Source of the DNA: Thermogemmata fonticola
GTDB taxonomy: Bacteria > Planctomycetota > Planctomycetia > Gemmatales > Gemmataceae
Direction: 5' to 3'
DNA length: 64,000 bases
Assembly (NCBI RefSeq): GCF_013694095.1
Contig: NZ_JACEFB010000002.1
Location: forward strand, 1 to 64,000
Shown: positions 1 to 64,000 of the stretch, one piece after another
How positions within the stretch are numbered: position 1 is the first letter of the stretch
Layout: each line of letters opens with the position of its first letter
Position numbers and translations under genes: made by a program
Notes under the pieces: model-generated
Database searches by the model: none
What the model was told of the DNA's origin: nothing
The model's input: only the letters and a program-made list of their open reading frames with translations

Positions 1-1058
1 ATGAGTTGGTGTTGGGGCCACAGATAGAGGATGAGAGGGGGAATCGGATGAATCAGGATGGGGATGGTGTGAATGGTGAGGATCCAGGGGATCGGTATGT
101 GGCGAGTGTGGAGTTAGGGGAGTCGGGTCCGAGGGTGATCGATGCCCAATTTAGAGGTAGTAATCCGCGTATGTTTGATTCAGTTCGATTGACATTTAGC
201 GAACCAATCAAACCTAGTAGTTTTACAGAAGATGATATTGTTGAATTTACAGGTCCCAATGGGACTATATCTACATCATATACAATAGTCCCAGTGAATG
301 GAAGTAATGATACACAATTTGATATATTATTTGCAAAACAGAATAGACAAGGCACTTATAGGATGACTGTTGGTCCATTCATCGAGGACAGTTTAGGTAA
401 TTATATGAATCAAAATGGTGATCATATTAATGGACAAATCCCAGAAGATAGATTTATTTTAGAACAATATCTTGATACTTCAAAAACTAAGAGGTATGAT
501 GCTTGGAAAGTTAATCGCCCGATCCGTGATTATCGAGTGACTCGATCGGCGATAACCATTACGGAGGCCATCACGATCAGTGACTTGTCGGTTCGCGTCA
601 ATCTGAACCATTCAGCGACTGGTGATCTACGTATCAGACTGATCGGGCCGCAGAATCAATCAGTAGTACTATTCGATCGTCATGGAAAAAATGGCGATAA
701 TTTAAGAAATACATGGTTCTCAGATAGTGCTGATATCAGTATATCTCAGGGGAAACCACCTTATAATGGTAATTATAGATCGATTCAATCACTTTCTATG
801 TTCCATAATAGTTTAGCAGCAGGTAAATGGATATTGGAAGTACGCGATACCAAAAGCGGAAATGTTGGTAAGCTATTGTCATGGTCATTGGTTGTCACCG
901 GGACTATGGAAGATGGCGAAGGCGGTGGTATGGGCGGCATGATGTCTGCATTTGACAATTCCGCCTGCGTGTGGCCGGTGTACTATCTGCCGCCCTCAGC
1001 ATCGAATGGCGATCATAGCGAGGAATGGAATTGGGCAGACCCAATTGAGGTGGGCTAA
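1..1058 (+). CDS. Secreted multidomain protein, Ig-like repeats plus P-domain (5'-partial)
   Basis: The reading frame is already open at the window edge, so this is the C-terminal part of a longer protein. Two copies of an Ig-like (Big_5-type) unit are visible. Each ends in a pattern GPxIEDxxGNxMNQxGDxxNGxxPxDR, and the Asp/Asn-rich loop resembles a calcium-binding turn. From about residue 185 to 300 there is a proprotein-convertase P/homoB domain (ITISDLSVRVNLNHSATGDL, then LRNTWFSD and GKWILEVRD). A Gly/Met-rich tail follows. P-domains in bacteria are usually on secreted or cell-surface proteins, so an extracellular role is inferred, but the catalytic or main domain lies outside the window. 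Base composition changes inside the gene: the first repeat is near 50% GC and the second near 37%. Confidence 0.75.
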   Translation, partial: ELVLGPQIEDERGNRMNQDGDGVNGEDPGDRYVASVELGESGPRVIDAQFRGSNPRMFDSVRLTFSEPIKPSSFTEDDIVEFTGPNGTISTSYTIVPVNGSNDTQFDILFAKQNRQGTYRMTVGPFIEDSLGNYMNQNGDHINGQIPEDRFILEQYLDTSKTKRYDAWKVNRPIRDYRVTRSAITITEAITISDLSVRVNLNHSATGDLRIRLIGPQNQSVVLFDRHGKNGDNLRNTWFSDSADISISQGKPPYNGNYRSIQSLSMFHNSLAAGKWILEVRDTKSGNVGKLLSWSLVVTGTMEDGEGGGMGGMMSAFDNSACVWPVYYLPPSASNGDHSEEWNWADPIEVG

Positions 1059-1112
1059 AGGAACGATGCAACAAGAGTATACTGCACAGACCCCAGCGCA
1101 TTTGATATACCC

Positions 1113-1916
1113 ATGCGTATGGGGCCTGGCGAAATATACCTGATACTCTGTTTATCAGCCTTCCTAGCAGGTTTGCTCAACTCGATAGCGGGGGGTGGCA
1201 CTCTACTCACTTTTCCACCACTCGCAGCAATTCTAGATCCAGCTCTCGCGAATGCCACGAGCACCGTGGCACTTTTGCCCGGTTCGTTTGCAGGAGCAAT
1301 AGGATACCGCCGCGAGCTGGGACAATGCTGGCGCTTTACTCTCAGGATGCTGACTCCATGTGTGATCGGCGGTGGAATTGGAGCTTGGCTAGTCGGTTAC
1401 GCGCCGAATGTCTTTGCGAATCTTGTACCGTGGCTCATACTCACCGCAGCGGTACTATTTTTGGTGCAAGGTCCTGTGAATCGTTGGATTAAAAAATATA
1501 CTAAAGATCAAGATAATTCAGATGACATTAATAGAAAATATTATACAAAATATCTCATAGTAATGCTATTTCAATTTTTTGTAGCTTTATATGGTGGTTA
1601 TTTTGGTGCTGGAATTGGGATACTCATGTTAAGCTCATTAGGATATATGAATATAGGTAATATCCACAACATGAATGCCGTCAAAACATTTCTAGCAGCG
1701 GCAATCAATACATCTTCTGTTCTTATATTTGTATGGAATGATATGGTAGTATGGAAATATGCCATACCTATGGCTCTTGCTGCAATTGTAGGAGGATATT
1801 GTGGAGCGAGATTTGCCAGGTTGCTCTCTCCACATGTTGTACGCATTATAGTTATAGTTATAGCATTTGTCTTGACAGTCTATTATTTTGCTAAATACTA
1901 CTTTATCAATATATAG
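1113..1916 (+). CDS. TauE/SafE family sulfite exporter-like permease
   Basis: A 267-residue polytopic membrane protein with about eight hydrophobic segments. It has the TauE/SafE hallmarks: an N-terminal GLLNSIAGGGTLLTFP segment, and a second-half repeat around GGYFGAGIGILMLSSLGYM followed by the conserved NxxKTFLAAAIN region. Members export sulfite, sulfoacetate or related organosulfur anions, and the substrate here is unknown. Two in-frame ATGs (1113 and 1119) are possible starts. The 3' end overlaps the converging copper ATPase gene by 19 bases. The first third is GC-rich with ordinary codons. From about 1490 on it becomes AT-rich, with many ATA and AAT codons. Confidence 0.85.
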   Translation: MRMGPGEIYLILCLSAFLAGLLNSIAGGGTLLTFPPLAAILDPALANATSTVALLPGSFAGAIGYRRELGQCWRFTLRMLTPCVIGGGIGAWLVGYAPNVFANLVPWLILTAAVLFLVQGPVNRWIKKYTKDQDNSDDINRKYYTKYLIVMLFQFFVALYGGYFGAGIGILMLSSLGYMNIGNIHNMNAVKTFLAAAINTSSVLIFVWNDMVVWKYAIPMALAAIVGGYCGARFARLLSPHVVRIIVIVIAFVLTVYYFAKYYFINI

Positions 1917-4636
1917 AAAATTCTAAGGACAATAATTAGGATTTTTTCTACAACATACGTTCCGACAACCATGCCAATAATCATACCTAACGACATCGAT
2001 AAATAGTGGCTAATAACATAGTCGGGTAGGATTTGTAAATATTGTATAACTAATTTCACGCCTAAATACATACCATATACCATGCCAATATTTCCTCCTA
2101 ACAACATTGCCAATTTGTGTAATCTATTATATAATGGGTAACGAGATAGTAAAAACATGGCAATGTTGGAGAATATTAACATACCTATATACATTCCGGA
2201 GAATATATCTAATGAGGAATTATTGGTATGACAACATGAACAATAATGAATACCAGAGTTTACTGCATCATACCACCAGCCCAGTAGCATCCCGAGGTTA
2301 CCTAAAGTTAGCATTCCGAATATCATATCCAAATAGTGCGGAATTTTTTCCCATTTATACCAGAGATATGAAAATATAGCACCGAAAATAATATAACATG
2401 AAACTATCAATATATCGTATATGTTATAATCTATAAGTTGAATTATTATGAGTCCTTGTGCTATAAAAGATATAAAGTATAAGATTGTAATATATGTATA
2501 TTGTTTATAAGTATATTGAATATCAGATACTCCTATAGGTCGTATACAATGATTACTATGATCAAGATATACAGCAGCTAGAATAAGAGAAATACTTGAT
2601 ATAGTCATCAAAAGGATGGCAACGACTGGATGAAGGTAGCCGCATGCTGCAAGACAGATTCCTATCAAGTTATAGATCAGGGCGCGTAGTAGACTACGAC
2701 GAATAGCTTGTACTATGACGCAACTGTACGCAATTGCCCAAGGTATAACCCGTAAGTCCTTATTATATAATATAGCATCTGATGCTTGAATAGCTAGATC
2801 AACACCACTTGCGACCGCAAATGATACGTCAGCCGCTGCTAGAGCAGCAGTATCATTTATCCCATCTCCTACGTATAACACGCTGTATCCATTTTTCCTG
2901 ATTTCAGTAACTTTATGTTGTTTATCTAGCGGGAGTAAGCCCGAAAAAACTTGTGTCTCTGGAAGATTAATACGTATATCATTATCACCAGTCATAATTG
3001 CAGTCTTAATGTTCATAGATTTCAACTCAGTGAAGGCATCGAATGAATGACTGGCTATTTTCTCCAGAAAAGTAATTACCAGAGATAACTTATAGTTATA
3101 TAAAATGTAGATGCCTTTCGAATCATACTGCAACTTATGTATTGTTCCAGATTGTGTGCAATCTATTAGTGATTGTATCCACTGGTAAGAACCTATATGC
3201 AAACTTACGGGAGTATTTTGCATAATCAATTTCGCTTCTATTCCACATCCAGGAATTTGTTTTGCTTCGAGTATACGTATAGTATTATCACTATATACTT
3301 TAGTTATATTAGCAAGTAATTGTGCAATAGGATGTTTTATGCTTTTCTCGATATGGTATATAGCAGATAATATGTGATATTTTAGTTTGTCATTTACATA
3401 TGATATATAGTGTATTTCGTAATTGTCTAAATTTGTCAAAGTCCCAGTTTTATCAAAGATAACATAATTAATTTTGGCTAATTTTTCTATGATATCGCGT
3501 GATCGCGTGACTATTCCATTCTCTGCTAATTTATTAATTGCTAGCCATTGTAGCAAAGGTACTGTGATTCCTAACACACAGGGACATGCTACTAATAAAA
3601 CACTCATTGAGTGGTAGAAGGCGAAATGCCAGGGATAATTTTCTTTTTGTATCCAATAAATAAATGTTGTTAGTGATATAAATATGATCAAAGGTACGAA
3701 CCACTTAGATAAATTATCTGATATATGATTCATAAAACTATCTTTTTTGAAAGCATTATTAAGAATATTAATTATATTGTCGATCTGTCTTTGTGTACCT
3801 TTCGATGTAGCTTGTACTTTGATGATAGCATCGTAAACTATTTCGCCGGCTACCACGGGTTCGCCAACAGTTCGGGTCACAGGAAATGGTTCGCCGCGCA
3901 CGTATCCTGCAAATACATATGCGGTGCCATCAACGATTCTCCCGTCGATGGGAATCATTTCACCAGGGCCGACCTGGACGACGTCGTTGACCTCTATCGA
4001 GTCCACGGGCACGTCTTCAATAACATTATGGCCCGTAATTTTATGCGCATACCTAATCTGGTTATACCATGTAGATATCTTTCTCATTGCTTTTGACCGT
4101 GTTTGTGCAACTATTAAGTTTCCTATATTATATATAATCAATAAAATAGGAATTACCTCGAAGTATATATAACCTTTACCTGTAATATATGATTCAATAG
4201 ATGCTATAAATGCTCCTATAAGAGTTATGGTAAAGAGAGATTCGATTGTTATTTTTCTTTTATATAAAGAGTCTACGGTATTGATAATTAGTGAATTTCC
4301 CAGCAATGCTATTACTACTATAGTTGACAATAGTATTATAGCAATAACGATATTATATACATTTTCGGAAACTTCCTTGTGTAAATTAATGGCTGTGCCA
4401 AATATCATGATCTGTGCTGTTATTACTGCAGATATTCCCAAGCGAATCCCGAGTGTAGGTGGGATTGAAGTATCAGATTTTTGACCTGTGCTCGTGGCGG
4501 CTTGGTCAAATCGGCGTTGCTCGCCCCAAGTTAGGCATCCATAGCAACAGTAAATGGCAGGCGGTTGTTGAGGCCAAGGGCGACCGTAGAGGGGTGAATG
4601 GGCAAATGGGCTACCGCAGTTGTCGCATATATGCAT
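1898..4636 (-). CDS. ccoI: Copper-transporting P1B-type ATPase, CcoI/FixI-like, with C-terminal membrane extension
   Basis: A 912-residue heavy-metal P-type ATPase, last gene of the ACIII-cbb3 series. The N-terminus has a Cys cluster (C4, C7, C30, C31, C34), as in CcoI/FixI proteins, and no complete HMA domain. Core motifs are CPC at 351-353, phosphorylation Asp395 in DKTGT, HP at 435-436, GDGIND at 590-595, YN at 655-656 and MxxSS at 677-681, all features of Cu+ pumps. The actuator motif reads RGEP (247-250) in place of TGES. CcoI pumps supply copper for cbb3 oxidase assembly, which fits the neighbouring ccoNO and ccoS. Residues 693-912 form an additional polytopic Gly/Met-rich region with a CSCCH motif, not part of the standard fold. 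An AGGA-type ribosome site precedes the ATG. Most of the gene is very AT-rich, with a GC-rich island near 3840-4030. Confidence 0.88.
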   Translation of the reverse strand: MHICDNCGSPFAHSPLYGRPWPQQPPAIYCCYGCLTWGEQRRFDQAATSTGQKSDTSIPPTLGIRLGISAVITAQIMIFGTAINLHKEVSENVYNIVIAIILLSTIVVIALLGNSLIINTVDSLYKRKITIESLFTITLIGAFIASIESYITGKGYIYFEVIPILLIIYNIGNLIVAQTRSKAMRKISTWYNQIRYAHKITGHNVIEDVPVDSIEVNDVVQVGPGEMIPIDGRIVDGTAYVFAGYVRGEPFPVTRTVGEPVVAGEIVYDAIIKVQATSKGTQRQIDNIINILNNAFKKDSFMNHISDNLSKWFVPLIIFISLTTFIYWIQKENYPWHFAFYHSMSVLLVACPCVLGITVPLLQWLAINKLAENGIVTRSRDIIEKLAKINYVIFDKTGTLTNLDNYEIHYISYVNDKLKYHILSAIYHIEKSIKHPIAQLLANITKVYSDNTIRILEAKQIPGCGIEAKLIMQNTPVSLHIGSYQWIQSLIDCTQSGTIHKLQYDSKGIYILYNYKLSLVITFLEKIASHSFDAFTELKSMNIKTAIMTGDNDIRINLPETQVFSGLLPLDKQHKVTEIRKNGYSVLYVGDGINDTAALAAADVSFAVASGVDLAIQASDAILYNKDLRVIPWAIAYSCVIVQAIRRSLLRALIYNLIGICLAACGYLHPVVAILLMTISSISLILAAVYLDHSNHCIRPIGVSDIQYTYKQYTYITILYFISFIAQGLIIIQLIDYNIYDILIVSCYIIFGAIFSYLWYKWEKIPHYLDMIFGMLTLGNLGMLLGWWYDAVNSGIHYCSCCHTNNSSLDIFSGMYIGMLIFSNIAMFLLSRYPLYNRLHKLAMLLGGNIGMVYGMYLGVKLVIQYLQILPDYVISHYLSMSLGMIIGMVVGTYVVEKILIIVLRIFYILIK

Positions 4637-4676
4637 CTTCTATTTCCTAACTTTTTCTTGACATTTTGATATATAG

Positions 4677-5498
4677 TTACTTTTTATCTTTAGTTGCTGT
4701 TGGCGGTGTTGCACCAGGATCGGCATAGTCGGTAGGGATTTGTATTAATTCTTTAACTGTATACGGCTGTGTTCCATTGGTCTTTCTATTGCCGTGTATG
4801 GCCCTTGCTGCCTTGATTGTTGCTGCTGTGATTGCGGGGGGTTTATCTTTATCTGCATTGTTATTCCAACTATTTCGTATATATGTAAGTACTGCTGCAA
4901 TTTCATAATCTTTCAGCACATTTCCTTGTGCTGGCATTAAACCATTATATGTACGGCCTTTTACTGTGATAGGCCCTGTGAGACCGTATAGGAGTATTCG
5001 GGCAAGACGGGCAGGGGATGCTTGCTCGCCGACAACCCATTCCGAGCCATCGAGGGGGGGAATACCTTGGGCGAGGTTTCCTTGGCCATGAGGCTGATGG
5101 CACGAGGCACAGATCGCGGCGTATTTCTGCTCACCGATTTTGATAAGCTCTGGGACGGTTTGTGGATCGGGATCCGGCACACTGACGGCGCTCCCGCCAG
5201 AACTGACTTGCCGGAGGTCACTCCGATCATAAACATCGGGGCGAAAGTCGGCGGAGTTAGTGCCCAGATAGTAGCCGCCCCAAGCCAGCAGAGCGCCAAA
5301 GATGGCAGCGACCCAGAACGGCACAGGTTCAAAGCCGTCGCGGGGTTCGGCGTGTTCACGAGCGAGTACGTCGAGCATGCGCTGGATGGTGTCCCGTTCT
5401 TCATCCGCTGGCTCGGACATCTCGCTGTCCAGGGAAGGATGAAAATTTCCGGGTTGATTTGATTTGACAATATCATTGTCATCGTGACTATTGTTCAT
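4677..5498 (-). CDS. ccoP: Membrane-anchored mono-haem cytochrome c, CcoP-like subunit
   Basis: A 273-residue protein with a short cytoplasmic N-terminus, one transmembrane helix at about 60-80 and a periplasmic cytochrome c domain. Haem is bound by CASCH (C130, C133, H134), with Met188 in NGLMPAQGN the likely sixth ligand. Its place directly after ccoO indicates the third subunit of the cbb3-type oxidase. Standard CcoP proteins carry two haems and this one has a single CxxCH. The ATG at 5498 overlaps the ccoO stop as ATGA, indicating translational coupling. The frame stays open further upstream, but that part is just the other-frame reading of ccoO. The gene symbol is given by position and architecture, and it could equally be called an oxidase-associated cytochrome c. 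Confidence 0.8.
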   Translation of the reverse strand: MNNSHDDNDIVKSNQPGNFHPSLDSEMSEPADEERDTIQRMLDVLAREHAEPRDGFEPVPFWVAAIFGALLAWGGYYLGTNSADFRPDVYDRSDLRQVSSGGSAVSVPDPDPQTVPELIKIGEQKYAAICASCHQPHGQGNLAQGIPPLDGSEWVVGEQASPARLARILLYGLTGPITVKGRTYNGLMPAQGNVLKDYEIAAVLTYIRNSWNNNADKDKPPAITAATIKAARAIHGNRKTNGTQPYTVKELIQIPTDYADPGATPPTATKDKK

Positions 5499-6316
5499 TC
5501 TTTGGCCTCCGGCAGGGGGTATTCTGCCTTGCGGAGCGAGAGAAGATAGGCGACCAGGGCCTCCGCTTCTTCGGTAGGCAGGATTTGCCAGTCCTCTTCG
5601 GGGGTGGCAAGCCAGAATTCTAACAATTGCTGTTGAGTTTCTGGGGTTGTCCAGTCGGATATTGGCTGTCCGCTTTCTCTGAGGAATCTTGCCTTGATCT
5701 GATCCCCCGATTGTTGCAGGATTGCTGCCCATTCATTGGGGCTAGGCCGCCAGCGATAGCCTGGTCGGACAGTCCATTCCCGACCCAAGGGGAGGGCTTT
5801 TTCTGACCGGGATCCCACGATGCGTTCCTTTCGGTACATGAACGCGAATGATGGCATAATGCTCCAGCTATTCAATGCACGCGGATTATAGGTGTGAATA
5901 TGTTGCCAAGTCGCGGAATAACGGCTTCCAATGTTAGCTAGATCAGGTCCAGTTCTCATTGTCCCTAACATCGTTGGACTATCGTAAATATAATCGCGGG
6001 GAACGTTACGGCGTGTACCCCACCCCCGGCGGATGTCACCTCCAGTTCTCATGATTCCCGTGGGGTCTTCCCACCAGTTCCCGAAACGTTCGCTGCGGAT
6101 TTGCTGACTGTGGCAATACATGCAACCGTTCTTCTGGTAGACTTTCATGCCTGTCCAAGCGAGGCCTTGCAAAGGACGAGGGTAAGGCTCCTCTTCCGGA
6201 CTCGTCTGGAAAGCTGGCTGGTTTTGCAATTGCCAGAAGGGAAAAAGGACCAAACCCAACCAACTCGAAGTGAATGTCAGGAGTACGCCGATAAAGAGTA
6301 TCATGCCACGATCCAT
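5495..6316 (-). CDS. ccoO: cbb3-type cytochrome c oxidase subunit II, mono-haem CcoO
   Basis: A 273-residue CcoO-type subunit. An N-terminal membrane anchor (about residues 6-28) is followed by a periplasmic cytochrome c domain with CMYCH (C65, C68, H69) preceded by GMKVYQKNGC. SQQIRSE and RTGPDLANIG are strongly typical of CcoO, and Met154 in SWSIMPSF is the expected axial ligand. It passes electrons from the upstream cytochrome to the haem-copper centre of CcoN. It starts 19 bases after the ccoN stop with an AGAGG ribosome site and overlaps the following cytochrome gene by four bases. Confidence 0.92.
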   Translation of the reverse strand: MDRGMILFIGVLLTFTSSWLGLVLFPFWQLQNQPAFQTSPEEEPYPRPLQGLAWTGMKVYQKNGCMYCHSQQIRSERFGNWWEDPTGIMRTGGDIRRGWGTRRNVPRDYIYDSPTMLGTMRTGPDLANIGSRYSATWQHIHTYNPRALNSWSIMPSFAFMYRKERIVGSRSEKALPLGREWTVRPGYRWRPSPNEWAAILQQSGDQIKARFLRESGQPISDWTTPETQQQLLEFWLATPEEDWQILPTEEAEALVAYLLSLRKAEYPLPEAKE

Positions 6317-6335
6317 GGTGACAAACCTCTGGCAT

Positions 6336-7847
6336 TTACGGCTGAAGTTGCGTTACAGGAGCATTCATGAGGCTATCGGCTTTGGGTAATTCACTCGGGG
6401 TGAGTTGTGGGGGTTGGGCGAAGAGGGTGGGACCTCCGCTGCGTTGCCGTCCCCAGCCGGCAAGATTGATGATGAACAAGATTGCAAAGGCAATGTGGCC
6501 GATAGTCATCATGGTTCCAGCAACACTTCTCAAGGCCAAGTATGGTTGTATATACATGATGATATTTGCAAAAGGGACATTGGGGTTATTCAGCATTCTT
6601 CCTTGCCACCATCCACCGATAGACAGGGCTGTAAAATATAATGTTATTCCAACTGCGCTGCACCAAAAATGCAAACGGATCAGTTTACTACTATACCATT
6701 CTCTTCCAGTCAAGCGCGGGATCATGTAATAGTAGAGTCCGAAGAATATCATGGCCACAAATCCATAAGCACCGAGATGAGCATGGCCGACAGTATAATG
6801 TGTAAAATGAGCTACTTCACTAAAGTCTTTGAGCGATTCGATGGAGCCTTGGAAACTCACTGCTGTGTAAGCTATGGCTCCGAAGACGGTAAATCTAAGG
6901 GCTGGGCTGTATTTCAAGCGGTGGAAGTGACCAATCATTGTCATGTGATGATTGATAGCGACAGCGATAACGGGAATGAACATCATCATACTGCCGACTG
7001 TGCTGGCTGTAGCGAGCCATGCTGGGATAGGACCGCCGATGAGATGATGTATACCGGCCCAGGAGTAGAAGAGTGCCAAAGCCCAGAACCCTGTGATACT
7101 GAGATAATAGCTATGAATAGGACGGCCTAAAATTTTGGGTATGATGTAATAGGCGGTGCCGACTCCGATGGGTGTTAGCCATAGACCCAGGAAGTTATGA
7201 TTAAACCACCAGTTTACAACAGGTTGTATGACTCCTGTTGCTGGTATCCAGAAGATCATCAATGTAGCGACGGTATAAAGCCAGGGGAACCAAAAGACAG
7301 CGGCGAGGATGTACCATTGTGTGACGTATACGTGGGCTTCACGGCGTCGGCGGAAGGTGGCGACCACCCATGCCGTGACCAGGCCGACACCGGCGACGAA
7401 GAAGGGGTGGGCATAGGTCGGAGCATCGAGCCATTCCACGGATGTACCGTCACCGAGCAGGATGCCGGCGACAGCGAGCGTAGTGGCGACGTTCCACAAG
7501 GCACAAGCGAGGTAGAGCATCCGTGGGTAGATCAATTCGACGCGGGCCAGGCGGCACATGAGCCAGAGGCAGGCGGCCATGGCAGCCAGGGAAGACCAGC
7601 CCAGAGCGACGGCTTGGAGATGGGCCATCCGCACCCGGCCAAAGGTCCAGATGGCGCTTCCCGTGAGGAAATAGGGACTGTGGAGCTTGAGGGAAGCTAG
7701 CAAGGCGAGAAGCGAGCCGACGAGGAGCCAGAAGAGGGCGGTGGCACTAAACGCCAGGACCGGCCCGCGGCAGGATCGATCGATGGTCACGCGTTCCTGG
7801 GCGGCCTGGAGGCGCAGATGATCTCGTGCCAGTATAGTGACAGCCAT
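6336..7847 (-). CDS. ccoN: cbb3-type cytochrome c oxidase catalytic subunit I, CcoN
   Basis: A 503-residue polytopic haem-copper oxidase subunit that reduces O2 to water. Recognisable ligands are His76 (RMAHLQA) and His357 for low-spin haem b, His355 for high-spin haem, and His217 plus His267/His268 (WAGIHH) for CuB. Tyr261, in the helix carrying WAG, matches the cbb3-specific crosslinked tyrosine. The segment that usually reads TFEGPMM reads SFQGSIE here, so the normally conserved Glu is Gln333. The start has an AAGGGG ribosome site and follows the ccoS stop by three bases. The 5' half is about 65% GC in a sampled line and the middle about 47%. Confidence 0.93.
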   Translation of the reverse strand: MAVTILARDHLRLQAAQERVTIDRSCRGPVLAFSATALFWLLVGSLLALLASLKLHSPYFLTGSAIWTFGRVRMAHLQAVALGWSSLAAMAACLWLMCRLARVELIYPRMLYLACALWNVATTLAVAGILLGDGTSVEWLDAPTYAHPFFVAGVGLVTAWVVATFRRRREAHVYVTQWYILAAVFWFPWLYTVATLMIFWIPATGVIQPVVNWWFNHNFLGLWLTPIGVGTAYYIIPKILGRPIHSYYLSITGFWALALFYSWAGIHHLIGGPIPAWLATASTVGSMMMFIPVIAVAINHHMTMIGHFHRLKYSPALRFTVFGAIAYTAVSFQGSIESLKDFSEVAHFTHYTVGHAHLGAYGFVAMIFFGLYYYMIPRLTGREWYSSKLIRLHFWCSAVGITLYFTALSIGGWWQGRMLNNPNVPFANIIMYIQPYLALRSVAGTMMTIGHIAFAILFIINLAGWGRQRSGGPTLFAQPPQLTPSELPKADSLMNAPVTQLQP

Positions 7848-7850
7848 AGG

Positions 7851-8093
7851 TCATTCCCCTTGGATCGCCTCGTGCTGCGGATCGTGAGCTGGCGTTATGG
7901 GACGGTGATCCGGGAAGAAGTCGGTGGGTTCGCCCACTGGCTCATCGGCATCGAAAATGGACAGAGCACCCCGCTGGAAATTGTCGAATTGGCCATTGCG
8001 GAAGGCCCAGCTCAGAGCCAGGACAGCAGCGCTCCCGAAACATAGGATGGAGCCAAAGACGGTTAGTAATACGGCAATATCTACAGATTCCAT
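7851..8093 (-). CDS. ccoS: cbb3-type oxidase assembly protein CcoS
   Basis: An 80-residue protein with one N-terminal transmembrane helix (about 8-30). The CcoS signature follows: a Trp-Ala-Phe-Arg-Asn-Gly-Gln-Phe-Asp motif and a downstream AxxIFDADEP segment. CcoS is needed for insertion of haem and copper into cbb3 oxidase in other bacteria, and here it lies just upstream of ccoN, three bases apart. The Pro/His-rich tail after residue 55 is not conserved in the family as far as I know. Confidence 0.85.
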   Translation of the reverse strand: MESVDIAVLLTVFGSILCFGSAAVLALSWAFRNGQFDNFQRGALSIFDADEPVGEPTDFFPDHRPITPAHDPQHEAIQGE

Positions 8094-8142
8094 AGCTAAT
8101 AATTCACCTTATAATATATATGTATTTTCTTCTTTATTCTCA

Positions 8143-8526
8143 TCATTTTTTGTCCTTATCTTTGACTTTAGAGTCCGGCGGTGGAAGAGGCAATGGCTTG
8201 GGGAACGGCAGAGTGTCCTTCTCGCTGTGGAGTTGGTTTAGCAGTTTTTCCAAGGCGGCGTCCACGGACATTTGCGTGCCAGTCTCCGGACGGCCTTCCA
8301 AGATGGCCTGATTTTTGGCCTTGATTTCGGCCAATTTGCTTGCAGGGTCGAGTGTCTCCTGGTCTTCACTGGTCGAAGGAGCAAGGGCATCGGGGGAGTA
8401 GTAGGCCAGGAGCATCAGAGCCACGAAGAGGAAGAGTGTAAGGAGGCTAGCGAGCACGGTCAGGTAGGGGAACTCTGGAGAGCTGCCTCCGTTTGCCTCT
8501 TGTTTTTCTGTGATTGTATCACTCAT
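8143..8526 (-). CDS. Small single-pass membrane protein in the ACIII-cbb3 operon (unknown)
   Basis: A 127-residue protein with a short polar N-terminus, one strong transmembrane helix at about 22-43 and a charged, Pro-rich extracytoplasmic tail. The middle part, from DPASKLAEIKAKNQ to SVDAALEKLLNQL, looks helical and resembles the short segment that ends in a VDxAMELL-like motif in proteins near cytochrome oxidase genes of planctomycetes and verrucomicrobia. That resemblance is from memory and unverified. Its fixed place between actF and ccoS suggests an accessory subunit linking the two complexes or a small assembly factor. No function can be assigned. Confidence 0.6.
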   Translation of the reverse strand: MSDTITEKQEANGGSSPEFPYLTVLASLLTLFLFVALMLLAYYSPDALAPSTSEDQETLDPASKLAEIKAKNQAILEGRPETGTQMSVDAALEKLLNQLHSEKDTLPFPKPLPLPPPDSKVKDKDKK

Positions 8527-8578
8527 GATTTATACAGCCTCAATCTCTTGTCTATTGCATTTATCACATGTATATATT

Positions 8579-9859
8579 TTACGGAGTTTCATTGATATAA
8601 CCGATGGTTTCGGATAAACGGGGGTCCCGGATGGGGATCAAGGGCGCCCGCTGCAAGCCCCAGAGGGCTGTCAGGAGCAGAACCCCGGTGAAGCAGATCC
8701 AAGCGGCAGCGTCCATCCAATGGAAATGAATAGTGGCGGGATGGAGGACGGGGAGGATCTGCCAATACAAGTCGCAAGCGTGCATGAGCAGGATCAGGGC
8801 GGCGCTAGCGGCTAGCCAACGGGGATTCCGTTTATGAGCGCGGGGCAGAAGCATGAAGAAGGGAACAACAAAGTATAAGATGGGCAAAAGCATGGAGAGG
8901 TCGTACCATGAGCCGTTGCGACGGAGCAAATAGAATTGTGTTTCCTCAGGCATATTACCATACCAAATTAGAAAGTACTGTGAAAAGGCAATATAGGCCC
9001 AGAAGATGGTGAGGCCGAACATGATTTTCGCGGCGTCGTGCAGATGTTCCATCGTAATTGTTTTCTGCAAATAACCGCAAGCGTGCAAGGTCAGAACGAT
9101 GAGGACAGCCAGAGAGAGGCTGCCGCGAAAACCTCCCACCCAAAAGTAAACGCCGTAAATGGTGCTGAACCAGGTATATTGCAGGCTCATCAGCCAATCG
9201 AAAGCGAAAAATGTGCTGCTCAGACCGAGCAGGACCAGCCCCAGCGGCGCCCATCGCTGCATGCGTAACGTGAGGGCAGCGCCACCGACTCGATCTTGCT
9301 CGAAGGACCAATGGCGCATCAGAAGTGAATAAATGATCCATATACTGAAATACAAAATGAATCTCGCAAGGAAAAAGGTGGAATCGAAATAGATCCTTTT
9401 GACATGCCAGATGTGTTGTAAATGCTCATCCTCCGGCGGTGTTCCATGAATGAAGGAATACCAGGTATGGAGTTGTCCGCGAAAGATGCCGATGAGCAGG
9501 GGCAGGGAGAGCAAGCTCAGGGGAAGGAGAGCGCGGTGGATGTTTTCATAGATGCGCCGCAATCCGACGGACCATCCAGCGTCGCTGACGTGATGGATGA
9601 GGTTCCAGAATAACGCGCCCAAGGCGATATCTAAGGCAAAGACATAGCCGAAGAGGTAGGAATGGAAGAACTGGCGGCCGTTGACGAAAGCTCCCAGGAA
9701 CAGGACGAAGCCAGCGGCGGAAGTGATGATGACCAGGGGGCGGACGATGCCATCAGCCTGGGAGCCTAGCGGAGCGACGGGATCGGGCAAGCCGGGCGGC
9801 GCAGTCAGCTCCTGCGGCGACTGGTTGCTTCCGGTTTCCATCACAGGGGTCGTATTCAT
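8579..9859 (-). CDS. actF: Alternative complex III quinone-interacting membrane subunit ActF
   Basis: A 426-residue polytopic protein of the ActC/ActF (NrfD/PsrC-like) type. About ten hydrophobic segments are visible, with the ActF-typical region around HTWYSFIHGTPPEDEHLQHI and a following WHVKRIYFD. ActF is a membrane subunit of alternative complex III, the quinol:cytochrome c oxidoreductase that replaces bc1. The ATG at 9859 is chosen because the frame upstream of it is just the shadow of actE. It follows the actE stop by 32 bases. Confidence 0.88.
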   Translation of the reverse strand: MNTTPVMETGSNQSPQELTAPPGLPDPVAPLGSQADGIVRPLVIITSAAGFVLFLGAFVNGRQFFHSYLFGYVFALDIALGALFWNLIHHVSDAGWSVGLRRIYENIHRALLPLSLLSLPLLIGIFRGQLHTWYSFIHGTPPEDEHLQHIWHVKRIYFDSTFFLARFILYFSIWIIYSLLMRHWSFEQDRVGGAALTLRMQRWAPLGLVLLGLSSTFFAFDWLMSLQYTWFSTIYGVYFWVGGFRGSLSLAVLIVLTLHACGYLQKTITMEHLHDAAKIMFGLTIFWAYIAFSQYFLIWYGNMPEETQFYLLRRNGSWYDLSMLLPILYFVVPFFMLLPRAHKRNPRWLAASAALILLMHACDLYWQILPVLHPATIHFHWMDAAAWICFTGVLLLTALWGLQRAPLIPIRDPRLSETIGYINETP

Positions 9860-9891
9860 GGTCTCGTCCGTCAGGCGGTGGCGGCGTGCAA

Positions 9892-10773
9892 TCAGGGTTG
9901 GTTGAGCAGGGGGTTGCCGGCGGCGAATTGCAACACCCGCAGGTAAGCGATGATGGCCCAGCGGTCGTGCACGGAGACCTGATGGGCGTATGCGGGCATG
10001 TTGCGGACGCCGTGGGTGATTGTGTGGAATAGCTGTCCGTCGGGCTGAGCCTGAATGTCTGGCGTCACCAAATTGGAAGGGGGGACGGACAAGCCGTAAG
10101 CACCGACGATGCCGTACGCGGCCTCGGCTACCCCTCCGCGCCCACTGGTCCCGTGGCAAACCGCGCAGTGGATGTCAAACTGCTGGCGGCCGCGTTGAAT
10201 GAGCGGCGCCCAGCCTCCCGCCCGCTGGATGGCGTATGGCGGGATGTGATTGACATAGTATCCTTCCCCCACGAGTCGTCCGTTCTCCCAACGGGGTCCT
10301 TCGGGAACTTGGTTCCCTCCTTCGTTGCGGATAGCTGCTGGATTGGCGATGCCGGTGAAATAGCGGCGGTCGGCTTGTAGAAAATCAGGCAGAGGGTCCT
10401 GGTGATAACCGGCGTCCGCGAAATAGTCTGTGCCGTCGTAGGGTACCGTCTCGGCGGGCGGCAGACGGCTGGCACGGCCATCGGGGAAAAACGGACTGCT
10501 GCCCTGGGCGGAGTATTTCGGCTGGTACTTCATGTCGAGGAAGAAGTGCCAGGGAGTCGCATCGCTGGTGCGCCCACGCAGTCCGAGAATGCCCACAAGT
10601 ATGGCGAAGGCGCCGAAGATGGCGGTCAGGAGGTAGAGCCAGCTTAAAAGTGTCGTCCCGCGCTGCCAGGAACTGGCGGCTAACACCAGCGTCACGACGA
10701 ACAGGATCGCGCCAGTCAGCAAGATGGCGGCCAGGAGAGTGTTCATCAGCAGATTGGCGTCGATGCTGTACAT
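9892..10773 (-). CDS. actE: Alternative complex III mono-haem cytochrome c subunit ActE
   Basis: A 293-residue protein with two N-terminal hydrophobic segments (about 10-32 and 42-64) followed by a periplasmic cytochrome c domain. Haem motif CAVCH (C203, C206, H207), with Met in GVRNMPAYAHQ as probable axial ligand. The region from MKYQPKYSAQG to the YYVNHIPPYA segment is typical of ActE. It is the likely electron exit of ACIII toward the cbb3 oxidase encoded downstream. A GGGAGAGGAG ribosome site precedes the ATG by about six bases. Confidence 0.9.
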   Translation of the reverse strand: MYSIDANLLMNTLLAAILLTGAILFVVTLVLAASSWQRGTTLLSWLYLLTAIFGAFAILVGILGLRGRTSDATPWHFFLDMKYQPKYSAQGSSPFFPDGRASRLPPAETVPYDGTDYFADAGYHQDPLPDFLQADRRYFTGIANPAAIRNEGGNQVPEGPRWENGRLVGEGYYVNHIPPYAIQRAGGWAPLIQRGRQQFDIHCAVCHGTSGRGGVAEAAYGIVGAYGLSVPPSNLVTPDIQAQPDGQLFHTITHGVRNMPAYAHQVSVHDRWAIIAYLRVLQFAAGNPLLNQP

Positions 10774-10945
10774 GGCCTACTCCTCTCCCCGGCTCGGCAT
10801 CCGATGCACTCCGGCAGTCAGGCAAGTCATTCCTGGCATTCGTCTTTCTCCTCCCGGCAGCGTTGTTCAACCGCCGGTGCTGTAGGGATGCCTCGTTCTT
10901 ACTACCTGTCCTAAGGGCAGATGGTTGTCTGTTCCTGGGGAAGTT

Positions 10946-13054
10946 CTAACGTTCGATAACAGCCACATGGTGCCCTCCCAGAGATTGCAGGAATTCGCGG
11001 GTATGATCGACATCGAATTTCGGGTCCGTCGCTTCGATCGTGAGGAAGAAGCCGTCTTGTGTGACGCGGTGGAAAGTTGGGTGAGCGTCCAGGGGATGGA
11101 ACAGGCGCGGCAGGCCGCACAACCCGATCAGGGCGAATAGGGTGAAGAAGCCGGCGAAAAGCACCGTCATCTCGAAGAAGACCGGGACGAAGGCCTCCCA
11201 GGAGCGGTATTCTTTGCCGCCTACGATGGTGGGGTAGTAGTAGGTCATCAGGTAGAACTGGAGGGAGACAGCGGTGGCGAGTCCAGTCAGGGCGCCGGCC
11301 AGGGTGAATAAGGGGAGGCGGCTGCGCTGCCGTCCAATGGCTTCCTTCATGCCGTGGACGTAAAAGGGGGTCCAGGCATCGAGGTGAGTGTAACCATGCT
11401 GCCGGGCGGTTTGAGCGGCCTGGAGCAGTTGTTGGGCGTTGGCAAATTCGGCGACAGCGCCCCACGGTTGCCCGCTTCCCTCCGGTGTAGGCAGGAAGGC
11501 CGGCACGGGTTCCTCGGCCGGTGGGATCGTGGTTCGCGGTGGAGCAGGGGGGCCGTATCGGGCGGCCAAGGCGTGATCGGCCGTCGGATAGCGCCCTGCC
11601 TCATCCCGAAGATACTGCTGGGGAGGACCGAAGCGATAGTGAGGATTGGCCATAGGGAGGACGCTTTTGACTTCTGCCAGCGCAATCATCGGCAGGAAGC
11701 GGATGAAAAGCAAGGTCAAGGTGAAGAACAACCCGAAGTCGCCGAGCATCTGGAGCCAATCGACCCAGGTCGGGTAGTAGCGGCCCCAACTGGCGGGCAA
11801 AAAGTCATGATGGAGGGATTGCACGATGATGACGAAGCGTTCATACCACATGCCGACGTTGATGCAGGTGACTATCAGGAGGACAAACCAAGGGGTTTGC
11901 CGGCACCAGCGGACCCAGAAGAGCTGAGGCAGGAGCAGATTGCAGGAGATCATCACCCAATAAGCCCAGGTGTAATCCCCCGTCCAGGCCCGATTGACAA
12001 AGGTTTGCCATTCGTAGGGATTTCCCGAGTACCAGGCGATGAACAATTCCATGCCGTAGGCGTAGCCGACCAGTGAGCCGGTGGCTAACAGGAATTTGCA
12101 CATGACATCGATGTGCTTGGTGGTGATGAGGTTGTGCAGTTTGTAGGCGGCACGGGCGGGGATAAGGCATTGCAGGACCATGGCAAAGCCGCCAAAGATG
12201 GCCCCGGCGACGAAATAGGGGGGAAAGATGGTTGTGTGCCAGCCAGGCAGGATGGAAGTGGCGAAGTCGAAACTGACCACCGAGTGTACGGAGAGCACCA
12301 GCGGCGTCGAGAGGCCGGCGAGCATGAGATAGGCGACTTCATAGTGCCGCCAATGCCGGGTACTGCCACGCCAGCCGAGGGAGAGCAGGCCGAAGAGAAC
12401 TTGCCGCCGCCGGCTTTTCGCTCGGTCCCGCAAGGTCGCTAGATCAGGAATCAAGCCAACGTACCAGAAGATCAAGGAAATGGTGAAATAGGTGCTGACG
12501 GCGAACAAGTCCCAGAGCAATGCCGAGCGGAAGTTCTGGAAAATGTGGTTCGCATTGGGCAAGGGGAACATGAACCAGGCATACCAGAATCGCCCGACGT
12601 GGATGCCGGGGTACACCGCCGCACAGAGGACGGCGAAGATGGTCATCGCCTCGGAAAACCGATTGATACTGGTGCGCCACTTTTGCCGGAAGAGAAAGAG
12701 GATGGCGGAGATCAGCGTTCCCGCGTGGCCAATGCCGATCCAGAAGACGAAATTGGTGATGTCGAAGGCCCAATTGACGGGATTGTTGGAACCCCAGACG
12801 CCGACGCCGGTCGAGATCAGGTAGGTGGCCGCGAGCAGGCCGCCGGTCAGAAGTCCCGAGGCGATGAGGAAGGCCGGCCACCACCAGCCGGGCGGAGATT
12901 GTTCGGTGATGGAGCTGATCTGATGGGTCAACGTCTCGTAAGTGTCCGGTCCCCAGACGAGAGGAATGCGAGGAAGCGGCTCTGGGAAGGGCGAGGGGTG
13001 ACCCAGCGCTTCCTGGGTAGGTGTTTCAGTGTGAGTAACGGCGTTGGAACTCAT
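10946..13054 (-). CDS. actCD: Alternative complex III fused ActC-ActD subunit
   Basis: A 702-residue fusion. Residues 1 to about 490 are ActC, an NrfD/PsrC-type integral membrane protein with about ten helices. Typical stretches are [28 protein letters not shown], and the pair [17 protein letters not shown] and [13 protein letters not shown] linker of about 60 Pro-rich residues leads to ActD (DUF3341) at about 530-702, with its own two helices and the [15 protein letters not shown] segment before a C-terminal alpha/beta part. ActC is thought to bind quinol and couple to proton movement. ActD is usually a separate gene. No stop or frame slip is seen between the parts. Confidence 0.9.
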
Positions 13055-13091
13055 CGGCCAATTCCCGTGTATCCTGCCGGTGGGGGTTCGC

Positions 13092-16000
13092 TTAGGTCAG
13101 CTCCGGGTTAGGGTTGCGCAGCCGAGGCAAATAGCTGGTCCGAGGTTTAGTATTCAGTTTTCCGAGCAAGGCGTATTCTCCGGCGCGGAGTTTAGCCGCG
13201 GCTACGGCGCTGTGGGGGTCCAGCACGTTGCCGAAGATGATCGCCTGGGTGGGACAAACAGCCTGGCAAGCCGTTCGCACCAAGCCATCCGGTACGATGA
13301 CCCGCCCCCAACGGTCCAGGTCGTAGCCCGCCGATTTCGGGTCCTGGGGTTTGCGGTAGGCGGAAGCGGGTCCATCGGGGCGAAAGCTGGCATCGACGGG
13401 GATGGTCCGCCGTCCCTGAGCGACTTCGGCGGCGGCGATTTTGGCTCCATATTTGGCACGTTCGAGGCGCTGGACGCAGTAGGTGCATTTTTCCATGACG
13501 CCGCGCATGCGGACAGTGACATCGGGGTTTTTGAGCATGCGGAGGGATTCGGGAAGTAAGGAGCGCGTCAGGGCGGCGCCTTCGGGAGTCAAAGGCGTGG
13601 GCACCCGCAAGGCATCGAGGTGGCGTTTGTTGTAATCGAACCAGTTGAAGCGGCGGGCTTTGTAAGGGCAGGCGTTAGCACAGTAGCGGGTTCCAATGCA
13701 GCGATTGTACACTTGCAAATTCAGGCCTTCGGGACTGTGCACGGCCGCGTTGACTGGGCAGACCTGCTCGCAGGGCGCCTGTTCGCAATGGAGGCAAGCC
13801 AGCGGCTGGGTAATCACGCGCGGGTCCGCGTCGGCGGTCTGGCCGTCGGTGGAAGAGAAGTAACGGTCAATGCGCAGCCAGTGCATCTCACGATTGCGCT
13901 GGACTTCGTACTTGCCGACCACCGGAATGTTGTTTTCCACCTGGCAGGCGAGGACACAGGCCGAACAGCCGGTGCAGAGGGACAGATCGATGACCATGCC
14001 CCACTGGAAGGGGCTATCGAGGCGTTCGGGCCGGGCGAGATCGAGAGGGAAGCGGCGCTGTTTATCGCGGGCTGGCATGGGAGGCGGGGGCACTTGGCCA
14101 TAGCCTGCCTGGTAGCCGCGGCGGAGGTCCTCTTCGCTCAGATGGCCATCGGGCGGCAAGCCGAGCAGGGGGACGGACGGCGTGGAGGCGGAGGAACTAT
14201 GCCCTGAGCTGTGATCCGCAGACGAGTTGTGATCCGCAGAAGAATGGCTGCCCTCCGGTGCCCTGGAGTGGGACGGCGGCTGCCGGAGCTTGCTCAGGTC
14301 GACTTCCCGCACAATATCCCGCCCGTGGGGGATGACGCCGTGTTCCTGGGTGGTCACCAGTGTCGCTCGGCGGCCCGTTTTCTCCAACCGCACCGAGGTG
14401 AGGATGTACCGGGCTTGTGAGGTTCGCAGGGGGAAGACATTGGTGCCGCCGCCGGTGATGTGCGCCATGCGGAGTTCCCCGCACTGGCCGAAATGCAGGG
14501 CGAGGGAGTAATCCGCTTGCCCCGGCAGCACAAACACGGGGATTTCCACCTGGTAGGAATCGTGGCGGAGGCGGATGACATCGCCGGTGGTCAGGCCAAA
14601 GGTTTGAGCCGTTTGCGGGCTGATCAGAGCGGCATTATCCCACACCAGTTTACTGATCGGATCCGGCAGTTCCTGGAGCCAGGCGTTAAAGAGGTAGCGG
14701 CCATCGTAAAGCGAGTAGTCGGGATGGAAGGTGACTTCCAGGGCGTCCCGCTGCGGAGCGGAAGGGAGGGAAGAAGGCAAAGCGCGTTGAATGTCGGAAA
14801 GCGGGCGCAAGGTGGGACGTAAGGAGGAGCGGCGCTGTTTGTCCTGCTCCGGGGGGAGGAAGCCGAGTTGCTTGTAACGCTGGAAGGCGGCGGAGAGTTG
14901 GGGATCATCCGGGGCCAGACCCGCGCGAGCGGCAAAAACGGTGCGGACGAGTTCATAAGCGGCGGAGCGGGCAGACACGTATGAGGTCACCGGCTTGCCA
15001 TCACGCGGATGCGGGAACTGGGTCAATAGCGCCAGAATCTCCAGGGCGGAGCGGCCTCCGCGGGGTGGAGCTTCCTGTTCAGCGGGTGAAGGAAGGTTGC
15101 TGAGGAGCGGTTCGATCAAGGGTTGGATGCAACAGAGGGTGCCATCGCTGCTTTCGGTATCTCCCCAGCTTTCCAGAAAGTGGGACAGCGGCAGATGCCA
15201 GTGGCAGAGTTCGGACGTCTGATCGTAGTACAAGCCGACGCGGATAGTGGTCCTGGCCTGACGCAGGGCTGCGGCGAATTGCAGATCGGCCGGGGCCGTC
15301 AGAACGGGATTGCCGCCGAGGATGACCAAGGTATCGATGCGGCCTGCACGCAGGGCGTCGGTCAAGGCGGGCAGACCGGCTTCCAGCATTTCCGGCGGAG
15401 GGGGACGGAACTCCCAGAGCGAGGAGGCTTCCAGGGCGGCATTGAGGGTATGTGCCAGGGCATGAACGTAGGCCGGCTGGCGATAGCCGGGCAGAATGGC
15501 ACAGCGTCCCCGGTGCCGAAGCAGGTCTCGCGCCAGCGGTGCCAGCCACCGGCGGGCTGATTCCGGCAACTCCCGTCCCGACGCTTCGTCGACCCTCGCG
15601 GGTAGCTCCGGTAGCTTGCCCGGCAGAGAGGGCGACAGCTCGCGCGTCAAGGCCAGCAGAAAGGCCCCCACCAGGCTGGCCGGCAGGCGGAGGCGGTGAT
15701 CGGCCATAAAGCCGGTGAGTGTGCCGGTGGATTCCACCACGTAGAGGCGGTTAAACTGCTGCGGGGGTCCCTGCCGCCGGCGGGCGAACCGGCGGACCTG
15801 CATCAGGCTGTCCAACTCGATTCCCAGGCAATCGCTATCCAGCACGAGCAGGCAATCGATTTTTTCCAAATCCGGCGTGGGCAGCAGCGGTTGCCCGAAG
15901 GCGATCTCGGTCCCGCGCAGGACTTCGCCGTAATCGACCGGCTCGAAGGTGTACCACTGCGCCTGCGGCCAATTCTGGCGGAGATGCTCCCGAATGCGGC

Positions 16001-16604
16001 GCAAAGCCGGGGAAGGGACCTGCTCGGTTAGCACAGCGAAGCCCTGACCCTGAGCGGAGCGGAGGCGGTCGGCCAGGATACGGGCGAAGCGGTCAAAATC
16101 GTCCCACCGGCGGGAAACACCCCGTTCCACAACGCTGCTGCTGCGCGGCGACATCACCCGATCGGGACTGTACAAGTCCAATATGGCCGCTTGAGCGAAG
16201 GCATCCGTGCTACCCAAACTGGCCGGATGCCGCGGATGCCCTTCAATCTTCGTGGGCCGCCCGTCGTGACTTTCCACCAAAAGCGGCAGGGAGCCGAAGG
16301 GGCGCGGCTGAGCTGTAGCGTAAAATGTGGGCAGCCCGTGAACCACATGCCCCACGCGGTCCTCAGGAACAGCGGAGTAGGGGACGATCGGCAGGTCCGG
16401 ACGTCGGCAACTGGCCAACGTGGCGGCAGCAGCACCGGCCAGGGTATAGGTCAGAAACTGCCGGCGATGCCAATGGGCGGAGAGAGCATCCTCGTCCCGC
16501 GGTTCGGCCAGACCAGCGCCAGCGTAAACATTCACAAAACCGGGAAACTCCTCCACAGGCGCCGGAGCTATCGCCTCTCTGCGAAGATAATCAGGAGGAT
16601 TCAT
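13092..16604 (-). CDS. actB: Alternative complex III molybdopterin-like/iron-sulfur subunit ActB
   Basis: A 1170-residue ActB. An N-terminal twin-arginine-like signal (RRQFL at 47-51, then a hydrophobic stretch ending LASC) precedes a molybdopterin-oxidoreductase-like domain lacking obvious cofactor ligands. A C-terminal ferredoxin module follows. Its Cys groups are [35 protein letters not shown] and a CTYC/CQAVC set. In the third group the second Cys is Thr, so three [4Fe-4S] plus one [3Fe-4S] cluster are expected, as described for ACIII. An insertion with a Ser/His-rich linker (near [13 protein letters not shown]) joins the two halves. The ATG at 16604 is preferred (AAGGGA upstream). A GTG at 16658 is in frame but has no ribosome site. 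Confidence 0.9.
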
Positions 16605-16699
16605 CGTCGCACCGTTCCCTTCGCTCCTGCTGGCAGCCTTGCTTTGAGTCCGGCTCACCTTCGGCTTCGGTTAGCAGGGGTGATCGCTCCGATCATCCC

Positions 16700-17365
16700 T
16701 CAACGATGACAACCCTGGCAGTGCATCGGAGCCTGCACCTGCAACTGCTGCTTGATATCGTAGCCAATGTCCAGCCGGGGCTTGTTCCCGTCCGGCTTCC
16801 AGGATAAATTGGTCACCTGCTCGACCGGACGGAGATGCTTCTCTGGCTCATGATGGCATTGCAAACACCAGCCCATCGACAGCGGCTGATCATGGCGCAC
16901 CATCGGCATCTCGTTGACCGGACCGTGGCACGAGACACACGAGACCCCTTTGTTCACATGCACAGCATGATTGAAATAGGCATATTCCGGCAGCTTGTGT
17001 ACTCGCTTCCAGGCCACGGGCTTGCCGGTCTCGTAACTTTCCCGGATGAGCGTCAGAAGCGGACTGTTGCCTTTAACATTCGCCTTGCGGGGGTTGTGGC
17101 AATTCATGCAGACCTGGGCGCTCGGAACCGTGGCATGCGGAGATTGAAAAACGTGCTGGTGGCAGTAGGTGCAATCCATTCCCAGCCGGCCCACATGCAA
17201 CTGATGGGAAAACGGCACCGGCTGCTCCGGCATGTAGCCCACCCGCGTATAGCTCGGCAGAGCGTAATAGTACCAGGCGAAGACGAACAACCCTAAGCCG
17301 AGCACGGCACCCACCGCCGCCTGGCGCACCTGCACATCCCGCGATCGACGGAAGATCACCGGCAC
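16700..17365 (-). CDS. actA: Alternative complex III penta-haem cytochrome c subunit ActA
   Basis: A 221-residue protein with one N-terminal membrane helix (about 17-35) and five CxxCH haem motifs: CTYCH 65-69, CMNCH 86-90, CVSCH 143-147, CLQCH 167-171 and CQGCH 216-220. This matches the penta-haem ActA of ACIII, which receives electrons from the Fe-S subunit and passes them to ActE. The GTG at 17365 is chosen because a strong AGAAGGGGG ribosome site lies about nine bases upstream. The frame is open further, but that part has no family resemblance. It is the first gene of the ACIII-cbb3 series. Confidence 0.92.
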   Translation of the reverse strand: MPVIFRRSRDVQVRQAAVGAVLGLGLFVFAWYYYALPSYTRVGYMPEQPVPFSHQLHVGRLGMDCTYCHQHVFQSPHATVPSAQVCMNCHNPRKANVKGNSPLLTLIRESYETGKPVAWKRVHKLPEYAYFNHAVHVNKGVSCVSCHGPVNEMPMVRHDQPLSMGWCLQCHHEPEKHLRPVEQVTNLSWKPDGNKPRLDIGYDIKQQLQVQAPMHCQGCHR

Positions 17366-17470
17366 GGAACTTTTCCCCCTTCTGCAACGCCAGCCGGCTC
17401 CACCAGCCCGGCTGTGTTGTTCATGCCCCACGGAGCCTGATCCTGCCGTATTCCCGCCGGAATAGCCGCT

Positions 17471-17488
17471 TTGTGAAACTTTTCACAA
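17471..17488 (-). promoter_or_regulatory. Rex-type operator upstream of the ACIII-cbb3 operon
   Basis: TTGTGAAACTTTTCACAA is an exact match to the Rex consensus TTGTGAA-N4-TTCACAA. Palindromy extends two more bases on each side (17469-17490, ten-base arms, two-base centre). It lies 105 bases upstream of the actA GTG and immediately after the -10 box of a candidate promoter, as expected for a repressor covering the transcription start. Rex is known in other bacteria as an NADH-released repressor of respiratory and fermentative genes. The regulator is not encoded in this window. Confidence 0.75.
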
Positions 17489-17491
17489 AGT

Positions 17492-17519
17492 AGTCTATCA
17501 CCCTGTGTCCTGCCAGCAA
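17492..17519 (-). promoter_or_regulatory. Candidate sigma70-type promoter for actA
   Basis: On the minus strand TTGCTG (17519-17514) and TAGACT (17497-17492) are separated by 16 bases. The Rex-like palindrome begins three bases downstream of the -10 box. This was identified by eye only, and planctomycete promoters are poorly defined. Confidence 0.35.
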
Positions 17520-17765
17520 GGGGGCCCGCGACAAATCGCGACAGCCGCCGGTATAATTCGGTTTCATCGCGGATTTCCCGGAGTGCACCGCTGGATCGAG
17601 GAACATAGGATTCGAGCCACACCAGTCCAAGGCTGCTTGCTCCGCTGGTTCGAGGGTGCTTGCCGGGGGAGAATCAGCAAAGCCCATCGATTTCGGAGGA
17701 GCAGCGCTGCCGTGAAGTGGAGCGGATCACATGCCCAGGAACCCCTCGAAACCGCGGGTGAGGGA

Positions 17766-18752
17766 TCAATCAGGCCCTCGCACATGGGGTTTCACCTTTT
17801 GGAGGAAGAAGTCACGCAATCGGCTGTGCAGTTCGGGCGATAGAGAGGGCAGATCGCTGGCTGCGGCGTTGCTCCGCACCTGTTCTGGCCGCCGCGCGCC
17901 GGGGATCACGACCGTCACGGCGGGATGATCCAGGCACCAGCGCAATGCCAACTGCGGCAAGGGCAGCCCCGCAGGAACCAGAGCCTGGAGCTGTTCGACC
18001 AGTTCCAGCCCTTTTTCAAACCCTAGCCCGGCGAAGGTTTCCCCCACGTTGAAGCGTTCGCCGTTGCGGTTGAAGCTGCGATGGTCATTGGGAGCGAAGG
18101 TTGTCTGCGGCGTATATCTCCCGCCTAATAAGCCGGAAGCTAAGGGCAGGCGTACGATGATGGCCACGCCGCGCTGCTGGCAGCGCTCCAACAACCCGCA
18201 CAAAGCCGGCGTCTGCCGGAAAATGTTGAAGATGATCTGGAGAGAAGCACAATCGGGATGCCGGAGGCATTCTTCCGCCTCCTCGACGGATTCCACACTG
18301 GCGCCAAAACGGGCGATTTTCCCCTCCCGTTGCAATTGGCGGAGCGTGTCCCAGAGTTCCTCACGCTGCAGTTGTTCTCGCGGCAGGCAGTGCATTTGCG
18401 TCAGGTCCAACTGTTCGATGCCCAAGCGCCGGAGCGACGCTTCGATGTGCTGGCGGATGACCATCGGCTGGAAATTCTCCGGCCAGCCAGGGGTCGGGAA
18501 GCGCCCAAACTTGGAGGCGATAAAGAACCCCTGGCGGCCCCGTTCGCGCAGAAAACGGCCAATGAGAGACTCGCTGCGCCCCACACCGTATACGTCGGCT
18601 GTGTCCAGAAACGTGACGCCGGCCTCTGCCGCTGCATGCAACACCGCCAGAGCCTCGGACTCTGTGATGTCACCCCACTGGTCGCCCCCGAGTTGCCAGC
18701 ATCCCAGCCCGACTTCGGAAACCGGTACCCCGGCAAACAGCCGACTCTTCAT
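17766..18752 (-). CDS. Aldo/keto reductase
   Basis: A 328-residue TIM-barrel oxidoreductase of the AKR family using NAD(P)H on carbonyl substrates. The catalytic tetrad is visible: Asp50, Tyr55 (LDTADVYG), Lys81 (IASKFG) and His121 (LTQMHC). The C-terminal part has LALRWCLDHPAVTVVIPGARRPEQV, cut here to its recognisable core LDHPAVTVVIPGARRPEQ, typical of the AKR cofactor-binding end. The substrate cannot be inferred. It reads toward the ACIII operon but is separated from actA by 400 bases holding a new control region. Confidence 0.9.
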   Translation of the reverse strand: MKSRLFAGVPVSEVGLGCWQLGGDQWGDITESEALAVLHAAAEAGVTFLDTADVYGVGRSESLIGRFLRERGRQGFFIASKFGRFPTPGWPENFQPMVIRQHIEASLRRLGIEQLDLTQMHCLPREQLQREELWDTLRQLQREGKIARFGASVESVEEAEECLRHPDCASLQIIFNIFRQTPALCGLLERCQQRGVAIIVRLPLASGLLGGRYTPQTTFAPNDHRSFNRNGERFNVGETFAGLGFEKGLELVEQLQALVPAGLPLPQLALRWCLDHPAVTVVIPGARRPEQVRSNAAASDLPSLSPELHSRLRDFFLQKVKPHVRGPD

Positions 18753-18902
18753 GCTGGTTCCCTCGCGTCAAGTTTCCAGAAGTTTTTTCCCCACCGTGGT
18801 CTGAGAGTTTCCCCACTCGCAAGCCGGAAAACCGGAGCCGATCGATGCCGTCGCAATCGCGGTTCCAGCCGCACCGGATAACGGTTCCACCCGCCCCCCA
18901 AC

Positions 18903-19049
18903 TCAGGGATGGGCCAGAAAGCCGGAAAGCCAGAAAGGTAAAGCGATGAGGGCGGGAACACTCAGGATCGTGAACAGGACCAGCGCCGCCTGAATATACC
19001 AGGGGTAGCCACTTCCTTCTAACCCTGGTTCCGGCAGGGCAGGGACCAT
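18903..19049 (-). CDS. Short single-pass membrane protein (48 residues, unknown)
   Basis: A 48-codon reading frame beginning MVPALPEPGLEG and ending WLSGFLAHP. A single hydrophobic helix spans about residues 17-45. An AAGGAGG ribosome site sits about seven bases upstream of the ATG, among the strongest in the window, which is the main reason to accept the gene. It lies between the second FtsX-like permease and the aldo/keto reductase, in the same direction as both. No family is recognised. It could be a small subunit of the efflux system or an independent small membrane protein. Confidence 0.6.
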   Translation of the reverse strand: MVPALPEPGLEGSGYPWYIQAALVLFTILSVPALIALPFWLSGFLAHP

Positions 19050-19245
19050 GACGTTCCTCCTTTTCACGACGATGGCGGAAAATGCGGCCTGCGCTGGCAG
19101 CCACGCCCTGGAAAAAACAGTTCGCGGGCAACGATAGGGAAAGACCCTGGTCTTGCCAAGTGGCGGCGGCCTAACACCAGGGGGAAAAGAGCCGAGTCGA
19201 TGGCAGGGGGCAGCAACGGCTCGTCGGTTGCCAGCCGTCCTTTCA

Positions 19246-21342
19246 TCACCGAAGCGATTCGAGGATGTTCAGCCGCATGGCCGAGAGGGCAGGCACCAAA
19301 CCGCCCAAACGGCCCATGATCAGGGTGAAGAGGAAGCCGGCTGCCAGAATTGGCCCATCGACGATCATGGTCAGCGTGACGCTCTTGCCGCCGCCTTGGC
19401 CTCCGGACATGGTACTGCTGGCTTCCCACCCATCGGCCAGCAATCCCAGCAGGCAGCCCAGGGTGCCACCGATCACCGCGATGGTCAACGACTCGATCAT
19501 GAAGGAAATGAGGATTTGCCAGCGCTTGAAGCCGAGAATCCGCAACACTCCGACTTCCTTGATGCGAGCGGCGATGGAAGCGAACATGGTATTCATGACG
19601 CCGAAGACTCCCCCGACGGCCATAATCACCGCCACCAGAATGATGGCGGAGAGGAACTGTTCGTTGGTTTTTGTCAGTTCGCGGTAGTAATCCGGCTCGG
19701 CGAAGGCCTTGAGCTTGGCCTGCTCGTAGACCTCGTTGAGGTACCAGGCCATGGCCTTGGCGCTAGCTTCGGAGTCATCTTCCATGCGGAGCACCAGGGT
19801 GGTGAACTTGTCGCCTTTGCCGCTGGCTCGAACGACGGGGTTCTCGCTGCCAGTCCAGATTTCCGAACCGTAAGCAGTGCCGCCCGTCTTCATGATCCCG
19901 ACCACCTTCCAGTAGCGGTCGCCGACCTCGAAGGTGTCGCCGACTTCCAGCCGTTTTTTCCCGATGTCTTCTCCTAAGATCGCCGCCACACCTTGACCCA
20001 GCGTGCATTGGAGATACTGCCGTCCATCGGGAGCGGGAGGGCCGGGGTCGATGGCGTTGGCGCTGAACCAGCTTCCGCCGGGTTCCAGCTCGATGTTGTG
20101 CACGGCGGCACCGATGCGGACATCCTGAAAGGCCCGGATTTGCAGGAAGCGCCGCCGCGGCAATTCCCCGGGCGGGGTTGGCACCGCTTGATTCATCACG
20201 AGATAGGCTTCCCGGCTGGCCAAATAGACAGCTCCCGGCAGGTCCTTGGGAGCGTTGGGGGGCAGGCGCTGCAACGTCCCATCCGCTGTGAAAATGGCCC
20301 GTGCCACACCCACGGGGCCAATTGGACGGCCCCACTGGTCGGATGTGATCACCTGGCGCTCCACATTGTCCGCATCGCCGCGAGCCATGTTACTGAACAG
20401 CTCGTCGGTGGAACCTTCCGAGAGGACGAGGACATTTCCCGGCACCCCGGTGCTTTCGTTGAGCTTGTACATGCCGTTGACGAAGGCGAGCAGAATGATG
20501 ACCAGGGCTACGACCACAGTGAAGGCCAAACCGGTGAGCAGCGTATCCCGCTTACGGACCCAAAGGTAGCGGAAGTTGTAAGCCAGCGGCACGCGCCCGA
20601 TGAACAGGAGCAGGACGAAATCGGCGGCATACATGGTCAGCAAGACGAAGGGCCACTGTTCGATGAGGGGGCGGGGCATGAGCTTCCACAAAGGAACCGC
20701 CAACCAGGGAGCCAATTCGGGGTCCAGCATCAGGCGCAGGCGGGGAGAGCGCGGCAGACGTTCGGCAATCTCGGCTTCCACCTCCGCCAGGCGTTCTTCC
20801 GCTTCGCGCTTCTCGATCGGGCCGAGGTTTTGACGAGCGGCGGCCTTACGCAACGTGTCGCGGCGCTCCAGCAACTCCGGCGCTGTCAGCCAGACCTGGC
20901 CCGGCGGCAGATCGGCTGGCGGGGGATCATCCGGCACAAAATCCGCCACCGAATACCCCAGGAGCTTTTTAGCGACGATGCTCAGTTGCCCACTGGACGG
21001 CGGGAGATGGGACACCACTTCCAGAGCGAAGGCGAAGAGCACGATGAGCATGGCGACGGCGGTCAGGAGCGCGAAGAGTCGACGGCCCAGCCGTTGCCGC
21101 CAATTCCGGGCCGGCGGAACGGTTTCCGTCAACACCGCCTCATTCGGCGAAACCGCCGGCAAGGCTAAAAGCAACACCGAAAGCGGCAGGAGGGAAAAGC
21201 CGATGGTAAAGAGCGTGCCAATGAGTCGACGGAATGACCGCCACGCTCCCAACGCCACCTTCCCTCCCCGCCGCAGGGAGTCCCTCAGGCGTGTCCCCCA
21301 ACCCGGCAGGCTGGCCTCGGCGGTCAGGACAGGTGCGGCCAT
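19246..21342 (-). CDS. FtsX/MacB-type ABC transporter permease with N-terminal extension
   Basis: A 698-residue permease. The C-terminal half has the MacB/FtsX layout: a helix at WVRKRDTLLTGLAFTVVVAL, a large extracytoplasmic (MacPCD-like) region, then three closing helices with IKEVGVLRILGFKRWQIL, the coupling motif contacting the ATPase. The N-terminal 220 residues are extra, with two or three helices and a charged stretch (EKREAEERLAEVEAEIAE). It pairs with the other permease, ATPase and adaptor upstream, probably as a heterodimeric exporter of lipids, lipoproteins or toxic compounds. A GGAGAAG ribosome site precedes the ATG. Confidence 0.85.
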   Translation of the reverse strand: MAAPVLTAEASLPGWGTRLRDSLRRGGKVALGAWRSFRRLIGTLFTIGFSLLPLSVLLLALPAVSPNEAVLTETVPPARNWRQRLGRRLFALLTAVAMLIVLFAFALEVVSHLPPSSGQLSIVAKKLLGYSVADFVPDDPPPADLPPGQVWLTAPELLERRDTLRKAAARQNLGPIEKREAEERLAEVEAEIAERLPRSPRLRLMLDPELAPWLAVPLWKLMPRPLIEQWPFVLLTMYAADFVLLLFIGRVPLAYNFRYLWVRKRDTLLTGLAFTVVVALVIILLAFVNGMYKLNESTGVPGNVLVLSEGSTDELFSNMARGDADNVERQVITSDQWGRPIGPVGVARAIFTADGTLQRLPPNAPKDLPGAVYLASREAYLVMNQAVPTPPGELPRRRFLQIRAFQDVRIGAAVHNIELEPGGSWFSANAIDPGPPAPDGRQYLQCTLGQGVAAILGEDIGKKRLEVGDTFEVGDRYWKVVGIMKTGGTAYGSEIWTGSENPVVRASGKGDKFTTLVLRMEDDSEASAKAMAWYLNEVYEQAKLKAFAEPDYYRELTKTNEQFLSAIILVAVIMAVGGVFGVMNTMFASIAARIKEVGVLRILGFKRWQILISFMIESLTIAVIGGTLGCLLGLLADGWEASSTMSGGQGGGKSVTLTMIVDGPILAAGFLFTLIMGRLGGLVPALSAMRLNILESLR

Positions 21343-21420
21343 AGGTGCTTCTCCGAGTCTGAGCCCATCTTCGAATGTCCTATGATGGCTTGATCCTCTC
21401 CTGGTGCGATGAAGGAAGAC

Positions 21421-22890
21421 TCAACTGATCCGGGCGAACACCTCGGCGACTTTGACGCTCCGGGCGTTCCAGGCCGGACCCAGGCTGCCGGCGCAGGCGA
21501 CCGCCATCCCTAGGGCTGGAGCGTACAGCAGCGCTTGCAGCGGCACGATGAACGAACCGAAGAAGATGATCTGGAACTTGAAGCTGCCGAGCATGCCCCA
21601 GGCCAGGCTGCTGCTCATGATCCCGGCCAGAAAGCCGACCAGCAGGGCTTCCCCCAACACCAGAACGAGAATATGCCGGGGTTGGAAGCCGAGCACCTTG
21701 AGCACCGCCATCTCCGTCCGCCGCTCCCGCACCGATATGCTGATGGCGTTGGCGACCACCAGGCTCATGATCCCGATCATGGACGGCACGAGGATATACT
21801 TCATTCCCCAGAAGATGTCTTTGAAGGCGGCCAGCCACGTACCGATGCCGCTCGAGGCCGTCTCCATCTTGATCGGCACCTTGCCGAAGTATTTCGGGTC
21901 ATTCACCATCGCACTCAGGCGTTCAAAGGCGGCCTTATTGGGCAGGCGGACCCAGATCAGGTTGACGCACTTCTCGGCCATGGGGTGGGGTTCGCCAGTC
22001 TTGTTCACGCTGCGGTCATTGCGGTAGGAGTCCAATAATTGCAGCAAATAAGAGCGGTTCATGAAGCTGACCCCTTCGTACCGCCCCTCCGGCAGCTCGC
22101 CGATGATGTCGAATTCAAACACCAGGTTCGGATAGTTCATGCCGTAGGATTTGACCCGTTGGCCGACGCGCAAATTCAGCATCTTCAGCCGGCTTTTGCT
22201 CATGACGATGGCCTGGGGGTTGCGCATCATTTCGTCGGCTGCCGCTTCCAGTTGACGCCGCTCCTCGCCCGTCAGGTCCTCCAGGCCGTCCATCATCGTG
22301 AGAACCTTGTTCGGCTCGAGCGCAAACAGGAAGATCATCGTGTCCCGCCGGGGATTGATCTTGTCCGTGGTGGTCAGCACGAATGACCAACTCATCAGGT
22401 CCAGATCCCCGTTGACGGGGCGCATATCCGGCGGCAATTCCTCCAGGCAGATGCGTTTGAACTCCTCGTAATAACCCGGCGGCATCTGGCTGGGAATGAG
22501 GGTCTTGTGCGTGACAATCGCCTTGAAATTGGCCTCTTTCTCGGTTGTGGCGGTGTTGATCATGTGCAGCACGGCGTAAATCAGGCACAAGACAAAGGTG
22601 AGCACGAACAGAGCGACGTAGGTCAGCGAGGTGCGCAGCGGAGAGCGGCGTAAGCCCCGGAACATGATCACGACCAGTTTGGCAGGAAATGCCCCGCTCA
22701 GATGGGCCACCACATTGGCCAATTGTTCGATGCCGAAGAGCACCAGGAAAAACGCCGGTAGGGTCAGTAAGCCCAGCAGGATGGCTCCGATGATAAGAGC
22801 GGCCAAGAGGCCCAGCAGGTAACCGCTCAGCAAAAACAGCGAGGGATCATAACCGGTCGGGAAAAATTCGGTGGGTAGGCCGTACATCAT
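21421..22890 (-). CDS. FtsX-like ABC transporter permease
   Basis: A 489-residue permease. Two to three helices precede the FtsX core (FRGLRRSPLRTSLTYVALFV), followed by an extracytoplasmic domain. Three closing helices contain RRTEMAVLKVLGFQPRHIL, the usual ATPase-contact segment. The ATG at 22890 has AAGGAG upstream and overlaps the stop of a 29-codon mini-ORF as ATGA. It is part of the HlyD/ATPase/permease operon. The domain differs enough from the 698-residue permease that the pair would form a heterodimer. Confidence 0.87.
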   Translation of the reverse strand: MMYGLPTEFFPTGYDPSLFLLSGYLLGLLAALIIGAILLGLLTLPAFFLVLFGIEQLANVVAHLSGAFPAKLVVIMFRGLRRSPLRTSLTYVALFVLTFVLCLIYAVLHMINTATTEKEANFKAIVTHKTLIPSQMPPGYYEEFKRICLEELPPDMRPVNGDLDLMSWSFVLTTTDKINPRRDTMIFLFALEPNKVLTMMDGLEDLTGEERRQLEAAADEMMRNPQAIVMSKSRLKMLNLRVGQRVKSYGMNYPNLVFEFDIIGELPEGRYEGVSFMNRSYLLQLLDSYRNDRSVNKTGEPHPMAEKCVNLIWVRLPNKAAFERLSAMVNDPKYFGKVPIKMETASSGIGTWLAAFKDIFWGMKYILVPSMIGIMSLVVANAISISVRERRTEMAVLKVLGFQPRHILVLVLGEALLVGFLAGIMSSSLAWGMLGSFKFQIIFFGSFIVPLQALLYAPALGMAVACAGSLGPAWNARSVKVAEVFARIS

Positions 22891-22976
22891 CGGGCATGCT
22901 CCTTGGCAGAAGGCACAATCCGCTTCGGGTGCCCCAGTCGGGCAGAGATGACGTCAGAGCGGGTCAGCTTGGTCAT
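22887..22976 (-). CDS. Mini-ORF of 29 codons coupled to the FtsX-like permease
   Basis: A short frame, MTKLTRSDVISARLG to the end AKEHAR, sits in the 125-base gap between the ATPase and the permease. An AAGGAGG ribosome site lies about eight bases before its ATG, and its TGA overlaps the permease ATG as ATGA. The peptide is basic, with no membrane segment. Either it is a real small protein or a translational leader that sets permease translation. No homologue is recognised. Confidence 0.45.
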   Translation of the reverse strand: MTKLTRSDVISARLGHPKRIVPSAKEHAR

Positions 22977-23015
22977 GAGAGGCCCTCCTTGTTGGCTCGA
23001 CGGCATGAGAGGATG

Positions 23016-23735
23016 CTACGCTTCGGCCGTCAACAGGGGTGAAGCGGCGGTGTCAAGCACCAGTTGCCCCTTCTCCAGGTGGAGGACACGTTGGGCGCGG
23101 GCGGCCGCCTTGGGGTCGTGGGTGACCATAATGATCGTCTTGCCCAACTGAGCGCGCAGGGTTTCCAGCAAGGTGAGGATTTCGTGGGCGCTGCGGGTGT
23201 CCAGGTCTCCGGTCGGCTCGTCGGCGACGATCAGCTCCGGATCGGTGACGATGGCCCGCGCGATGCCCACCCGTTGCTGCTGCCCGCCGGAAAGCTGGCC
23301 TGGACGATGGTGCATCCGGTTGCTCAGCCCGACGAGGTCCAGAGCCGTTTCCACCTGCTTGCGCCGCTGCTGTCGGCTCAACGGTAGCAGCAAAAGAGGC
23401 AACTCGACGTTCTCATACGCCGTCAATACAGGGAGCAGGTAATAAAACTGGAACACGAAGCCGACGTGTCGGGTCCGCCAGCGGGCCAATTCGCTTTCCG
23501 ACATCTCCGAGATCACCTGATCGCCCACGATGATTGTCCCGGAGGTGGGTTGGTCCAGTCCGGCGATCAGGTTGAGCAGGGTCGTCTTGCCGGAGCCGGA
23601 GGGACCCATCAACGCCAGGAACTCGGCATGGCCGACATCGAGGTTGAGGTCTTGCAGCACGTCGATGGTTTCGCTGCCGCGGCTGAAAGACTTATAAAGA
23701 TTGCGGACCTGGACGAGCGGTTGTTCGGGGGGCAT
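23016..23735 (-). CDS. ABC transporter ATP-binding protein, LolD/MacB-type
   Basis: A 239-residue ATPase with Walker A GPSGSGKT (44-51), Q-loop in [10 protein letters not shown], signature LSGGQQQR (148-155), Walker B LIVADE (168-173) and switch His in MVTHD. It belongs to the LolD/MacB/FtsE group that powers mechanotransmission rather than translocation through the membrane. The ATG at 23735 fits the family length and has AGGAG upstream. A GTG at 23795 overlapping the adaptor stop (GTGA) is the alternative and would add 20 residues. Confidence 0.92.
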
Positions 23736-23791
23736 GGGCAGTTTCTCCTGCGTCTGCGGCCGAGGAATGGGATGTGCTGGGCCAAACGCCT

Positions 23792-25114
23792 TCACTCCGG
23801 CGTCCGGCGGTCTTCGTCACCCCAAGGCTGATCGGTCGCGGTGTTGAAGACGAAGGGGCGATTGTAAATCGTCGCTACGACGCTCATCTTCGGCTTGAGG
23901 AAAGAGCCAGGTTCCTCTCCCAGCGGTAGATAGACGCGGATGCGGACCTTGATCACGTTTTTGGTGTCGTCGGCAATGGGCATGATGCGATCGACCACGG
24001 CGCGATAAGGCCGGTTCGGATCAGCGTCGGCTTGCACGAGGCAGTCGAGGCCGCGGCGGATTTTGGTGATCTGGCGTTCGGGCACGTCGATTTCCACCTC
24101 CAGCTTGGCCAGATCCGCCATGGAGCAGATGCCGGCGGCGACATTGAAGGACATGGGGCTGACCAAGGCCCCGCGATCCGCGACTTTGGTCAAGATGGTG
24201 CCGTCGATGGGGGCGCGGACTTCGCAGTTGCGCAGGAGGCGGTGGGCTTCCTGGAGGCGGGCTTCGGCCTGGCGCAATTCGGCCTGGGCTGCTTCGATCC
24301 GTTCGCGCCGGGCGCCCATCGTCAACAGGGCGAGGCTGGCCTCCAGCCGGGCGACACGAGCCGCGGCGGCCTTGAGGTCGGCATCCGCCCGTTCCAACTC
24401 TTGTGCCGAGACCGTGCCGGTGTTCCGCTGGGCACTGAGCCGCTTGACCTCCTGATCGGCCCGCACCCAGGCGGCGCGCGCTTCCTCCAGTTCCGCCTCT
24501 GCTTGCCGCCGCTCTTCGGGACGGACTGCCGCCCCTGTCAAATCGGCCAGGCGGGCCTTCGCTGCTGCTACCGCGGCCTGAGCAGCGTAATAGTCATGCA
24601 AATACCGGTTGTTGCGAATCCGGGCGAGCACTTGGCCCTGCTTGACTCGATCCCCCTCCTTGAAAAAGATCTCCTCGACCACGCCGGAAATGTCATCCGG
24701 GCTGAGATTGATCTGAAGCGAGGGAATGACATTCCCTTTGATTTGCAAGAGCAGTTCGCCCGGAGCAGGGGTGGAGCCGGGGCGCGGGGTCGTGGAGGGC
24801 GGCCCTCCGCTGGAAGTGGAGAAGGACGCAGGCGTGCCGGAAGCTGCCGGGCTGGTGCCCTCGGGTCCGGGAGCCGGACTGATCAGCCCGCCATTACGGT
24901 ACGCTCGGATTCCCACTCCGGCCCAGGCCACGGCCATGAGAATGACCAAAATCCACGGCAGCCAGACAGCACGGGAGCGCCCGTTGCCAGGGCTTCGGCC
25001 CAGTTGCGTGTCCAAGCGTAATTGCTGCACTCGGTCGACCAGGAGTGCGCCATCGGGGGACGGCGCCGCTTGGCTTCGGTTCTCCGATGTAGAAGTGTTG
25101 GTGGCAACACTCAT
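23792..25114 (-). CDS. HlyD-family periplasmic adaptor of the efflux system
   Basis: A 440-residue membrane-fusion protein with an N-terminal membrane helix (about 50-70), a Pro/Ser/Gly-rich linker, and a lipoyl half (INLSPDDISGVVEEIFFKEG and DRVKQGQVLARI). A long coiled-coil hairpin rich in Ala, Glu and Arg follows, then the second lipoyl half (VRAPIDGTILTKVADRGALV) and a beta-barrel. This is the MacA/HlyD layout. The start overlaps the TetR stop as ATGA, so regulator and pump are translated together. Confidence 0.9.
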   Translation of the reverse strand: MSVATNTSTSENRSQAAPSPDGALLVDRVQQLRLDTQLGRSPGNGRSRAVWLPWILVILMAVAWAGVGIRAYRNGGLISPAPGPEGTSPAASGTPASFSTSSGGPPSTTPRPGSTPAPGELLLQIKGNVIPSLQINLSPDDISGVVEEIFFKEGDRVKQGQVLARIRNNRYLHDYYAAQAAVAAAKARLADLTGAAVRPEERRQAEAELEEARAAWVRADQEVKRLSAQRNTGTVSAQELERADADLKAAAARVARLEASLALLTMGARRERIEAAQAELRQAEARLQEAHRLLRNCEVRAPIDGTILTKVADRGALVSPMSFNVAAGICSMADLAKLEVEIDVPERQITKIRRGLDCLVQADADPNRPYRAVVDRIMPIADDTKNVIKVRIRVYLPLGEEPGSFLKPKMSVVATIYNRPFVFNTATDQPWGDEDRRTPE

Positions 25115-25914
25115 GATTTCCCCTCGGATGGACTCGGCGAAGACGGGGTTTTCGCTGGACAGGTCGCGGCAGCGGGACCGTACCAGGGAGCCAGCATCTG
25201 CAAGCAAGCCTGCAACATCGCCGGGCGGTGGAACGCCTCCGGATCGATCATCAACTGCATGGTCAAGCCGTGAATCAACGCCTGAATGATGCTGGCGAGA
25301 ATGACCGGGTCCACTGCATGGGGCGCAGGAACACTGCTTGCGATGTCCGCGGCGATGTGCTCCCGCCAGCTCCGATACATGGCGGACAAACGTTGCCGGT
25401 AGTCCTCGCGGTGGGCCATCTGGGCCAGAAAGTTGTACAGCAAGCTAAACAATTCCTGTTTGCTCTCCAGCGGTTCGCGGCCCAGCCCCAAGTGCTCTTC
25501 CAGACCCCGGTGCAAGCACTGCCACGCTTGGCCGGTGAAGGGGCGGGGCAAATCCTCGGCCGCCAGACGCTCCTGAATCATCCGCCGGATCATCCGCTCG
25601 TACACCGCCAGCAGAATGGCTTCCTTGTTCGGGAAATAGTAGAGCAACTGGCCGCGGCTCATGCCCGCCAACTTCTCGATCCGCTTCAGCGACAGCCGGG
25701 CGATGCCATGATGGGCGATAATGGATTCCGCAGCATCCATGATCTGCTCGCGCCGCTTGCGGGCGGTCTCCGATTGCTGGCTCTCCGCCGTGGTATTCCA
25801 CATCTCCAGCCAGCGGCACACCGCGGCCGGTAGGGACGAGGGAACCCCGGCCCCCGCTGCTGTCGGATTGCTGGGGTTATTCGCTTCCGGTGGCGTCGTC
25901 TTGCCGTCCCTCAT
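25111..25914 (-). CDS. TetR-family transcriptional regulator
   Basis: A 267-residue regulator. The TetR helix-turn-helix lies at about residues 52-98, with IMDAAESIIAHHGIARLSLK and GMSRGQLLYYFPNKEAI. The all-alpha ligand domain that follows has no obvious sequence clue to its ligand. It is first gene of the adaptor/ATPase/permease operon, so it probably represses that pump and itself. The region before the HTH is unusually long and low in complexity, so a downstream start at 25803 (Met38) is possible. A nested palindrome 180 bases upstream is the best operator candidate. Confidence 0.87.
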   Translation of the reverse strand: MRDGKTTPPEANNPSNPTAAGAGVPSSLPAAVCRWLEMWNTTAESQQSETARKRREQIMDAAESIIAHHGIARLSLKRIEKLAGMSRGQLLYYFPNKEAILLAVYERMIRRMIQERLAAEDLPRPFTGQAWQCLHRGLEEHLGLGREPLESKQELFSLLYNFLAQMAHREDYRQRLSAMYRSWREHIAADIASSVPAPHAVDPVILASIIQALIHGLTMQLMIDPEAFHRPAMLQACLQMLAPWYGPAAATCPAKTPSSPSPSEGKS

Positions 25915-26577
25915 CCCATTCCGCCCATTCTAAGGTCCTATCCGCGCCTTACCCCATTCCCAAGTTCCAAGATCAGCTTTCGGCCCCCGCGATCCTGGGA
26001 ACGTCATCCTGGCAACGTCAAGCACGAAGAAAGCGACAACGGAACCTGCCTTTGTCCTTAGCGAGACCAGTCGAGTTTTACCGTGAACTTCTCATTAGAC
26101 CGCTTGGACTAGTCCATCCGGTCTAATCCCAGTGTATTGTTAGACGGCGCTTCCTGGCTAGGTCAAGGGGAACTGATAGTTAAAGGTGGTAAAACTGGGT
26201 GAAATATTCGGGCAAAAACTGTGGAGAGGATTGGGAGGGGGATGCGGGTTCAGATGGGACGCTGGGTAATAGCGGTAACGCAGGCACTGGCAAGGCGGGA
26301 ATTTGGGCAAAGTCGGCGCAAGGGTCCGCGCTGGTGGCGCTCATCCCAGGAGCACGGAAATTGCCATTGCGTGAGAATGGAACGGTGCGTAATGTAGGCA
26401 ACCCGCGCAGTCTGCCGCGATGGAACGGACTAATGCCGGCCGCAGGCCGTTGGCATCGGGTGCAAACCGGACCGCTACGATGATCAGGCCACGCGGAAGC
26501 CGCCGAATCGGGAGCGAGAAGGCAGAGCAGCGAGAACCAGGACCCGAAGGGGTTGGGGTGAGACCAGCGAGGAGCCG
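25915..26577. other. Intergenic region between TetR operon and alpha-oxoamine synthase
   Basis: 663 bases between divergent genes. The part near 26094-26127 holds the palindromic operator candidate. From 26180 to 26577 I see no gene: short frames there have no ribosome site and odd composition. No hairpin with a T-run was found. Confidence 0.6.
26094..26127. promoter_or_regulatory. Nested palindrome, candidate TetR operator
   Basis: ATTAGACCG (26094-26102) and CGGTCTAAT (26119-26127) are perfect nine-base inverted arms around a centre containing GGACTAGTCC, itself palindromic. It can also be read as two overlapping near-palindromes, TAGACC-N4-GGACTA (26096-26111) and TAGTCC-N4-GGTCTA (26110-26125), a layout consistent with two regulator dimers. 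A further half-site TTAGACGG follows at about 26140. It lies upstream of the TetR-led efflux operon. Confidence 0.5.
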
Positions 26578-27867
26578 ATGAAGACACCGCTAGAAGAGCA
26601 GGCCCACGTCCTAGGCGAGATGGGATTGACGCGGTTTTTCCGCCGCATGATGGCTGAGAAGCCAGACGTACTCATGAAGAATGTGACGGTAGAAGCCGTC
26701 CGTCCAGGCCGCTGGATTCGGGTCGAGGGACGATGGGTCCGGAACTTCGGCTCGGATAGTTTTTTGGGTTTGGATCAGCATCCGCGCGTGCAGGAGGCGT
26801 TGGTGCGAGGGGTGCGGCAGTGGGGGACTCATAACGGGACCTCCCGCGCCTTTTCCAGCGTAGCGGCCAACGTCGAAGCGGAGCAGCGGCTGGCGGCCTG
26901 GCTGGGAACGGAAGCCGCCGTGATGTATCCTTCCGTTTCCCTGGCGAATATGGGGGCCTTGCCCGCACTGGCGACACGCCATGATGTGATCGTAGCGGAC
27001 CAATACGCCCACAATTCCATTGAGGAAGGAATGCGGTTGGCCAAAGCCCGCGGCGTGCGCTGCGCCAAGTTTGCCCACAACGATCCCCAGGACCTGGAGC
27101 GGACCTTGCGTGCCCTGCGCCCTTATCGCCGGGCCGTGATTGCTCTGGATGGCGTGTACAGTATGAGCGGCCAGCTTCCCCCCTTGCGGCAGTTCCAGCA
27201 CATCGCTTCCCTCCACGATGGGTTTCTTTATGTGGATGATGCCCACGGCACCGGCGTGATTGGAGAACAAGGCCGCGGGACGGTTTGGGAAACACTGGGG
27301 CACTACGAGAATGTCGTGGTCATCGGTTCGCTTTCCAAAGCCTTGTCCTGTCTCGGCGGTTTTGCCGCGGCGAGCCGAAAGGTCGTCGAAATCCTGCAAC
27401 TGCGTTCGCAACCCCTGATTTTCGGCGGGCCGGTCCCGCCCCCTTATCTGTCGGCCCTGCTGGCGGTGTTGGACATCCTGATGTCACCGGAATACGTCCA
27501 GTTGCGGGCTGCTCTGGATGCTAATGTTCGCTGCTTCGTCGAGGGGGCGCGCCGCTTGGGGTTGGTCCTGCTCGGCGGCTGCGTCCCAATTGTCTCGGTG
27601 CTCGTCGGCCCGGAAGACACCACCCTCCAAGCCGGACGCTTCCTCTTTGAACGGGGGTATTACGTCCAATCCGTCGTCTTTCCGGCAGTGCCTCACGGAG
27701 CCGGAGTTTTACGGATTCAGATCAATTCCAATCATACCGACGACGCCATCCACGGGCTGGTGGAAGCCTTGGCCGAGTTGAAGCGGGCTTACCCTCTGCC
27801 AGAAGCGGAAGCGAACGTCCCGTCCTGTTCCCCCCCTGTGTTGTCCGTGACAGCGATTCCGGCTTAG
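26578..27867 (+). CDS. PLP-dependent alpha-oxoamine synthase family enzyme
   Basis: A 429-residue fold-type I PLP enzyme of the family containing KBL, BioF, HemA-type ALAS and serine palmitoyltransferase, which condense an amino acid with an acyl-CoA. Motifs: NFGSDSFLGLDQHPRV at the N-terminus, THNGTSRAFSS, VDDAHGTGVIGEQGRG (Asp/His contact the cofactor) and Lys254 in GSLSKALSCLGG, the Schiff-base lysine. The N-terminal 45 residues are extra compared with BioF, which recalls serine palmitoyltransferase- or CqsA-like members. The specific substrate is not evident. It is followed after 66 bases by a small exporter gene in the same direction. Confidence 0.85.
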   Translation: MKTPLEEQAHVLGEMGLTRFFRRMMAEKPDVLMKNVTVEAVRPGRWIRVEGRWVRNFGSDSFLGLDQHPRVQEALVRGVRQWGTHNGTSRAFSSVAANVEAEQRLAAWLGTEAAVMYPSVSLANMGALPALATRHDVIVADQYAHNSIEEGMRLAKARGVRCAKFAHNDPQDLERTLRALRPYRRAVIALDGVYSMSGQLPPLRQFQHIASLHDGFLYVDDAHGTGVIGEQGRGTVWETLGHYENVVVIGSLSKALSCLGGFAAASRKVVEILQLRSQPLIFGGPVPPPYLSALLAVLDILMSPEYVQLRAALDANVRCFVEGARRLGLVLLGGCVPIVSVLVGPEDTTLQAGRFLFERGYYVQSVVFPAVPHGAGVLRIQINSNHTDDAIHGLVEALAELKRAYPLPEAEANVPSCSPPVLSVTAIPA

Positions 27868-27933
27868 GAGAGGTTCGGCGTGTTCCGTGACAGGCTCCGT
27901 GCACTTCAGATTGCTGTGGGGAGGAACCCGCCG

Positions 27934-28254
27934 ATGCCCTGGCTGCTCCTGATTCTCGCCGGACTGTTCGAGTGTGGCTTCACGACCTGCTTGAAGCTTT
28001 CCGAAGGACTCACCCGGCCCTTCTGGAGTGCCGCATTCCTGGTGCTTTCGGTGATCAGTTTTGGTCTGCTGACTTTGGCAGCTCAGACCATTCCGCTGGG
28101 CACGGCCTACGCCGTCTGGACCGGCATTGGAGCGTTCGGGACCGCCCTCATCGGCATCCTCTGGTTCGGTGATCCGGTCACCTTCTGGCGGATCGTGTTC
28201 CTCTCCGGCTTGATCATTTGCCTGATCGGCTTGAAATGGGCCTCGCCGGATTAA
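27934..28254 (+). CDS. sugE: SMR-family exporter, SugE/Gdx-like
   Basis: A 106-residue four-helix small multidrug resistance protein. The conserved Glu is in the first helix (LAGLFECGFTTCLKLSEG), and the GTAYAVWTGIGAFGTALIG signature and WFGDP loop place it with SugE/Gdx proteins. Many of these export guanidinium. The ATG at 27934 has GGGGAGG about nine bases upstream and gives the normal family length. An upstream ATG at 27880 would add an unlikely polar leader. No guanidine riboswitch can be seen in the 66-base gap before it. Confidence 0.85.
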   Translation: MPWLLLILAGLFECGFTTCLKLSEGLTRPFWSAAFLVLSVISFGLLTLAAQTIPLGTAYAVWTGIGAFGTALIGILWFGDPVTFWRIVFLSGLIICLIGLKWASPD

Positions 28255-28359
28255 TGGTGTGCAAAATATCCGCAGGTCTTTCCTCCTTGCCGCGGGAATT
28301 ACAGAGAGGGAGCGACGAGGCTAGCAGGAAGGAAACGGCGGCGCAAACGATCCCTGCGG

Positions 28360-29379
28360 TCAGTTGGCGGACATGTTCCCGGAGGCGGGCGGGGGATCGC
28401 CGTCCGGTTGGGAGGACGCCGCCGCTGGGCTGGGGGAGGAAGTTCCATCCGCAGAGGGCTTATGCTCCACAATGGTTAGGAGATGATGGGGTCGGCGGGT
28501 GCGATAGAACTTGAAGTTGGCGCCGTAAGGGCAGCTATCGACCGGGTGCAAGTAAATGCCGAGATTCCCCCACTTGCCCTCCACCAGAACGGGCTGATCC
28601 GGGCTGACGTAGCGGACAATCGCGGTGTGGGTGACGCCGTAGTCCGGGTTGAAGTAGACAGCTAAGTCGTTCGGGCGAGGGTCGGAGACCTCCTGGTAGC
28701 AGTTGTCTTCCAGGATTTTTAGCACATCCTGCCCGCTGAGGAGATAACGCCCGGCGGTGAAGACCCAACCGTGGCAATTGCTCCGGTCATCGCCGAATCC
28801 GCGCAGTATGACGTTATCGATGTAGCGGGTGGATTCTAAGTAGCGTTTCTCCGCTGCCTGAACCGTTTCTGGACTGCGCACTTCGATCGGTTCGCCGAGG
28901 GGAATATGCCGTCCGCGGTCCGTGATCGCCACGGCATCCCGCACCTGCACGTTGCCGGCTACGCCGTGGATGAGCATCATCTCTTCCATCACGGCGTCCG
29001 CCATCTGATCTTCCCGCCGTTCAAACTGGAGGATGCCTGCCAGAGCCAAGCAGGGGCCTGCCACCACGAGCAGAGCGGAACGCAGCCACGGCTGATGCGT
29101 CAGGTGGATCAGACGGACCGCACCACGCGTCCACAGCGAGCAGCCCCAGAGGCTATGGACCAGCAGAGCTGCCCCCACAATGGCGGCGAACGCCGGCAGG
29201 CAATCCCACCGCTCGATCAGCCCCAGCACCGCCGCCCCAGGCAACACGGCGAGTGCTGCACCCAAGAGTCGAATGATCGCGTGACGCCGCTGAGTCGCCA
29301 GATGGTTGATGCCTAAGAAAAACAGGCTCAGGCCGGCACTGATGCTGATGAACAGGGTGGTAAAGTGACTCTCGGACAT
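28360..29379 (-). CDS. Membrane protein with putative papain-like Cys/His domain (unknown)
   Basis: A 339-residue protein with three or four N-terminal membrane helices (about 8-130) and a soluble domain. The soluble part contains SNCHGWVFTAGRYLLSG and, about 60 residues later, DYGVTHTAIVRYVS followed by EGKWG. A Cys in NCHGW and a His in a GVTHTA strand are the order and spacing of NlpC/P60- or CHAP-like cysteine hydrolases. Enzyme activity is inference only. A Pro/Ser-rich tail ends the protein. It is convergent with the SMR gene. Confidence 0.6.
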   Translation of the reverse strand: MSESHFTTLFISISAGLSLFFLGINHLATQRRHAIIRLLGAALAVLPGAAVLGLIERWDCLPAFAAIVGAALLVHSLWGCSLWTRGAVRLIHLTHQPWLRSALLVVAGPCLALAGILQFERREDQMADAVMEEMMLIHGVAGNVQVRDAVAITDRGRHIPLGEPIEVRSPETVQAAEKRYLESTRYIDNVILRGFGDDRSNCHGWVFTAGRYLLSGQDVLKILEDNCYQEVSDPRPNDLAVYFNPDYGVTHTAIVRYVSPDQPVLVEGKWGNLGIYLHPVDSCPYGANFKFYRTRRPHHLLTIVEHKPSADGTSSPSPAAASSQPDGDPPPASGNMSAN

Positions 29380-29604
29380 GGAAACCTCAGCATTCGGGCG
29401 GGGATTGTCCAGGACGGACAGCTCGGCGGGCGGGCCGGAAACGGATCCGTACGCTTTCCGTTTCAGACCCAGTTATAGCGGCTCTGAGGTTAGAAACCGC
29501 TGAATGAACGATGAGTTTCGCACTTTGCGGGAAAACCGCCCGACTGATGAGAAATCCCTGAAAAACTGGACGAAATGCAACGGGGGAGTGCGGGCAGCCG
29601 GAGA

Positions 29605-30252
29605 TCACAATCCGCCCCGGCCCTCATATTCCGCGTCGGAGCGAAAACGCTGCTCCTGCCACGGATCGCCCCGCATGTGATAGCCGCCGTGTTCCCAGCT
29701 TTCCCAGAAACCAGGGCGGTCCTCCCGGAGAAACTCGACACCCCGGACCCATTTGGCGCTCTTCCAGGCGTAAAGCCGAGGCACCACCAGCCGCACGGGG
29801 TAGCCGTGCTCCGGTGTCAAATCGCTACCGTTGTGCTTGAGAGCAAACAGGGCATCTTCCGCGAAAAAGTCCTCCAGCGGCAGGTTGGTGGTGAAACCAT
29901 GCTCGCAGTGGATCATCACGTAGCGGGCCTCCGGTGAAACGGCCACATGCCGCAGCAACTCCCGCGTGGCGACGCCTTCCCACAAATTGTCCAGCAAACT
30001 CCAGCGCGTTACGCAGTGCATGTCCGCCCGGACCTTCACCCGCGGCAACGCCTGGAATTGCTCCCAGGTGAAACGGACCACCCGATCGACGAGCGGCACG
30101 GGGAAAATGACAAAGTCCCACCGCTGCGGATCAAACGCGGGAACCGAACCGGCATGCAGCACCGGCCACTTGCGCGTCTGCACCTGCCCCGGCGGCAAAC
30201 GCCGCTCCCGAAGTACATCCGGACTGATGATGATGTTTTCCTCGCTGCTCAT
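29605..30252 (-). CDS. Sulfite-oxidase-type molybdopterin oxidoreductase (cytoplasmic)
   Basis: A 215-residue enzyme of the sulfite oxidase/MsrP superfamily. The Mo-ligand cysteine is Cys80 in ADMHCVTRWS, with the typical later segments HCEHGFTTNLPLEDF, HGYPVRLVVPRLYAWKSAKW and a GFWESWEHGGYHMRGDPW ending. There is no signal peptide or dimerisation domain, so it should be a short cytoplasmic form of unknown substrate. The ATG at 30252 has AGAAGGAGG directly upstream, so the longer frame is rejected. It diverges from the DUF1559 gene. Confidence 0.87.
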   Translation of the reverse strand: MSSEENIIISPDVLRERRLPPGQVQTRKWPVLHAGSVPAFDPQRWDFVIFPVPLVDRVVRFTWEQFQALPRVKVRADMHCVTRWSLLDNLWEGVATRELLRHVAVSPEARYVMIHCEHGFTTNLPLEDFFAEDALFALKHNGSDLTPEHGYPVRLVVPRLYAWKSAKWVRGVEFLREDRPGFWESWEHGGYHMRGDPWQEQRFRSDAEYEGRGGL

Positions 30253-30687
30253 GGCCTCCTTCTCCCTCTGCCTTGGCTCTGCCTCGCGATCGCACTCCCC
30301 TCCCGAAATGGGCGGGCGCTGCCAATCTAGCATCCCTTCCTTTTGTTCGGCTCCCTGAAGCTGTTTGACACTGCGGGTGAATTTTACACTGCGGCTGAAT
30401 CCTCGCTGCCTTCCCCTTCCGCCTGCGGTGAATTTCGCCTCATGCTCTATGGCTAATTCTTAGCCGCTTCTGGTCACGCCCTGGCCACCGGCCTATGCCC
30501 CTCGTGGAATCTGCCGCCATCGAGAAGGCCAAATCCGCCAGGTAGATCATCCGTCGTGTGGTCCTGACTCGCTGTTGGAATAAAGTTTGCACGAGTGTGA
30601 TACCGCTGCTTTCGGCATTACGGGCGAGACAGGGCCGGTTGTGTGTTGATCCTTGCCTTGAGAGTGAGAGAAGGAGGAAGCACTGTG
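30253..30687. other. Divergent intergenic region before DUF1559 gene
   Basis: 435 bases without a gene. It holds the ACACTGCGG direct repeats (separate entry) and a weak TTGGAA-N17-TGATAC promoter-like pair near 30575 pointing to the DUF1559 gene. Confidence 0.5.
30368..30400 (+). repeat. Two 15-bp direct repeats, 18-bp period
   Basis: ACACTGCGGGTGAAT (30368-30382) and ACACTGCGGCTGAAT (30386-30400) differ at one base, and a degenerate third copy (CCTGCGGTGAATTT) lies near 30422. They sit in the divergent region between the molybdoenzyme and DUF1559 genes. They could be binding sites or chance duplication. Confidence 0.5.
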
Positions 30688-31737
30688 ATGCTGCACCACT
30701 GCAAGGTCTCCTTTGGCCGGAAGGCTTTTACGTTGATTGAACTGCTGGTCGTCATTGCTATCATCGCCATTCTTATCGGCTTGTTGTTACCCGCGGTGCA
30801 GAAAGTGCGCGAAGCTGCCGCCCGGATCAAGTGCCAAAATAATCTCAAACAATTGGCTCTCGCCGTCCACAATTACGAATCGGCTCACGGCCAGTATCCG
30901 CCGAGCATGCTGGTTCCGCTGGGTACGACATTCACCACAAACAACGGATCCTGGTCCGTGCACGGTCGTATTCTCAGCTACATCGAGCAAGGCAACGCTG
31001 GTGTGCGCGTGAACCTGGAGCTAGCCTGGGATGCCCAATTGGCTACCGGCGTGCCCCAAACCCGCATCCCGGTTTTTATGTGCCCCAGTGAGGTGAACGA
31101 TCAGGTCCGCCTCAACAGTAGCGGAGCACCTTACGTTTATCCCTTGAACTACGGCTTCAATTTTGGCACCTGGCTGGTGTGGAATCCCGTGACGGGCCAG
31201 GGGGGAGACGGCGTCTTCTTCCCCAACGCTCGCCTGCGCCCTCCCAGCATTACCGATGGCTTGAGCAACACCCTGATGATTGCGGAGGTCAAAGCCTTCA
31301 CCCCTTACAGCCGCAATATGACCACTCCTCCTTCGCTCACTCCCCCCGCGAGCGTTGCTGAAGTTGTCGCCTACATTGATGCAGCACCCGACAAGAAAAT
31401 GGGGCCTGCCCTCAACAGCAATACGGGTCACACCGAATGGCCGGATGGCCGCGTCCACCACAGCGGCTTTACCACCGTCTTGACGCCCAACACCGCTGTC
31501 CCTTGTGGGGCGACGCCCTGCGTTCGTCCTGAAGCCGATTTCAACTCGCGACAGGAGGGGAGTAGCACCACGATTCCCACCTGCGCCGCCATCACCGCTC
31601 GCAGCTACCATCCCAACCTGGTGAATGTCGCCCTTATGGACGGTTCCGTTCGTTCGGTCCGCAATGAAGTGACTCTGTTGGTTTGGCGTGCCCTGGGAAC
31701 ACGGGCCGGTGGCGAAGTCTTCAACCCCGACTTCTGA
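30688..31737 (+). CDS. DUF1559 prepilin-type N-cleavage protein
   Basis: A 349-residue protein. The N-terminal prepilin signal reads [20 protein letters not shown], with one long helix continuing into the [15 protein letters not shown]-like motif. A DUF1559 domain follows with a C-terminal [10 protein letters not shown] segment (H-x-G-G-type ending). These are planctomycete-specific pseudopilin-like proteins, present in many copies and of unknown function. A GGAGG ribosome site is seven to ten bases upstream of a GTG (30685) and this ATG, so either may be used. A strong terminator follows. Confidence 0.9.
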
Positions 31738-31810
31738 TCGGTTTCTCAGGGCAAGCCGATCGCCATTCGCTCTTCCGTTTCCCCTTGGTTTTCCAGTTAC
31801 CCCGCGTAGG

Positions 31811-31850
31811 CAGCGGTGCAGCCTTTTCCGGCGGGCACCGTTGTTTTTTT
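31811..31850 (+). terminator. Rho-independent terminator after DUF1559
   Basis: CAGCGGTGC (31811-31819) pairs with GCACCGTTG (31835-31843), nine pairs including one G-U, with a 15-base loop, and is followed by seven T (31844-31850). It lies 73 bases after the DUF1559 stop. Confidence 0.8.
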
Positions 31851-31934
31851 CGGCAGCGCTAGCCACAATGCTGGCAAGGGTTGGCTTTCTGGCCCAGGTG
31901 TCGGCGTGTGTCCTTCACTAAGGGAGAAGACGCT

Positions 31935-32804
31935 ATGTGTTCCCCTTCCGTATTGGCCGCTGCTTTGGGAGAGATGACACGGCGCGAAGCAATGCATTAC
32001 GTCGCCGGGATGCTGTCCGCTCTAAGTCTGTCTGCCGCGCGTTCCCATGCGGATACGCCGCCGCCCGGCGCTGTGGCCGACCCACCTGCTCCGCTGCCGC
32101 CTCGCCGCACTCTGGCTGCCGATCACGTGGCGGACCTGACCCACACGCTCTCACCGGCCTTCCCCATTTGGCCCGGCAATGCGCCCATTTCCCTGACGAA
32201 CAAAAGCCAGTTCCGCCGGGATGGTTTCTATGCCAATCGTTGGGACATCGGAGAGCATCACGGGACCCATTTGGATGCCCCCGCCCACTGTTCCGCTGAT
32301 GGACCGACCGCGGAAAAAATTGCCCCAGCCGCTCTGATCGCTCCGCTGGCGGTGCTGGACCTGCGCGAACGAGCGAAACGGGAGCCGGACACCGCCGTGA
32401 CTCTGGAGGACCTGCATCTGTGGGAAAAACGGCACGGCCGCTTGCCCCCCGGCGCCGCCGTCGCTCTCTGGAGCGGCTGGGATGACAAGGCCCAGGACGC
32501 GAAGGCCTTCCTCGGCTCCGACTCCACGGGCACGTTGCACTTCCCCGGCTTTTCCAAAGCCGCCGCCGAGTTCCTCCTTCACGAACGTCAGATCGTCGGT
32601 TTGATCGTCGATACCCTCTCGATTGACATCGGTCCGTCGGCGGATTTCCCCGTGCATAAGCTCTGGCTGGGTGCCGGGAAGTGGGCGGTGGAGTGTGCCG
32701 CCGGCCTGGGGCGCGTGCCGCCCGCGGGTGCGACGGTTTTCGTCGGTGCGCCGAAAGTCGCCGGGGCTTCCGGCGGCCCCACACGCCTGCTCGCCTTCTG
32801 GTAG
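31935..32804 (+). CDS. Cyclase-family metal hydrolase (kynurenine formamidase-like), exported
   Basis: A 289-residue protein of the cyclase/KynB family. The metal-binding motif HHGTHLDAPAH is clear, with preceding LTHTLSPAFPIWPGN and a later GLIVDTLSIDIG. An N-terminal segment with TRREAMHYVAGMLSALSLSA looks like a twin-arginine or Sec signal, so the enzyme is probably exported. Characterised members hydrolyse N-formylkynurenine or isatin, but the substrate here is unknown. The ATG at 31935 has GGGAGAAG upstream, and the open frame before it includes no family sequence. Confidence 0.85.
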   Translation: MCSPSVLAAALGEMTRREAMHYVAGMLSALSLSAARSHADTPPPGAVADPPAPLPPRRTLAADHVADLTHTLSPAFPIWPGNAPISLTNKSQFRRDGFYANRWDIGEHHGTHLDAPAHCSADGPTAEKIAPAALIAPLAVLDLRERAKREPDTAVTLEDLHLWEKRHGRLPPGAAVALWSGWDDKAQDAKAFLGSDSTGTLHFPGFSKAAAEFLLHERQIVGLIVDTLSIDIGPSADFPVHKLWLGAGKWAVECAAGLGRVPPAGATVFVGAPKVAGASGGPTRLLAFW

Positions 32805-32960
32805 CCACAGGCGGACCTGGAGCTGGACCCCGCAAACGCCAGCTTTCCCAGCCGGACACAGACCGCACGAATCGGGGATGAACACAGCGGTGAAGAATGG
32901 ACCGCCTGGGCGGCGCCTGACTCTGGCCCGCACTTGCCTGCATCCGAGGACACCAAGCAG

Positions 32961-34499
32961 TCACGACGGCGACATGGAGGCATCCCCCGCAGCCGAGGGA
33001 ACATCCTCGTTGTCTTCTTCCGCCGTCAAGGGCGCCTCGGACATCTCTTGCAAGCGCCGCAGGAGCTGCTTGAAGTTGACCGGCAGGTAGAGTACATCCG
33101 TGCGGCCATTACGCATGACATCCGCCTCCCATTCCGCCTGCTGCGGAGTCAGGAGCAAGACAGCCGCCAGCGGATGCTCCTTTTGCTGCGCGAGGCGGGC
33201 GACCTCGTTGAAGGCCTCCACCGCTTCCCGTCCCACCGTACCGCCGTCCATCACCAAGGCATCAAACGGCTGCTTGCGGAACTGTCGCACGGCGAGTTGC
33301 GGATCGCTGGACAGGACGACCCGGTACCCCTTCTGATTGAGCTTGCGGAACGGCTCCTTGAGGCTTTCCCGCGCTTCAATCACCACGAGAGTTTTCGGCT
33401 CTTGGGATGGAGCAGCGGAGGTGGCCACGGTCCCGCCGCGCAACTCCTGGCGGCACTGCTGAATGGCATCGAGCAGTTCCGTGGGGTTCTGCAAGCGCTG
33501 GGCCGGATCGAATGCGACCATGCGCTGCAAGAGCCGCATCAACGGTGGGGTCAACCCCTGGGCCGGCCCTTGACGGCGCAAGGTCTCTTCCACCTCCTGA
33601 TACCGCCGGGCTTGCATCCGGGCTTGACGGTCTCGTGTCACCGGCATGAGCGGTTGACCCGTCAGACACTCGTAAAGCACGCAACCGAGGAAAAAAATGT
33701 CGCTGCGAACATCTCCCGGCTGCTGATGGGTCGCTTTTTCCAGCCCAGCGTAATCGACCGTCCGGTCCACAGCGATGTCTTCATCCAGGTCCTCTTGCCG
33801 CTGCAAATGCAAGGTGGGGGCGTGGCTGCTGATCTGAGCCAGGCCGAAATCCACCAATTTCGTTTGGCCCGTCTTGGCCTCAATCAAAATGTTCGTCGGC
33901 TTGATGTCCCGGTGGGTCAAACCCCGTTGCCAGGCGTACTCCAGTCCCTGCGCGCACTCCTCGATGATCCGCAGCGCCTCGTCCACCTCCAGCTTCTTGC
34001 GGATTTGCAGAATATCCCGTAGATTGCCCCCTTCGATAAACTCCATGACGATGTAATACTGCCCTGTGGGAGCATCCTGGCCCACCGCCAGCACCGACAC
34101 GATATTGGGATGCCGGATCGACATCCCCAGCTTCCCTTCCCGCAGGAACAGGTCGATCTTCTGCTTGTCCATCGTCCACTTGTTGCGCAGGACCTTGATG
34201 GCCACGACTTGGCCGGTCCGCGGATCGTCTCCCCGATACACGCGCCCGAAGCTGCCGGAGGCGATCTTGTACAAAATCCGATAACCGCCGAGGAAATACC
34301 CTTCGGTATCCCCCTTGCGCAACTTGTGGCTCTGGAACGGCGACAGGTACCGCTTCCGTTCCAGCAGGCGGATCATGTCCTCACCCGGTGCTTTCTTGTT
34401 TCCCAGTTCTTCCAAGCATTCCTGCACCTGCTCCTCGGTTGCTAGCCCCAGCCGTATGACCAATTGGCCGATTCCGGAGGCGTCGAACGTCGCCGTCAT
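32961..34499 (-). CDS. Ser/Thr protein kinase with C-terminal receiver-like domain
   Basis: A 512-residue kinase. A short N-terminal helical module (about 1-70) precedes a full Hanks-type domain: glycine loop 81-86, Lys102, HRDIKPTN 196-203 and DFG 217-219. After a linker, residues about 381-497 resemble a response-regulator receiver (KTLVVIEARESL, then FDALVMDGG and VLLLTPQQ). The usual acidic pair at the first strand is replaced by IEAR, so normal phosphotransfer is doubtful. Kinase-receiver fusions of this kind are frequent in planctomycetes. Neighbours give no target. Confidence 0.88.
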   Translation of the reverse strand: MTATFDASGIGQLVIRLGLATEEQVQECLEELGNKKAPGEDMIRLLERKRYLSPFQSHKLRKGDTEGYFLGGYRILYKIASGSFGRVYRGDDPRTGQVVAIKVLRNKWTMDKQKIDLFLREGKLGMSIRHPNIVSVLAVGQDAPTGQYYIVMEFIEGGNLRDILQIRKKLEVDEALRIIEECAQGLEYAWQRGLTHRDIKPTNILIEAKTGQTKLVDFGLAQISSHAPTLHLQRQEDLDEDIAVDRTVDYAGLEKATHQQPGDVRSDIFFLGCVLYECLTGQPLMPVTRDRQARMQARRYQEVEETLRRQGPAQGLTPPLMRLLQRMVAFDPAQRLQNPTELLDAIQQCRQELRGGTVATSAAPSQEPKTLVVIEARESLKEPFRKLNQKGYRVVLSSDPQLAVRQFRKQPFDALVMDGGTVGREAVEAFNEVARLAQQKEHPLAAVLLLTPQQAEWEADVMRNGRTDVLYLPVNFKQLLRRLQEMSEAPLTAEEDNEDVPSAAGDASMSPS

Positions 34500-35073
34500 A
34501 GTGTCTCACTGCTTGAGGACCTCTTCACTGCGCGGGCCTTCCACCACCCACGTTGGTTACCTTAGCACCCCTGAGCGCCCTTCGCAATCGCTCTACGCCA
34601 GAAATTGCTCCCGCTTTCCCCGCAGATTCCGTCCTCCCGGCAGCCTTCTCCGACCCCTCTTGGCAGCCTTCTCGGACTCCTGCCAAGGTGTCGGCTTCTC
34701 CTCCGGTCTCTTTCGTTTCGATTTCGTTCCCCGCAGGATTCCTTGACAAATGAAAAAATTATGAAAAATAGTTCACTTCATTTGACTTCTCTCCGTTTAT
34801 TGTACATACTATCAGTAAGCAACCGAGACCGGGCGCTGACCTGCGGTAAGGCGGCTCGTAAGCGGCCGCTGGAGGTGGGACGCGGCGGGAAAGCGGGCAC
34901 CACTGGTACAAGCAGCAGTCAGAATGCCTAGTCAGGTTGTCGGATCGAAAGTGGAGTTCCCCAACCACCGTTTCAGGAGGGTGAAACATGAACAGCTTGA
35001 AGATGAACAGCCAGAGCCGAAAGGGAACGCTGCACGGGCGGGACGTTGATTGCCAGCACAGGCAGTGTGCCGG
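34500..35073. other. Gene-free region with an AT-rich island
   Basis: 574 bases between the kinase start and the MFS stop. Positions about 34740-34820 are strikingly AT-rich in a GC-rich neighbourhood (TGACAAATGAAAAAATTATG and following), which may mark the kinase promoter. No ribosome-site-bearing frame, RNA gene or terminator was recognised. Confidence 0.5.
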
Positions 35074-36354
35074 TCAACGTTGCGGCGGATCCGCTTCCAC
35101 AGGGCGCGTCGCATCCAAGCAGGCGGCAGAGGCGGTAGCCGCCAAAAACGCCACGGCTCCCACCATGAAAGCGGCGTTCCAATCGAATGCCTCGCGGATG
35201 GCTCCCAAAAGCACAGGAGACAAGGCCGCCCCCAGATTGCCCCACATGTTGCCAAAGCCCAACGCGGCTCCCACGTTCTTCCCACCCACATCCTGGGCGA
35301 ACGCCCACAGCACCGGATTATGCAAATCGACCAGGAAGGCCATCACTCCCAGCACCAGCACCACAGCCCACGGAGATGTGAGCAGTGGGACGATTCCCAA
35401 AGCCAGAGCGCAACCTGCCAAGGCGATGATCAGGGGAACGCGCCGCCCCCAGCGGACCCCGAAAGCGTACCGGCAGCCGTCAGTCACCCAGCCGCCGAAA
35501 AACATCCCGCAGCAACCGATGAACAAGGCCGTCGATTGCATCTGCCCCCGCTCTTGCAACGGCACATCAAACTGTTCGTTCAGATAGCTCGGCATCAGTG
35601 TGATGAGGAACCCCCAGCCGAGATTGACGCCGAACTGCATCAGGCTGAACAGCACCATGTTCGCGGAGCGGAAGCAGAGGGCGAATTGGCGGCACAAGGT
35701 GGGCAGATAGGCACCACGGTGGGCCGAGGACGAACTCTCTGGACGAGTCGGAGAGTCCGGCGGCTGATCGCGCACCAGTCCCCAGAAGATCAGGGCGACC
35801 AGGATCCCGCACAGGCCGTAGGCGAAGAAGACGTTCCGCCAGGGAACGCCAGAGGGATTGTCCCACATGCTCCAGGTGTAGCCGGCCAGGAGTGCAGCGG
35901 TCGCTACCGTCAGCCAGGGAGCGATCGCGCCGCCGATCCGCCCGCCGAGGGCGACCAGGGAGCTGAAGCGCCCCCGTTCGTGGGGCCGCGCCCAGGCCTT
36001 GATCAAACCGGCTGCCGCGGGATACGCCCCGGCTTCCGAAACCCCCAGCAGCAGCCGCATCGCCAGCAGTCCCGCCAGGCCTTGCACCAAACCTGTGGCG
36101 AACGTCACCGTGGACCAGGCGAGGAAGGCCAAAGTCAACACACGGCGAGCGCCATAACGATCCGCCAGCATCCCCACCGGCACCTGAAAGAGGGCATAGG
36201 TGAGGAAAAACATCCCCAGCGCGGTATTCCGCTCGCTGTCACTCAAGCCTAGGTCGGTGCGGATCGGGTCCGCCAGGGTCGAAAAGCAAACCCGATCGAT
36301 GTACAGCCAGAATGCAGCAGCGGCGGTGATGCCGACGACAAGCCAACGTCGCAT
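35074..36354 (-). CDS. MFS transporter, anion:cation symporter-like
   Basis: A 426-residue, twelve-helix major facilitator protein. Helix 1 carries FWLYIDRVCFSTLADPI, like the NYxDR motif of the ACS (ExuT/GudP/DgoT) family, and the loop 2-3 motif A is GMLADRYGARRVL. Substrates of this family are hexuronates, galactonate and other organic acids, so an organic anion is the likely cargo. No catabolic genes are adjacent. The ATG has GGGAG upstream. Confidence 0.87.
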   Translation of the reverse strand: MRRWLVVGITAAAAFWLYIDRVCFSTLADPIRTDLGLSDSERNTALGMFFLTYALFQVPVGMLADRYGARRVLTLAFLAWSTVTFATGLVQGLAGLLAMRLLLGVSEAGAYPAAAGLIKAWARPHERGRFSSLVALGGRIGGAIAPWLTVATAALLAGYTWSMWDNPSGVPWRNVFFAYGLCGILVALIFWGLVRDQPPDSPTRPESSSSAHRGAYLPTLCRQFALCFRSANMVLFSLMQFGVNLGWGFLITLMPSYLNEQFDVPLQERGQMQSTALFIGCCGMFFGGWVTDGCRYAFGVRWGRRVPLIIALAGCALALGIVPLLTSPWAVVLVLGVMAFLVDLHNPVLWAFAQDVGGKNVGAALGFGNMWGNLGAALSPVLLGAIREAFDWNAAFMVGAVAFLAATASAACLDATRPVEADPPQR

Positions 36355-36523
36355 GATGTCTGGTCTCCCGCGGCACGAGGCAGTGGAATCTGCGACGGCT
36401 TCACGACTTTTTGACGCGGTTTTCCCATGATCCCTGTTGGCGGCACACGGCGGCGCCCGCTAGCATATGCTCACGGCGGGTTGAACCGCACAGGCCGCTC
36501 GGTTCCGGAAGGAGGTTGTTCCC

Positions 36524-39319
36524 ATGTATCGCAACCCGTTGGTCCACCGGCGAGGGTCCATGAGCACCATTCTAACGAGGATTCTTCCTGGGGCGATGGC
36601 TCTGGGACTGATTGGGGTGGCGGCCCAAACTGTGTTGTGGGGGGAACAAGCTCCGCCCCCACGGCCAGCACCCAGCACGGATGCCTCCCAGGAACAAGCG
36701 GCACAGGCTCCCCATAACCCCTTCCGACGCTTGCCCGGATTACAAAAGGACGGCACCGTTCAGTTGCCGAACCAGTGGAAGTTGCAGCCCGCAGGCCGAC
36801 ACCTGGAAGTTGGTGATTTCCCTGTCCACATCGAGTTGCATCCCACCGGGCAGTTCGCGGCGGTGCTGCACTGCGGCATGCGGGAGCATGAGGTAGTCAT
36901 CCTCGATCTCGCAGAGAAAAACCGGCGCATCGTCAGTCGCGTGACTGTCCCCCAGGCCTTCTACGGCCTAGCTTTCTCTCCCGATGGCCGGCAGTTGTAC
37001 GCCAGCGGCGGGGAATTCGATGTGGTTCACGTCTGGGATTTCGACAAGGGACTGCTGCACAATGCCCGGAGCGTGAATGTCGCCGTGCCCGATGAACCGC
37101 GAATCGTTCCTGCGGGAATCACCCTGGATGAGCGAGGGAATGATCTGTTCGTCTGTGGCTTATGGGCGGATGTGCTCATTCGTGTGCCCTTGACCAATCC
37201 CACGAATCTGGTGGCTATCCCTCTGCGTCCGCCATCGCCTCAAAAGCCTGTTGAACCCAAGGGACAAGGCGAACCTCCCAGCCCGCCGGATGGTCGAAAG
37301 GAAGCGACCTCTGCCCCAGGTGGCAAACAACCGCCGAAAAAGAAAGGGCCGGTGACCGAGGATGAGTACGGCGGCGTGCGGCCCCGCGGGCTGTATCCCT
37401 ATACCGTCCTGGTCGAGCCGGGAAACCGCCGGGCTTTCGTCTCCCTCTGGGCTGCCTCGGCGATCGCAGTCATCGATCTGGAAAACAACCGCCTGCTAAC
37501 CCGTTGGCCGACGGAGTCCCACCCCACCGAAATGGTGTTGTCTCCCGATGGCAAAACGCTTTACGTGGCCTGCGCCAATTCCACGAAAGTCTCGGTGCTT
37601 GATGTGGCCACAGGCAAAGCCTTGCAAGTGATCCATGCCGCCTTGTATCCCCAGGCGCCTGTTGGGAATACCCCGAATAGCCTGTGCTTGACCCCCGACG
37701 GACAAATCCTGATTGTAGCCAATGCCGATGCCAATAATTTGGCTCTGTTCAATGTTTCCGACCGATTGCAGGCGAAACCTTTGGGTTTTATCCCGACCGG
37801 CTGGTATCCTACATCCGTGCGATACAATCGCCTGGACAAGACGATCTATTTCACGAACGGCAAAGGGGTCATTTCCAAGGCCAATCGCAGCGGTCCGAAT
37901 CCAGAAAAGCCGCAACCTTCCAATCTGATCGAATACATCGGCAGTCTCTATCGCGGGACCTTCGCCGCTTTGCCCATGCCCAACCCAGAACAGATGGCCC
38001 GCCTGAGCAAGCAGGCGTATGAGTGCAGTCCCTTGCGGCCCGATAACGCACCGCGGGCCGATGATGTGCCCCCGGATCATCCCATTCCTCGCAAGTTGGG
38101 TGATCCATCACCGATCAAATACGTGATTTACATCATCAAGGAGAACCGGACCTATGATCAGATTTTCGGCGATTTGGCAGCAGGACCGAATCCAATCGGC
38201 AATGGCGATCCAGAACTGTGCCTCTTCCCCGAACCGGTGACTCCGAATCATCATAAACTGGCACGCGAATTCGTGCTGTTGGACAATTTCTACGTGGATG
38301 GCGAGGTGTCCGCCGATGGCCACGAGTGGAGCATGGGGGCTTACGCCACGGACTTTGTGGAGAAACTCTGGCCGCTCAGTTATCGCGGAAGCCCGCGCAA
38401 AACGTTCGGGTATCCAGCGGAGGGATTGCTGGACCCGGCCGCTCGGCCTGCCGGGGGTTACCTGTGGGATCGTGCCAAAGAGGCCGGTGTATCCTACCGC
38501 AGCTATGGCGAGTGGATCGAAAACGGCGCGAAAAATCCCGACGGCACCTTCCAGCCGGGACGCGCCCGCGTGCCAGCTCTGGAGGGACACTTCGATCCGC
38601 TGTTCCGCGGATATGATCTGAGCTATCCCGATGTCAGGCGAGCGGAACGCTTCATCAGCGAATTGCGACGCTTCGAGAAAGAAGGCGAGATGCCCCGCTT
38701 GCAGATCGTCCGCCTGCCGAACGATCACACCGCCGGCACCCGCGTTGGTATGCCGACCCCCACTGCTTACGTGGCTGACAATGATCTGGCATTAGGAATG
38801 GTGGTCGAGGCGGTCACCCACAGCAAGTTCTGGAAACAAACCGCGATCTTCGTCGTGGAAGATGATGCACAGAACGGTCCCGACCATGTCGATGCCCACC
38901 GGACCGTGGCGCTGGTCATTAGTCCCTATACCAGGCGCCGGTTCGTGGACAGCACGCTCTATTCGACTTCCAGCATGTTGCGTACGATGGAGTTGATCCT
39001 GGGACTCAAACCGATGAGTCAATTCGATGCGGCGGCCCGCCCCATGTACAACTCTTTCCAAAGTCGTCCGGATTTCACACCCTACAAGCATGAAGTGCCA
39101 CGAGTGAATATGCAGGAGGTGAACAAGCCGACTGCCTGGGGGGCCGATCGCTCGGCACGCTTCGATCTGAGCAAGGAAGATGCGGCGGATGACATTCTCT
39201 TCAACGAGGTGATCTGGAAAGCCGTCAAGGGTGCGGACAGTCCCATGCCTCCGCCGGTACGTGCGGCCTTCTTCCTACCGGTACGGCCTGCCGCGATGCG
39301 AGATGACGACGATGACTGA
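36524..39319 (+). CDS. YncE-like beta-propeller fused to alkaline phosphatase-type phosphoesterase
   Basis: A 931-residue secreted protein. A signal peptide (about 13-45) is followed by a YVTN/YncE-like beta-propeller at about 75-430, with repeats such as LSPDGKTLYVACANS and LAFSPDGRQLYASGGEF. A charged Pro/Lys-rich loop is inserted near 240-290. Residues about 520-870 form a phospholipase C/AcpA-type phosphoesterase with KENRTYDQIFGD and NFYVDGEVSADGHEWS. Such fusions are common in planctomycetes and acidobacteria and presumably act on extracellular phosphoesters. The start has an outstanding GGAAGGAGG ribosome site. Confidence 0.88.
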   Translation: MYRNPLVHRRGSMSTILTRILPGAMALGLIGVAAQTVLWGEQAPPPRPAPSTDASQEQAAQAPHNPFRRLPGLQKDGTVQLPNQWKLQPAGRHLEVGDFPVHIELHPTGQFAAVLHCGMREHEVVILDLAEKNRRIVSRVTVPQAFYGLAFSPDGRQLYASGGEFDVVHVWDFDKGLLHNARSVNVAVPDEPRIVPAGITLDERGNDLFVCGLWADVLIRVPLTNPTNLVAIPLRPPSPQKPVEPKGQGEPPSPPDGRKEATSAPGGKQPPKKKGPVTEDEYGGVRPRGLYPYTVLVEPGNRRAFVSLWAASAIAVIDLENNRLLTRWPTESHPTEMVLSPDGKTLYVACANSTKVSVLDVATGKALQVIHAALYPQAPVGNTPNSLCLTPDGQILIVANADANNLALFNVSDRLQAKPLGFIPTGWYPTSVRYNRLDKTIYFTNGKGVISKANRSGPNPEKPQPSNLIEYIGSLYRGTFAALPMPNPEQMARLSKQAYECSPLRPDNAPRADDVPPDHPIPRKLGDPSPIKYVIYIIKENRTYDQIFGDLAAGPNPIGNGDPELCLFPEPVTPNHHKLAREFVLLDNFYVDGEVSADGHEWSMGAYATDFVEKLWPLSYRGSPRKTFGYPAEGLLDPAARPAGGYLWDRAKEAGVSYRSYGEWIENGAKNPDGTFQPGRARVPALEGHFDPLFRGYDLSYPDVRRAERFISELRRFEKEGEMPRLQIVRLPNDHTAGTRVGMPTPTAYVADNDLALGMVVEAVTHSKFWKQTAIFVVEDDAQNGPDHVDAHRTVALVISPYTRRRFVDSTLYSTSSMLRTMELILGLKPMSQFDAAARPMYNSFQSRPDFTPYKHEVPRVNMQEVNKPTAWGADRSARFDLSKEDAADDILFNEVIWKAVKGADSPMPPPVRAAFFLPVRPAAMRDDDDD

Positions 39320-39472
39320 TCCACGGCGAGGGAGGAAACTCAACGGGTCAGCCAACGGCGCTCTTCTTCCTCGCGGGAAAGTTCCTAGCGGGAAAGCTAA
39401 AGGAGAGGATCGACCCTGACAGCCGCGCAGCATGAATAGGAGGATGCGGGGCGCCAGAGACCGGTGGTCCCG

Positions 39473-40384
39473 TCAGTAGTCCTGTCGTTCGAGGCCCAGG
39501 AGGGCCTCTTTGAAGGCGGTGGCGGAGGAGAAGCGATCCTGCGGTTCCTTCGCTACGGACTTGAACAAAACAGCGGCCAAGTCATCTTCGATATCCGGCT
39601 TGAGTTCCTTGGGGTGGCGTGGGGGCAGATTCATACGCCGGCGGAAAGTTTCTTCGCTGGAGAGGCTGCGTTCCCAAGGAAGCTGGTTGAGGAAAATTTC
39701 GTAGGCGGTGACTCCAAGTGCGAAGAGGTCCACGCGGTTGTCGATGGGGCGGCGGCGGATGATTTCCGGGGCGAGGATGTCGGGGGTGCCGGTGCGATTG
39801 CCCCCAGAGCAGAACTCCGGTTTCCAGGGTATGGTCAGGCCGAAGTCAATCAGCTTGAGGACGCCTTCGTTGTCGATCATGACATTGCGGGGGCATAAGT
39901 CGCGGTGGAGCCAGCGGTTGTCATGGAGGTATTGCACGGCGTCGCAGAGCTGGCAGAGGTAATTGATGCGGTTGCCGTTGAGTTGTTTGGAACGCGTTTC
40001 GATGAGATAATTGAGGCCCAGCCCCTCGATCCACTCCATCACGAGAAACGGATCGCCCTGGGTGGAGATGCCATGTTCGTAGGTGCGGACGATGTTGTCA
40101 TGACGGAGCGAGAGGCAGATCTCGCCCTCGCTGGGTTTGTTGAGGCCTTTGAAGCGGGCCTCGAAGTTGGCAGTCTTGACTTTATCTAAGACTTTGAGGC
40201 AAACGATGCGTCCGAGTTCTCGGTCATAGGCGCGGTAAACTTTGGACATGCTGCCTTGTCCAGTCCGACCGCTCAGGTCGAACCGTTTTTCTAAGTTGAC
40301 GGGTTTGAGTTTCTTCCTGGCTGTACCACCGCTAGAGGCAGTGGGATTCTTCTTTCCCCCGAATAAAAAGTCAAGCCATCCCAC
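39473..40384 (-). CDS. Ser/Thr protein kinase with atypical catalytic loop
   Basis: A 303-residue kinase with no membrane segment. Glycine loop near 40-46 (GRTGQGSMSKVY), Lys64, catalytic loop HRDLCPRN at 160-167 and DFG at 180-182. The lysine normally found in HRDLKPEN is Cys163. The activation loop contains GTPDILAPEII, so fold and activity otherwise look intact. The GTG at 40384 is preferred because of GGGAG upstream and because residues before it do not resemble a kinase start. An upstream GTG at 40507 lacks a ribosome site. It follows accD in the same direction. Confidence 0.85.
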   Translation of the reverse strand: MGWLDFLFGGKKNPTASSGGTARKKLKPVNLEKRFDLSGRTGQGSMSKVYRAYDRELGRIVCLKVLDKVKTANFEARFKGLNKPSEGEICLSLRHDNIVRTYEHGISTQGDPFLVMEWIEGLGLNYLIETRSKQLNGNRINYLCQLCDAVQYLHDNRWLHRDLCPRNVMIDNEGVLKLIDFGLTIPWKPEFCSGGNRTGTPDILAPEIIRRRPIDNRVDLFALGVTAYEIFLNQLPWERSLSSEETFRRRMNLPPRHPKELKPDIEDDLAAVLFKSVAKEPQDRFSSATAFKEALLGLERQDY

Positions 40385-40574
40385 GAGTGCATCACTCCCT
40401 ACTGCGGTCCAATAGCCAACGGACCTGCCTTGGCGGTCGTCACGGATCGAGGCGTTCCCATTTGGCCAAGGGGACAGTGTTAGTGTCCTTTTACACTTAT
40501 CTACCACATTATTTTACTCGTGACAGCGGTGACTGAAGGGGAAAATAGATCGATCGGAAGTAAGGCAGCAGCTG

Positions 40575-41453
40575 TTAAGGGGAAGTGCAGTAGTCGATGA
40601 TGCGGGCGACTTCGGTGCGGAGGTCCTTGCGATGGACGATGCGGTCGATGAAGCCATGCTGGAGGAGGAATTCGCTGGTCTGGAAGTTGTCCGGGAGTTC
40701 CAGGCGGACGGTGTTGGCGATGGTTCGGCGTCCGGCAAAGCCGATCATGGCTCCTGGCTCTGCAAGGGTGATGTCGCCTTGCAAGGCCCAGCTCGCCGCT
40801 ACGCCTCCCATGGTGGGGTGGGTGAGGATACAGAGGTAAAAACCGCCAGCGGAGTCGTGGCGGGCGATGGCCGCGGACACCTTGGCCATTTGCATGAGGG
40901 ACAGAATGCCTTCTTGCATGCGGGCCCCGCCGCCGGAGCCGCTGACAAAAATGAGGGGCAGGCGCAGCTCCGTGGCACGTTCCGCCGCTCGTGCCAGTTT
41001 CTCGCCGACTACACTCCCCATGCTTCCAGCCATGAAGGCGAAGTCGGTAATTCCCAGAACCACGGGCCGGCCTCGGATGAATCCCTTCCCCGTCACCGCA
41101 GCATCCCACATGCCGGTTTTTTGCTGTTCTTCCGTGAGTCGCTGGTGGTAGGGGATGCGGTCTACGAAACCGAGGGGATCGCAGGGCCGCAGGTCAGTAT
41201 CCCATTCCTCAAATGTGCCTTCGTCAAGCAATTGAGTGATGCGGTCGCGAGCGGGCATGGTGAGATGATAGTCACATTCTGGGCAGACATACCAGCGGAG
41301 GACGACCTCTTTGCGGAAGACGGTCGCGTGGCATTGGGGGCAGCGCATCCACAGCCCCTCAGGAACGCCGCGCTTGACCCGCTCGCTGGTCATGCTCTCG
41401 CTCCGCACCGCCGTAACCTGTTCCATCTCAACCTGTGGGATCGGTTCCGTCAA
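40575..41453 (-). CDS. accD: Acetyl-CoA carboxylase carboxyltransferase beta subunit
   Basis: A 292-residue AccD. Four-Cys zinc ribbon (C38, C41, C57, C60), then the carboxyltransferase core with [14 protein letters not shown] and [20 protein letters not shown]. It forms malonyl-CoA with AccA, BirA-modified AccB and AccC, which are elsewhere. It lies 35 bases after pgk, so glycolytic and fatty-acid genes appear co-transcribed. Confidence 0.95.
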
Positions 41454-41488
41454 GAGGATTTTGGATCTCCTGTTTCGCCGCGTGTGAT

Positions 41489-42700
41489 TTAGAGGTCGTC
41501 GATCTGGGCCAGGCTGAGGAATTTCTTCCCTTCCACGTAGGCGAGAAAGGCACCGCCGCCGGTGGAAACATGGGTCATCAGTTCGGCCAGTTCAAATTGT
41601 TCCACAGCCTCGGCAGTTTCTCCACCCCCCACGATAGTCGTGGCCTTGCAGGTGGCCAGAGCTACGGCTATCCCATAAGTGCCGCGGGAAAACAATGCTT
41701 GCTCAAACCAGCCCAGCGGGCCGTTCCACACTACTGTGCCCGCAGAGCGGATATGGGCCACGTAAGCCGCTACTGTCCGCGGACCGATATCCACACCCTC
41801 GTATCCTTCGGGAATATCCCCTTGACAGAGACGAGTATCTTGCAAATTGTCCGAGCGGGCCGTGAGGTAATCGACCGGCAGCAGGATTTTCTGGCCGACA
41901 TGGGCTAGAAGCGGCCGGGCGGCTTCGACCTCCTCCCCGGCTACTCGGGTGGAGCCGACGCTGCGCCCCTGGGCTTTCAAAAAGGCATAAGTCATCTTGC
42001 CGCCGATCAGAAGGTGATCGACTTTATGCAATAGAGCCTGGATGAAACCGAGTTTATCGGAGACTTTGGCTCCTCCCATGATGGCTAGAAGCGGCCGCGT
42101 CGGCTGGGTGAGTAACTGGTCAAGGATTTCCAGCTCCCGCTGTACGAGCCGGCCGATGGCGCGCGGCTTGCCGGCCGCTTTGAACGCCGCGGGCAGAGCG
42201 ACCATCGAGGTGTCGTTGTCGTTGTGACAGGTGCCAAAGGCGTCATTCACATAAGCATCACCCAGGCTGGCCAGGGCCGCGGCAAACTCGGGACTGTTTT
42301 TCTGCTCGCGCGGATCGAAGCGCAGGTTCTGCAACAGGGCCACCTGACCCGGTTGCAGTGCGGCAGCCGCTTGTTGCACAGCCGGCCCGACAACTGCATC
42401 GCCGCCGCCTAATACGGGAACCGGCTGCCCCAGGAGTTGGCCGAGGCGCTCCGCCACACGATCCATCGTCAAAAGCCGGCGCTCTTCTGGCGTGGCTTTT
42501 TCTGGACGGCCTAAGTGGCTCATCAGGATGATCGCGGCTCCCGCTTGGCGGAGCTTCTCGATCGTGGGCAAGGCGGCCCGGATGCGGCGATCATTCTTGA
42601 CGGCCCCCGTTGTCTTGTCCAGGGGAACATTGAAATCCACGCGGACCAATACCTTTTTTCCGCGGAGGTCCCCCAGGTGCTCCAGGATTTTTTTCGGCAT
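41489..42700 (-). CDS. pgk: Phosphoglycerate kinase
   Basis: A 403-residue enzyme converting 1,3-bisphosphoglycerate and ADP to 3-phosphoglycerate and ATP. The start [11 protein letters not shown] is followed by the signature [14 protein letters not shown]. Also visible are [31 protein letters not shown] and the nucleotide-binding [12 protein letters not shown]. The length is normal for bacteria. It is the second gene of gap-pgk-accD, 52 bases after gap. Confidence 0.96.
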
Positions 42701-42752
42701 AGTGCTACAGACTCCTCGTGCATCATCTGGTGTTGTCGGGGATTGGGGAATG

Positions 42753-44221
<1,469 letters not shown>

Positions 44222-45211
44222 ATGGCACAAGCAGTTCGAGTTGCGGTCACCGGGGCAGCGGGACGTGTGGCTAACAGCCTGATCGTGCGCATCGCATCCG
44301 GCGAAGTATTCGGTCCGGATGTACCCGTCATTCTGCAACTGCTGGAGTTGCCCGTGGCGATGAAGACGCTCGAGGGCATTCTCTACGAGTTGCAAGACTG
44401 CGCTTTTCCCACCTTGCAGGACGTGATCATCACAGATGATGCGAACCGAGCATTTGAAGGGTGCAATTGGGCCATTCTGGTCGGAGCTGCTCCACGTGGG
44501 CCTGGAGAGCAACGTTCGGATTTGATCCGCAAAAACGGTCCGATCTTCGTGGAACAAGGGCGGGTTCTCGCTCGGCGGGCTGCTAGTGATGTCCGCATCT
44601 TGGTCGTCGGCAATCCCTGCAATACGAACTGTCTCATCGCTTGGCGGAACGGTCGGGATATTCCGGCGGAAAGGTGGCACGCCATGACCCGCCTGGATCA
44701 TAACCGCGCCGTCTATGCTTTGGCTGCCAAAGCGAACGTACCCGTGACCGCGGTCACGTGCATGACCATTTGGGGCAACCACTCGAATACCCAGTATCCG
44801 GACTTCACGAATGCTCGCATCAACGGGCGTCCGGCCACCGAGGTGATCACCGACCGCCAGTGGTTGGAGACGGTCTTCGTACCCCAATGCCAGGAGCGCG
44901 GGAAATTCATCATCGATACGACGAAGGTGTCCTCTTCTTTCTCCGCTGCCAATGGTGCGATCGACCATATCAAGAGCCTGGTCCGCGGTACGCCTTCGGG
45001 GGACTGGACCAGCGCTGCTTTGGTCTCGCGGGGAGAATACGGGGTGCCGGAGGGGATTGTCTTCGGCTATCCCGTCACATCCCGCGGCGACGGCTGCTGG
45101 CAAATCGTGGAAGGTCTCAAACTCGATGAGTTCGGACAGCAGAAGTTTCAGATCACGTTGCAGGAGTTGATCAAGGAACGGGATGTGGTCCAGGATTTAC
45201 TGCCGAGTTGA
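44222..45211 (+). CDS. mdh: Malate dehydrogenase
   Basis: A 329-residue NAD-dependent enzyme of the LDH-like MDH2/cytosolic type, in which the N-terminal motif is TGAAGRVANSL rather than GxGxxG. Substrate-binding arginines Arg92 and Arg98 (APRGPGEQR) and Arg157, Asp159 (MTRLDHNR) and catalytic His187 (IWGNHSNTQYPDF) are all present. It interconverts malate and oxaloacetate in the TCA cycle. The gene stands alone on the plus strand with a very strong ribosome site. Confidence 0.95.
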   Translation: MAQAVRVAVTGAAGRVANSLIVRIASGEVFGPDVPVILQLLELPVAMKTLEGILYELQDCAFPTLQDVIITDDANRAFEGCNWAILVGAAPRGPGEQRSDLIRKNGPIFVEQGRVLARRAASDVRILVVGNPCNTNCLIAWRNGRDIPAERWHAMTRLDHNRAVYALAAKANVPVTAVTCMTIWGNHSNTQYPDFTNARINGRPATEVITDRQWLETVFVPQCQERGKFIIDTTKVSSSFSAANGAIDHIKSLVRGTPSGDWTSAALVSRGEYGVPEGIVFGYPVTSRGDGCWQIVEGLKLDEFGQQKFQITLQELIKERDVVQDLLPS

Positions 45212-45436
45212 GGGACGGCTTTCCTGCGCCCCTAGGCGGGAAGAGTCGGGGAGCCATCGGAGAGGAGGAATTGGTAAAACGGGCGGAGATTGCCGAGAAT
45301 ACGGTACGACAAGCGAGGTGACCGCATGGGTACTACCATCTCAGCGGGAAACTGGCCTGTTTGAGGCCGATGCCAGGGATGCCAGGGATTGCTGCCCCCG
45401 ATCGCTGACCCCTGGTCAGACTGCTGAGGTGCCCTG

Positions 45437-46315
45437 ATGAAAGGCCGTTTCGCTACCCGTCCCCGCCCCGCTTTATTTCGTGCCCTGGGACGACAGGACC
45501 CTCCTCGGATCGTCCGAATTGGCAACCTCTGCTACAAGCGCCAGGAGGTATTCAAACACGACTCGTGGGCAGCCACAGCTTTGTACAGAGGCGGTGAGGA
45601 TGGTGCACCGCCTCGTGCGGTGTGCAAGTTCCATCGTGTGGCACCCGTCTGTGGTCTGCCGATGCATTGGTTCGGTGTGTGGATGGCCCAGCGTGAACGC
45701 CAACTGCTGGCGCGGCTGGCCGACTTGCCTGTTGTGCCTCGGCTACTGCCCGCGGTGACTGCGGAAGATGGCACGTCCCTACCCCACGCCATTGCGCGGG
45801 AGTACATTCCCGGCCGGCCTTTGGATAGAGATGTGCCGTTAGGTCCGGACTTCTTCACCCAGTTACGGCACGCGCTGGCTGAGATGCATCGCCGCGGCAT
45901 TGCTTATGTCGACTTGCACAAGCGGGAAAACATCATCGTGGGCTGGAACGGCCAGCCTTACCTGGTCGATTTTCAAATCAGTTGGAACCATCGGTGGGAG
46001 GGGTCAGGGCCAGCGCTTCCCGTGGGCCAGTCCTGGACTTGGCGCTTAGCCGAGCGGGTGTTTTCTGCATTGTGTCAGGCGGACTTTTACCATTTGGAAA
46101 AACACATCCGCCGAGTGCAAGGCAGCCGGGGACCGCGCATCCCGCCTCCCGAATGGGTTCGCTGGCACCGTGCCGTCGCCGTTCCCTTCCGTGAACTGCG
46201 GCGGCGGTTGCTTGTTCTCTGCGGGATTCGCTCCGGTCGAGGTGCGGCTACCACGGAGCAGTTCGTCGAAGTGGCCTTTCGGTCGTCCGACACAGTTCGT
46301 TCTGCCGCGGCGTGA
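45437..46315 (+). CDS. RIO/LPS-kinase-like protein
   Basis: A 292-residue protein with features of the small bacterial lipopolysaccharide/RIO-like kinase group. There is a possible catalytic loop YVDLHKRENIIVG and a metal-binding VDFQ in place of DFG, preceded by an EYIPGRPL hinge. An N-terminal ATP-binding Lys may be that in AVCKFHR. Family members phosphorylate sugars such as Kdo or heptose in LPS, but the target here is unknown. No ribosome site of note precedes the ATG, so the start is uncertain. Confidence 0.7.
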   Translation: MKGRFATRPRPALFRALGRQDPPRIVRIGNLCYKRQEVFKHDSWAATALYRGGEDGAPPRAVCKFHRVAPVCGLPMHWFGVWMAQRERQLLARLADLPVVPRLLPAVTAEDGTSLPHAIAREYIPGRPLDRDVPLGPDFFTQLRHALAEMHRRGIAYVDLHKRENIIVGWNGQPYLVDFQISWNHRWEGSGPALPVGQSWTWRLAERVFSALCQADFYHLEKHIRRVQGSRGPRIPPPEWVRWHRAVAVPFRELRRRLLVLCGIRSGRGAATTEQFVEVAFRSSDTVRSAAA

Positions 46316-46567
46316 CCATCGGACGAGATGGCGGGCGATTGCTGGAACATTCGGACATTTCCGTCCATGTAACGGCAGCAAGATAGCGGAACGGAACCTG
46401 CAAAGGAAGCAGGCTAGCGGATCAGGCGGCAACTGCTAGACTGACATTGCTTCCAACAGGCTGGAGAATGGCGAGCCAATAGATGCTTCCGTCCTGGAGT
46501 TTCCGTCTCGCCTTCCCCCTGCCCTCCAGTATGACTTCATCGCATCGCCTCGCGGGGAGGTTCGCCC

Positions 46568-46969
46568 ATGAGTCAATCCAGAAGCCAAGCCAAGAATGTG
46601 CTCGGTGGGCCGCTGCAACCGTGTTCCTTTCGCCCGTTGACCGGCTTTTATCGCAATGGCTGTTGCGATACCGGACCGGAGGATTACGGCTTACACACAG
46701 TCTGCTGCCAAGTGACGGCCGAGTTCTTAGCTCACCAGCGGTCCATCGGCAATGATTTGATCACTCCGGTCCCCTTTTATGGCTTTCCTGGTCTCAAGCC
46801 TGGAGATCGTTGGTGCGTGTGTGTGACCCGCTGGAAGCAATCCCTGGAAGCGGGGGTAGCCTGCCCCGTGATTCTGGAAGCTACCCACATTCACGCCCTG
46901 GAATACGTGGACCTAGAAGACCTCCAGCGGCATGCCATTCCCATAGACTCCCCGCACAACGGCAGTTGA
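46568..46969 (+). CDS. DUF2237 family protein
   Basis: A 133-residue protein with the Cys-rich DUF2237 pattern: LTGFYRNGCC, HTVCCQVTAEFLAHQRSIGN, FPGLKPGDRWCVCVTRWKQS and the ending LEATHIHALEYV. The family is widespread in bacteria and has no established function. A GGGAGG ribosome site is seven bases before the ATG. It is monocistronic and convergent with a small lipoprotein gene. Confidence 0.88.
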   Translation: MSQSRSQAKNVLGGPLQPCSFRPLTGFYRNGCCDTGPEDYGLHTVCCQVTAEFLAHQRSIGNDLITPVPFYGFPGLKPGDRWCVCVTRWKQSLEAGVACPVILEATHIHALEYVDLEDLQRHAIPIDSPHNGS

Positions 46970-47049
46970 ACTGGGCTTGCCAGAAACAACAGCCGTCTAG
47001 CAGGGAGAGGATTCTCTGCTCTGCCGGCCAGCCGCCAGCGGCGAAGGAA

Positions 47050-47238
47050 CTACTTCTTGTCTTTCAATTGAGGCGGCATGGAGCTACCCCCAGGCTGCAT
47101 CGGAGGCGGCCCTTTGGGATTGAGCTGGATCGACGGGCCTGGATCATTCTTCCGCTCGTTACTAGCGGACCCTCCACAGCCGCTGAGTCCAGCCATTAGC
47201 CCGGCGATGAACAAACAAAGGTAGCGTCGATTTCGCAT
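47050..47238 (-). CDS. Small lipoprotein after DUF1559
   Basis: A 62-residue protein with a lipobox LSGC at about residues 18-21 after a short signal peptide and a Pro/Gly/Lys-rich mature part. It lies 42 bases downstream of the DUF1559 gene. Short Pro-rich lipoproteins directly after DUF1559 genes are a recurrent planctomycete arrangement, so the two probably work together at the cell envelope. Function is unknown. Confidence 0.75.
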   Translation of the reverse strand: MRNRRYLCLFIAGLMAGLSGCGGSASNERKNDPGPSIQLNPKGPPPMQPGGSSMPPQLKDKK

Positions 47239-47280
47239 CGAAGCATCCTTTCCATTGCGTGTCAGATATTCTGGTCGAAG

Positions 47281-48282
47281 TTACCAATCGTTACCGGGCA
47301 GGTCGCCCATGTTAGGAGTGACGACGGCCCACCAGGAAGTGCCGGAGATGCTGGCATTGATGGTGCGGACGCTCCCATCGCCCAAGCCTGCCAACATGAC
47401 ACCGCCGCTATGAATCGCTTGGGTCATCATCGGATTGCAGAGAGGCGAGTTTTGGGGTATGGTCTGGAAGCGAGAGTTGGGGCCGACGACGCCGACGACC
47501 GAGGTGGCCGATGCGTAACCGGCTGTTCCCTGTTGATTGCCGTAAGCAAACTGCGGCTCATACACCACGTTCCAGGCGCCATGTGCCCACAAACTGGCAA
47601 AGGTCCCGGCGCTGATCTGGCACCGACGGAATCGCTCCGCGAAAAAGATGGTGTTGGAGGATCCGTCCTGAATGGTGTGGATTTTCAGGGAGCTGCGGTG
47701 ATTCCGGTAGTCCGAGCTATCCCCACGATTGGGACTGCCGAAGACCTGGAAGTTGGCCGCATAGTTGCTGTAAGACCAATTGCCGATTTCATTGGGTGCT
47801 CCCCAACCCATCGGCCAGAGGCCGTCGTCCGAACCGGTCGAATCCGAAGGGCAGAGGTACAATTTGATCGGCGTGGCCGCGGGCGCTCGCGTCCCTCCGC
47901 TGTACGGTATCCAAGCGTAGGCATCCTGAATGCCAGGTAGATACGGGCCGACCGTAGAAGCGTCCCAGAGAGCGTTCTGTTCGATAAAGGGCAGGAGCAA
48001 GAAGAAGATGCTGCCCCGCGGGCGCTGGCTAGGATCGCCAGAAACATATTCCGAATACAAGTCCGGAAGCTTGCCATGGGCATCCTGATAATTATGGCAG
48101 GCCAGAGAGATTTGCTTGAGCTGATTGGAACAGGTCGTTCGGGCTGCTGCCTCGCGGACCTTTTGGACTGCCGGCAGCAATAGCCCGATCAAGATGGCGA
48201 TGATCGCAATGACCACGAGCAGCTCGATGAGGGTGAACCCTATCCATCGGCTTCTGCGCACGGGAGAGGTTGCGAAACTCAT
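47281..48282 (-). CDS. DUF1559 prepilin-type N-cleavage protein
   Basis: A 333-residue pseudopilin-like protein: [20 protein letters not shown] near residue 15, the [15 protein letters not shown] continuation and a DUF1559 domain with [14 protein letters not shown] and the [18 protein letters not shown] ending. Here Gly precedes the Phe at the cleavage site, the canonical arrangement. It forms a two-gene unit with the small lipoprotein. Confidence 0.9.
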
Positions 48283-48616
48283 GGTGCCTCCTCGGGGTGA
48301 AAATTAGGGCAAGGATCAAACCGAACGCCGAGAATACAGCCTCCGTGAGGGGATACCACCAGCATCTGATCGTTCTTTCTCCGAAAGTGGTGGTGTCGGG
48401 CGAGGAAATCGTAGACCATCGTACATGTGGGATCATGAAAGCGTGGTGAGTCAAGGATGAGAAAAAAGAACCCCTCCGTGGGGATGTACGGGCGCTGGTG
48501 GTGAAGGGTTTTCCGTTTGAAATGGTCCCAGGGGGGCGGAGTATCTGTCGAATCGGGGAGGTTTGAGAGTGTCTGTTGAGGCCGGAGTATTGTCGGTGCT
48601 CCGAGCGAGCCGTTGT
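48283..48616. other. Intergenic region before DUF1559, after DUF1501
   Basis: 334 bases without a gene. It includes a short terminator-like hairpin for the DUF1501 operon (separate entry). Several C- and G-runs are present. Confidence 0.5.
48461..48483 (-). terminator. Possible terminator of the PSCyt1-DUF1501 operon
   Basis: On the minus strand CCCC-ACGGA-GGGG (48483-48471) is followed by TTCTTTTTTC. The stem is only four pairs, so this is weak, but the T-run and position 130 bases after the DUF1501 stop fit. Confidence 0.4.
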
Positions 48617-50059
48617 TCAAGCGAGCACCTCCCGGACGACCTGGCCGTGGACATCGGTCAGGCGGAAGTCACGTCCCGCGTAACGGTAGGTGAGTTTTTC
48701 ATGATCGAAACCCAACAGGTGGAGGATGGTGGCGTGGAGATCATGGACATGGACCGGTTTTTCAACGGCTTTGAAGCCGAACTCGTCGGTAGCACCAATC
48801 GCTTGCCCGCCTTTGACTCCGCCGCCGGCCAGCCAAACGGTGAAGCCCCAATGATTGTGGTCCCGACCATTGACCTTGCCCGCATTGGCACCCGGTTGGG
48901 GCAGTTCCACCGTGGGAGTTCGGCCGAATTCCCCGCCCCAGATGATCAGGGTTGATTCGAACAAGCCGAGGCGTTTGAGATCGCTGATCAGAGCGGCGAT
49001 CGCTTTGTCCACCTGTTGAGCCAAGCGGCGGTGGTTGACTTCCAGGTCGTCGTGGTTGTCCCAGGGCTGGCCTTCCCCATGCCAGACTTGCACGAAGCGG
49101 ACGCCGCGCTCGATGAGTCGGCGGGCCAGCAGCAGACTGCGGGCCTGTTCGCTGGTTCCATAGGCTTCCAGCACGTGCTTGGGTTCCCGGCTGATGTCGA
49201 ACGCCTCCGCCGCTTCGGTCTGCATGCGGAAAGCCAACTCGAAGGCCTGAATGCGTGCCTCCAATTGCGGATCGTGGAGGCGCGAGGCCTGATGCTGCCG
49301 GTTGAGCTGTTGCAGCAATTCCAATTGCCGCCGCTGCTGATCGACCGGCAAGTGGGGATTGCGGATGGATTCAATCAACTTATCAATTTGCGTGTGGCGC
49401 GTGTTCAGGTAAGTGCCCTGATAGATGCCGGGGAGGAAGGCCGCTTGCCAGTTTTGGGACTCTTGGATGGGATAGCCGCCGGGGCACATCACGACAAACG
49501 CGGGGAGATTGAGGTTTTCCGTACCCAAGCCGTAGGTCACCCACGAGCCAAGGGAAGGGCGGGGAAGTCGCGCCTCGCCACAGTTCATGAGCATGAGGCT
49601 AGGTTCGTGGTTGGGGACATCGGCGTGCATGGAACGGATGACGCAAATATCGTCGATGTGCTGGGCGGTGTGGTGGAAAATTTCGCTGACTTCCAGGCCG
49701 GACTGCCCATACTTGCGAAACTTGAAAGGTGAAGGGAATGCCGCTCCGGTGCGCCGCTCGGTGCGCAGGTTGCCGGTCGGGAGGGGTTTGCCCGCGTATT
49801 TCTGGAGCATGGGTTTGGGGTCGAAGGTGTCCACGTGGCTCGGCCCGCCATTGGCAAAAATGTGAATGACATGCTTGGCCTTCGCGGGGAAGTGGGGCTT
49901 TTTCGGCGCCAAGGGATTGAGGGCAGCCTGAGCGGAGGGTGATAACAAGCCTGCTTGGTCCAATGCCGTGGCCAAGCCGATCAGTCCCATACCTACGCCG
50001 CAGCGGCTTAGCATTTCCCGGCGAGTCCAGAGCATCGGTTGGCGTGGAGTTGAGGCCAT
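48617..50059 (-). CDS. DUF1501 family secreted protein (sulfatase-like fold)
   Basis: A 480-residue protein with a twin-arginine signal (TRREMLSRCGVGMGLIGLA) and the DUF1501 domain: HVIHIFANGGPSHVDTFDPKP, WQAAFLPGIYQGTYLN, and LIIWGGEFGRTPTVE followed by GRDHNHWGFTVWLAGGG. The conserved Asp/His/Asn groups suggest an alkaline-phosphatase/sulfatase-like metal site. These genes nearly always follow a PSCyt1/DUF1549/DUF1553 gene in planctomycetes, as here. The ATG at 50059 has AAAGGAAGGA upstream. Its substrate is unknown, though polysaccharide processing is a common proposal. Confidence 0.9.
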   Translation of the reverse strand: MASTPRQPMLWTRREMLSRCGVGMGLIGLATALDQAGLLSPSAQAALNPLAPKKPHFPAKAKHVIHIFANGGPSHVDTFDPKPMLQKYAGKPLPTGNLRTERRTGAAFPSPFKFRKYGQSGLEVSEIFHHTAQHIDDICVIRSMHADVPNHEPSLMLMNCGEARLPRPSLGSWVTYGLGTENLNLPAFVVMCPGGYPIQESQNWQAAFLPGIYQGTYLNTRHTQIDKLIESIRNPHLPVDQQRRQLELLQQLNRQHQASRLHDPQLEARIQAFELAFRMQTEAAEAFDISREPKHVLEAYGTSEQARSLLLARRLIERGVRFVQVWHGEGQPWDNHDDLEVNHRRLAQQVDKAIAALISDLKRLGLFESTLIIWGGEFGRTPTVELPQPGANAGKVNGRDHNHWGFTVWLAGGGVKGGQAIGATDEFGFKAVEKPVHVHDLHATILHLLGFDHEKLTYRYAGRDFRLTDVHGQVVREVLA

Positions 50060-50248
50060 CGTTGTCATCCTTCCTTTCGGCAACACTCTCATGATTCACT
50101 GTATCAGCAAGACGGCATGATCACAATGTTCCCAGCGTGGTGGCAATTCTCCAGTCGCCATCTTCCGGTGCTCGAACCGCGATCTTGCCCGCGATCTCTG
50201 GTTCGCCTGCTGACAATTCCGGCCTTGGCTGCTCCTCACCGAGCAGAG

Positions 50249-53182
50249 TTAATCGACGAAGGCAAACTCATTGCTGATCAGCAGGGTTTGTGCCAGTTGA
50301 GCCAAGGGCGGGAAGTCGGGCGGGTTGGGCGCTTGCTGGAGATAGTCGAGGGCCAGGGTGGTTTCTTCCGCAGTGGGGTATCGAGCGAGAAGGAGGCGGT
50401 AGAGGGCCGCAATTTGATCGCGCGGTGTCGGAGCAAGGCGGACAGTGTAATGCTGGGCGGCCGCTTTGGCGTTGTGGAGCACCCACGGAGCATTGAGTAG
50501 GAACAAGGCCTGTTGGGGTACGGTCGTTTCATAGCGGAGCGGGGCATGCTGATCGGGACTGGCCACGTCGAAGGCCCGGAAAAGGGTGGCGAAGTCCGAG
50601 CGATCCATGAATGCGTAGATCGTCCGGCGGTTGCTGGTCGGTTGAGCGAGAATGTTGATGGGACGGCCATAGAGGGTACGGTCCAATCGGTCGGTGGCGG
50701 CCAGCATAGCGTCGCGAAGGGCCTCGAAATCCAGCCGGCGCCGATTCTGCCGAGCCAAGTAGAGATTATCCGGGTCGCGCTGGATCACTGTCGGGTCCGC
50801 TTGGGAGGACTGCTGGTAGGTCGCGGAAAGCATGATGCGGCGGATCAACCGCTTGATACTCCACTGATCACGCACAAATTGCACGGCCAAGTAATCCAGC
50901 AGTTCCGGATGGGTGGGAGGTTCGCTCCGCAGGCCGAAGTCACTGGGGGTGCGGACTAGCCCTTTGCCAAACAAATGCATCCAGACGCGATTGACCATGA
51001 CCCGGCTGGTCAGTGGATTGTTGGGATGGGCAATGGCCTGCGCCAATTCCAGACGTCCGCTTCCGTGGCGGAAGGGACCGGCGTTCGGCGCAATCAGGCG
51101 GGGAGCTTGCCTGGGGACGCGGGGGCCGCGGTTGTTGGGATTGCCCCGCAGGAAGATCACCGGTTCGGTTGGCGCAGGATTGTCCCGCAGCACATGAGCG
51201 CGGGGTGGAGCATGGGGATTGCTGGCGCGGAAGGCATCGATCTTCTGCCGCAGGCGGGCCAGAGCCTCACGGTCCGCACGATTCTGAATCTTGTCGAAAT
51301 CGGCGAGGGGGATGTCCACAGGGCCGCCGGCTTCTTTCCAGCGGCGTAGAGTCTGCTGTTCCGCCGTCGGTTGGGTGGCAGTAGCGGCCTCGGTCCACAG
51401 GCGGGCCAGGGCCGTCCAAACTTCTGCGGGCCGTTGGGGGGAGGCCTTTTCCAAAGCAGTGCGCAGGACAGGTGGCACCGGAGCAACGGTGTCTGCCGGC
51501 CCTTTAGCGGGTTCGGTTCGCAATCGCTTGGCGAGTTGCTCGGCAAAATCCTTCTCCGGCAGGCTGGCGAGCTGTCCTGCGGCTTGGAACGTGGCGGCGA
51601 GCAAGGAGTCCTGCCGCTTCTGTTCTGCCAACAGGAATTGACGCCAGCGTTCCAAAACGAAGGCGGACAAGTCGCGATCCCGTGCCAGATTGCGGAGTTG
51701 TTCGCCATTGAGGCGTCGGCTTTCCCAAACCGCCTGCAAGTACCGGGCCAGCACATCGGGTTGTTGCAGCTTTTGCAATTGCTGTTGATGCCGGCGGCTG
51801 ACCTCCGCCTGGTAATCCTTCTCGCGTTTCGCCAATTCGTTCTCAAAAGCGATCACCTCGGGAGTGCGGCGAACTTCTTCAATCAGCGGCAGGTCCTTCG
51901 GCTCATGGGTGCTGGCAAAGACGCCATAGAGACCGTAATAATCCGCCATGGTGATTGGGTCGTATTTGTGGTCATGGCAGCGGGCGCAGTTGACCGTCAG
52001 CCCCATAGTGGTCCGGCAGAGAACATCGATGCGATCGTCGATGATGTCGTGGATGTTGTTGAGGAAGCGCCGTCCCAGGGTGAGGAAACCCAAAGCGGCC
52101 AAGGGACGTTTATCCTGACCCAGATCGAGTTGATCGGCTGCAATCTGCTCGATGAGGAAACGATCGTACGGCTTATCTTCGTTGAAGGAGCGAATGACGT
52201 AGTCACGGTAAGTGTAAGCGAAGGGGTAGTTACGGTCTTCGGTGAAGACGTATCCTTTGGTGTCGGCGTAGCGGGCCAGGTCTAGCCAGTAGCGTGCCCA
52301 GCGTTCGCCGAAATGGGGGGAGGCTAGCAAACGATCGATCAGTTTTTCCCAGGCTTGGGGGTCGGGGTCTCGCTCGAAGGCTTCGATTTCCTCCGCGGTG
52401 GGGGGCAGGCCGATCAGGTCAAAGTACGCGCGGCGGATCAGGGTGCGCCGGTCCGCCGGAGGAGCTAGGGACCAACCTAACGGTTGCAAGCGCGCCGCCA
52501 CGAAGCGGTCGATGTCCGTCCGCAGCCGCCCTTGGGGATCGGGCGGATTGGGCACGGGCGGTTCCTGAACCGGGCGAAAAGCCCAATGTTGACGTGGGTC
52601 TCCCGTGGTGGACTCAGTTCTGTCCGGCGGCAACGCGGCCCCGTCTTGAACCCATTGGGTCAAAGCGGCAACTGCTGTTGGGGGTAAAGCCTGCTTCGGA
52701 GGCATCGGCGAGTCGGTCTCGCGCCGGACCGCACGGAGCAGCAGACTTTTTTCGGGCTGCCCCGGAATAATCACGGGACCGCTATCGCCCCCTGCACGAA
52801 GCCCCGCGGTAGTGTCCAAGCGCAAGCCAGCATTTTGCTTCTTGGGACCGTGGCAACTGTAGCAGTGTTCCGCCAACACGGGGCGGACATGTTTCTCGAA
52901 AAACTCGATCTGGGCGGCTTGCCGGGTGCGGTCGCGATCGGCCGCATTGTTCTCAGGACGAGGGGTGCCGGGAGCAGGGGTGGTCGGCCTCTTCCCCGCC
53001 GGCGATTGGAAGGATGATTGTGGGAGTGCCTTCTCTGCTGGCTGCTGTCCAGGTAACGTCGGGGCAGACTGGTCTCCGGCGTATCCGACGACCGCGGCCA
53101 CCAGGAACACTGGAACAAGCGCGGTAGCGGTGCCGATCCCCATTCCAGCGCTCAAGGACTGCGGAAAACGCAAGGCAGGCAT
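50249..53182 (-). CDS. PSCyt1/DUF1549/DUF1553 planctomycete cytochrome protein
   Basis: A 977-residue exported protein. After a signal peptide and a Pro-rich linker, a single cytochrome-like motif CYSCHGPKKQNAGLRLD starts the PSCyt1 domain. DUF1549 follows at about 205-410 (WARYWLDLARYADTKGYVFTE, FSNEDKPY-like motif FNEDKPYDRFLIEQIAADQL and NCARCHDHKYDPI). A helical middle precedes DUF1553 at about 690-935 (LTSRVMVNRVWMHLFGKGLV, RRRLDFEALRDAML and NAPWVLHNA). The second CARCH motif may bind another haem. It precedes DUF1501 by 189 bases. The ATG at 53182 is chosen for GAGAGG upstream over the ATG at 53203. Confidence 0.88.
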   Translation of the reverse strand: MPALRFPQSLSAGMGIGTATALVPVFLVAAVVGYAGDQSAPTLPGQQPAEKALPQSSFQSPAGKRPTTPAPGTPRPENNAADRDRTRQAAQIEFFEKHVRPVLAEHCYSCHGPKKQNAGLRLDTTAGLRAGGDSGPVIIPGQPEKSLLLRAVRRETDSPMPPKQALPPTAVAALTQWVQDGAALPPDRTESTTGDPRQHWAFRPVQEPPVPNPPDPQGRLRTDIDRFVAARLQPLGWSLAPPADRRTLIRRAYFDLIGLPPTAEEIEAFERDPDPQAWEKLIDRLLASPHFGERWARYWLDLARYADTKGYVFTEDRNYPFAYTYRDYVIRSFNEDKPYDRFLIEQIAADQLDLGQDKRPLAALGFLTLGRRFLNNIHDIIDDRIDVLCRTTMGLTVNCARCHDHKYDPITMADYYGLYGVFASTHEPKDLPLIEEVRRTPEVIAFENELAKREKDYQAEVSRRHQQQLQKLQQPDVLARYLQAVWESRRLNGEQLRNLARDRDLSAFVLERWRQFLLAEQKRQDSLLAATFQAAGQLASLPEKDFAEQLAKRLRTEPAKGPADTVAPVPPVLRTALEKASPQRPAEVWTALARLWTEAATATQPTAEQQTLRRWKEAGGPVDIPLADFDKIQNRADREALARLRQKIDAFRASNPHAPPRAHVLRDNPAPTEPVIFLRGNPNNRGPRVPRQAPRLIAPNAGPFRHGSGRLELAQAIAHPNNPLTSRVMVNRVWMHLFGKGLVRTPSDFGLRSEPPTHPELLDYLAVQFVRDQWSIKRLIRRIMLSATYQQSSQADPTVIQRDPDNLYLARQNRRRLDFEALRDAMLAATDRLDRTLYGRPINILAQPTSNRRTIYAFMDRSDFATLFRAFDVASPDQHAPLRYETTVPQQALFLLNAPWVLHNAKAAAQHYTVRLAPTPRDQIAALYRLLLARYPTAEETTLALDYLQQAPNPPDFPPLAQLAQTLLISNEFAFVD

Positions 53183-53778
53183 AACACCTCTCGGTCGCGT
53201 CATCAGGTTGTGGGAATTTCAGTTGTTCCAAAGGTGGAAACGATCTCCGGCGGGAGGAAAACTTATCGGGAGGTCTTTCCCGGATGGCAACTGCGGCAAC
53301 CACAGAGGACACAATTATGGCTACCGCTAAAGCGGCATGACTCTTTCGGAATGTCGTCCCTATTTTACTCGACTCGGGAGAGAAAGGCCAAGGAAAAGTC
53401 GGGAATTGCAAGGGTCGAATGGAAGGAAGATTGGGATGTATGGTTTGACAGTGGGATGTCATGGAAATCCTGGGAAGAAATGCCGGGTGGCGAGAGAGGT
53501 TAGAGGCATGAGTTGGCAATAAGAGTCAGGGGGGTGGCGGCGGGATCGTACTCAAAAACAACAGGCGAGCAACATCGGTCGAAACGAGGGGTAAAACTGT
53601 CCATCCCCAAAGGAAGTTTTGGTGGTTCCGAGTAGTAAGTGGGGAGGGCGATAGCGGCAGCGGCACCGGGGCTTTGTGAAAAATTTCACAACGGTGGGTT
53701 GCCGCCGGCTGCGGAGGTTCCGACAATACGCATCGTTCCACACGACGACAGAGATGCCGTGGGCATCAGGCGGCAGTA
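53183..53778. other. Divergent intergenic region before the ATP synthase operon
   Basis: About 600 bases between the PSCyt1 gene and the first atp gene. It contains the Rex-like operator (separate entry) and a weak TTGCCG-N17-GACAAT pair at 53699-53727 that could be the atp promoter. The short frames at 53210-53522 lack ribosome sites and resemble no family. Confidence 0.6.
53674..53691 (+). promoter_or_regulatory. Rex-type operator upstream of the ATP synthase operon
   Basis: TTGTGAAAAATTTCACAA is an exact match to TTGTGAA-N4-TTCACAA, the Rex consensus, 87 bases upstream of the first atp gene. It shares both seven-base arms with the site upstream of actA, differing only inside the central four bases, which argues for one regulator at both operons. 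Confidence 0.75.
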
Positions 53779-54039
53779 ATGCCGGAGGAGCGTCGAGGCC
53801 GTTCAGCGCCATGGGGGCTGCTGGTGGCTGGCTCGGAGATGGTGTCGTTTACCCTCGCCGGGCTAGTGGTGGACTATTTATTCGGAACTTTGCCGGTGTT
53901 TACGGTGGGGCTGACACTGCTCGGAGTGCCGGCAGCGTTTTTTCTGCTGGTGCGGTTGAGTCGGGCTACACCGGGGCCGGATGCAGCGGGGCCGGAATCG
54001 CAAGGCGGCCGGGAGTCGCAGCGGGAGCCGAAGGCGTGA
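53779..54039 (+). CDS. AtpZ/AtpI-type small membrane protein of ATP synthase operon
   Basis: An 86-residue protein with two membrane helices (about 12-32 and 38-62) separated by the short loop DYLFGTLPVF, as in AtpZ/AtpQ-type proteins that precede atp operons. Related proteins are linked to Mg2+ or Ca2+ handling or assembly of the c-ring. The C-terminal tail is hydrophilic and Glu/Gly-rich. Its stop overlaps the next start as GTGA. Confidence 0.75.
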   Translation: MPEERRGRSAPWGLLVAGSEMVSFTLAGLVVDYLFGTLPVFTVGLTLLGVPAAFFLLVRLSRATPGPDAAGPESQGGRESQREPKA

Positions 54040-54530
54040 AAACCTTGCTCGTGCAGGTGGTCGGCTGGCCGCTGCTCGTCATCGGCCTACTGGCGAGCGG
54101 CGCCGCAGTTGGTGTTGACCCGCGTCATGCCTGGGCAGCAATTGTCTCGTTGGCTCTGATACTGCCGCCGGGTGTGGCGGCGGTGTGGCTGGTGCGACAA
54201 TGGCGAGGCTCCCCGTTTGGGCGTGTGGCCGCGGTTGTGCTAGGCAGTGCCCTGCGGTTGCTCACTGGGTTTGGCGGCGGCCTGGTGGTTTTCCTCCTTC
54301 TCCGCCGACCGCTGGATTGGGACCCCCTCACCTTCTGGGGATGGCTTTTGGGGACATACCTGGTGGCGTTGACCGTCGAAACCGTGGTGCTCGCTCGAGA
54401 TGTTGCCCAAGGCGCTGGAACAGCCCCGCCTTTTGGCCCTGATGCAGAGCAGGCGGTCCATAGGGTTGTTTGTGGGGTAGCAGGAACGGGACGCGAAATC
54501 GCGGCCAATGTCCCCCCAACGTCCCCGTGA
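54036..54530 (+). CDS. atpI: AtpI-like membrane protein of ATP synthase operon
   Basis: A 164-residue protein with four likely helices, in the normal position of atpI between the small protein and atpB. The GTG start overlaps the preceding stop (GTGA), and the longer open frame upstream simply runs through the preceding gene in another frame. Sequence similarity to AtpI is weak by eye, so the symbol rests mainly on size, helices and place. AtpI assists c-ring assembly elsewhere. Confidence 0.6.
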   Translation: MKTLLVQVVGWPLLVIGLLASGAAVGVDPRHAWAAIVSLALILPPGVAAVWLVRQWRGSPFGRVAAVVLGSALRLLTGFGGGLVVFLLLRRPLDWDPLTFWGWLLGTYLVALTVETVVLARDVAQGAGTAPPFGPDAEQAVHRVVCGVAGTGREIAANVPPTSP

Positions 54531-54545
54531 CATTGAGGCCCAACG

Positions 54546-55409
54546 ATGGCCGATGCTAATCGAAAATTCAACCCCTTTGAACATGTCGCGGATAGCGACA
54601 CCTTCCACATTTTCGAGACAGCCGGGATTGAAATTCACGGAGTGGCGTATGCTGGCATCCCGCTGAAATTCATCATCCTGATGACGGTCTGTGCCATCGT
54701 GGTGGCAGGGATGCTGATTTGGCTTGGCCGTAAGATGCGGACAGGAGAGCCGCCGACGGGCAAGTTGTGGAACCTTGTGGAAAGCCTGGTGTTTTTCGTG
54801 CGCGACAAGATTGCCCGGCCAGCTTTGGGAGAAAAGGAAGCGGATGACTACCTCCCCTATCTGACGACCCTCTTCCTGTTCATCTTCGCCATGAATCTCA
54901 TCGGCATGGTGCCGTTTTTGGCTTCGCCGACCGCCTCGATCATGGTTACCGGTGCCTTGGCGTCAGTGAGCTTTGTCGTGATTCATGCCTCCGGCATCCG
55001 CGCCCATGGGGGACTGCTACCCTACCTGAAAACTTTCATTCCGCACATCCATCTGGAAGGCGGTCTAGCCCTCCAACTGTTTGCCGCAGTGCTGATTGTG
55101 GGGATGGCTGTCTTAGAGTACCTGACGGCGTTCATTCGCGTCTCAGTGCTGGCGATCCGGTTGTTAGCCAACATGCTGGCTGGGCATACGGTCTTGTATG
55201 TGATCCTCTTTTTCATCGCCCTAGTCGATCACCCGCAATACAAGATTCCGATTGCGCAGGAATGGATGTTCTGGGTGGTGGCCCCATTCAGTGTCGCCCT
55301 GGTGACAGCGTTGAGTTTGCTGGAGTTATTCATCGCGGGCCTCCAGGCATTCATCTTTACGTTTTTGACAGCGGTGTTTATCGGCTTAGCGAAACATCCG
55401 CCCCACTGA
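54546..55409 (+). CDS. atpB: ATP synthase F0 subunit a
   Basis: A 287-residue polytopic stator subunit forming the two half-channels for protons. The essential Arg is Arg205 in VLAIRLLANMLAGH, and the last helices with LSLLELFIAGLQAFIFTFLT are typical. It starts 15 bases after the previous gene. Confidence 0.95.
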   Translation: MADANRKFNPFEHVADSDTFHIFETAGIEIHGVAYAGIPLKFIILMTVCAIVVAGMLIWLGRKMRTGEPPTGKLWNLVESLVFFVRDKIARPALGEKEADDYLPYLTTLFLFIFAMNLIGMVPFLASPTASIMVTGALASVSFVVIHASGIRAHGGLLPYLKTFIPHIHLEGGLALQLFAAVLIVGMAVLEYLTAFIRVSVLAIRLLANMLAGHTVLYVILFFIALVDHPQYKIPIAQEWMFWVVAPFSVALVTALSLLELFIAGLQAFIFTFLTAVFIGLAKHPPH

Positions 55410-55504
55410 TTGAGGAGAGCAACAACCCGGCGGCGACGGGTAGCCGACCGGACGCATGATTGCCACAATAGGACAATCCAACATCCTTTGGGAGGTAATG
55501 GACC

Positions 55505-55807
55505 ATGCGAGTTGTCACGGTACTGGTGCTGGCCCTGCTGGGAGTCTTGAGCACGGCAGCGCCGCTGTTCGCCCAAGGCACGACGACGAATTATCCCGGC
55601 TTAGGGGCTGGCATCGGGATGGGGCTGGCTATTGTCGGGATCGGCATCGGGATCGGTCTCGTGGGTTACGCGGCCCTCAGCGGCATTGCCCGCCAGCCGG
55701 AACAGGCGGGGGCCATTCAGGGAGCTATGTTCATCCTGGCCGGTCTTGTCGAAGGAGCAGGAATTATCGCATTGGTGCTGTGCCTGTTGCTGCCGCTCAT
55801 CGTGTGA
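55505..55807 (+). CDS. atpE: ATP synthase F0 subunit c
   Basis: A 100-residue rotor-ring subunit. An extra N-terminal hydrophobic segment ending LFAQG looks like a cleavable signal peptide, then the two-helix hairpin has a Gly-rich first helix, the loop ARQPE (62-66) and the ion-carrying Glu83 in LAGLVEGAGIIAL. The absence of the polar Na+-ligand set around this Glu (EGAG rather than EST/ET) points to proton coupling. A GGGAGG ribosome site precedes the ATG. Confidence 0.95.
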   Translation: MRVVTVLVLALLGVLSTAAPLFAQGTTTNYPGLGAGIGMGLAIVGIGIGIGLVGYAALSGIARQPEQAGAIQGAMFILAGLVEGAGIIALVLCLLLPLIV

Positions 55808-55968
55808 TGCGAGGCACCAGCGCTGGGTGTGAGACACCAGTTGGGGCTGGAAGGAAAAATTCCCTTATCGAAACCCCGGCGGCTGTCGGGCAGATGAGGT
55901 GCGAACCCCAACAACCCAATACGGCCGATCACACAGGCACGGGCTTACTCACTCACGGGAATGTTCCT

Positions 55969-56664
55969 ATGCGATCGCTCATGATTGCGCTTTTAGCCGG
56001 GATCATTGGACTGAGTGATATTCATCGGGTTTTTGCCGATGAAGCACCCGGTCGGCCGAGTCCCCCGGCTCATGCGGCGCCCACCGAGGTTACGGCTCAG
56101 CAGGGGAGTCACACGGCAACGGCGGGGCATCAAGGACATCACCAAGAAGACAAGCTCGGCTTTCTCGGACTGAAGCGTTACGATCTGGGTATCTACACGC
56201 TGGTGGTCTTCGGTTTATTGGTGCTGATCGTCAGCAAATATGCCTGGCCGCACATTCGCGAAGGTCTGGAGAAGCGCGAGGCGAACATTCGGGCTGCCTT
56301 GATGGAGGCGCAAAAGGAGCGTGACGAAGCCAGGACGCTGTTGGCTCAAGCCCGGAAACAGTTGGATGACGCAGCGATGCAGGTCCGGGCGATGCTGGAG
56401 GAAGCCCGCCGGGATGCGGAGGCCCTACGAGCCGCCGAACGGGAAGCCGGAGCGCGGGAGGCCGCCGCGGAACGAGAGCGAGCCAGGCGGGAAATTGCGG
56501 CTGCGCGAGACGCAGCCCTGGCGGAAATCTACGACCGGGCCGTAGAACTGGCCGCTCTGCTCTCCTCCAAAACCCTGGCTCGCAGCATCACACCGGAGGA
56601 CCACCGCCGCTTGTTGGACGAAGCCGTCGCCGAATTGCAGCAAACCAATCCGACAGCGGCCTGA
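55969..56664 (+). CDS. atpF: ATP synthase F0 subunit b
   Basis: A 231-residue subunit longer than the usual 160. A signal-like N-terminus and a His/Ala-rich linker precede the membrane helix (about 73-93, LGIYTLVVFGLLVLIVSKYAW). The long Glu/Arg/Ala coiled coil forms the peripheral stalk. The ATG at 55969 is the first plausible start. The gap to atpE (161 bases) has no strong ribosome site. Confidence 0.9.
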   Translation: MRSLMIALLAGIIGLSDIHRVFADEAPGRPSPPAHAAPTEVTAQQGSHTATAGHQGHHQEDKLGFLGLKRYDLGIYTLVVFGLLVLIVSKYAWPHIREGLEKREANIRAALMEAQKERDEARTLLAQARKQLDDAAMQVRAMLEEARRDAEALRAAEREAGAREAAAERERARREIAAARDAALAEIYDRAVELAALLSSKTLARSITPEDHRRLLDEAVAELQQTNPTAA

Positions 56665-56800
56665 AAATGCCAGTGTGTCCCACGAGGACTTGGGTGCTCC
56701 GATGTGCCTCGGCGATGTCGGAACGGGAATGCTCCGCGATGGACCCGCGAGGGGTACGACAGATCAGGAGTCCGTTTAAGAGCGAGGGGAGCTGAACATC

Positions 56801-57496
56801 GTGACGCCAGCCGACGGGGTGCAAGTGCTGTTCCCTCCGGACGTGCCTGCCGAACAGCAGGAGCGCTTGCAACGTTATTATCTGAGCAGTCTGCGCGGTG
56901 TAGAGGGTGGGCCGTGGGGCCGGCTGCCACGGATCTACGCAGAGGCTTTGCTGGCCGCAGCGGATGCCCAGCAAGTCGCCGCCGCGGTGGCTGACGATCT
57001 GGATACCCTCGTCCAGGACGTATTTGCCCAGGTCGAGGGGTTGGAGGCGTTCTGGGCCAGTCCCGCGGTGAGCCGCCGCCGCAAGGAGGAATTGATCCTG
57101 CAATTGTTTGAAGGGAAAGCGGAACCGCTCTTTGTGGATTTCCTGCGCCTGCTCAATCGCAAGGACCGCCTTAGCCTTCTTCGGCCTGCGGCGCTAGCCT
57201 ACCGGACCCTGCTGGAGGATCGGGCCGGCCGCCGACGCGTGATTGTGGACAGTGCGGCTCCCTTGGATCAAACCAGTGCCCAAGCCCTCGCCGGGGCCAT
57301 ACAGCGCTGGACGGGGGGAACGCCGGTCCTCATCGTGCGTATTCGCCCGGAGCTGATCGGCGGCGTCATTGTCCGTGTCGGCGACCGGGTCTTCGATACC
57401 TCCCTCCGAACACGACTCCAAACCCTACGCCATCAACTACTCACGCGAGGAAGCCATGAGATTCAAAACCGACGAGATCGCTTCTGTTCTGCGTGA
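56801..57496 (+). CDS. atpH: ATP synthase F1 subunit delta
   Basis: A 231-residue stalk subunit connecting F1 to subunit b. The [18 protein letters not shown] start and the [14 protein letters not shown] and [24 protein letters not shown] segments are typical, the last written here as the core [18 protein letters not shown]. About 40 residues are added at the N-terminus. The GTG start has GAGGGGAG upstream. The 3' end overlaps atpA by 41 bases. Confidence 0.9.
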
Positions 57497-59174
57497 AGAA
57501 CTTGCCCAGTTCCGCACGCAAGTGGATACCCGCACAACCGGCCGGGTCCTGGAAGTCGGCGACGGAATTGCCCGTTGCTACGGCCTGTCCGAAGTGATGG
57601 CCGGCGAACTGATCGACTTCCCCGAAGCGGGAGTCAAAGGCCTGGCTTTCAACCTGGAAGAAACTTCGGTCGCCGTCATCATCCTGGGCGATTACCTCAA
57701 GGTGCGCGAAGGGATGGAAGTCCGCACCACCGGCGAGCTGTTGTCCGTGCCTGTCGGTCCCGCACTCATTGGCCGGGTCGTGGACCCGCTCGGCAATCCC
57801 CTCGACGGCAAGGGGCCAATCCTGGCGACCCGGCGCCGCCCGGTCGAGTCCCCAGCGCCCGGAGTGGTCGAACGCCAGCCGGTGAAAACCCCCCTCCAGA
57901 CCGGCATCAAAGCGATCGATGCCATGACTCCGATCGGCCGCGGCCAGCGCGAACTGATCATCGGCGATCGCAAGACTGGCAAGACCGCCATTGCCATCGA
58001 CACCATCATCAACCAGAAGGAAGAGAACGTCATTTGCATTTACGTGGCCTGCGGACAGATGGAATCCAAGACGGCGGCGGTCGTGGAAAAACTGCGGGAG
58101 CACGGGGCGATGGACTACACGATTGTTGTTGTCGCCTCGTCCTCCGATGCCGCCCCCTTGCAGTACATCGCCCCCTACGCGGGCTGTGCGATGGCCGAAT
58201 ACTTCATGTACGAAGAAGGGCGAGACACCCTCTGTGTGTATGATGATCTGTCCAAACAGGCGGCTGCCTACCGGCAACTCTCCCTGCTCGTGCGGCGGCC
58301 GCCCGGACGGGAGGCCTACCCCGGTGACATTTTCTACTGCCACTCCCGCTTGCTCGAACGAGCCGCCAAACTCGCGGAAAAATACGTCATCGTCCCAAAA
58401 GATGCCGATGAAAGCCAAGTGCGGGCGGATTGGGGGGTCAACAAGCGGAGTAACCCCACGGAGCGGCGCGGACCGGGGGATGAGGGCATGGTTTACACCG
58501 GTCCTGGCGAATTCGCTGGTCTGCGGCAAGCCCAGCGAGACCTGCAACACTTCCCCGATTGCAAAATCGCACGTGTCATCGGCAGCGGCGGCTCCCTGAC
58601 CGCGCTCCCCATCATTGAAACCCTGGAAGGCGAAGTGTCGGCCTACATTCCCACCAATGTCATCTCGATCACCGATGGACAGATTTACCTGCAACCCGAC
58701 CTGAAAAATGCTGGTGTGCTCCCGGCTGTGGACGTTGGTATTTCCGTGTCGCGCGTCGGAGGCAACGCCCAAATCAAGGCGATGAAACACAAGCTGGTCG
58801 CCGGCGGCCTCAAGCTGGCTTTGGCTCAGTTCCGCGAACTCGAAGCCTTCGCCCAGCTCGGCACAGAACTGGACAAAGTCACGCAAGCCCAGTTGGAACG
58901 CGGCTACCGGATGGTGGAAATCCTCAAGCAACCGCAGTACAAACCCATGCACGTCGTGGACCAAGTCATGATCATCTACGCCGGCAACAGCGGTGCTTTG
59001 GACAAAATCGAGCGTAGCAAAGTCAAAGCCTGGGAGGAACAATTCCTCACCTTCATGCGCGAACAGAAACCGGAAGTCCGCCAGTTGCTCATGAAGGAAA
59101 AAGACCTGACCCCGGAGATCATTGACAAACTCAATGCGGCCATTGCCGAGTTCCAGCCCCAGTTCAAAGCGTAA
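57456..59174 (+). CDS. atpA: ATP synthase F1 subunit alpha with large internal insertion
   Basis: A 572-residue subunit, against about 500-515 usual. P-loop GDRKTGKT at 170-177, then the Gln/Arg region [19 protein letters not shown] and [10 protein letters not shown]. Between AAKL and [12 protein letters not shown] lie 71 residues (307-377, 58374-58586) where other bacteria have about 5-17. The rest, including [16 protein letters not shown] and the C-terminal helical domain, is normal. The ATG at 57456 has GAGGAAG upstream and lies inside the end of atpH. Confidence 0.95.
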
Positions 59175-59317
59175 CGCGAGCGAACCTGGGACAACTGACT
59201 GTTCAAACTGTGTCAAAGGAACGACAGCGCAAGTGAGAACGACCGCGACGGATGGGAACGACTCTCAGTCAGACGCCCTGGAACGCGGACAATACCACAC
59301 CGGAGTGACGCACTGCT

Positions 59318-61821
<2,504 letters not shown>

Positions 61822-61872
61822 CGCCGGCCGGCTCCATCGATCACGACCCCACTCTGCGGAGCGGACCTACTC

Positions 61873-62367
61873 ATGGCTGACACCGTACCCGAACCGACCG
61901 TACAATCTGCCGTGGAGCACACTCTCATGCCGAGCGAAGCCACGGAAATGGAGGACGCCCGCCATGACCGCGTCCGCGTCACTGTGGTGACACCGGAACG
62001 TGCAGTGCTCGACACCAGTGCGGAAATGGTTGTCCTGCCGCTTTACGATGGGGAATGGGCGGTGCTCTCCGGACATGCGCCGTTCGTGGCTCGACTTGGT
62101 GCGGGAGAATTGCGCCTCAAAAGCGGCGGTGCCATCTCGCAGCGCTGGTACGTCGAATTCGGTTTCGTGCAGGTACGTCAGGATGTTGTCACCCTGCTGA
62201 CCGAGCGGGCCGTTCCGGCGTCGGAGGTGACGCCAGCTCTGGCGGAACAAGCGCGTGTGGAAGCAGCTTCCCTGCCGGTCGGTACGCCTTCTGAACGGGC
62301 CAGCAAAGCTCGAGCGCGGGAACGTGCCGCCGGACTAGCCAAAGTCGCCGCCCGCAATACCGGCTGA
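61873..62367 (+). CDS. atpC: ATP synthase F1 subunit epsilon
   Basis: A 164-residue subunit. After a 32-residue non-conserved leader the beta-sandwich domain begins (VRVTVVTPERAVLDTSAEMV, then GEWAVLSGHAPFVARLGAGEL and WYVEFGFVQV). A short helical tail follows that may inhibit ATP hydrolysis. It is the last gene of the atp operon. Confidence 0.9.
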   Translation: MADTVPEPTVQSAVEHTLMPSEATEMEDARHDRVRVTVVTPERAVLDTSAEMVVLPLYDGEWAVLSGHAPFVARLGAGELRLKSGGAISQRWYVEFGFVQVRQDVVTLLTERAVPASEVTPALAEQARVEAASLPVGTPSERASKARARERAAGLAKVAARNTG

Positions 62368-62410
62368 CCATCCAGTTCCAGTTTTATGGCGGGTTTATCC
62401 TTCTGGCGGT

Positions 62411-62436
62411 AGGATCTCTCTGCAGGATCTCTCTGC
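62411..62436 (+). repeat. 13-bp perfect tandem duplication
   Basis: AGGATCTCTCTGC occurs twice in succession (62411-62423 and 62424-62436) between the convergent atpC and DUF1559 genes. It is probably a simple duplication, and no terminator is seen here. Confidence 0.75.
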
Positions 62437-62479
62437 CTGCCAGGTGTAACCATCCTGTCTTTTCCCAGTCCGCCAATTC

Positions 62480-63388
62480 CTAGTCCGCCAGGTGGATCAC
62501 CTCCCCTCCTTGCCGCGTAGCCAGAGCGGCCAGGGTTTGCGGACCGATCGAATAGGAGAGCAACCGTACGGAGCCGTCGGCAAATGCAAAATGCGCCCCG
62601 CCGGGATGCTGGCTCCAGAAGTGGAAAGCGCTGCAATAATTCTCGAGCTGTCCGGGGCCATAGCCGTAAGGTCCGACAGGACAACCCCGATACCACGTGT
62701 CGTACAAATTGACCTCCGTGGCTCCCAGATGCGTGTCCAACTGGCCATTGCCGTATTGACCCCATCCCGCGTACCACCAGCCGTAAACAAGGTCCGCACT
62801 CGGCGGGCGTTCCCCGATCATGAGGGTTTGCGAGGTGCCATCCCGGATGTGGACTAGTTGAACCCGCGAATTGTCGTAAAGGACGCCGTTGCGCAAGGTG
62901 GACTGAGTGCCGGAAACTCCCAGATACGAGGAGAGAGCCACCGTAACGTTGAAACCCCAGTTCGAGGTCACATCCCAGGCTGTTTGAACGCGATAATCCA
63001 GCGTGCAGATGTAAAGCGGAATCACCCGCGTTCGCACATACTCATGAGCCTGCCGGTGAAAATACGGGTCCTGGCGGTAGGCTTGGACGGAAGCGTCCCA
63101 CAGGGCCTGTTGTTCGATGTACGGCAAGATGAAAGTGCGCCAGCTCGCCAGAGGCATTGGTTCGCCGGTCTGGAGCCGCCGCACGCCGGAGGGAAGGCCG
63201 TTGTGGGTGTCGTGGTATTGGTGCAGAGCCAAGGCGGACTGGCGGAGGTTGTTGGCACACACCAAACGTGCTGCCGCCAGACGGACCCGCTGGATCGCCG
63301 CCAGAAGCAGCCCCTGAAGGATGGCCAAGATGGCAATCACGACCAGGGCTTCGATAAGGCTGAAGGCTTTAGGAGCGGAGCGGCGCAT
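62480..63388 (-). CDS. DUF1559-like prepilin-type protein
   Basis: A 302-residue pseudopilin-like protein with a variant signal KAFSLIEALVVIAILAILQG, and the DUF1559 end HPGGAHFAFADGSVRLLSYS. The signal is more divergent than the other two copies in the window (Ser for Thr, Ala for Leu, Gln for Ile). The start is one base after the stop of the gene upstream, so both are probably one operon. Function of the family is unknown. Confidence 0.87.
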   Translation of the reverse strand: MRRSAPKAFSLIEALVVIAILAILQGLLLAAIQRVRLAAARLVCANNLRQSALALHQYHDTHNGLPSGVRRLQTGEPMPLASWRTFILPYIEQQALWDASVQAYRQDPYFHRQAHEYVRTRVIPLYICTLDYRVQTAWDVTSNWGFNVTVALSSYLGVSGTQSTLRNGVLYDNSRVQLVHIRDGTSQTLMIGERPPSADLVYGWWYAGWGQYGNGQLDTHLGATEVNLYDTWYRGCPVGPYGYGPGQLENYCSAFHFWSQHPGGAHFAFADGSVRLLSYSIGPQTLAALATRQGGEVIHLAD

Positions 63389-63389
63389 G

Positions 63390-64000
63390 TCAGGACCTTC
63401 CTGGAAGGGTGGAGCGGCGCCACAGCCAGAGGACGAGCAGAGCGCCCAGGGTCAGGGAAACAGCAGCGAAGACAAGCCAGGGGTCCCAGCGTCGCGGTTC
63501 TTGCAGAGGTTGAGGGGGCGGAGGCGTGGCCGCCAACAGTTCCTGACGTCGGGAGGCGGCAGGGTGGATGTCAGGTTCTTTCTCCACTTGACCGTTTTTG
63601 AGGGTACCGTAAATGGATTGTCCCCCGGAGTAGATACGCACGGGTGTGCCATCGGGGAGGCATCCGGCGAGGGTGAAGGTGGAGGGGGGTACTTCCTCAT
63701 TCAACCGCACTTCCAAAATCTGGACCGTTTCCTGGCACGTCAGAGTTCCGTCTTTCGCGGAGCGGACTTGGTGTTTGACCTGTTTGGGGAACCAGAGGTT
63801 GTTGGGTCCGACCGCCTGCAATTCGGATTCAGTCTCTTCGATTTGACTTTGATCCGTCCAGGTGATGCGGACGATATTGTAGCCGTGGTCGGGGGCGATC
63901 CAGACCTTTTGTTCTGCCCCTTCCGCCAGGATGGAGCGGAGTAGGTAGCAGCGCATCCCGTTCCACTGCGTCGCTTCCATTTGGACTGACTCGCGGCGGA
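63390..64000 (-). CDS. Membrane-anchored protein of unknown function (5'-partial)
   Basis: The frame is open to the right window edge, so the N-terminus is missing, and the ATG at 63980 is probably internal. The visible part has beta-rich sequence (RITWTDQSQIEETESELQAV and LTCQETVQILEVRLNEE) loosely recalling LolA/LppX-like barrels. A Pro-rich linker and one C-terminal membrane helix with a basic end (LVLWLWRRSTLPGR) follow. It precedes a DUF1559 gene by one base. No function is assigned. Confidence 0.6.
   Translation of the reverse strand, partial: RRESVQMEATQWNGMRCYLLRSILAEGAEQKVWIAPDHGYNIVRITWTDQSQIEETESELQAVGPNNLWFPKQVKHQVRSAKDGTLTCQETVQILEVRLNEEVPPSTFTLAGCLPDGTPVRIYSGGQSIYGTLKNGQVEKEPDIHPAASRRQELLAATPPPPQPLQEPRRWDPWLVFAAVSLTLGALLVLWLWRRSTLPGRS

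Follow-up and report, generated by a model that had tools for sequence, protein, structure and literature searches.

Alternative complex III (ACIII) replaces the bc1 complex in several phyla, and our literature searches found nothing on its control. The stretch of Thermogemmata fonticola DNA analysed here (64,000 nucleotides; below, the window) carries an operon for ACIII and a cbb3-type oxidase, with an exact TTGTGAA-N4-TTCACAA palindrome upstream of its first gene. Which regulator reads this palindrome, and what else does that regulator control? The best explanation, and in our judgement a very probable one, is that it is the predicted Rex operator of the ACIII-cbb3 operon, which would be co-controlled with complex I and ATP synthase.

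The ACIII-cbb3 operon

All genes of the operon are on the minus strand, in the order actA-actB-actCD-actE-actF-ORF-fixS-ccoN-ccoO-cytochrome c. Assignments come from Pfam and, for chains A, C, D and F of ACIII, from PDB matches; G001 is a congener of the window genome and G016 belongs to another genus.

16700..17365 (frame open from 17431), minus strand: actA, multihaem cytochrome c subunit of ACIII; PDB matches 8k9e_A (E 1.6e-57) and 6f0k_A (E 4e-56)
13092..16658, minus strand: actB, molybdopterin-like plus Fe-S subunit; Fer4 domains, QrcB/QrcC-like matches; in relatives, too, the gene after actA
10946..13054, minus strand: actC-actD fusion; NrfD plus ActD Pfam, 6f0k_C (E 4.2e-178), 6lod_D (E 6e-42)
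9892..10773, minus strand: actE, cytochrome c; Cytochrome_CBB3/Cytochrom_C Pfam, place kept in G001 and G016
8579..9961 (frame open from 10159, start uncertain), minus strand: actF; 6f0k_F (E 4.4e-66)
8143..8526, minus strand: small ORF of no family; position kept in G001 and G016
7851..8093, minus strand: fixS/ccoS-like; FixS Pfam, 23.6 bits against a cut-off of 23.1
6336..7847, minus strand: ccoN, haem-copper oxidase subunit I; COX1 Pfam (E 9.8e-74)
5495..6316, minus strand: ccoO; FixO Pfam (E 1.2e-23)
4677..5732, minus strand: cytochrome c, ccoP-like; Cytochrome_CBB3 Pfam
1898..4636, minus strand: P-type ATPase, next gene on the same strand and candidate operon neighbour; E1-E2_ATPase Pfam

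Subunits ActA to ActF are encoded in one cluster, as in known ACIII (6f0k, 6lod, 6btm, 8k9e). The locus differs from the solved complexes in the fusion of C and D and in the oxidase that follows, which is cbb3-type by Pfam.

Exact palindromes precede three operons

The first-pass annotation had read TTGTGAA-N4-TTCACAA at 17471-17488, and a pattern search of the window found the same letters again, as an exact palindrome.

17471..17488, no strand: predicted Rex operator of the ACIII-cbb3 operon, TTGTGAAACTTTTCACAA; exact match, 0 in shuffles; kept in G001 and G016 despite diverged flanks

Two exact matches were found in the window (17471-17488 and 53674-53691), against 0.00 expected from 100 dinucleotide shuffles. 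The genome-wide search that the annotation had proposed, run on the window genome (4,812,832 bases in 61 contigs, 97% complete), returned three exact copies in 4.81 Mb, each before an OXPHOS operon, with four copies at up to one mismatch and 12 at up to two. Since the reversed-pattern control gave 0, 0 and 3 at these levels, the weaker sites are partly noise; in agreement with the three control matches, seven of the eight two-mismatch sites have no convincing respiratory target. The second exact site in the window, which the annotation did not mention, precedes the ATP synthase operon.

53674..53691, no strand: second exact Rex operator (predicted), upstream of the ATP synthase operon, where G001 and G031 have an exact site as well
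53779..54039, plus strand: ATPase_gene1/AtpZ-like, first gene past this operator; PF09527 at 23.0 bits, below the cut-off of 26.6
54546..62367, plus strand: ATP synthase gene set; Pfam
54546-55409, plus strand: ATP synthase a; Pfam
55505-55807, plus strand: ATP synthase c; Pfam
56801-57496, plus strand: ATP synthase delta; Pfam
57369-59174, plus strand: frame containing ATP synthase alpha; Pfam
59318-60226, plus strand: ATP synthase gamma; Pfam
60262-61821, plus strand: ATP synthase beta; Pfam
61873-62367, plus strand: ATP synthase epsilon; Pfam

The third exact copy (G000:C6:50000), likewise additional to the annotation, is 31 bp before nuoA of complex I, with a nuoB-like frame next. The predicted targets of the three exact sites are thus all OXPHOS operons: ACIII-cbb3, ATP synthase and complex I. 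A weaker site, TTGTGAAAAAATGCACGA, with two mismatches, lies 10.6 kb beyond the nuoA site near the start of nuoJ and is perhaps a second, weaker complex I site.

Two further observations concern this genome. A one-mismatch palindrome (G000:C1:632834-632851; L004:1501-1518) is located between pheA and dnaK, 52 bp before pheA. Shortly before the nuoA operator there is the end of a terminator-like hairpin with a T-run (L003:1466-1492, on G000:C6), and one ends at the corresponding place in L086 (1410), L087 (1397) and L091 (1385), that is in four species of three genera; the neighbour gene is divergent in the window genome. This hairpin could be an attenuator, or else a former terminator.

The actA promoter region

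The best start for actA is the GTG at 17365: it is preceded by a G/A-rich stretch, and the alignments of ActA homologues begin near its residue. From this start the operator is 105 bp away, the distance given in the first-pass annotation, while the longest frame begins at 17431, 39 bp from the operator. The palindrome had also been placed three bases after a candidate -10 box, and on the minus strand TAGACT (17497-17492) does end three bases before it.

17492..17497, minus strand: candidate -10 box TAGACT; read from sequence, aligns with TAGACT in G001 and TATAAG in G016, consensus scan silent
17514..17519, minus strand: candidate -35 box TTGCTG, 16 bp before the -10; read from sequence, TTGCCA at equal spacing in G001 and G016

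A comparison of the window genome, G001 and G016 showed a conserved operator in diverged surroundings, and each of the three has a TTGC(T/C)(G/A)-N16-TA(G/T)A(C/A)(T/G) pair just upstream of the operator. Only three bases separate the -10 from the operator in the window genome and G001, so that it would cover the transcription start there; in G016 extra bases lie between. The operator is intergenic and beside a candidate -10, in what we infer to be the promoter of these respiratory genes: TTGCTG and TAGACT make a candidate promoter with matching elements in two relatives. A sigma-70 consensus scan of the actA gap did not report this pair. The only sigma-70-like promoter that it scored in the gap (17528-17557, plus strand) is directed at an aldo/keto reductase gene from its 3' side, and no partner gene was seen for it.

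The Rex protein

The first-pass annotation had proposed to look for a rex homologue, and the genome has one such gene above the NF003995 cut-off (G000:C1:340011-340619; L005:1465-2139; 240.4 bits against 126). Its product has the winged-helix domain Put_DNA-bind_N (PF06971, 48.6 bits) and a CoA_binding domain (PF02629, 80.6 bits), and it aligns over its full length with solved Rex structures, best with 5zz5, the Rex of T. maritima (E 4.4e-43). In that protein, according to the available part of PMC8836258, the major groove is read by Arg48 and Lys49, Arg60 and Gly61 do the same in the minor groove, and Tyr100, Asp115 and Lys120 contact NAD. Arg48, Arg60 and Gly61 are kept here and Lys49 is conservatively replaced by Arg (QVRRDL, GQRGIGY). 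The NAD pocket keeps Tyr100, Asp115 and Lys120, and its GxGxxG motif reads GVGNLA, with the last Gly changed to Ala. That change counts against the assignment, and so do the phosphate contacts Lys43 and Ser52, which are Ser and Ala here. Autoregulation of rex was considered and rejected: the 3.6 kb around the gene contain no site at up to three mismatches.

Sites in the genomes of relatives

The comparison covered 59 genomes, 58 of them from relatives and one that of the window; rex exceeded the cut-off in 34 of them and an exact site was present in 18. In the scan of the regions upstream of actA, nuoA and atpB, a site was defined as YGTGA-N6-TCACR or a match with up to two mismatches. For nuoA, 27 of 29 regions from rex-positive genomes had a site against 3 of 19 from rex-negative ones (Fisher 5e-8; 11 of the 59 genomes, with no match, only a weaker paralogue or a match at a contig edge, are left out). 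The figures for atp were 16/32 and 3/24 (Fisher 0.003; three genomes without a match left out), and for actA 4/32 and 0/17 (Fisher 0.17, not significant within the 59 genomes; weak short matches dropped, split genes counted once, ActA paralogues included). At up to two mismatches the palindrome occurred in 4/49 act, 24/48 nuo and 19/56 atp regions, whereas none of 60 permuted palindromes of the same letters reached more than 1 act, 1 nuo or 2 atp regions. At nuoA and atp the link is therefore broad and goes with the presence of rex; at actA, within this set, it is narrow.

Conservation upstream of actA, which the annotation had named as a check, was found in part. The site is exact in the window genome, the congener G001 and G016, and has two mismatches in G008; elsewhere in the family it is absent. 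Most rex-positive relatives lack it; one of these is L225, with an ActA of 72% identity and a rex gene in its genome. Three rex-negative genomes (G035, G031 and G011) retain nuoA sites. These genomes, like the Verrucomicrobiota genome G063 described below, are drafts, so that a rex gene may have been missed.

By our count, 20 of the 26 exact sites in the 59 genomes precede respiratory or ATP synthase genes: nuoA in nine cases, actA, atp and nqrA in three each, and ndh2 and a Rieske gene in one each. The sites before nqrA (Na+-NQR) belong to three relatives, L022 (G051), L023 (G046) and L024 (G047). The Rieske gene follows an exact site (L011:1501-1518) in G013, a genome without an ActA match; this suggests that control by Rex goes with the kind of complex III that a genome employs. 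Exact sites without a respiratory neighbour are present in G016:C75, G051:C27 and G046:C1:1821565 (before a sigma-factor gene), and those in the rex-negative genomes G010, G014 and G048 look like chance, judged from their neighbour genes.

Verrucomicrobiota and the ActA tree

Rex-type sites are also found upstream of actA in Verrucomicrobiota, a phylum that the annotation had not considered. Among the best 80 of 581 confirmed ActA loci of named genomes, some with upstream regions shortened by contig ends, the 400 bp or less before actA contained the exact site in 10, a site with one mismatch in two and with two mismatches in one; the reversed control gave 0/80 at up to two mismatches. All ten exact sites of this best-80 set are from Verrucomicrobiota, including Chthoniobacter flavus Ellin428, in which actA-F are followed by ccoN- and ccoO-like genes (ccoN is split over two frames in the draft). 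As C. flavus is a named strain that has this operator and a similar operon, it makes the idea of a Rex-ACIII link testable.

We searched for rex in 50 of the best-80 ActA genomes. It was present in 13 of 14 genomes with an actA site and in 8 of 36 without (Fisher 6e-6), and, without the Planctomycetota, in 12 of 13 and 4 of 29, kinship being retained in both counts. Here, as in the tree and the pair test below, the site-positive label includes L289 (two mismatches) and L298 (three mismatches, TCGTGA-N6-TCACGA), and in the tree also G008 (two mismatches). The exact-site genome G063 has no rex above the cut-off. Only six independent pairs could be formed on supported branches of the ActA tree. 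On average, rex went with the site in 3.8 of these and against it in 0.1; the pair test has the right direction and, at a median p of 0.125, is not significant.

The 14 site-positive genomes contain 52 exact sites against 0 in the control. Among the 38 of these 52 whose neighbourhoods were inspected, 27 precede respiratory-type targets (actA 6, atpB 5, complex I or ndh2 genes 13, polyprenyl synthetase 3) and 11 have no evident respiratory target; ten of the 27 target calls were confirmed by Pfam and 17 come from reading translations. The polyprenyl synthetase genes with an exact Rex-type site at their start are those of L314, L328 and L335 (the last by reading only), and their products may make quinone tails.

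In the ActA tree (126 rows) the window ActA belongs to a clade of Planctomycetota with 99% SH-aLRT support, and a clade of Verrucomicrobiota stands next to it. On this tree the site label requires 12 changes, at least six of them on supported branches, against 17 changes for shuffled labels. The link between ACIII and Rex appears to have been gained or lost several times; as gains and losses are indistinguishable on the ActA tree, the tree does not tell the ancestral state of the site. A second ActA-like gene of the window genome (G000:C4:143965-144534; L155), 40% identical, is in a separate clade of 27 rows, and no Rex site was found upstream of it or of the other 26 rows of that clade.

Alternative explanations

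The letters of the palindrome admit another owner. TGTGA-N6-TCACA is also the CRP half-site pattern, and since the palindrome contains it exactly, an activator or repressor of the CRP/FNR family might bind here. We regard this as very improbable and, for the window genome, as close to refuted: no protein with a cNMP-type domain plus a Crp HTH was found in the 97%-complete genome, where the sole cNMP-binding match is an ABC-ATPase fusion and the sole HTH_Crp_2 match is MarR-like. Moreover, each of the three exact copies also matches the Rex consensus beyond the CRP pattern, and nuoA sites track rex among the relatives. The rex gene, this absence and the tracking support Rex, the regulator named by the first-pass annotation.

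It might also be supposed that Rex truly acts at the nuoA and atp sites and that the actA palindrome is a functionless chance match or relict, given that the site is missing from L225 and most other rex-positive relatives. There is very little probability in this either, because the palindrome is exact in three genomes with diverged flanks, has 0 matches in shuffles, and recurs before actA in 10 of the best 80 of 581 loci (control 0). Somewhat less improbable, though still unlikely, is that Rex binds here without a simple promoter block, for example by obstructing elongation downstream as a roadblock, or because transcription starts from another promoter in the gap. In favour of this, the two boxes are weak and the scan gave them no score, and G016 has extra bases between -10 and operator; against it, the sites through which Rex of Streptomyces avermitilis represses nuo, cyd, atp and rex-hem lie, in the available text of PMC5355995, within the promoter or directly past it. 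A Rex operator acting at the actA promoter is the reading that we prefer.

Proposed mechanism

Members of the Rex family repress with NAD+ and are released by NADH, and we infer that the same holds at actA. When NAD+ dominates, a Rex dimer would sit on the predicted transcription start just past the -10 and block RNA polymerase. If electron flow to oxygen lagged, NADH would rise, NADH-bound Rex would leave and the ACIII-cbb3 operon would be transcribed. Complex I (through the nuoA and perhaps the nuoJ site) and the ATP synthase operon would be derepressed together with it. By analogy with S. avermitilis, a rise in NADH would increase complex I, ACIII-cbb3 and ATP synthase jointly, so that one signal could act on the whole path from NADH to quinone, cytochrome c and O2, plus ATP synthase. 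As cbb3 oxidases are usually high-affinity enzymes, Rex control of ACIII-cbb3 fits a response to oxygen shortage. Simultaneous derepression of all three operons is not a given, since in S. avermitilis, according to the part of PMC5355995 available, atp transcription fell under oxygen limitation despite Rex control.

Rex of this planctomycete appears to control a whole respiratory chain including ACIII, with a like arrangement in another phylum. On balance we favour, with moderate confidence, the wider view that Rex is the master switch of a complete OXPHOS chain in two PVC phyla, Planctomycetota and Verrucomicrobiota. Its targets would be complex I or its Nqr/NDH-2 stand-ins, a complex III that is ACIII-cbb3 or, in a single relative, of Rieske type, ATP synthase and, for Verrucomicrobiota, polyprenyl synthetase. 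If this is true, the capacity of the whole chain is set in these bacteria by a single sensor of NADH, and ACIII is to be added to the targets of Rex.

Comparison with known Rex regulons

The first-pass annotation knew of no described ACIII operon under Rex control, and our literature searches likewise found no paper linking the two. Three candidates were set aside: the available part of PMC5317091 has both, unlinked, Rex is an author's name in that of PMC5615132, and in PMC5976882 it is a person. The comparative study of Ravcheev et al. (2012) was outside the literature covered, and the novelty of the ACIII target is therefore provisional. On that footing, operator and regulator are of a known kind and the target set with ACIII-cbb3 is provisionally new.

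The generalised Rex regulons of Ravcheev et al. (2012), as cited in the available parts of PMC5317091 and PMC6391272, have the consensus TTGTGAANNNNTTCACAA and energy-metabolism targets, as here. A close parallel is S. avermitilis, whose Rex, in the available part of PMC5355995, directly represses nuoA1-N1, atpIBEFHAGDC, cydA1B1CD and rex-hem, with binding weakened by NADH. That regulon shares with the present one the operator consensus and, as targets, complex I, ATP synthase and an oxidase. They differ in that S. avermitilis has cytochrome bd as the oxidase under Rex control and a rex-hem locus subject to autoregulation, whereas the window genome has ACIII-cbb3 as the predicted target and a rex gene without a site of its own.

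Follow-up and report, generated by a model that had tools for sequence, protein, structure and literature searches.

An 18-mer palindrome (TTGTGAAAAATTTCACAA) at positions 53674-53691, separated by 87 bases from the ATG (53779) of the first atp gene, is very probably (a probability of about 0.88, judged from sequence) the operator by which the single Rex of this genome controls the F1F0-ATP synthase operon. The window, i.e., the whole 64-kb stretch of DNA that was analyzed, lies on contig C2 of a 4.81 Mb genome (97% complete) from the family Gemmataceae (Planctomycetes). A search with AtpB gave named relatives that belong to Gemmataceae or to related planctomycetes, namely the MAG SKYG125, at 89% identity in AtpB, one Planctomycetia MAG and three from Fimbriiglobus. 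The predicted operator and the genes that follow it are:

53674-53691, no strand: predicted Rex operator of the ATP synthase operon; exact Rex consensus, kept before atp in relatives
53779-54039, + strand: atpZ-like first gene, 86 aa (PF09527, weak, 23 bits, below cut-off)
54036-54530, + strand: second gene, in the atpI position, 164 aa; no Pfam or NCBIfam match
54546-55409, + strand: atpB (subunit a; PF00119)
55505-55807, + strand: atpE (subunit c; PF00137)
55456-56664, + strand: frame with atpF (subunit b; PF00430 at residues 247-374; true start further in)
56801-57496, + strand: atpH (delta; PF00213)
57369-59174, + strand: atpA (alpha; PF00006, PF00306)
59318-60226, + strand: atpG (gamma; PF00231)
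60262-61821, + strand: atpD (beta; PF00006)
61873-62367, + strand: atpC (epsilon; PF02823)

The 164-aa protein encoded between atpZ and atpB shows 52% identity to its counterpart in a sister genome.

Exact operator matches in the window and in the whole genome

The palindrome follows the dyad of the Rex operator (ROP), TTGTGAA-N4-TTCACAA, with a centre (AAAT) that is A/T-rich as usual in ROPs, and it is situated in the promoter region of a respiration-linked operon, before atpZ and beside a predicted promoter that is conserved. Its position and its distance from the gene are exactly those given by the original prediction, which had also placed the same arms 36 kb away and both copies upstream of energy-conserving operons. 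The twin palindrome (TTGTGAAACTTTTCACAA) was indeed found 36.2 kb from the atp copy, upstream of actA in a cluster for alternative complex III (ACIII) and an oxidase:

17471-17488, no strand: predicted Rex operator of the ACIII/oxidase cluster; exact consensus, found before actA in 15 Gemmataceae loci
16700-17431, - strand: actA-like multiheme cytochrome c (PF14522, PF14537)
13092-16658, - strand: actB-like Fe-S protein (Fer4 domains, QrcC/QrcB-like)
10946-13054, - strand: fused NrfD/ActC and ActD (PF03916, PF11821)
4677-7847, - strand: cbb3-type oxidase genes (COX1, FixO and cytochrome c subunits; PF00115, PF02433, PF13442)

The cbb3-type oxidase genes continue the ACIII cluster downstream in the same direction, which is seen as gene order only. 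Two further features of this cluster are that the ActC-like NrfD and ActD domains are joined in one 702-aa frame and that G+C content drops from about 0.60 to 0.39 (positions 1-4000) and 0.50 (4001-8000). The low G+C at the end of the cluster that holds the cbb3 oxidase and a P-type ATPase suggests acquired DNA.

No third exact match is present in the 64-kb window, where the next best site has 3 mismatches, consistent with the earlier claim that only two 14-of-14 arm matches occur there. Perfect 7+4+7 palindromes of any sequence number five in the window, and only the two Rex-type ones have their arms in common. Markov models of orders 1-3 trained on the window give 0.9-1.3e-4 exact sites expected per window and a probability of approximately 4-9e-9 for two or more; the view that chance is an unlikely origin is thus borne out, two sites being observed against about 1e-4 expected.

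Extending the count to the whole genome, with the search tool's reversed-pattern control and the window-trained Markov models as the source of expectation, yielded three exact matches, one match with one mismatch and eight with two mismatches. The models predict 0.007-0.01 exact sites in 4.81 Mb, and the reversed-pattern control gave three matches at two or fewer mismatches and no exact match in this genome. The palindrome count against a composition-matched expectation that had been proposed as a check therefore stands at 3 against about 0.01, and equally good palindromes scattered in numbers inside genes, which would speak against an operator, were looked for genome-wide and not found. The third exact site is located outside the window (C6:50000), 31 bases 5' of the start of nuoA, which is followed by nuoB. 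Since they precede nuoA, actA and the atp operon, the perfect sites flag complex I, the ACIII cluster and ATP synthase, and a single redox sensor thus seems to be linked to the respiratory chain as a whole.

Weaker matches were not retained. The one-mismatch site, which lies between pheA and dnaK, was set aside as near chance level; neither it nor the eight two-mismatch sites have a recognizable respiratory operon downstream, several are inside reading frames, and their numbers are near those due to chance. A broader scan (TTGTG-N6-CACAA with 2 mismatches) returned 20 matches compared to 21.3 by chance, and such loose matching is uninformative because the two counts are the same.

The Rex regulator and the distribution of its predicted sites

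Rex is a homodimer that combines a winged-helix domain with an NAD(H)-binding Rossmann domain. When bound to NAD+, each subunit reads one TTGTGAA arm; as the NADH/NAD+ ratio rises, NADH alters the dimer and Rex is released from DNA, which is established for the family. The genome that carries the operators also encodes a single bona fide rex gene (C1:339975-340646), whose product has both family domains (PF06971, DNA-binding, 48.6 bits; PF02629, CoA/NAD-binding Rossmann, 80.6 bits), scores 240 bits against the NCBIfam Rex subfamily (cut-off 126) and matches Thermotoga maritima Rex in the PDB with 151 bits. In the T. maritima protein, Arg48, Lys49, Arg60 and Gly61 read the operator (PMC8836258); the aligned residues here are Arg, Arg (a conservative replacement), Arg and Gly, three of the four being identical. 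The T. maritima Rex-DNA complex (7WB3, PMC8836258) is thus that of a homologous protein whose main DNA-contact residues are conserved here, although its operator and target differ from those in this genome. No solved structure of the planctomycete Rex itself was among the matches listed.

Among 95 Gemmataceae genomes, 63 exact sites were found in 44, whereas the reversed-pattern control was present in one genome. The great majority (57/63, two of them, at contig ends, being assigned by identical operator sequence only) precede complex I, ACIII or bc-type complex III, ATP synthase or NDH-2: 30 lie before nuoA, 15 before actA and 6 before atp, one is 83 bases upstream of NDH-2, and one genus has five sites with one shared operator sequence, for which the three readable contigs lead into a Rieske/cytochrome b operon. 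Because this genus has a bc-type target, the predicted site can sit on complex III of either type (ACIII or bc). The other six sites precede none of these operons; at least three of them fall within reading frames, and two are in genomes that yielded no rex.

Occurrence of the sites follows that of rex. When each operon is represented by its best upstream site, Gemmataceae with rex have a site with two or fewer mismatches before nuo in 43/51 cases versus 8/30 for those that lack it (P = 3e-7) and before atp in 44/53 versus 12/29 (P = 2e-4), and in the 297 genomes of the class an exact site is present in 95/169 rex-containing versus 14/128 rex-lacking genomes (P = 1.5e-16), relatedness being uncorrected in these comparisons, whose P values overstate significance because the genomes are not independent. 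Outside Gemmataceae the corresponding figures are 59/118 and 8/102. A few rex-minus assemblies do have sites (G020, G047, G062, G065 and G068), which counts against a Rex operator; most of these are fragmented, and four have rex-bearing congeners.

In a first set from outside Gemmataceae, all 14 sites examined are directly before nuoA. Other families have exact sites before nqrA-like genes in four loci (L292, L293, L301 and L306, translations read by eye), before nuoA in L303 and, in one genome (L296), before an atp operon. Exact sites also adjoin CBS-domain-like genes in other planctomycete families (L295, L297, L299 and L307, by eye), and one intergenic region (L298/L309, G190:C2:760632-760675) holds two exact operators whose starts are 26 bases apart.

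This distribution bears on two other explanations of the palindrome. As the operator centre is A/T-rich and located just upstream of a promoter, it might be a chance palindrome or an AT-rich upstream promoter element that needs no regulator; however, only about 1e-4 sites are expected per window, the sites are conserved at the same operons in dozens of genomes, and two rex-minus genera (G033 and G093) have lost the operator but retained the atp promoter, which argues against a mere promoter element and leaves this explanation with a negligible probability. It could also be the site of a CRP/FNR-family regulator, given that the consensus TGTGA-N6-TCACA is contained in the 18-mer (a similarity of half-sites) and that one weak match to HTH_Crp_2 (28.7 bits) is present in the genome. 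This reading is disfavoured and appears very unlikely: the sites co-occur with rex across the class, their targets are NADH-linked (nuo, NDH-2) like those of known Rex regulons, and conservation extends to the outer T/A and the inner A-T, as it does in Rex sites. Across 101 sites there is hardly any variation in the outer T/A, in the GTGA/TCAC core or in the inner A-T step, whereas position 2/17 drifts to C/G, sometimes in both arms at once.

A related palindrome (TTTTGAATTTTTTTACAA) is conserved 640-720 bases upstream of atpB in the rex-minus genus g36 (L163, L164, L166, L167 and L169); it may be what is left of a Rex operator, or a different regulator may bind there.

On the strength of the operators, their conservation before the same operons and their co-occurrence with rex, all of which are read from sequence, the sites before nuo, act and atp form one predicted Rex regulon. 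The coordinated NADH-dependent control of proton pumping and ATP synthesis that had been proposed for the two window sites gains support from the single rex gene, the conservation and the co-occurrence, from which we infer that Rex binds these sites and responds to NADH. The predicted coordination is wider than first proposed because complex I is included.

Comparison with characterized Rex regulons

The kind of regulon predicted here is already known, since Rex control of nuo and atp has been proven in Streptomyces avermitilis, whose Rex directly controls atpIBEFHAGDC, nuoA1-N1 and ndh2 (PMC5355995) through the same motif (TTGTGAANNNNTTCACAA) as here. The footprinted atpI site of that species (TTGTGATACGGTTCACGA; PMC5355995) has a right arm ending in CGA, which is common in Gemmataceae too, whereas the arms in the present genome are perfect. 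The additional targets also differ: cydA1B1CD and rex-hemAC1DB in S. avermitilis (PMC5355995), an ACIII or bc complex here. As rex-hemAC1DB is a Rex target, rex is autoregulated in S. avermitilis; in contrast, rex has no operator with two or fewer mismatches in this genome, a point against the present reading. The Staphylococcus aureus Rex consensus (TTGTGAAW4TTCACAA) is identical to the sequence found here, although the paper describing it deals with anaerobically induced genes and leaves ATP synthase unmentioned (PMC2883068), whereas the present targets are respiratory complexes and ATP synthase.

Our search, which most subscription journals lay outside, found no papers on Rex in Planctomycetes or on Rex together with ACIII, and the planctomycete Rex regulon and its ACIII arm seem to be undescribed in the literature searched. 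Reportedly, a comparative analysis of Rex regulons was carried out in a 2012 study. Compared to known Rex regulons, what is new is the broader target set and the unusual geometry at atp. The predicted regulon is concrete and testable, and it belongs to a phylum on which the search turned up no Rex literature.

Predicted promoter geometry and the likely direction of regulation

A generic sigma-70 scan missed any promoter on the + strand of the atp region, since it required 9 of 12 matches; the atp promoter was recognized only by aligning the upstream regions of relatives. The predicted promoter boxes are:

53699-53704, + strand: predicted -35 box TTGCCG of the atp promoter, located where relatives have TTGAC(T/G) or TTGCC(A/G)
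53722-53727, + strand: predicted -10 box GACAAT of the atp promoter, an xAnAAT box in relatives
17492-17497, - strand: candidate -10 box TAGACT of the act promoter; the same box with a TTGCCA -35 box in sister genome L119

In 52/56 atp loci, the TTGAC(T/G) or TTGCC(A/G) box begins 24-26 bases and the xAnAAT box 46-48 bases past the operator start, so that the spacing between operator and promoter is constant within 2 bp, compared to at most seven boxes at any one position with shuffled flanks. With the boxes so placed and transcription predicted to start at about 53734, the operator spans approximately -60 to -43 and abuts the -35 box from upstream. It overlaps neither predicted box, which counts against the preferred explanation. 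The 7-8 bases between operator and -35 box vary in sequence among genera. In S. avermitilis, the atpI operator instead covers the -35 box and spacer. At act, the -10 box begins 16 bases ahead of the operator in 12/15 loci, a distance that is 9 bases in the sister genome, and the operator therefore covers the predicted start site. The arrangement at nuo varies, and several genomes have the left arm TTGTGA at the expected -35 position. Operators at act and at some nuo promoters are thus in what would be classical positions for repression.

The same Rex would be expected at the operators before nuoA, actA and atp, so that one NADH signal would switch complex I, ACIII and ATP synthase, and perhaps also the cbb3 oxidase genes next to ACIII: these operons would be held down when NADH is scarce and released when it accumulates. 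Repression at act could arise from coverage of the predicted start site, whereas for atp, given an operator at about -60 to -43, it would have to work by blocking the upstream contacts of RNA polymerase. We infer that Rex most likely acts as a repressor at atp as well, since it represses atpI in Streptomyces, although the direction is not proven by sequence.

The opposite direction has also to be considered, namely that Rex activates atp, with NAD+-bound Rex at about -52 contacting RNA polymerase beside the -35 box and ATP synthase being regulated opposite in sign to nuo and act. Such a role would agree with an operator whose distance upstream of -35 varies by no more than 2 bp in 52/56 loci, with the variable sequence of the 7-8 intervening bases and with the contrast to act. 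However, Rex represses atpI in S. avermitilis (PMC5355995), only indirect activation by Rex is described in the literature found, -52 is no usual place for an activator, a repressor bound there could also block upstream polymerase contacts, and the start site is a prediction only. Activation is therefore rather improbable, and repression at atp remains the preferred reading. A more general proposal, which we regard as possible but doubtful, is that a single Rex governs all of oxidative phosphorylation in Planctomycetes, with a geometry that differs between operons (a start-site block at act, contact with RNA polymerase from a constant place some 52 bp upstream at atp), by which the same NADH signal could act with different strength or opposite sign on ATP synthase versus the electron transport chain. 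If the upstream atp geometry reflects something other than plain repression, it would represent an unusual role for Rex; otherwise, the Streptomyces finding would be extended to a distant phylum.

A further observation concerns the nuo loci, where a terminator-like CCTCGAC...GTCGAGG hairpin with a T-run is located directly upstream of the operator in many genomes (L194-L217).
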